IMG/VR virus record: IMGVR_UViG_3300032284_003256 | Span: 1 to 24,880 of that record | DNA from: a virus | Strand: one strand, 5' to 3' | Length of the DNA stretch: 24,880 nucleotides | Shown: in pieces, positions 1-24,880 of the stretch | How positions within the stretch are numbered: position 1 is the stretch's first letter | How the letters are laid out: each line of letters starts with the position of its first letter | The notes under the pieces: generated by a model | Seen by the model: only the letters and a program-made list of their open reading frames with translations | Databases searched by the model: none | Told to the model about the DNA's origin: nothing | Made by a program: the position numbers and the translations under genes

Positions 1-1314
1 ATAATCTTTAACTTCTGTAAAGTTTACACTTTCAGTAGATTTAGGTGTCCACCATCTAATTGCATCTACAACAATAAATGGTGCTGCCTCTGTCGTCTGA
101 CCGCCCACGCGAATCTTTTTCCAAGAATCCACATGCGCCATTGTTACCGCACATCGGTCATGCTTCTGTGCAAGATCAACGTGAACAAAATACATTTTAT
201 CTGACTCTGGCTTAAACCACTCTTGGAATCTATTATTCTCATCTAGATTGGGATTGAGACTGGCAAATGCTTTCTCTACCTTTTCTCTAGACTTAAAGAA
301 TGCGTCCTGAGCATCTGGAGGCATACACGCAAACCTACCAAGTGCATCAACCGGATCAGAATAAAACGCTACAGTAAAATCTTCAATCTTAATTGTTGGA
401 TTAACATCCCATGTCGGACGCCTTAAAGCATACACTTTTGGAATCTTATAAGCATTAATATGATCTTCCTCCCACTCAATAGAAAAATAATTTTCTTCTA
501 TATCATCAGGCAATTCCGAATCAATCTTAAATTTATAAGTTCTCATAACAGTTTCTTTATCAGCAATAACTTCTTCGTACCTTTGCTGAATAAAATCATT
601 CTTGTAACGTGGGAATGAAAGCAGTACAACTTTGCCATATTCAGGGAATCGAGAATCTACAGATCCACGATACATTCGATAAATGGCTCCAGCAGTCTTG
701 GCCTGTTCATTACCACTAGTAGATTCTATATCGAAACCGGAAATCTCGTCAAGGAAGACGATAATAACATTGTAACCTTCCCAAGATTCTCTCTGTGAGT
801 GACCGGAATGAACTGTGACAGCCTTTTTAAATTCAATACTATTTGCCTTTGCATCATATTTTCCGGCAAACCAAGGGCAGCGTTCAACCCTGTTAAGGAA
901 ACCTTTGAAGAAAACTCTGTTAGCCTGAACAGCGTTGATAGCAATATTGATAATATCAATGGCATCTCCGGGAGGCTTGCCATAATATTTAGCAGGATCT
1001 TTAAGGCATAACAATAAATAAACTACATAAGAACAAGCAATAGTGGAAACATAGTCTTTACCGGAACCTTTCCCTAACTGAAAGATAACTTCATTACAAG
1101 TTTGAGAAAATATTTTTTTACCCTCTTTTTCCCCATACAATTTAATTAAAGTTTCTTTTTTATAAATTTGCGTAGAAGCCTTAATCATTTGATATTGGTA
1201 TTGGGAAAGCGGAGGTAGACCAAGGAAATCATTGGACACAACAAATTCTTCAATCGGTACGGGCCTTTCTTCGAACTCATCCCCATCTAAAACTTGAAGA
1301 AAATCATCAAACAT
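1..1314 (-). CDS. Terminase large subunit (TerL), 3' end cut by window
   Basis: DNA-packaging motor: the ATPase drives DNA into the prohead and the C-terminal nuclease cuts the concatemer. 438 residues are visible, read from the ATG at 1314 to the left edge in an open frame. I see a Walker A motif GKGSGKDY at residues 81-88, a Walker B VIIVFLDE at 183-190 with the catalytic DE pair, and a coupling-like LLSFPRY at about 231-237. The RNase H-fold nuclease begins at about 374-380 (MYFVHVD, first acidic residue D380). The remaining nuclease acidic residues lie outside the window. The start overlaps the stop of the small-subunit candidate as TAATG. The family is clear from the motif order and the neighbour. 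Confidence 0.93.
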   Translation of the reverse strand, partial: MFDDFLQVLDGDEFEERPVPIEEFVVSNDFLGLPPLSQYQYQMIKASTQIYKKETLIKLYGEKEGKKIFSQTCNEVIFQLGKGSGKDYVSTIACSYVVYLLLCLKDPAKYYGKPPGDAIDIINIAINAVQANRVFFKGFLNRVERCPWFAGKYDAKANSIEFKKAVTVHSGHSQRESWEGYNVIIVFLDEISGFDIESTSGNEQAKTAGAIYRMYRGSVDSRFPEYGKVVLLSFPRYKNDFIQQRYEEVIADKETVMRTYKFKIDSELPDDIEENYFSIEWEEDHINAYKIPKVYALRRPTWDVNPTIKIEDFTVAFYSDPVDALGRFACMPPDAQDAFFKSREKVEKAFASLNPNLDENNRFQEWFKPESDKMYFVHVDLAQKHDRCAVTMAHVDSWKKIRVGGQTTEAAPFIVVDAIRWWTPKSTESVNFTEVKDY

Positions 1315-1838
1315 TAATCAACCCTAATAACTTCTGCCTGATTAGTTACAGAAGAAAGCCTACTCATAACCTCATGCTTGCATCTATCACAATCAGAAGT
1401 AACATCTCTAAGAATCTCTACAAGAATTTTCTGTTTTCTTTCTGTTTCTATAAGTTGATCAGCAAGTTCGCTATTCTCAAGCACGCCCGCCTTATTCAAC
1501 ATGTCAAGACGTTTCTGCTCTGTATCAGCAACAAGTTTAAGAGCCTGAGTCTTAACAGAATATTGTTGATTAGAATCTGCTTGATCTACTGTTTCCCAAG
1601 CCTTAGCGATAATCATGGCGTAATGCTGATCTGCTCCAGCAATCGCTTCCTTAGCCCGACTATGAATACCACTATCATTATGAATAATTTGTTTCCACTC
1701 AGAAATTAATTCTGAAACAAGGGCGCGGGACATATTAAGATGCAGAGCAATCTCTTTAGGACTAGACCCTTTAAGTAGTTCTTCAACTACTTTATTCATA
1801 GAATCAAATCTTTCTGCAATTTCTAATTCAGATCCCAA
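1314..1838 (-). CDS. Probable terminase small subunit (HTH DNA-binding)
   Basis: A 174-residue protein immediately upstream of terL. Residues about 17-48 form a helix-turn-helix of the type used for DNA-end recognition (pattern SPKEIALHLNMSRALVSELI), followed by a long, mostly helical, charged region that could oligomerise. Position, size and HTH fit a small terminase, but the class is too divergent to name by sequence alone. The frame opens with a TTG at 1838 preceded by AAGGAAG; an ATG at codon 14 (position 1799) is the alternative start. The start overlaps the end of the preceding gene, and its stop overlaps the terL start, so the pair is translationally coupled. It could also be a separate HTH protein with no role in packaging. 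Confidence 0.7.
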   Translation of the reverse strand: MGSELEIAERFDSMNKVVEELLKGSSPKEIALHLNMSRALVSELISEWKQIIHNDSGIHSRAKEAIAGADQHYAMIIAKAWETVDQADSNQQYSVKTQALKLVADTEQKRLDMLNKAGVLENSELADQLIETERKQKILVEILRDVTSDCDRCKHEVMSRLSSVTNQAEVIRVD

Positions 1839-2118
1839 GTTTCTTCCTTATGCTTTTCTTTGCACGATGAACACCCTTTAGAGTATCCATATAAAACGAT
1901 CTAAATTCACCTGTATTTGGATTCATGCAATCAATCCAAGTAACATCAAGATGCGAGTTATGCGCCCACTTATGAAAAATAAAATAACCGCGAGCATTCT
2001 TAATCTTAATCTTATCCCCCGGCCTGATAACATCTTTACCAAACTCTAACTCTGTATAAACTGTGATATCAGGATTGCTATATGGAGGAAGAGTAATCTT
2101 TTCCCTTTTCTTTTTCAT
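1828..2118 (-). CDS. Hypothetical phage protein, 96 aa
   Basis: A small basic protein that opens with a run of lysines and arginines and ends with another basic patch (KKSIRKKLGI). The middle is predicted beta-rich, with RPGDKIKIKNARGYF at about residues 32-46 and HKWAHNSHLDVTWIDC at about 49-64, which suggests a small beta-barrel. No signal peptide, membrane segment or catalytic motif is visible. It starts by ATGA overlap with the stop of the zinc-ribbon gene and overlaps the start of the terminase small-subunit candidate by 11 bases, so it belongs to the packaging-gene end of the operon. Similar small proteins occur in phage genomes, but I cannot assign a function. Confidence 0.8.
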   Translation of the reverse strand: MKKKREKITLPPYSNPDITVYTELEFGKDVIRPGDKIKIKNARGYFIFHKWAHNSHLDVTWIDCMNPNTGEFRSFYMDTLKGVHRAKKSIRKKLGI

Positions 2119-2282
2119 CTGTATCCACCGGCTGTCGGTGCCCAGACCGAACCGGGCCGATCAATCCCACGAATTAACTTATATCCACATTCAGGACAGT
2201 ATGCTTGATCACGCTGCTCCATCTTTTGACGCAGAACCATTTCCTTGTCACAAGGTACGCAGGTATATGTGTACATCGGCAT
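2115..2282 (-). CDS. Small FmdB-like zinc-ribbon protein, 55 aa
   Basis: A 55-residue gene beginning ATG at 2282 and ending TGA at 2115. The start MPMYTYTCVPCDKEM with C8-x2-C11 and a second pair CPECG (C29, C32) forms a compact zinc ribbon. The opening Met-Pro-x-Tyr-x-Tyr-x-Cys is the signature of FmdB/CxxC-type regulatory-like ribbons common in bacteria and phages. A GGAG lies five bases upstream of the ATG. The stop overlaps the next start as ATGA and the upstream stop is one base away, so it is tightly packed. Role unknown; zinc-mediated DNA, RNA or protein contact is the usual guess. Confidence 0.85.
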   Translation of the reverse strand: MPMYTYTCVPCDKEMVLRQKMEQRDQAYCPECGYKLIRGIDRPGSVWAPTAGGYR

Positions 2283-2283
2283 T

Positions 2284-2601
2284 TTATCTCCAATTGTCGC
2301 GCTTTGCTACCTTTAATAATACCAGATAGCCAATTAGATCGTCAATATCATTATCACCGGGAAACTCCTTACCCTTAAGGAATCTACTTAATTTATCATC
2401 AATCCTAACAAGAAGTTGCTCCGTATTATCCGATTTAGAAAAAACTCTCACAGGCTCAAGCGCGGAATTACCATAAGCCCTATTCTTTTGAATAAGAAAA
2501 TCAGCCATTTCACTACAAATTTTAGTAATTTCTAACTCAACCTTGTTCCTTGGTGAATCCTTGTCGTATGCACTATCAAGTGCCATTTTAAGATTTGCCA
2601 T
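2284..2601 (-). CDS. Nmad1/DUF1599-like protein (all-alpha NTP-PPase-like)
   Basis: About 105 residues from the ATG at 2601. The core QKNRAYGNSALEP at about residues 38-50 and LVRIDDKLSRFLKG at about 63-76, followed by a DDLIGYLVL helix with acidic residues, match the all-alpha family known as DUF1599 or nucleotide modification associated domain 1. This family occurs in phages and is thought to act on nucleotides or modified bases. The start choice rests on AGGAG at 2612-2616, ten bases before this ATG. A GTG at 2610 in the same frame would leave only one base of spacing. It overlaps the 3' end of the upstream IMPDH/GMPR gene by 14 bases. The family call is from pattern memory; activity is not established. 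Confidence 0.72.
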   Translation of the reverse strand: MANLKMALDSAYDKDSPRNKVELEITKICSEMADFLIQKNRAYGNSALEPVRVFSKSDNTEQLLVRIDDKLSRFLKGKEFPGDNDIDDLIGYLVLLKVAKRDNWR

Positions 2602-3634
2602 GCGGTACACTCTCCTTTAAACTATTCGGGGTAACTCTAATATATTCTGAAAAAAGTTGCAAGTCTTCAAGACTGTGAACGCCAGAATAAGAACAACCAC
2701 TCTGAATTCCGGCACGCCATTCATCTAAAGTTCTGCCAACGTCACCCTTATAATGAACTAAGGTTGATTCTCCTTCAACTACAGAAACTTTACCATGCCA
2801 ATTCTCTTGCGCCTGACGACTTGCCATACCCCTAAATTCCTTATACTTCTTTTCGCCTCTTTCAATCAATTTGCCCGGTGCCTCCTTATGACCAGCCAAG
2901 GCAGAGCCCAGCATGATTGCATCAGCACCAGCAGCAAAAGCCTTAATAGCATCTCCGCTATTCTTAATTCCACCATCAGCAATAATAGAAGTTGGAAGAT
3001 CAAGACGCTCAAGCATCTCATAAATTTCCATAATAGAAGCCAGCGTCGGCATACCATGACCAGTTACAATTCTGGTACTACACATTGAACCGCCACCAAT
3101 ACCCACACGGACAGAATCAGCACCGGCAATAGCAAGTTTCATAAAACCATCCCATGTGGAAACATTTCCCGCCATAATATGAATTTCAGGAAATGCTTTT
3201 CTAATTTCTCTAACAGTATTAACCGCTAGAGAATTATGACCATTTGCAGTATCAACCAGAATAACCTTTGCACCTGAATAAACTAAAGATTTTACTTGGT
3301 TTAAAACTGAATTATTTGTTGTAGAAACTCCTACTGCGGCACCAACAAGATGCTTTTTCACAGCAACTGCATTAACTTGCTGTGTCTGTTTTTCATTACT
3401 CATAAAACGATGAATAATTCCTAGACCACCGTAAGAAGAAACTTCCATAGCCATTTCTTGTTCGCATACTGTATCCATTGGAGAAGCAATAATTGGAAGA
3501 TATAAATCAATTTTTCTTTCAACCCCAATTGACATATTAAGATCTATATCTTTTCTACTCTCAACTGAGGAAGGTTTTGGAACCATCAATATATCATCAA
3601 AACACAGCGCTTCTTGATTATTATATAACTTCAT
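2588..3634 (-). CDS. IMP dehydrogenase / GMP reductase family enzyme
   Basis: A 348-residue (beta/alpha)8 purine enzyme with no CBS domains; E. coli GMP reductase has 347 residues. The catalytic loop is at residues 178-189 ([12 protein letters not shown], nucleophile C185). Also present are VDTANG (127-132), the phosphate-binding ADGG (219-222) and [11 protein letters not shown] (241-251). GMP reductase makes IMP from GMP; IMP dehydrogenase makes XMP from IMP. Length and the YKGDV segment near 295-299 favour GMP reductase. However, the flap reads RGMASRQ at 268-274, lacking the Glu of GMP reductase (GMSSE) and any clear Arg-Tyr pair of IMP dehydrogenase. AAAGGA precedes the ATG. It lies next to a GDP-sugar cassette, so it may adjust the guanine-nucleotide pool. 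Family certain, reaction uncertain. Confidence 0.9.
2612..2616 (-). promoter_or_regulatory. Ribosome binding site deciding the Nmad1-like start
   Basis: AGGAG on the minus strand, ten bases upstream of the ATG at 2601 and one base upstream of an in-frame GTG at 2610. The spacing supports the ATG. The site lies inside the last codons of the IMPDH/GMPR-family gene. Confidence 0.6.
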
Positions 3635-3636
3635 TA

Positions 3637-4302
3637 TTACCAGTCCTTTATGGTTAAATTCGGATTACCGAAAGGCGTCGTAAAAGTTTCTTCTTGAGGA
3701 TAGCCACCCCACTTTTTAATAAAATATTTCTCGTTCGCTTGAAACTGTTCATTTGAAAGAGAAGGTTTTTCGGGATTTGAATTACTTGAAGATTTATGAT
3801 GAATAATTTTTGCTTCAGTATGGATTCTGATACTCTGACCAGCCATTCTTGCTCTATATCTCATATCATTGTCTTCATAATATGCGGGATAAAATTTTTC
3901 ATCAAAATACCCGCACTTAAGAATTAATTTATTTATATTAATTGCAAAACAACAAAAGACCGATCTAAATATATCTTCTGGTCTTTCCTCTTTAATCAAA
4001 CCACACTCTTCTCTATCTAAATGCTGGTCTGCTCCGATAATGACATGCTCATTTTTTAATATTTCTTCATACAATTTTTTAATTGTATCTGGTTTAAATT
4101 TTACATCATCATTAGAAATAATGGCATAGTTAAACCCATCCCTTTTAGCCCTAACCATACCCAAGTTCCAAGCCTTCGAAACTCCACGATTATATTGAGA
4201 ATTATCAATAATATAAGGTCTTATATCATAATCAACAGAAGTCATCATATCAGTAAATAAATCAAATCTGTTTAATACAGGAACAATTAAGGGAATAGTC
4301 AT
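3637..4302 (-). CDS. GT-A glycosyltransferase, family 2-like (221 aa)
   Basis: Cytoplasmic sugar transferase with one GT-A domain. The N-terminal strand IPLIVPVLNRFD (3-14) starts the Rossmann-like nucleotide-binding half. SNDDVKF at 63-69 carries the metal-binding acidic pair. YFDEKFYPAYYEDNDMRYR at about 132-150 is the ED-containing acceptor-side motif typical of rhamnosyltransferase-like GT2 enzymes. No membrane helix or signal peptide. It is the last transferase of the cassette, followed after two bases by the IMPDH/GMPR-family gene. About 40 bases separate it from the preceding gene, the longest gap in the cassette, and a TATAAT is found there. Donor and acceptor cannot be told. Confidence 0.85.
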   Translation of the reverse strand: MTIPLIVPVLNRFDLFTDMMTSVDYDIRPYIIDNSQYNRGVSKAWNLGMVRAKRDGFNYAIISNDDVKFKPDTIKKLYEEILKNEHVIIGADQHLDREECGLIKEERPEDIFRSVFCCFAININKLILKCGYFDEKFYPAYYEDNDMRYRARMAGQSIRIHTEAKIIHHKSSSNSNPEKPSLSNEQFQANEKYFIKKWGGYPQEETFTTPFGNPNLTIKDW

Positions 4303-4330
4303 TTATACTTGCCAATCTTTTATTTAAACT

Positions 4331-4359
4331 ATTATATAAATTTTAAAAATTCTCTGCAA
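4331..4359 (-). promoter_or_regulatory. Possible sigma70-type promoter
   Basis: On the minus strand TTGCAG (4354-4359) and a perfect TATAAT (4331-4336) are 17 bases apart, just before the gene starting at 4302 and in the longest gap of the cassette. The -35 matches the consensus only in its first three bases, and in DNA this AT-rich TATAAT arises often by chance. Weak call. Confidence 0.25.
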
Positions 4360-5002
4360 TTATATCTGGTATATGTTCGTAACTGTTTTCCTTACATATT
4401 CTTTCATAAATTCTTCCGTCACTTTGTTCGGTTAAATCATACCAATAATTATATTTTTCCCATATATCTCTATGGGCAACGAGTTGCAGAGCGTCGATAT
4501 TACAAAGAACCGGCGGCAAGCCCGGAAAAGAATAAATATTATTCAGAGGTCTGCTATCAACTATCTCGCCATCCAAATTTTGTACCATCACCTGATTATT
4601 TAAATATAACGCATTAAGTTTATGATGAATAATTGTAAAAATTATTATCTGGCTGCCTGTTTCTTCAATTTTTTTATTAATTGTACTTAAACAATCAGGA
4701 TAAAGAATATTATCAATATTAAATTGCAAGAAATATACACCGCTTGCAATCCTCATACCCATATCTCTTGAACTATGACCCCAATTGTTCATTCTTTCTG
4801 GAGTATTTAAAAAAATTGGTTTATTTTTAAATCTAGAAAAATCAAATTCTTGCTCATACGGAATTTCTTTTGGACCATCATGTACAATTATTAATTCAAA
4901 ATCGTCAAAAGTTTGATTAGCAAGATTCAGCAAACCTCTTTTCATCCCCGGCCTTGGAACATGGCGATCATAATCAACAGCAATAATGGAAAATTTAGGC
5001 AT
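4343..5002 (-). CDS. Glycosyltransferase, GT-A family 2-like (219 aa)
   Basis: The start is placed at the ATG at 5002, where AAGGAAG lies about nine bases upstream; this gives an eight-base overlap with the preceding gene. The protein opens with PKFSIIAVDYDRH and continues to NLANQTFDDFELIIVHDG at about 29-46, the classical first half of a GT2 nucleotide-sugar domain. FNIDNILYPD at about 94-103 stands where the DxD metal motif is expected but reads D-x-N. The last third is rich in aromatic and charged residues. No membrane segment. Donor unknown. The unusual metal motif makes the exact family less sure than for its neighbours. Confidence 0.78.
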   Translation of the reverse strand: MPKFSIIAVDYDRHVPRPGMKRGLLNLANQTFDDFELIIVHDGPKEIPYEQEFDFSRFKNKPIFLNTPERMNNWGHSSRDMGMRIASGVYFLQFNIDNILYPDCLSTINKKIEETGSQIIIFTIIHHKLNALYLNNQVMVQNLDGEIVDSRPLNNIYSFPGLPPVLCNIDALQLVAHRDIWEKYNYWYDLTEQSDGRIYERICKENSYEHIPDIIAENF

Positions 5003-5588
5003 AGCCAAATACTTCCTTTCTAATAAGCATATTGGTTTGATGACAAAATTCGATACCATTTTTTAAATTTCTACCATCCGGTCTATTTCGAATTATATAT
5101 ATACCATCAGTCTTACCAACATAAGCACCTTTATTATACATTTTACACCATAGGTGATAATCTTCAGACACCTTAAACCTTGAATCAAAGCCGCCAACCT
5201 CAAGAAACAAGTCTCTCCGCGCTGGGGCACCCACAATTATATATGGATTATTTCTAAGATTACCTTCAAGCCTTCTGCGGTTACTAAAATCTTCCCCCAC
5301 ATAAACTTGAAACGGATTCATAATGTCTCCAAAACCTTCATGAAAATTTTTAATAAAATCTGGATGCAACATATCATCTGCATCTAAGATACAAAAATAT
5401 TCTGTAGAAAGATTTTCTATTTCTTTATTTCGAAGATTAGCAAGGTCGGTTTGAGATTTAATGTTTACAACACGAATTTCATCTGGCATTACTGTCTGCT
5501 TTATAACTGAATCATATGCCTGTAAAGACATTGGTAGCCAATCACCTTCGCCATATGAAACTATTATTACACCAATTGTCTTATCCAC
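4995..5588 (-). CDS. Glycosyltransferase family 2 (197 aa, GTG start)
   Basis: Soluble GT-A sugar transferase. IGVIIVSYGEGDWLPMSL near the N-terminus is the GT2 donor-binding start, FCILDADDMLHPDF at about 63-76 is the DxD metal motif, and the segment around residues 127-146 (GGFD...EDYHLW) carries the ED pair of the acceptor side. The frame stays open upstream to 5684, but that part overlaps the GT25 gene. The GTG at 5588 has AGGAG at the right distance and leaves an eight-base gap after the GT25 stop, so I start there. An ATG two bases upstream is out of frame. Donor and acceptor unknown. Confidence 0.85.
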   Translation of the reverse strand: MDKTIGVIIVSYGEGDWLPMSLQAYDSVIKQTVMPDEIRVVNIKSQTDLANLRNKEIENLSTEYFCILDADDMLHPDFIKNFHEGFGDIMNPFQVYVGEDFSNRRRLEGNLRNNPYIIVGAPARRDLFLEVGGFDSRFKVSEDYHLWCKMYNKGAYVGKTDGIYIIRNRPDGRNLKNGIEFCHQTNMLIRKEVFGYA

Positions 5589-5593
5589 ATTTT

Positions 5594-5598
5594 CTCCT
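5594..5598 (-). promoter_or_regulatory. Ribosome binding site for the GTG-start GT2 gene
   Basis: AGGAG on the minus strand, five bases upstream of GTG at 5588 and overlapping the stop of the GT25 gene. It selects a non-ATG start in place of the out-of-frame ATG beside it. Confidence 0.6.
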
Positions 5599-6220
5599 AA
5601 TAATTTCTCAAATGCACATGATCTGCATAAGTATTTTCTACATCTGACCAACTGGGACGCTGCCAAGAAAGCGGTGGATAGCACACAAAACTCTTAAACC
5701 TATATAGATTATTTGCGTAAGTAACATCATTTGGTTCGTTTGAATTTAACAAATTCAATACATCAAAATAAATTTCTTTTTTAAATGAAATAGAATGAGT
5801 AGCCAAAGTTCTATTTGCTAAAGCAATTCTTTCGGTAATGGGTGAAGGAGAACCAAGGTTATGATTACCGCCTAAATAAAAAATTTGCCAATCTTCAGGA
5901 AGATCATTAATTGCTTCAGAAAATAAATTTGAAAAATTTTCAATAAACTGAACATCATCTTCAACTAATAAAAAATTATTATAATCATTTTCTATAGCAT
6001 CAGCAAAAATTCTTTGATGAGTTAAAAGTGATCCAATATCTCCCGACTTCATGTTTCCGGGGTACCCATCTCTTGGAATCAAAGTCCCGTCTGTTGCAGA
6101 AAATCTTTCAACATCTTTAATATCATTTTTTAAAAATTCTTCCAAGGATTCTTGCCAACGATCTTCTCTTCTATCTAAATTTATACAATAAATGTGATCA
6201 AAAAACTCATCTAACCTCAT
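5597..6220 (-). CDS. Glycosyltransferase family 25 (LPS-type)
   Basis: A 207-residue transferase of the family of lipooligosaccharide galactosyltransferases. CINLDRREDRWQ at about 12-23 is the family signature (I-N-L-x-R-R-x-D-R). RFSATDG follows at about 39-45, and LLVEDDVQF at 84-92 gives the acidic metal-binding motif. GSLLTHQRIFADAI at about 63-76 matches the conserved G-x-x-x-S-H-x-x-x-x-x-x region. No membrane helix. Length is slightly under the usual 230-260. It starts inside the last codons of the SDR gene (14-base overlap). GT25 enzymes commonly add galactose to surface glycans, but the donor here is not fixed by the sequence. Confidence 0.88.
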   Translation of the reverse strand: MRLDEFFDHIYCINLDRREDRWQESLEEFLKNDIKDVERFSATDGTLIPRDGYPGNMKSGDIGSLLTHQRIFADAIENDYNNFLLVEDDVQFIENFSNLFSEAINDLPEDWQIFYLGGNHNLGSPSPITERIALANRTLATHSISFKKEIYFDVLNLLNSNEPNDVTYANNLYRFKSFVCYPPLSWQRPSWSDVENTYADHVHLRNY

Positions 6221-7106
6221 CTCTCAACCAATCTTTAATATTTTTCTGTGGTTTCCAATTAAAAACTTCTTTTACTCTATCTATATTCGCTAAAGTGTCT
6301 TTTATTTCTCCCGGACGTTCTGCAATAAAAATATAATCTTTTGATACGATATCAACTAAATCTATTATTTTATCACTACGTCCACTTCCAACATTAAAAA
6401 TATTACCAAACCACTGATGATCAATCGAGGATGTAGCCGCCAATATATTTGCTTTAACGACATCCCCTACATAAATAAAATCTCTAGACTGAGTTCCATC
6501 CCCTACTACGGTCAATGGTTCATTATTCCTGTGCTGTCTCATAAAAATTCCAGTAACGAGAGCGTACTGCCCTCTATTTGGCGCTCTCTCACCAAATACA
6601 TTAAAGTATCTCAAAGAGATAGTTTCTAATCCATACAAATTAGAGTATAGTTTGCAAATTTTTTCTCCCGAAATTTTGGAAACAGAATAGGGATTAAGAC
6701 AATCATCTAACTGTGTTTCATCATTTGGTATTAAATTATTACCATATCCAGATGATGTGGAAGAATAAACTACTCGCTTAACACCCGCCTCTTTAGAACA
6801 TTGTAAAACTGTACATGTTCCAACAACATTTTTCTCCATAGCCTTAATTGGATTTAAGATTGTTGGCTGCAATCTCGATTCTGCTGCAAGATGAAATACA
6901 TAATCAACACCTTCATATAAATGACGAGTGTTTTCATAATCACAAATATCATATTTAAAAAAGGATGCTGAATTGTTGAAATAAAATTGATCATTACAAT
7001 CTGCTGATAGATTATCAATTACAATAACCTCATGACCAATTTCTATTAATTTATCTACGATGTGTGAACCAATAAATCCTGCGCCACCCGTAACTAAACT
7101 TTTCAC
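6207..7106 (-). CDS. NAD-dependent nucleotide-sugar epimerase/dehydratase (SDR)
   Basis: A 299-residue extended short-chain dehydrogenase. GGAGFIG at 7-13 is the NAD-binding glycine motif, and D31 closes the second strand as in NAD users. YSSTSSGYG at 114-122 holds the catalytic Ser/Thr, and Y140-x3-K144 is the catalytic pair. RYFNVFGER and GDGTQSRDFIYVGD are typical of UDP-glucose 4-epimerase or UDP-GlcNAc 4-epimerase relatives. It is likely to epimerise or dehydrate an NDP-sugar for the local transferases. Because the neighbours are heptose genes, an NDP-heptose modifying role is possible. The start is GTG at 7106 after AAGGAAAG, overlapping the previous stop by four bases. Confidence 0.9.
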   Translation of the reverse strand: MKSLVTGGAGFIGSHIVDKLIEIGHEVIVIDNLSADCNDQFYFNNSASFFKYDICDYENTRHLYEGVDYVFHLAAESRLQPTILNPIKAMEKNVVGTCTVLQCSKEAGVKRVVYSSTSSGYGNNLIPNDETQLDDCLNPYSVSKISGEKICKLYSNLYGLETISLRYFNVFGERAPNRGQYALVTGIFMRQHRNNEPLTVVGDGTQSRDFIYVGDVVKANILAATSSIDHQWFGNIFNVGSGRSDKIIDLVDIVSKDYIFIAERPGEIKDTLANIDRVKEVFNWKPQKNIKDWLRDEVR

Positions 7107-7804
7107 ATGCTTTCCTTAATTTTTAATTTTAATGCTGTTGTAGAATAATTATGATTACGTTCAATAAAAAATATAGACATATTAAGATCAGGTCCAGTAT
7201 AAGGTTTATTTTTATAATCAGAACCTAAAAATCTAACATCATAATCGCCATACTTTAATTGTTCATATAATCCCTGCTCTGTATTATATGGAATGACAGA
7301 ATCGACACTTCTCATCTCTTGAAGAATCTCTATTCTGTCTCTCAAAAACTGTACCGGACGAGGCTTACCGTTTTCAAGGGAGGGGTCTGCGTGAAGCAAT
7401 ACTGTAAGATGATTACAATATTCCTTTGCTTCCTTAAACATTTTTATATATCCCGGATGAATTAAATCAAACGCTCCCGCTACAACTCCGCGATCAAAAA
7501 TCTTTCCCCTTTTCCAATCATACACATTCATTGCTTTATCGTCAATAAAGTAATCCGCTTCCGGCTTTTTATTCATGATTAACTCATGATGTTTGACGCC
7601 CCATTCAGACAATTGTTTTTGTGTAAGTTCGGCATGATCTATTCCGCTAACGCAGCCACGCGCTGTCATAATTTTAATTGTGTGACCAAGATCATATAAA
7701 TTGTTTATTCTAAAAATCATTTCTGGATCTGGCATGGCAAATTCATATTGACTATTTTTTACTGATGTACAGATAGTTCCATCTAAGTCAAAACAATAAA
7801 TCAT
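7103..7804 (-). CDS. HAD phosphatase-nucleotidyltransferase fusion
   Basis: Two domains in 233 residues. Residues 1-100 are a HAD-type phosphatase: FDLDGT at 5-10 (nucleophile D6), KIMTARG at 44-50, K80, and IDDKA at 87-91. Residues about 101-233 are a cytidylyltransferase-like domain: GVVAGAFDLIHPGY (106-119), RDRIEIL (156-162) and a C-terminal YSTTALK resembling the ISTT motif of HldE and glycerol-3-phosphate cytidylyltransferase. The final histidine of the usual HxGH is tyrosine here. Between an isomerase/kinase pair and an epimerase, the fusion fits a step where a sugar bisphosphate loses one phosphate and the sugar-1-phosphate is coupled to a nucleotide. Substrate and nucleotide are inferred, not shown. 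ATGA overlap with the isomerase gene. Confidence 0.85.
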   Translation of the reverse strand: MIYCFDLDGTICTSVKNSQYEFAMPDPEMIFRINNLYDLGHTIKIMTARGCVSGIDHAELTQKQLSEWGVKHHELIMNKKPEADYFIDDKAMNVYDWKRGKIFDRGVVAGAFDLIHPGYIKMFKEAKEYCNHLTVLLHADPSLENGKPRPVQFLRDRIEILQEMRSVDSVIPYNTEQGLYEQLKYGDYDVRFLGSDYKNKPYTGPDLNMSIFFIERNHNYSTTALKLKIKESM

Positions 7805-8313
7805 TCACTACACTCCACTACACCATGAAGAAAAATTTGATGCACACATTCTGCAACACCATAACTATAGGTATCCACATGATAATTAAATACAGGATTT
7901 AAAGCAAATCTATTCATTCGATTACTTTTGTCGAAGGCGGTAAGTATGCCATAAAGAACATTATTACTCTCACACCATTTAACACAATTTACTAAATTCT
8001 CAGAATTACCAGAAGAACTAACAAGGACAACGAAGGTGTCGGGGTCTGCATAAAATTCAAGATATTTTGTGTATGCTAGATCTTGACCATAATCATTTAT
8101 AAAACATGTGAGCATAGATGGATCTGTAAAAGACATCGCACGCTTACCGGCACGTTTTGTTAAATCCTGAGCAATATGAGCAGCAACCGCATTACTTCCG
8201 CCATTACCAAGCAAAATTATTTTATTTTTTTCATTACATTGATTTTTAAACTTAACATATTCATTATTGTTAATTGAATTAATGGCGCTGATACATTCAT
8301 TAAAAAAATTCAT
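7801..8313 (-). CDS. gmhA: Phosphoheptose isomerase-like SIS protein
   Basis: A 170-residue sugar isomerase (SIS) domain protein, close to the usual length of GmhA (about 190). LLGNGGSNAVAAHIAQDL at about 34-51 and LVSSSGNSENLV at about 97-108 are the phosphosugar-binding loops, and the conserved C-terminal helix VHQIFLHGVVE (157-167) matches GmhA-type E-H-x-x-Q-x-x-x-H. GmhA converts sedoheptulose 7-phosphate to D-glycero-D-manno-heptose 7-phosphate, the first step to nucleotide-activated heptose. AGGAG at 8321-8325 lies inside the 3' end of the kinase gene, and the start overlaps the kinase stop as ATGA. A different ketose/aldose phosphate substrate is possible, but the kinase next to it supports heptose. 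Confidence 0.85.
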   Translation of the reverse strand: MNFFNECISAINSINNNEYVKFKNQCNEKNKIILLGNGGSNAVAAHIAQDLTKRAGKRAMSFTDPSMLTCFINDYGQDLAYTKYLEFYADPDTFVVLVSSSGNSENLVNCVKWCESNNVLYGILTAFDKSNRMNRFALNPVFNYHVDTYSYGVAECVHQIFLHGVVECSE

Positions 8314-9257
8314 ATTTTTTCTCCTGTTACTCCATTAGTAGATAAATTAATTTTAATATTTTTAAAATCAATATTTAAACTGTTCTTATTGGAAAACACT
8401 AAAAAGAATCCTCCGTTGCCAGCACCACATAATTTATGCCCTAACACAGTCTTGTTTTGACTTAATGCCTGATCCATTGAATAAAGGTATTCGTTTTCAA
8501 TAATCATTGAACTAGTTTTCTTTTTTTCTTCCCAACTTTGATTGAAAAGACTAATGAATTGATCATATTTTTTATTCTCTAATGCTTCATGCGCTTTATC
8601 TACAAGAGGCAGGAGGGACGAAGATTTATCAACATTTTAACTAATATCCCTTAGAACTTCTTTAGAATTTCTAGTTATTCCAGTAAAAATAAGATGTGTA
8701 TCATAAGAATTAAATATCTCAGAATTCAAAATTTCTGTCTTTACCCGACCATTTTTAATAAATTCTAAACGCTTAAATCCGCCAATACCACAACCATAAG
8801 GATCTTGATAACCACAATAAGGATTAAATTTAAGTTCTAACTCATACGCAAGTTTACAAATTTCAACATCACTCATATCTATTCCATTATAAATAGATAT
8901 CGCTTTTATTAAACTAATTAAATATGAAGAAGATGAAGCAAGGCCGCTGCCTTGAGAATATATGTCGCTTGTCAAACTAATCATGGATGGAGGAATGTAA
9001 AAATGTTGCAAAACAGTTTTAACCAATTCATTATGAATTAATTCAATATCGTGAACTTCTTCTCTTTTAGAATAATTAACAATATATTTATGATCTATAT
9101 TATTAAACCCTGCCCGGTCCTGACTTAAAGTTACATATGTTTTTAAATTTGGGGTAAAACTTATAACGGAACCGTATCCATATTTTTGTATAAAGTATGG
9201 GTTATCGGTAGATCCTCCAAAAAGGGATATTCTTAAAGGGCAGGAAGCGATATACAT
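8310..9257 (-). pseudogene. hddA: GHMP-family heptose kinase (HddA-like) with in-frame TAA
   Basis: Read through one TAA (8637-8639, codon 207), this frame gives a complete GHMP kinase of about 315 codons. CPLRISLFGGSTD at 6-18 is the sugar-binding start, SQGSGLASSSSYL at 105-117 the ATP loop, and HKLCGAGNGGFFLVF near the C-terminus the third GHMP motif. HddA phosphorylates heptose 7-phosphate at C1. The two parts (9257-8637 and about 8507-8310) are in the same frame with 43 open codons between them, so a single base change explains the break. The 206-residue product lacks motif 3 and should be inactive unless the stop is read through or the ATG at 8507 restarts translation; no good ribosome site precedes that ATG. 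A consensus error is also possible. Confidence 0.85.
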
Positions 9258-10031
9258 TTATCCCCAAAATTTTTCTCTGATCTGATTTTCTATGCGATCC
9301 CAATAAGACAAATAGTTTTGTGCAGTATTATAATTATTTTCTACAGCATCAAAAACTTTAAGATATGAGTCTTCTTCAAGATTTCCTAGAATATCAGTTA
9401 AATGACTTATGTCATTAAATTCTATTATACCGGACATATCAAAATACTGTCCAATGTTTGGACATCCCCAATAAATAGGAATAGTTTTTGTAATAAAACA
9501 ATCAATAATTTTTTCCGTAAAATAATTATTTTTTCTATCGTTTTCCACTACAATAGAAAACTTATAATCATTTAAAGTTTCATCTTTAGAAGGAATTCTG
9601 GGTGGCGTGACAAAACAATCTATCTTGTATCCATTAATATTATTTATATTTTCAAGAAATGGAATTAAACTTTGTCTAAAATTATGTCCACTTGTAAAAT
9701 TTTTTGTAGAAGTTAAAAAAGATATTTTATTATCTTTTTCATATTCACTTTTAACATTATCAATCCACGAAGTTCCATATAACAATTTTACAGAATTATC
9801 TAATTGTTCAAGTACCGACTCTCTCCATGTAATAACCAGATCAAACCTTCTCATTTCTTCAATAGGATAATTCGGGATTACCGCTTCAGATTCCATCAAG
9901 CATAAAACATTATATTTAAATGATGAATCGTGACGCAACGTATCATGGCTAATAGCGACACTATCAGGAAAATACATTTCTTTTTCACCGATGGCCCATC
10001 CTTCTGTGCCATAATTTTTTGCCAATATCAT
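9258..10031 (-). CDS. Fucosyltransferase family GT10 (alpha-1,3-type)
   Basis: A 257-residue soluble GT-B transferase. The hallmark is at about 156-190: YKFSIVVEND, then NYFTEKIIDCF, then PIYWGCPN. This is the GDP-fucose-binding motif of GT10 (alpha-1,3/1,4-fucosyltransferases such as those of Helicobacter). The ATG at 10031 follows the TAA of the GT11 gene by one base. The open frame continues upstream inside GT11, but that part is out of frame with a real gene. It is shorter than most bacterial GT10 proteins (300-450), lacking the C-terminal heptad repeats. It is likely to use GDP-L-fucose, or a related GDP-6-deoxysugar from the Gmd branch upstream. Acceptor unknown. Confidence 0.88.
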   Translation of the reverse strand: MILAKNYGTEGWAIGEKEMYFPDSVAISHDTLRHDSSFKYNVLCLMESEAVIPNYPIEEMRRFDLVITWRESVLEQLDNSVKLLYGTSWIDNVKSEYEKDNKISFLTSTKNFTSGHNFRQSLIPFLENINNINGYKIDCFVTPPRIPSKDETLNDYKFSIVVENDRKNNYFTEKIIDCFITKTIPIYWGCPNIGQYFDMSGIIEFNDISHLTDILGNLEEDSYLKVFDAVENNYNTAQNYLSYWDRIENQIREKFWG

Positions 10032-10032
10032 T

Positions 10033-10773
10033 TTATACCTGTATCCATGAATTAGGGATTTTATCCTCATTATTGTTAGTGGAAGAAGGACCGAACCATA
10101 TTTTAGGGGCCACAACAAGTTTATCAGGATTTTTATTTAACCAAGCCCCCCACCAACTAAAAGAACTATTAGCAATAATATTATGATTTGCTTTAGTCAT
10201 AAGATATAAGGCTTCGTCTGGGGAATTATTTCCGATATAAAAATCAGCCGTAATATTTTTTTTACACCATTCAATGTCGTCTGAAAAAATAACAATTTTA
10301 AGATTACTTGAAATTTTATCTAATGCTTGATGATAATATTCAATTGGTATTACGGGAAAATGTTCCTGTTGATTTAAATAATCTGTACGTCTAATATGCA
10401 TAGAAATATAATTTTCACACGGAAGGTCATATTTTTTTTTAAAAATTAAATCATCAATTAATTCTTTTTTTATATGATTAAAATATTTATCAGTTTGAAA
10501 ATATCCAATTAAATTTATTTTATCTTCACAATTATTAAACAATTCTTCATCAAAATTGTGTTTTTTTTCAACAAAATTTTTTTCATTTTTTACATATGTA
10601 AAAACATTTTTTAAATAGAAATATTTTTCTATTAAATTTTCTACTCCTGCATCTCCTGTAGACAACGAGTATTGAAAATCATTGTTACTCGCTATCCCCC
10701 TTGTAGACGCATATTGGAATAATTGATTACCCAATCGACCCATAGTTCCCAATTGATTAAATGATATTGTCAT
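10033..10773 (-). CDS. Fucosyltransferase family GT11 (alpha-1,2-type)
   Basis: A 246-residue transferase with all GT11 landmarks. GRLGNQLFQYA at 12-22 is motif IV-like. IGYFQTDKYF lies at about 89-98. MHIRRTDY at about 125-132 holds the HxRR donor-binding motif. IIANSSFSWWGAWLN at about 199-213 is the C-terminal signature. GT11 enzymes transfer L-fucose from GDP-fucose in alpha-1,2 linkage; some relatives in E. coli O antigens use GDP-colitose. The protein is somewhat shorter than the usual 280-300. No membrane segment. ATGA overlap with the FkbM gene upstream and a one-base gap before GT10 make these three a tight unit. Confidence 0.93.
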   Translation of the reverse strand: MTISFNQLGTMGRLGNQLFQYASTRGIASNNDFQYSLSTGDAGVENLIEKYFYLKNVFTYVKNEKNFVEKKHNFDEELFNNCEDKINLIGYFQTDKYFNHIKKELIDDLIFKKKYDLPCENYISMHIRRTDYLNQQEHFPVIPIEYYHQALDKISSNLKIVIFSDDIEWCKKNITADFYIGNNSPDEALYLMTKANHNIIANSSFSWWGAWLNKNPDKLVVAPKIWFGPSSTNNNEDKIPNSWIQV

Positions 10774-11405
10774 GTCAATTTTTTATTAATCCAAACTAAA
10801 TCTAAAGAAGATTGTGCAAACCTTTTACTTAAAACTAAATCAAAATTTTTATTCTTCATAAAGTCAACAATGTCATCAGCAACTTTTTGCCCATTCCAAA
10901 TCTCAATTTCTTCCACTTCAAGATGAAACATTTTTACCATATCTATCTTTTCTTCAAATCCTTCTAAAACTTCATATGTACATCCTTCAACATCAACTTT
11001 ACACAAATCAATTTCACAATCAATATTATATTTTTCAATCATATTCTTTATAGTAGAAACTTCAACCTCTACTGTTCTAGTATCCCTACTAGTGTAATAA
11101 TCATCATTCCTATTTCTTAATGAAGAAATACCCATTTCTCCAAGATTTGTATATAAAGCATTAAAATTTGACCTACCGCAAAAATTTGAAATTGCTACAT
11201 TAATATTATTAAAATGTGGATATTTATTATTAATATTTTTAAAACATTCTGGATGACATTCAAAAATGTAAACTTTATCAGTATTTAAACTTTTTGATAA
11301 AAAGGCTGCATCATCTCCATCACGCGATCCGATATCAAAAATTACGCTTGCTTTTTCAGAAAAATATTTTCTATATAATTCTGGTAAATATTTAATGCTA
11401 GTCAT
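10770..11405 (-). CDS. FkbM-family SAM-dependent methyltransferase
   Basis: A 211-residue class I methyltransferase. FDIGSRDGDDAAF at about 23-35 is the SAM-binding loop, IFECHPE at about 48-54 gives the acidic end of strand 2, and CKVDVEGCTYEVLEGF at about 139-154 is the FkbM signature. FkbM enzymes O-methylate sugars or polyketides. Among glycosyltransferases, the natural reading is O-methylation of a sugar hydroxyl, for instance as a chain cap. It overlaps the GT9-like gene by eight bases at its start and shares ATGA with GT11 at its end. No signal peptide or membrane segment. Confidence 0.88.
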   Translation of the reverse strand: MTSIKYLPELYRKYFSEKASVIFDIGSRDGDDAAFLSKSLNTDKVYIFECHPECFKNINNKYPHFNNINVAISNFCGRSNFNALYTNLGEMGISSLRNRNDDYYTSRDTRTVEVEVSTIKNMIEKYNIDCEIDLCKVDVEGCTYEVLEGFEEKIDMVKMFHLEVEEIEIWNGQKVADDIVDFMKNKNFDLVLSKRFAQSSLDLVWINKKLT

Positions 11406-12291
11406 TTTTTTCCAAATCCTTATTTATAAAACTTAATATTGAATCAATAACTTTTGATTCATCTCCATTATGATATCCAGTTCCATCAAGTAACCATCCT
11501 ATTTTTGCATTAAAATCCATTTCATAATTAAAACAATCTGTTGGATTGCAGCCGAAGGAGAATAGGAATCGATTATGGTCATTCATAACCTTATCAGTTA
11601 ATGCAAAAAGGTACGGTCCAGAATTTCTTCCAATTATATATTTACAATGTTCTTGTGCCAACCAAGATATTTCATTTAAATCTGAACCAATTGTTGAAAT
11701 TAAATTATTGGTATATAAAATATTTGAAGCATCTAAAGAACTTTGATGAGTTAAAATAATTCGATAATCCGGGAAATTATTTACTAATGCAGCAACAATA
11801 CCTTCCGTACTTGACAGGTAAGATTGACCAGAATTTACTGGACCATTAGAAAAAAGAATTGTTTTGTCAAAAAAATATTCAAAATCTTTTGGAATATCAA
11901 AAAAATCATAATTTATTTTTGGTAAATAATCACTTGCTTTACTGACTCTTATTTCTTTATTTAAGAATTCTGATATAACTTGATATGTTGATGCGAATAT
12001 TTCATAATACATTGCCCAAAAAATTCCACGTCTTTGATAATTTCCAATCCAAGTATTAACAAAAAGGGTGTCATTTTGATATACAAATTTCTGATTTTCA
12101 GGAATATTTGATAATTCTTTAATGTCTATATAAGCAACATTTATATCTCTTAATATTTTTTCACCATTATGATGAGCATAAGAAAAATTTATTTCAGGAT
12201 AAAAATTTACAATCTCTTTAATAAATTCCCTTGTCGCCACAATATCACCATTATGATAATGATTAAAAAATATAATATTTTTACTTGACAC
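11398..12291 (-). CDS. GT-B glycosyltransferase, GT9 (heptosyltransferase)-like
   Basis: A 297-residue protein without a sharp family signature. IIFFNHYHNGDIVATREFIKEI at the N-terminus resembles the G-D-x-x-x-x-x-x-x-x-x-L start of GT9 heptosyltransferases. In the C-terminal half LNEISWLAQEHCKYIIGRNSGPYLFAL (split around residues 204-230) looks like the GT9 segment with I-G-x-N/D-S-G-P-x-H/L. A heptosyltransferase-like role would fit the heptose genes downstream, but this is inference. The start is GTG directly after the TAA of the previous gene, with AAAGGGG upstream. It may instead be another GT-B type, or a non-transferring relative. Confidence 0.6.
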   Translation of the reverse strand: MSSKNIIFFNHYHNGDIVATREFIKEIVNFYPEINFSYAHHNGEKILRDINVAYIDIKELSNIPENQKFVYQNDTLFVNTWIGNYQRRGIFWAMYYEIFASTYQVISEFLNKEIRVSKASDYLPKINYDFFDIPKDFEYFFDKTILFSNGPVNSGQSYLSSTEGIVAALVNNFPDYRIILTHQSSLDASNILYTNNLISTIGSDLNEISWLAQEHCKYIIGRNSGPYLFALTDKVMNDHNRFLFSFGCNPTDCFNYEMDFNAKIGWLLDGTGYHNGDESKVIDSILSFINKDLEKND

Positions 12292-12630
12292 TTAAACCCC
12301 TTTATAAATTTTTACAGACTCTTCATTCAAGGTCTTGCCTTTAAGAATAGCATTATCAATCATAAGATTAATCGCTTCAACAAATTTTGGTCTTTTTTGC
12401 TTAAAGCAAATATCTATTTTCCTTTTTAGTTCTGCAACTTCTGAATCTGTTTGTGCAGAATGAATCATATCTTCTAGCATCCATGTTCTTATATGAAGAA
12501 TAACCAATTTTTCAATTACTTCACCAAGGTTGTCCGTTTCAATATACTGAGTGTCGGGCAACTCATTATTTTTTAAAACTTCATCAACATGATTCATAAT
12601 AATTTTGTCTATATTATTACCGATTTTCAC
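12292..12630 (-). CDS. DUF4254-like helical protein, 112 aa
   Basis: A small all-helical protein. The core IEKLVILHIRTWMLEDMI (about 39-56) and VAELKRKIDICFKQKRPKFVEAIN (split around 64-88) match the pattern of DUF4254: a helix with W-x-x-E-D, followed by K-R-x-I-D and Q-x-R. Genes of this family are often found inside surface-glycan clusters in bacteria, without a known reaction. It starts at a GTG at 12630, with AGGTGA upstream, inside the last codons of the ColD-like gene (14-base overlap), and its stop touches the GTG of the next gene. It could help the aminotransferase-like or transferase neighbour; I see no catalytic motif. Confidence 0.65.
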   Translation of the reverse strand: MKIGNNIDKIIMNHVDEVLKNNELPDTQYIETDNLGEVIEKLVILHIRTWMLEDMIHSAQTDSEVAELKRKIDICFKQKRPKFVEAINLMIDNAILKGKTLNEESVKIYKGV

Positions 12631-13792
12631 TTATATCACCTAATATTCTTTTTAAGATTTCAATATTTTTTTTACCAACAAACTGACTGTTACCAACATA
12701 AAGGCCCATGCTCTCAAGTATTTGAACATTTGAACCTTGATTCTTAACATATTCTAAAGAGTAATTTCTTAAAAAGGGATGCGAAAGCAAGTTTCCGCTT
12801 ACTACCGGCCTATACTCAATATCATTTTCAATAAATTTTTCTTTTAAACGATTGTATATATCCTTGTTTTTTGAAATAAGAGGAAAACAAAAATTACTAT
12901 TACCCTCAATATTTTTAGGTACATAAAATTTGTCCTCATGATTACTCATTAATTTTAAGAATTCTTCATAATTTTTTTTTCTTTTTTCAATATTATCATT
13001 TAATCTTTTTAGTTGAGATATACCTAACACGGCACAAATTTCATGATTCCTAAAATTAAAACCATCTGTGACAAAGAGAAAAGACTTATCGATATTGGAA
13101 TATTTTTTAGCATAATCTTCAAAATTTATTGATTCCCTAGCCATACCATGACTTCTTTTCATTTTCATTAAATCATAAAGTTCTGAATCATTGGTACAGA
13201 CCATTCCGCCTTCAACAGTTGTCATATGATGACCAAAATAAAAACTAAAAGTCGCACCCAAACTGTCTGACCCTACCCTAGACCCATCCTTAAATTTTGC
13301 TCCATGAGACTCGCAAACATCGTCTAATACAATTGCTTGTGGAAATATTTCTAAATATTTTTCGTTATCAGCAGGAAAACCTAAAAGATGTGTTACAAAT
13401 ATTATTTTTATATCATCATGAATTTCTGCAATTTTTTTTAAATCATCAACATCGAAAGAAAAATTCTCAAAATTTATATCACAAAAAATAGGAGTTAATC
13501 CTAATTGAATAATGGGACCAACATTAGTTACCCATGTACATGCGGGGACTAAAACCTTATCTCCGTTTTTTAGATTATATTTTTCTTTAATTGCTGAAAT
13601 TAAAAGTAAATTGGCAGTACTGCCAGAAGAAACAAAAAGGGAATGATCGCATCCCAACCATTCACTCCACTGTTTTTCAAATTTTCTTACTTGATCACCA
13701 TTTGTAAATTTTTTTGTTGTAAGTACAAATTTAGCAAGTTTTAGCCTATCCATATTGGTAATGCCGTTTTCCATTAATTTCCAATTAGACAT
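12617..13792 (-). CDS. ColD-like GDP-4-keto-6-deoxymannose 3-dehydratase (DegT family)
   Basis: A 391-residue fold-type I PLP protein of the DegT/DnrJ/EryC1 family; ColD has 388 residues. SSGSTANLL at 55-63 is the phosphate-binding region, PACTWVTNVGP follows at 83-93, and VLDDVCESHGA at 155-165 holds the cofactor-contacting aspartate. At the position of the Schiff-base lysine the sequence reads SFYFGHHMTTVEGG (183-196), so H188 replaces Lys. This exchange is the mark of the 3-dehydratases ColD and RfbH/E1, which use PMP and a histidine base to remove the C3 hydroxyl. RfbH also has an iron-sulfur cluster and is longer. With gmd and an fcl-like gene directly upstream, GDP-4-keto-3,6-dideoxymannose is the likely product. 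A plain aminotransferase is unlikely without the lysine. Confidence 0.82.
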   Translation of the reverse strand: MSNWKLMENGITNMDRLKLAKFVLTTKKFTNGDQVRKFEKQWSEWLGCDHSLFVSSGSTANLLLISAIKEKYNLKNGDKVLVPACTWVTNVGPIIQLGLTPIFCDINFENFSFDVDDLKKIAEIHDDIKIIFVTHLLGFPADNEKYLEIFPQAIVLDDVCESHGAKFKDGSRVGSDSLGATFSFYFGHHMTTVEGGMVCTNDSELYDLMKMKRSHGMARESINFEDYAKKYSNIDKSFLFVTDGFNFRNHEICAVLGISQLKRLNDNIEKRKKNYEEFLKLMSNHEDKFYVPKNIEGNSNFCFPLISKNKDIYNRLKEKFIENDIEYRPVVSGNLLSHPFLRNYSLEYVKNQGSNVQILESMGLYVGNSQFVGKKNIEILKRILGDISENR

Positions 13793-14726
13793 TTCTTACG
13801 CCTCCGGTTTCTAAATACCAAGCAATAGTTCTATCTAATCCTTCATCCAAGGTCACGGAGGGTTCCCAGCCCAAATTGTTTATTTTTGTATTGTCCAATT
13901 TCCTTCTGGGTGTTCCATTTGGTTTAGAAGTATCCCAAACAATCGTTCCGTTGTAACCAACTTTTTTCGCTATAATTTCAGATATTTCTTTAATCGAATA
14001 TTCTTCAGAAGATCCAACATTAATATGATCTGAATCGTTATAATTATTCATTAAAAAAACACATGCATCTGCAAGATCATCAACATAAAGGAATTCTCTG
14101 GTTGGAGTACCATCGCCAAATAACACAACTTCTCCTACCCCGTCTTTTTTTGCAGAAATGAATCTATTAATAATTGCAGGTATGACATGGCATTGATCAA
14201 TATTAAAATTATCATTAATTCCATAAAGATTTGCTGGCATTAAAGAAATAACATTAAAACCATATTGCTCTTTATACATTTTAGACATTTTAAGACCAGC
14301 AATTTTTGCAATAGCATAACCTTCATTAGTTGGTTCAAGTGTGTCTGTTAATAAAAATTCTTCTTTTATTGGTTGTGGTGTAATTTTAGGATAAATGCAA
14401 GCAGAGCCTAGAAAAAGAAACTTTTTACAATTATTTTTATACGCAGAATTAATTACGTTATTTTGAATTTGTAAATTCTCATAAATAAAATCAGCCGGAT
14501 ATTTTTTATTATATGCAATTCCACCCACTTTAGCGGCTGCCATAAAGACGTACTCAGGTTTTTCTTCATTAAAAAAATTTTCTACATCTTGTTGCCTACG
14601 AAGATCTAATTTTTCTTTAGATTTAAAAATTAAATTTTTATAACCTAAATCATTTAATTTTCTTACAATAGAAGATCCCACTAATCCTCTATGTCCAGCA
14701 ACAAATATTTTACTATCAAGTTCCAT
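13785..14726 (-). CDS. fcl: GDP-L-fucose synthase-like epimerase/reductase
   Basis: A 313-residue SDR; E. coli Fcl has 321. GHRGLVGS at 11-18 is the NADPH loop, and [11 protein letters not shown] follows at about 60-70. LGSACIYPK at 107-115 holds S108 and C110. GYAIAKIAG at 136-144 holds Y137 and K141. NLYGINDNF (167-174) and HVIPA (H180) complete the Fcl active site, each one residue off the E. coli numbering. It converts GDP-4-keto-6-deoxymannose to GDP-L-fucose by 3,5-epimerisation and C4 reduction. With the ColD-like enzyme downstream it could instead act like ColC, 5-epimerising and reducing the 3-deoxy product to GDP-colitose; ColC and Fcl are homologous, so sequence alone does not settle it. 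It overlaps the gmd stop by 11 bases. Confidence 0.9.
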
Positions 14727-15723
14727 TTAAACACATATCCTTTACCAATTGTTCAAAACTATGCTTTGGAGTCCATCCCAACACACTCTTTGCTTTAGTT
14801 GCATCGCCCAGCAAAGAATCAACCTCTGCTGGTCTAAAATATTTTGGATCAACTTCAATTACAAGGTTGCCAGTATTTTTATCAATTCCTACTTCATTAA
14901 GCCCATGACCTCTCCATTCAATTGACATATTAAAATATGGAGCGCAAGCCTCAATAAACTCTTTAATTGAATATTGCTCGCCTGTTGCAATAACATAATC
15001 ATCTGGTCGATCTTGTTGAAGCATAAGCCACATAGCCTCAACAAAATCCTTGGCATGACCCCAATCTCTTTTGGCATTCAAATTACCCAAATAAAGGGTA
15101 TCTTGATTACCACAAGAAATATTATGAAGACCCTTTACAATTTTTCTTGTAACAAATGTCTCTCCGCGACGGGGAGATTCGTGATTAAATAATATACCAG
15201 AACTTGCATGAATGCCATAAGATTCTCTATAATTCTTTACAATCCAATACCCATATAACTTTGCTACCCCATAAGGTGATCTGGGGTAAAAGGGAGTATT
15301 TTCCTTTTGAGGAACCTCTTGAACTAATCCATAAAGTTCTGAGGTGGATGCTTGATAAACCCTAGTTTTATTTTCCAATTTTAGAAGCCTTATTGCTTCT
15401 AAAATTCTAAGAGTTCCCAAGGCGTCAACTTGAGCCGTATACTCTGGGATTTCAAAAGATACATGAACATGACTTTGGGCACCCAAATTATATATTTCTT
15501 CAGGCTGTATGTCAGCAATTAACCTAGTCAAATTAGTTCCATCTGTCAGATCACCGTAATGCAAAATAAAATTATTATCATTATATATATGATCAATTCT
15601 TTCACTATTAATAGAAGAAGATCTACGCTTGATGCCATGAACTTCATAACCTTTTTCTAATAAAAGTTCTGCCAAATACGATCCATCTTGACCTGTAATA
15701 CCAGTAATTAATGCTTTTTTCAT
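14716..15723 (-). CDS. gmd: GDP-mannose 4,6-dehydratase
   Basis: A 335-residue extended SDR, a little shorter than the usual 345-375. [12 protein letters not shown] at 8-19 is the NADP loop, GIKRRSSS at 30-37 the adenosine-phosphate pocket, and [13 protein letters not shown] at 79-91 a Gmd signature. STSELYG at 126-132 holds the catalytic Ser/Thr and E129, and [10 protein letters not shown] at 149-158 holds Y151 and K155. The stretch from about 178 ([12 protein letters not shown]) is diagnostic. It removes water from GDP-mannose to give GDP-4-keto-6-deoxymannose, the branch point for fucose, colitose, rhamnose and perosamine. No mannose-activating genes (manB/manC) are in the window, so GDP-mannose must come from the host or elsewhere. 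Confidence 0.96.
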
Positions 15724-15726
15724 AGA

Positions 15727-16485
15727 TTATCTATTCCCGCAAACTAAATTTTCCCACACATAATTTTTTTCAAAAACAGTCTGAGACTTTTGAAAATCAA
15801 AAGAACTTTGATGATGTGCCCCATAATGACCAATATGCTGTGACCTAGAATATCTAGGAATTACACAAAACAAATTATTATCAGGAACAACTCGCTGTGA
15901 CACAAAGGCGTCGTAGTGTAGATCTTCTCGATAAATTCCTTCACTTAAATATTTTTGCCAACGATCTTTCCAAGTTCCCCAAATCCAGCCTGCCCAAAAC
16001 GGCTGAATGTCAAAAACATTTTTTTCTTCAGGACTTGCAACAACAAGATTACCATTAGCATCCCAAATATTTGCATAATTCATGGGAGTATGATAATTTG
16101 CACACACAGCAAAAATAGAATCATCGTCCTTAAATCTATTTGACAGTTCAACAAAATAATCTGAAATATCCTCTGAAGGAATTAAATCATTCTCTGCCAA
16201 AACAACAAAATCATATTCCATTTTTTCAAACATCAACCTCATAGCAGTATCATGATTTTTACCATCAACGCCCAAAACTTCTTCGTTTAAAATAACGCCA
16301 ACTTCAGTTTTTGTTTTTTCTTTAAAAGAATCAATCAATTTAATAATTTCGTCATTTTCTGGATGAGGTTCTAATTTAAAATAAAAGTCAAACTCATCGA
16401 TATTTCTAGCATCTGCCCAATAATCTAAAGTTTGTTTAGTAAAATCAATTCTTCCACAAACTACAAAAACGACGGCCCTTTTCAT
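15727..16485 (-). CDS. GT-A glycosyltransferase (252 aa)
   Basis: It opens with VVFVVCGRIDFTKQTLDYW, the donor-binding start of a GT-A fold. FVVLAENDLIPSED at about 92-105 carries an E-N-D acidic motif in the place of DxD, and FWAGWIWGTWKDRWQKY at about 153-169 resembles the W-x-W-A-T-W-R-D-R-W acceptor motif of a group of bacterial GT2-like transferases. HYDAF and HIGHYGAHH near the C-terminus are rich in histidine. No membrane helix. It lies upstream of gmd with three bases between the genes and downstream of the small HTH gene. Donor unknown; its place before gmd gives no direct clue. Confidence 0.8.
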   Translation of the reverse strand: MKRAVVFVVCGRIDFTKQTLDYWADARNIDEFDFYFKLEPHPENDEIIKLIDSFKEKTKTEVGVILNEEVLGVDGKNHDTAMRLMFEKMEYDFVVLAENDLIPSEDISDYFVELSNRFKDDDSIFAVCANYHTPMNYANIWDANGNLVVASPEEKNVFDIQPFWAGWIWGTWKDRWQKYLSEGIYREDLHYDAFVSQRVVPDNNLFCVIPRYSRSQHIGHYGAHHQSSFDFQKSQTVFEKNYVWENLVCGNR

Positions 16486-16504
16486 GACATATTCTCTTTT
16501 AGCA

Positions 16505-16660
16505 CTAATTGACTCTTTTCTTTAAAAGGCCCATCTTCTCTAGGGCACGCTGTATAGTCATATGACTACATTTTGCTTCTCTAGCCATCTCAACAATATT
16601 CTTTTTCTCTACAACATATCGTTTATACAACCATTGTTTAGATTCATATAATTTGCTCAT
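16505..16660 (-). CDS. Small helix-turn-helix protein, 51 aa
   Basis: ATG at 16660, TAG at 16505. The 51 residues form one predicted HTH: LYKRYVVEKKNIVEMAREAK (11-30) followed by a recognition-helix-like CSHMTIQRALEKMG (31-44). This is the kind of DNA-binding domain often found attached to phage HNH homing endonucleases, but no nuclease domain is next to it. The ATG comes one base after the TAA of the GT92-like gene. It may be a free regulator of the cassette or a remnant of a mobile endonuclease. About 19 bases separate it from the next start. Confidence 0.7.
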   Translation of the reverse strand: MSKLYESKQWLYKRYVVEKKNIVEMAREAKCSHMTIQRALEKMGLLKKRVN

Positions 16661-16661
16661 T

Positions 16662-17513
16662 TTAATGAACAATCCTAGACAATAAATCTTTTTCCCCGCC
16701 GTATCTTTTTACAAGTTTTTCTTTAATTAAATCTGAATATTTAAATAAGTCTTTACATTCATGTGTACTTTTTCCATCTAAATTTAAATGATCTAGCATT
16801 GTTTCCCCATCATTAAATTCTTTTCCGGGTAGATCCAAATAACCTTTAGATCTTTTTTCAATAAATTCATTTCTAGATTTAGTCCAATAATGATGTAATT
16901 TTATTTTATCAAAACCGGGATCTTGATTATTAAAAGGGGAAAGACCCAATGGTGTAAATCTTTCATTTACTGTACTCATACCGTTTAGCATAACCGTATG
17001 AGGATTTCCGCCATAAGAAATAGTATGCTCCGGCATAAAAATAGTTTTAATGTGATGGGAGAGATCGCGTTCAGCCTTAGTGTAACTATTTATTACCAAA
17101 TCATTGGGCATATCAATATGCCCACTAGGACCAAACATCTCCCATTCAACACCTAATGCTCCGTACGGTTCATATTTTTTTAAGAAATCTACTAAATTTC
17201 CACCATCTTTAAGAAATAAAAATTCATCAATCGCATGGAAAAATGCCCACTTTGTCTTATTTTTTTGTTCGTCAATGCAATGATTCATTGTCCAAAATAA
17301 TATATTATCCTGACGAGTTAAATGTTCTGGAAAAGTCCTGACTTCAAGAATGCCTTCTTTAATATAAGAATCAAGTATTTCATAAAAACCATCAGTAGAA
17401 TTATCATTATAAAGAATGAAATGATCAACTCCCTGAATAAGATGAAATTCAATCCATTCAGGAATGTATTTAGTTTCATTCTTTACCCACATAATAGAAG
17501 TTAAATTATACAT
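16662..17513 (-). CDS. Glycosyltransferase family 92-like (DUF23 type)
   Basis: A 283-residue soluble transferase. SIMWVKNETKYIPEWIEFHL at 6-25 followed by GVDHFILYNDNSTDG (28-42) is the GT92/Glyco_tranf_2_4 signature (V-K-N-E-x-x-x-I-x-E-W-x-x-x-H-x-x-x-G-x-x-x-x-x-x-Y-D/N-N-x-S-x-D). WAFFHAIDEFLFL at about 88-100 gives the conserved I-D-E acidic motif. KLHHYWTKSRNEFIEK around residues 205-220 is the common C-terminal block with the YxxKS-like element. Relatives add galactose or other hexoses. It is the first transferase after the recombination genes, three bases beyond the ruvC-like stop, so the cassette shares the transcription unit with replication genes. Confidence 0.85.
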   Translation of the reverse strand: MYNLTSIMWVKNETKYIPEWIEFHLIQGVDHFILYNDNSTDGFYEILDSYIKEGILEVRTFPEHLTRQDNILFWTMNHCIDEQKNKTKWAFFHAIDEFLFLKDGGNLVDFLKKYEPYGALGVEWEMFGPSGHIDMPNDLVINSYTKAERDLSHHIKTIFMPEHTISYGGNPHTVMLNGMSTVNERFTPLGLSPFNNQDPGFDKIKLHHYWTKSRNEFIEKRSKGYLDLPGKEFNDGETMLDHLNLDGKSTHECKDLFKYSDLIKEKLVKRYGGEKDLLSRIVH

Positions 17514-17516
17514 GTA

Positions 17517-18083
17517 TTACCTTGTTAAATTATGTGCAGCATACCATGCGATACCGGCTGCATCAGCGACATTATCGCTACTAGTAATTATACCCTTATC
17601 ATGCATAAACTGTAAAGTTGCTTCCTTACGCAAAGACCTGATCTTATTACGATACCAATTCTCAGTCTTACCGGGAAATTCCTTCTTTACCGCTTCCTTT
17701 TGAGCCTTAGTATAATTTTTATTACCAATAAAAGACTGCCATGTTATTGGATGAACTTCAATTACTTCGATGTTGTCATCCAATAGTTGACCCATAATAA
17801 CCCCAAAAACGTAGGCCATTTTGATTCCGGTCGCGGCAGATCTGACAACGACCCCTGCTTCGATTGCAACAAAGTCCACATCAAGGATTCCTGCTTTACA
17901 AATCGCTGCTGTCTTTCTTTTAGCGTCAAGGATTCTTTCATAAACATTTGTCCCCTCAAAAAAAATTTCCCCATAAGACTTTACTTTTTTATCCTCAAAA
18001 ATACAAAAAGCAAGGCTATTGGTACTAGCATCAATACCTAAAACCTTGTGAGCCTTTGTTTTATGAAGTTTAGCCAGAGACAT
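17517..18083 (-). CDS. RuvC-like Holliday junction resolvase
   Basis: A 188-residue RNase H-fold nuclease (RuvC is about 173). GIDASTNSLAF at 16-26 supplies the first catalytic aspartate (D18), VAIEAGVVVRSA at 72-83 the glutamate (E75), and SSDNVADAAGIAWYA at 168-182 the final acidic pair (D170, D174). PITWQSFIGNKNYTKAQKE (112-130) lies in the K-x-x-V-x-G region of RuvC. It cuts four-way junctions during recombination or clears branches before packaging. It overlaps the zinc-finger gene by 14 bases. It is the last gene of the recombination block before the glycan cassette. Confidence 0.9.
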   Translation of the reverse strand: MSLAKLHKTKAHKVLGIDASTNSLAFCIFEDKKVKSYGEIFFEGTNVYERILDAKRKTAAICKAGILDVDFVAIEAGVVVRSAATGIKMAYVFGVIMGQLLDDNIEVIEVHPITWQSFIGNKNYTKAQKEAVKKEFPGKTENWYRNKIRSLRKEATLQFMHDKGIITSSDNVADAAGIAWYAAHNLTR

Positions 18084-18363
18084 TTCTTATCATATCCAAA
18101 ATAGAATTACGCTGCTTAGTCTCATCCTTAGCGACACATTCTTGACAAACATCTTTAATGTTGTACCGGCTTAAATTATTAGAACACCCACGACGTGAAC
18201 AAATTCTTTTCTTCCCACGCAGGCGCTCCTTATTCTCATAATACTTTTCTTTAATTTTTAAATTAGTTGCTGTTCTACAGCACTCATCAGAACAATACTT
18301 TTGATTATGAGTTTGTTTAATAAATGATTTACCGCAATCTTTATAAGCACAAGTCTCTGTCAT
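18070..18363 (-). CDS. Zinc-finger protein, 97 aa
   Basis: Eight or more cysteines in two clusters. The first has CAYKDCGKSF (C5, C10) and KYCSDECC (C24, C28, C29), matching the small CxxxxC-GKxF-x(n)-KYCSxxC zinc-finger type seen in phage proteins. The second has ICSRRGCSNNLS (about C55, C60) and VCQECVAK (about C73, C76). The linker is strongly basic, which suggests nucleic-acid binding. It shares ATGA with the cas4-like gene and overlaps the ruvC-like start, so it may assist these nucleases. No enzymatic motif seen. Confidence 0.8.
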   Translation of the reverse strand: MTETCAYKDCGKSFIKQTHNQKYCSDECCRTATNLKIKEKYYENKERLRGKKRICSRRGCSNNLSRYNIKDVCQECVAKDETKQRNSILDMIRNVSG

Positions 18364-19139
18364 TTCGGTGGCACATACTCTTCAATAATATTTTCGCCCT
18401 CTGGCAACTCTTTCCAGCAAGCATCAAAAACAGGACAACCCTTACATGCAGGCTTACTTTTAGTAAACGCACGATTAGGCAACTGTCCATCATCATAACT
18501 AGCACGAACTTTTCTCAGCCAAGTAAACAGATCCTCAATAATCTTAATATACTTTTCTGAAACCTTAATCGGGATTAAAGCAAGTTCCTGATCATTCTTA
18601 TTCTCATAAATAAAAACACCCTGAGCAGTCTTAAGAATCTTCATATAAATTAACAACTGAAGCAAATGATTGGCAGAAGGTTTCATGCTAGACTTCCTAA
18701 TATCATAAACTTCCTGCTTAGCAGTCTTTATTTCTGCAATGACTTCGTTGCCTTCCCATTCCAAAACAGCATCGACAAACCCGCGAATGGGTGGATCATC
18801 ATAAGTAACTTCAACCTCAACACTTTTTAACTTACCTGTACCTTCCAAAACTTTTTGAATTCTATCATGAGCAGCAGTACCATTCTGCATATTAGCAAGA
18901 CCCTGAGCATCCGCCGTTTCCTTAAACTCAGCACCAGTAAAAGCAATATACCAATACCTAGCACAATTACCATGACCATAACCAATACTACTAGGACTAA
19001 AAGTAGTCTTCTTAGTTATCCCACCAGAACGACGCTGCTTCAAATACGCATCTTCAATTTCCTTACCAAAGGCGACGTGATCAAAATCACCATCCAAAGG
19101 CTTCTGAAACTTCAACGTACCAATAATACTTCTAGCCAT
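18360..19139 (-). CDS. Cas4-like PD-(D/E)XK exonuclease with Fe-S cysteines
   Basis: A 259-residue RecB/Cas4-type nuclease. C59 (GHGNCARYWY) and the trio C232, C235, C241 (KPACKGCPVFDACW) are spaced as iron-sulfur ligands. AAHDRI (H91), IRGFVDAV (D123) and VIAEIKTA (E136-x-K138) are the catalytic motifs, and NHLLQLLIYM at about 157-166 is the QxxxY-like motif IV. Such proteins chew DNA ends for recombination in many phages and are not tied to CRISPR here: there is no array and no Cas1/Cas2. The start overlaps the preceding stop as TAATG. It works most plausibly with the RecA, RuvC-like and endonuclease-like genes around it. Confidence 0.93.
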   Translation of the reverse strand: MARSIIGTLKFQKPLDGDFDHVAFGKEIEDAYLKQRRSGGITKKTTFSPSSIGYGHGNCARYWYIAFTGAEFKETADAQGLANMQNGTAAHDRIQKVLEGTGKLKSVEVEVTYDDPPIRGFVDAVLEWEGNEVIAEIKTAKQEVYDIRKSSMKPSANHLLQLLIYMKILKTAQGVFIYENKNDQELALIPIKVSEKYIKIIEDLFTWLRKVRASYDDGQLPNRAFTKSKPACKGCPVFDACWKELPEGENIIEEYVPPK

Positions 19140-19456
19140 TAATAATTACCTCGTAACGAATATTTAAGTGCTGCTACCAGTTTATCAATGGCATCTGCTG
19201 CTGTGTAATAGGTATTCTTCTTCTGAGATGCTACCGGACCTTTTTCAAAAGACGTATAGTATCTCGCAAGCATTGCAAACTTAGCACTCATAGCCTGCAA
19301 CCTAATAATCAGTTCCGGTGCCTTAGCAGGAGGAACATCAGGCTTTGATATCAATTTTATCACAAGTGACAATGCTTCGTCCAGATCAGAATCTTGCATA
19401 ATTGCAGACATATCATTAAAAACAGTAAGTTCACTTACCTGCTCAATCACCACCAT
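19139..19456 (-). CDS. Hypothetical helical protein, 105 aa
   Basis: All-helical, acidic at the start (SDLDEALSLVIKLI at about 23-36), with KPDVPPAKAPELIIRLQAMSAKF (split around 38-60) and a C-terminal KKNTYYTAADAIDKLVAALKY (about 79-99). I recall similar small genes beside recombination nucleases in phages, but no function is known to me. GGAG lies seven bases before the ATG at 19456, and the start overlaps the end of the endonuclease-like gene by 14 bases. No metal-binding, membrane or nucleotide motif. Its fixed place between two nuclease genes hints at a structural or adaptor role. Confidence 0.8.
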   Translation of the reverse strand: MVVIEQVSELTVFNDMSAIMQDSDLDEALSLVIKLISKPDVPPAKAPELIIRLQAMSAKFAMLARYYTSFEKGPVASQKKNTYYTAADAIDKLVAALKYSLRGNY

Positions 19457-19781
19457 GATGCCACTCCCAACTCTCTACAAGATCTTCCAGCAAAGCCCAC
19501 TCAATAACAGCAAGCCTTGTCTTCTCACTACCATCACCCAAAATAACTTTAAGGACAGGAAAACAATCCCTACTTACTTTAAACGTATCTGTACAGATCT
19601 TAGCCCATGAAGACTTATTAATTGAGAAAGACTTAGAATATTCTTTATAATCTACAACAAAGTTCTTCCAACGAGCATCACCCTTCTGGTACTGACCACG
19701 CCCAGAATTCTTTTGAGCCTTAGCACCATCACGCTTTATTTCACCGCGCTCAGTCAAGTTCCACCACCGAAACATGACCAT
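19443..19781 (-). CDS. PD-(D/E)XK endonuclease-like protein, 112 aa
   Basis: The pattern KAQKNSGRGQYQKGDARW (about 21-38), then NFVVDYKEYSKSFSI (about 40-54), gives G-D-x(n)-V-D-x-K, the arrangement of small PD-(D/E)XK nucleases related to archaeal-type Holliday junction resolvases. The later WAKICTDTFKVSRDCFPVLKVI (split around 59-80) fits the following helix and strand. It therefore probably cuts branched or damaged DNA. The open frame starts at ATG 19781 without a clear ribosome site, overlapping the previous gene by 32 bases. An in-frame TTG at 19757 after GGTGG is an alternative that removes eight residues before the conserved core. Nuclease call is from motif only. Confidence 0.7.
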   Translation of the reverse strand: MVMFRWWNLTERGEIKRDGAKAQKNSGRGQYQKGDARWKNFVVDYKEYSKSFSINKSSWAKICTDTFKVSRDCFPVLKVILGDGSEKTRLAVIEWALLEDLVESWEWHHGGD

Positions 19782-19944
19782 CAGGACATATCCATTTCAT
19801 TTCGCGTGTAGAAGGATTAAAATATGAAGTTTCTGCATCTAAAGGACACTTTTGACATCCATACAAGCCCATCATTTCTTCCCAGCCAGTCCAATCATGC
19901 TTCTCACGATCAGGCTTACCCAAAAATTCATTAAGACTTGGCAT
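19750..19944 (-). CDS. Small zinc-ribbon-like protein, 64 aa
   Basis: Starts at ATG 19944 with AAGGAG eight bases upstream; an in-frame GTG nine bases earlier would touch the ribosome site. The opening MPSLNEFLGKPDREKHDW is followed by CQKCPLDAE (C-x2-C) and WICPDGHVS (C-x3-H), a likely single zinc site. The first 14 bases overlap the end of recA. No further motif. It is the first of a run of small genes following recA and may bind nucleic acid or a partner in the recombination set. Function unknown. Confidence 0.75.
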   Translation of the reverse strand: MPSLNEFLGKPDREKHDWTGWEEMMGLYGCQKCPLDAETSYFNPSTREMKWICPDGHVSVVELD

Positions 19945-20935
19945 AAATATCACTCCTTAACTTATCAACAACATCAGGATTACTTCTCAAATAATCCACA
20001 GTCTTAGCCCTACCTTGGAAACGCTCTTCCCCCACCGTATACCAAGCACCGCCCTTCTGAACAATACCCATCATTTCGGCTACGTCCAAGGTTTCACCAA
20101 CTCCATCAACGCCAACTGTGTCTCCTTGGTAGTAAAAGTCATACTGACCGCTGAGATTGGGTGGACCAAGTTTGTTGTAGTCGATAATCCAGTTGACAGG
20201 TCTTCCAACCTTCTGCTCAATAATCTTGTCACCAACGCGAATTCCAGTTTTGATAGCATTCGCTTCGGCTTCGGATGACCATAACTTAACGACAGTACTG
20301 GAAAAGAATTTGACTGCCATTCCCCCGGTTGGGATGTGTGATGCGTGCATAGACCCAAATTGATTTCTCTGTTGAGAGATAAGAACGAGTAACGTATCCT
20401 TATTGGCATAATTAAGCATCTTGACGGCATGTGTCATATCCTTTGCTTCAGCACCAATCTGCTTGGTGTCTTGGAGATTCTTTAACTCTTCTCCATCTTT
20501 CTCAAAATAGATCGCTGGAAGCAATGCTGAGATAGAATCAACAACAATGATATCCACTCCAGCCTGCATAAGTTGAACACCAACATCGACCATATCATTA
20601 ATAGTTTTTGCTGGAGAATAAATTAACTTATCAGAATCTACACCCAGACGACTAGCCCATTCTGCTGAATACGAAGACTCAGCATCAATCCACGCACAAA
20701 TCTTTCCATCCTTTTGTGCTTCAGCAATCATTTGCAAGCAAAAGGACGACTTACCAGCAGACTTATTACCCCATACCAAAACCTGTCTGCCATAACCCAG
20801 ACCGCCCTTAAGCGCGAGGTTTAGCCCGATGCTGGGAGTTACCTGCTTTTGTACGTCGATTTCTGTTGCTAGTTGTACTCTTTGTCTTGTCTTTGGATCT
20901 AGTTTGGCTAGAATTTCCTCTGCTACCGGGGTCAT
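19931..20935 (-). CDS. recA: RecA-family recombinase
   Basis: A 334-residue strand-exchange ATPase. GNKSAGKS at 56-63 is Walker A, CAWIDAESSYS at 80-90 holds the catalytic glutamate (E86), and DIIVVDSISALLP at 128-140 is Walker B. The L1 region and LISQQRNQFG (about 185-194) match RecA strand 4, with the Gln that senses ATP. It pairs homologous DNA during phage recombination or repair. Its N-terminal oligomerisation helix is short and the acidic C-terminal tail of bacterial RecA is missing. A stop codon lies five codons upstream of ATG 20935, fixing the start; AAGAG is five bases before it. Its first 128 bases are overlapped by the preceding gene's frame. Confidence 0.95.
   Translation of the reverse strand: MTPVAEEILAKLDPKTRQRVQLATEIDVQKQVTPSIGLNLALKGGLGYGRQVLVWGNKSAGKSSFCLQMIAEAQKDGKICAWIDAESSYSAEWASRLGVDSDKLIYSPAKTINDMVDVGVQLMQAGVDIIVVDSISALLPAIYFEKDGEELKNLQDTKQIGAEAKDMTHAVKMLNYANKDTLLVLISQQRNQFGSMHASHIPTGGMAVKFFSSTVVKLWSSEAEANAIKTGIRVGDKIIEQKVGRPVNWIIDYNKLGPPNLSGQYDFYYQGDTVGVDGVGETLDVAEMMGIVQKGGAWYTVGEERFQGRAKTVDYLRSNPDVVDKLRSDIYAKS
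19953..19958 (-). promoter_or_regulatory. Ribosome binding site after recA
   Basis: AAGGAG on the minus strand inside the last recA codons, eight bases upstream of ATG 19944. It fixes that ATG in place of the GTG at 19953. Confidence 0.6.
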
Positions 20936-21092
20936 ATAAACTCTTTTCTAATTCTGCGGCTAAGTCTTTCATCCATTTAAGGCGACCTGTATTCAAGCGA
21001 TCTATGACCGCTAATATTGTGTTTACATCTTCAGTTTTAATAACTAAAAGGTATTCACTTTCAATTCCTTCTAGTATGTAGGAATCTAGCAT
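20808..21092 (-). CDS. Hypothetical protein with tail overlapping recA
   Basis: The first 52 residues (20936-21092) fill the only space between mazG-like and recA and look like a folded helical piece (ESEYLLVIKTEDVNTILAVI, then DRLNTGRLKWMKDLAAELEK). The remaining 42 residues are read in another frame of the recA start and are low in complexity and rich in Ser, Thr, Arg and Lys, as expected from overprinting. The ATG at 21092 has only a weak GGAA before it. The gene may be real with a long accidental tail. Function unknown. Confidence 0.6.
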   Translation of the reverse strand: MLDSYILEGIESEYLLVIKTEDVNTILAVIDRLNTGRLKWMKDLAAELEKSLYDPGSRGNSSQTRSKDKTKSTTSNRNRRTKAGNSQHRAKPRA

Positions 21093-21100
21093 TTGATTCC

Positions 21101-21124
21101 ATTATACAGGAATATCGAATTCCT
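21101..21124 (-). promoter_or_regulatory. Candidate -10 box with adjacent inverted repeat
   Basis: A perfect TATAAT (21101-21106, minus strand) sits nine bases before ATG 21092. Just upstream is an inverted repeat AGGAAT/ATTCCT with a five-base loop (21108-21124). It could be a promoter with an operator for the recA end of the operon. No -35 box is seen at 16-18 bases, and so short a leader would be unusual, so this is tentative. Confidence 0.28.
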
Positions 21125-21449
21125 AGATCAGATTTCCATGCTTTTTCGGACGAGTTTTATTCTTATCAATCTTCTTACGAACAACTTTGTCAAACGACGA
21201 ATTCGGATCGACCCACCTTGAACGCTTAGCACCCTCAACAAAATCAAGCAGACGAATAAGAATATCAGCCAATTCTTCCTCAACCTCAGCCTGTCCCTTT
21301 TGCTTTCTTAAAGCCTCAAGAGTCTCACTAACCTCAGAATGAATCAAAGCCAACTTAGCAAGCATAAAATTAATATCAGGATCAGTTACCCAAAAGCCTT
21401 TTTCACAAGCATTATCATGAATCTCAAATGCTAAATTATCAAGATGCAT
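21123..21449 (-). CDS. MazG-like nucleotide pyrophosphohydrolase
   Basis: A 108-residue all-alpha NTP-PPase. LIHSEVSETLEAL (35-47) holds E39-x2-E42 and VEEELADILIRLLDF (56-70) holds E59-x2-D62, the four-residue magnesium site of the MazG superfamily. The C-terminus is basic (RKKIDKNKTRPKKHG). These enzymes hydrolyse nucleoside triphosphates to monophosphates. In phages they are proposed to clean the dNTP pool or alter alarmone levels. It shares an 11-base overlap with the preceding small gene. It is a single-domain, short form, about the size of phage and MazG-like house-cleaning enzymes. Confidence 0.9.
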   Translation of the reverse strand: MHLDNLAFEIHDNACEKGFWVTDPDINFMLAKLALIHSEVSETLEALRKQKGQAEVEEELADILIRLLDFVEGAKRSRWVDPNSSFDKVVRKKIDKNKTRPKKHGNLI

Positions 21450-21642
21450 TATCTTCCCTCTTAATTAAACTAAAAATTACATAATCATCACGTTCTTGCG
21501 ATACAGAAATTTCAAGATCTGTGTAATCCGCAAGAAGATCTTCTACTGGAATTTCAATTTCATTAGTATTCTTAAGAATAGCAGCCAAGAGCCTTTCTGG
21601 AGCAATTGGTACATTAACCTCTTCACTTGTTTGTTCTGTCAT
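21439..21642 (-). CDS. Hypothetical acidic protein, 67 aa
   Basis: A small acidic protein (MTEQTSEEVNVPIAPERLL, then NEIEIPVEDLLADYTDLEI, then a C-terminal strand YVIFSLIKRED). Predicted as one helix followed by beta strands. The start overlaps the dnaE stop as ATGA, so it is probably translated by coupling. No known motif. Its constant nearness to the polymerase could mean a replication-related partner, but nothing in the sequence shows it. Confidence 0.8.
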   Translation of the reverse strand: MTEQTSEEVNVPIAPERLLAAILKNTNEIEIPVEDLLADYTDLEISVSQERDDYVIFSLIKREDNAS

Positions 21643-24600
21643 CTTACTTCCTTTACAAAGATAGTTCCGTCATCTAACTTATCGATAACCGGCTCACAAA
21701 TTGCTCCCGGCTTCATCTTGCCTAGAACAACTGTATAATTTTTAGGGAATGCGATTACTCTCTGTAATCCTTTATCATGATCGGCAATAATAATATGAGC
21801 CATCATTTTATTTGACTTAGTTCTATATGGAGTAAAATCAACCACCCCATACTGATTAGTATCCGCAGGAATCTCCTTCGCATACAAATACTTAATAAAC
21901 GGATCAGACTTTCGATCCACAACATCCTCAATAGTAACATAACGATGAATTCTATTATCACCGACTAAAAAGATGTACATATTATTAGTTTCAATCTGGG
22001 TGCCCTCGCTATGAAAAATACCAATAGAATCTGTATCATCCACCAACTCTACCCGCGACCAACCATTACCACGCTTAATAGATTTAACCATAGCCATGAA
22101 AACAAAACAACCCTGTTCCTCAAAATCGGACAACGGAGAAATCTGAGAACGAATCTCCAACGGCAAACCCTTAGTATCAAACTTGGGAATATTTAGATAC
22201 TCATAATAATTCTCAGATTCATTACCAGTACGAGGATTATCATCAAATGCCGCGCCACCGACTGCATTCAATGCTGAAATGGCACGCGAATTAATACCGC
22301 TACCCTTTTGCTGAGCAAACTCTACCAGATCAGAATAACTTTTAAAAGGCCGTGCGGCAATAATCTTAGACCCAATCGCATCAGAAACATACTTAATATT
22401 AGAGAATCCAAAACGAATAGAGTCTCCCTGAATGCTGAAATCTAAATCAGATTCATTAACATGAGGAAGCAAAACTTTAATACCCAAACGCTTTGCTTCC
22501 AAAAGGTAATCGGTTCTTGCATCTTTATCCTTCTCACTCTTTAACAGTGCGAACATAAATTCGACTGGGTAGTAATGCTTAAGCCATGCTGTCCAATACG
22601 ACAACATGGAATATGCCACGGCATGAGAACGGTTGAACGAATATCCCGCGTGCGCCTCAAAGTCGTGCCAGAGTTGTTCAGCGGAGTCCTTGTCAATATG
22701 CTGGGTTGCCCCCACAACGAATTTCTCCTTGAAAACATCGAACTCATGAGCATCCTTCTTTTTTCCAATAATCTTACGGATCTTATCAGCATCCGACCAT
22801 GACATGCCTGCCAAATACACACATGCCTGCATAACTTGTTCCTGATAAATGACAACACCATAAGTGTTAATCAAATAAGGTTGCATAACAGGGTGAATAT
22901 AAGTAGTTACTTCTTCACCCTTCTTTCTAGCAACGTACTTAGCACCTACAGTATTCATGGCACCCGGACGAACTAGAGCATTAGAAGCAACCAAATCCTC
23001 AAAATTATCTACACCCATCTTCATAAGAAGATTAGTGTAAGGAGTCGCTTCCGCTTGGAATACACCCTTCGTGTACCCCATCGTAAGATCATTATAAACC
23101 TTTTTATCATCTAACTTAATGTCTGTTAAAACAATCTCTTTACCATACCGCTGCTTAATCATTTCAACAGTGTTAGAAATAACAGATAAAGTCTTAAGAC
23201 CCAGAGCATCAATCTTAATCAGACCAATATCTGCTGCCTGATCCATATCATAAGCAACAACAGGAATACGACCAGACACACTATCAGAAGTATCTGCGCG
23301 AGTTTCGATAGGAGCATAATTTCTAATAGGCTCTTTTGCTACAACAATACCCGCAGCATGGATACCCGTTCCACGGATTCTTCCACGCAGATTCTTAGCA
23401 AGGTCCAGAACCTCTGGGAACTTCTGACGAAATTCCTGAGTGTTAGTAGACGACTCAAATTCTTCAAATGTCTCTACAGACTTCAGAGCCTTATTCACCT
23501 CATGCAGGGGAACCATGAATACGCGAGCAGCATCACGAACAACACCCTTGTCCTTGAAATACTGATAAGTAGAAATAGAAGCAACATTCTTAAACTTCTT
23601 ACGCAGATATTCCTTTACCTCGCCACGGCGAGTATCCTGAAAATCTGTATCAATATCAGGAAAGTCATTACGCTCTTCGTTAATAAAACGACCAAACAAT
23701 AGATCGTATTTAATTGGATCTACTTCTGTAATACCAAGAAGGTAGCAAACTAGAGATCCCGCCGCTGATCCACGGCCCGGACCAACCAGAATACCCTGAG
23801 ACTTTGCCCATGTAATCATATCTTCAACAACTAGGAAGTAAGCGGAGAAGTCCTTCTTCTTAATTACTGACAGTTCCATCTCAAGCCTATCATTGTAGAT
23901 ACTATCATCAATGATACCTCGATTGACCATGCCTTCCTGACACTTCTCCCACAATTTGTCATGAGCATTACGCTTAGGCACAGGCAGAAGATTCTTATTC
24001 TCTACATAATCATAATCGCTAACTGAATCAGCAACGGCAAGAGTGTTTTCATAAATGTCAGAACGATCTATGCCTTGCGCTTCAAGTTGCTCCTTGATGT
24101 TCGCTCTCTCTGCGAGATACACGTCGATATCCTGAAAACTAATCGGTCGATCAGGATAAAGGTAGTTAAGACGTTCAAAAAAATCCATTTTACGAGACTT
24201 TTCAAAATCAGCATCCTTATTGTAATTAGGCTTAGTTGAAAGAATAAGCAAAGCCTCTTCAACACCGCGCTGACTCTCTTTGGCAAAATGGCAATCTGAA
24301 GTAACAATAGAACCAACATTGTACTTATCGGCAAGTCTAAGTAATTCGTGATTCAGAGATGCAGGATTATGAGGCTGGATCTCCATGTAAAAATTATTCT
24401 CAAATCGGTTACTGAACCAACGAGTCAACTGCTCAGCACGATCAAGATTCTCTTTCTCAATAGCCTTAGAAATAAGACCATTCATGCATCCAGAAAGTAC
24501 TGTAATCCCATCACCGTACTCGCTCAAAACCTCTAGGTCAATACGGGGCTTGCGATAAAAACCCTCTGACCAAGCCAACTCAGAAAGTTGCTGCAAATTC

Positions 24601-24880
24601 TTCAATCCCTGCTGATCTCGCGCAAGCAAGATAATATGATTAAACACCTGAGTATTATCATCACGCACTTTAATGTCACGCTTGTCAAAACGATCAGTCT
24701 CAGAAATATATGCTTCAACACCAAGGATCGGCTTCATACCCAAATCCTTAGCAGCCTTCTGCATTTCACGATGTGAAGAAAGAGTGCCGTGATCTGTCAC
24801 CGATAAAGTTGTCTGACCAATATCCTTAGCAGCCTTAAGCAATTCTTCTGGGGAACAAAGTCCATCCATCAGAGAGTAAT
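21639..24880 (-). CDS. dnaE: DNA polymerase III alpha subunit (DnaE-like), 5' end cut
   Basis: Family C replicative polymerase. The frame is open to the right edge; the codons before the first in-window ATG read YSL, so the start (the usual H-x-H-x-x-Y-S-L-x-D-G of the PHP domain) is outside. From that ATG (24869): the PHP domain with SVTDHGT (23-29) runs to about 210, GPGRGSAAGSLVCYLLG at 363-379 is the palm entrance, and PDIDTDF at 404-410 carries catalytic aspartates. KIDALGLKTL (about 557-566) holds the third, and VKSIKRGNGWSRVELVDD (near 960) is the OB domain. About 1080 residues, near normal length (about 1160). No epsilon-type exonuclease is fused. It gives the phage its own replicase. 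No intein or frameshift seen. Confidence 0.96.
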   Translation of the reverse strand, partial: YSLMDGLCSPEELLKAAKDIGQTTLSVTDHGTLSSHREMQKAAKDLGMKPILGVEAYISETDRFDKRDIKVRDDNTQVFNHIILLARDQQGLKNLQQLSELAWSEGFYRKPRIDLEVLSEYGDGITVLSGCMNGLISKAIEKENLDRAEQLTRWFSNRFENNFYMEIQPHNPASLNHELLRLADKYNVGSIVTSDCHFAKESQRGVEEALLILSTKPNYNKDADFEKSRKMDFFERLNYLYPDRPISFQDIDVYLAERANIKEQLEAQGIDRSDIYENTLAVADSVSDYDYVENKNLLPVPKRNAHDKLWEKCQEGMVNRGIIDDSIYNDRLEMELSVIKKKDFSAYFLVVEDMITWAKSQGILVGPGRGSAAGSLVCYLLGITEVDPIKYDLLFGRFINEERNDFPDIDTDFQDTRRGEVKEYLRKKFKNVASISTYQYFKDKGVVRDAARVFMVPLHEVNKALKSVETFEEFESSTNTQEFRQKFPEVLDLAKNLRGRIRGTGIHAAGIVVAKEPIRNYAPIETRADTSDSVSGRIPVVAYDMDQAADIGLIKIDALGLKTLSVISNTVEMIKQRYGKEIVLTDIKLDDKKVYNDLTMGYTKGVFQAEATPYTNLLMKMGVDNFEDLVASNALVRPGAMNTVGAKYVARKKGEEVTTYIHPVMQPYLINTYGVVIYQEQVMQACVYLAGMSWSDADKIRKIIGKKKDAHEFDVFKEKFVVGATQHIDKDSAEQLWHDFEAHAGYSFNRSHAVAYSMLSYWTAWLKHYYPVEFMFALLKSEKDKDARTDYLLEAKRLGIKVLLPHVNESDLDFSIQGDSIRFGFSNIKYVSDAIGSKIIAARPFKSYSDLVEFAQQKGSGINSRAISALNAVGGAAFDDNPRTGNESENYYEYLNIPKFDTKGLPLEIRSQISPLSDFEEQGCFVFMAMVKSIKRGNGWSRVELVDDTDSIGIFHSEGTQIETNNMYIFLVGDNRIHRYVTIEDVVDRKSDPFIKYLYAKEIPADTNQYGVVDFTPYRTKSNKMMAHIIIADHDKGLQRVIAFPKNYTVVLGKMKPGAICEPVIDKLDDGTIFVKEVR

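Follow-up and report, generated by a model that had tools for sequence, protein, structure and literature searches.

The window, by which we mean the whole stretch of viral DNA analysed here (a virus record of 24,880 bases with a GC content of 34.5%), carries on its minus strand an uninterrupted frame of 348 codons. Its product matches the Pfam IMPDH/GMPR domain (PF00478) over residues 9-345 with 326.6 bits, in agreement with a preliminary description that had read the frame as an enzyme of the IMP dehydrogenase (IMPDH)/GMP reductase (GMPR) superfamily, and matches PHROG 9582, a family named 'dehydrogenase', over its full length with 326 bits. No CBS insert was found in the protein, again as described. 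An AAGGA motif lies 9 nt ahead of the ATG, and an upstream ORF (3637-4302) ends two bases before it. Because five viral relatives, all full-length, are 85-92% identical to the window protein, and because the C-x-T, flap EG and E-S/N-x-P-H tail motifs are each kept in 81/81 viral proteins, the frame is, judged from its sequence, a genuine gene and not a chance frame. The small ORF that overlaps its end, in which Pfam gave no match even at E 10, is probably co-expressed with it (Table 1).

Table 1. Features of the enzyme gene and its overlapping neighbour
Feature	Position	Strand	Remarks
IMPDH/GMPR-superfamily enzyme, CBS-less, predicted GMP reductase	2588..3634	-	348 aa; PF00478, phrog_9582, AF2
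Catalytic loop GGGSMCSTR, residues 180-188 (Cys185, Thr187)	3071..3097	-	C-x-T in 81/81 viral proteins
Shortened active-site flap, residues 269-288, without Arg-Tyr	2771..2830	-	14 residues, Ser272 to Glu287
Met270-Ala271, putative equivalent of Met401-Ala402 of T. brucei GMPR (guanine contacts)	2822..2827	-	motif position, inferred
Glu287, predicted catalytic Glu, aligned with Glu428 of T. brucei GMPR	2774..2776	-	alignment
ESVPH tail, residues 341-345	2600..2614	-	IMPDH-like; not in GMPR1/GMPR2
Small ORF, phrog_1485 (unknown function)	2284..2601	-	14-nt overlap with the end of the enzyme gene

Between the enzyme gene and the replication genes lies a sugar island (4343-17513) that encodes a GDP-mannose 4,6-dehydratase (506 bits), an epimerase, a GHMP kinase and a cytidylyltransferase-like protein; it also holds an SIS match that is weak and does not reach the cut-off, and several further ORFs labelled glycosyltransferase-like from reading their sequence. 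The replication and recombination block itself (18070-21449) holds a UvsX-like recombinase, a Holliday junction resolvase, a Cas4-like nuclease and a MazG-like protein.

In an alignment-based scan of viral contigs, 410 stretches matched and 315 encode a relative of the enzyme, the best 80 of which were kept. The 24 other viral loci that remained after dereplication have GC contents of 27-40% and thus also belong to AT-rich viruses. Among the 25 dereplicated loci, the enzyme gene directly follows an epimerase/dehydratase gene in eight, and in a further eight it directly follows the gene of a long terminase-like protein, a label read from the sequence (the one such protein tested had no Pfam match). 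Directly after the enzyme gene comes a phrog_1485-like ORF in 7/25 loci and a small acidic ORF in 10/25, and relatives of the small overlapping ORF occur near the enzyme gene in 17/25.

We aligned 92 proteins, in which the viral-type rows had been thinned by shared 4-mers from 82 (the window protein, L001-L005 and L020-L095) to 25; a partial sequence (L006) was dropped throughout, as were L017-L019, which come from the same contigs as L003-L005. Cys185, Thr187 and Glu287 are conserved in all 25 viral-type rows, and the MCSTR loop is intact, with Cys185 and Thr187 in place, as the preliminary description had it. The Glu287 column holds Glu in 90 of the 92 rows, the two exceptions being archaeal Gln, and contains the Glu of GMPR1, GMPR2, GuaB1 and IMPDH alike; in both GMPR and IMPDH the catalytic Glu is part of a Glu-Gly pair at the distal flap end, and in a direct match Glu287 falls on chain position 428 of the GMPR of Trypanosoma brucei. 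The Glu used by GMP reductase had been described as lacking. That view came from a search that ended at RGMASRQ, and with Glu287 (in VVEGES) standing 16 residues past Ala271, it has to be given up.

The absence of the IMPDH Arg-Tyr pair, by contrast, was described correctly: the flap of the window protein is without it, and among 81 viral proteins of 336-358 aa (L095 left out) a flap Tyr occurs in none and a flap Arg in 10, at no fixed position. The alignment that had been named in advance as a possible refutation thus places an equivalent Glu correctly and no equivalent of the Arg-Tyr pair. Counted as the interval from Ser272 to Glu287, the flap has 12-14 residues in the viral proteins, as against 22-32 in IMPDH (20 rows), 17 in GMPR1, 10 in GMPR2, 23 in GuaB1 and 17 in the haloarchaeal and Legionella rows. 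Position 271 is Gly in 20/20 IMPDH rows and 5/5 archaeal rows and Ala in 25/25 viral-type rows; the remaining groups of the alignment, including GMPR1, GMPR2 and GuaB1, have Ala or Ser there (GuaB3 stands outside this alignment). Furthermore, at 30 positions that discriminate 20 IMPDH rows (L132 excluded) from 18 GMPR1, GMPR2 and GuaB1 rows, at least half of the viral rows have a residue other than that of IMPDH at 21, and at nine the IMPDH residue is kept. Asp220, which presumably contacts the hydroxyl groups of the ribose, is conserved in 25/25 viral-type rows.

Trees were built from alignments whose flap columns had been removed beforehand (22 columns in the first tree, which leaves out GuaB3 and five distant phage rows, L205-L209). 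A second, more careful tree, also without L012 and L132 and with six haloarchaeal and Legionella rows added, places 24 viral rows in one clade (bootstrap/SH-aLRT 100/98) and the IMPDH and archaeal rows in another (96/90), outside which the viral rows lie; the GMPR1, GMPR2, GuaB1, haloarchaeal, Acidimicrobiales and Bacteroidota-type rows form one clade each. The viral clade stood beside IMPDH in the first, quick tree with weak support (80), and the careful tree fixes no neighbour: it joins the viral clade weakly to a Legionella adelaidensis protein (86/63, no star) and to a contig binned in a Chitinophagaceae MAG (86/86, no star). Placed by this sequence tree, the window protein is none of GMPR1, GMPR2, GuaB1 or IMPDH and belongs to a distinct viral clade. 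The earlier idea of a third subfamily is therefore borne out in part, in that a separate viral clade exists outside these four groups.

Several cellular relatives with unusual flaps came to light in the same comparisons. Proteins from Acidimicrobiales (L096-L112, L117) are CBS-less and have Ala at the Gly415 position, with a long flap (DDEYFEQRAPEG) that carries Glu-Tyr at the place of the IMPDH Arg-Tyr; across 20 genomes of one family, the sole other strong PF00478 match besides the CBS-less protein is GuaB3-sized, and either of the two could be the IMPDH. Three woesearchaeotal proteins (L120, L121, L123) are of CBS length and fall in the IMPDH clade, with a flap of the GMGSKEANTGGIRGYSKLPQG type that has no Arg-Tyr and with Gln for the catalytic Glu in two of the three. 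A cellular CBS-less clade from the phylum of an Ignavibacteria MAG (L114, L166-L170) has a 10-residue flap, GSASFGVKMK-x-EFIEG, and the one member tested scored below the curated GMPR cut-offs. Proteins of CBS length from the phylum of an Acidimicrobiales genome (L195-L197) combine a GMASLGAAAARLEIEG-type flap with Ala at the Gly415 position, are without Arg-Tyr and stand apart from GuaB1 in the tree.

Comparisons over the whole protein lean toward IMPDH, with every curated model below its cut-off. The IMPDH model TIGR01302 gave 275.7 bits (cut-off 481.5), a score handicapped by the model's 450 positions, more than the CBS-less window protein has; NF003470 gave 240.6 (397), the other GMPR models of NCBIfam 226.2 (TIGR01305, 492.15), 175.4 (TIGR01306, 465.65) and 182.9 (NF052358, 675), and the GuaB3 model TIGR01304 87.2 (342.1). 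The best solved match of the whole protein is an IMPDH by sequence (1vrd) and 5upy by profile, and when residues 259-348 are taken alone it is human GMPR2 (3e-9). An AlphaFold2 model built on 32 aligned sequences reached a mean pLDDT of 84.5 and a pTM of 0.86. In the Cys loop (181-194) and in the flap (271-277 and 280-288) the pLDDT drops below 50, as is usual where a chain is mobile, so that the shape of the flap is not readable from the model. The structures most similar to it are IMPDHs, whose Z scores run from 44.7 downward, and T. brucei GMPR ties with them at 43.6. In a library of viral structures the closest entry, at 37% identity, comes from an uncultured Caudovirales phage and is named 'GuaB IMP dehydrogenase/GMP reductase'. 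We set aside the IMPDH-like barrel as a means of deciding for IMPDH, because T. brucei GMPR is likewise closer to IMPDH, being nearer to it by BLAST than to mammalian GMPRs according to a passage in PMC4701174.

The same paper, in the part available, describes a T. brucei enzyme that acts on GMP but shows no activity with IMP, and its authors propose the changes Tyr411 to Ile398 and Gly415 to Ala402 as the cause of the lost IMPDH activity. The window counterparts of Ile398 and Ala402 are Phe267 and Ala271. In the GMP complex of that enzyme, the guanine is contacted by Met401, Ala402 and Glu428 (an excerpt of PMC7160140), which are matched in the window protein by Met270, Ala271 and Glu287, the Met-Ala pair by motif position. 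GMPRs in general have a truncated flap and no Arg-Tyr dyad, as stated in a section of Min et al. (2008, PMC2525682); when the flap is cut short and has no Arg-Tyr while Cys, Thr and Glu are present, the pattern is therefore that of a GMP reductase, and the claim that the window protein bears neither diagnostic flap does not stand. Nor does an altered reaction find support, given GMPR-like Cys, Thr and Glu residues, a short flap and, in Ala271, the very residue that the available part of PMC4701174 names for T. brucei GMPR.

These results suggest, with a probability of about 0.65, that the window protein is a viral GMP reductase-like enzyme with GMPR-type chemistry that belongs to a distinct viral clade. 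The suggestion comes from the combination of a short flap, Ala271, Glu287 and the lack of a fixed Arg; flap length and Ala would be no proof by themselves, because GuaB3, an IMPDH family, has both. We infer substrate, cofactor, direction and role as follows. The protein would fold as a CBS-less (beta/alpha)8 barrel and, like its relatives, probably form oligomers. Cys185 would attack C2 of GMP and the Thr187-Glu287 pair would serve protonation and the release of ammonia, giving the E-XMP* intermediate. NADPH would remain bound, because there is no long Arg-Tyr flap to displace it, and would deliver a hydride to yield IMP. The ESVPH tail may form half of a monovalent-cation site, by reasoning from a passage in PMC4701174. 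In an AT-rich phage, such an enzyme could turn host guanine nucleotides into IMP and adenine nucleotides. The sugar-gene neighbourhood agrees no less well with a flow in the opposite direction than with this shift from guanine to adenine: the epimerase/dehydratase genes directly upstream in 8/25 loci count against a GMP reductase, because the making of GDP-sugars would call for a larger supply of GTP. A further point against it is that a search for PurA (PF00709) in 23 viral records, all partial, found it in none (0/23).

The opposite direction is taken by an unlikely alternative, in which the protein works as an IMP dehydrogenase, relies on the Thr187-Glu287 relay alone for the hydrolysis of E-XMP* and supplies GTP, for instance to the adjacent GDP-sugar genes. 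The IMPDH-like barrel scores, the C-terminal E-S-x-P-H and the GDP-mannose dehydratase within the window agree with this, and the relay has a precedent: Min et al. (2008, PMC2525682), in the portion consulted, describe Thr321-Glu431 as a second working route of hydrolysis in IMPDH, perhaps ancestral, and propose hydrolysis by Thr-Glu only for a primordial enzyme. Moreover, GuaB3 is a short-flap IMPDH family, and the essential IMPDH of Synechococcus elongatus belongs to it (from an extract of PMC13273366). Set against these points are the absence of Arg-Tyr in 81/81 viral proteins, when an IMPDH deprived of Arg418 hydrolyses about 1000-fold more slowly (same portion of PMC2525682), the replacement of Gly by Ala271, and the fact that GuaB3 has Arg where the window protein has its Glu. 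We regard it as distinctly unlikely that the clade as a whole is a viral lineage of working Arg-Tyr-less IMPDHs that hydrolyse by Thr-Glu only, a present-day case of the 'atavistic' primordial IMPDH put forward by Min et al., or else an enzyme that carries out both reactions.

That the protein applies GMPR chemistry to another nucleotide (dGMP, or a purine nucleotide that carries a modification) as part of a DNA-modification or nucleotide-scavenging route of the phage seems improbable to us. The overlapping partner ORF, whose family phrog_1485 is of unknown function, and the MazG-like nucleotide pyrophosphohydrolase in the window would both suit such a route, against which stand the conservation of Asp220 in 25/25 rows and the lack of any recognised DNA-modification enzyme among the scanned part of the window ORFs. 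That the gene is a decaying, functionless fragment of a host GuaB, as the missing CBS domain and the variable sugar-gene island next to it might suggest, is hardly credible and already contradicted by conservation, since the frame is intact, the catalytic residues are kept across the 81 viral proteins of similar length and relatives are encoded in 315 candidate stretches.

If the proteins of this clade are GMP reductases, as we favour, the purine flow predicted for infected cells is the reverse of that implied by the current family names, IMP dehydrogenase or 'dehydrogenase'. The clade is a large branch, given its 315 candidate stretches within one viral collection, and because a GMPR-like flap is joined in it to a barrel that resembles IMPDH, it is well suited to tests of how a handful of residues set IMPDH apart from GMPR chemistry. 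Viral GMP reductases as such are already mentioned, in phage annotations and in print, where 'GMP reductase' is named in a pelagimyophage genome (passage in PMC7029224); our search of the literature on viral IMPDH and GMPR found no paper on the present clade.

Compared with named systems, the window protein shares barrel similarity, the Cys-Thr-Glu set and the C-terminal E-S-x-P-H with bacterial IMPDH (GuaB), from which it differs in having no CBS domains, no Arg-Tyr, a short flap and Ala for Gly. GuaB3 rows from Actinomycetota resemble it in Ala at the Gly415 position and in a very short flap, which ends in LPRG (Arg-Gly) where the window protein has VVEG (Glu-Gly). GMPR1 (E. coli GuaC, human GMPR2) and the GMPR2-type GuaC of Bacillota are likewise CBS-less, with Cys-Thr-Glu, a truncated flap and no Arg-Tyr, but they form separate starred clades and have no E-S-x-P-H tail, and GMPR1 further differs by Ser at position 271 and an Arg three residues ahead of the Glu. 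PHROG 9582 covers the protein fully, yet is a sequence cluster with no assigned activity. The GMP reductase of T. brucei (6JIG, 6LK4) has the same Met-Ala-Glu guanine contacts, an IMPDH-like barrel and a similar tail (E-S-x-x-H), but also CBS domains and a flap of 25 residues, from Ala402 to Glu428 by residue numbers.

CBS-less relatives from Legionella (L. adelaidensis WP_058461449.1, 39% identity) and haloarchaea (43%) are named guanosine monophosphate reductase by PGAP. PDB 3R2G, deposited as an IMPDH, is presumably a Legionella protein as well, an origin supported by a fragment 85% identical to the L. adelaidensis protein; a search for a paper describing this entry found none. Its flap starts with RGMASREAQE, and the same start in the Legionella protein is a likeness to the window protein, with which it also shares the lack of CBS domains, Ala at the Gly415 position, the Glu of EG, the absence of Arg-Tyr and the E-S-x-P-H tail, its flap being of 17 residues as against 14.
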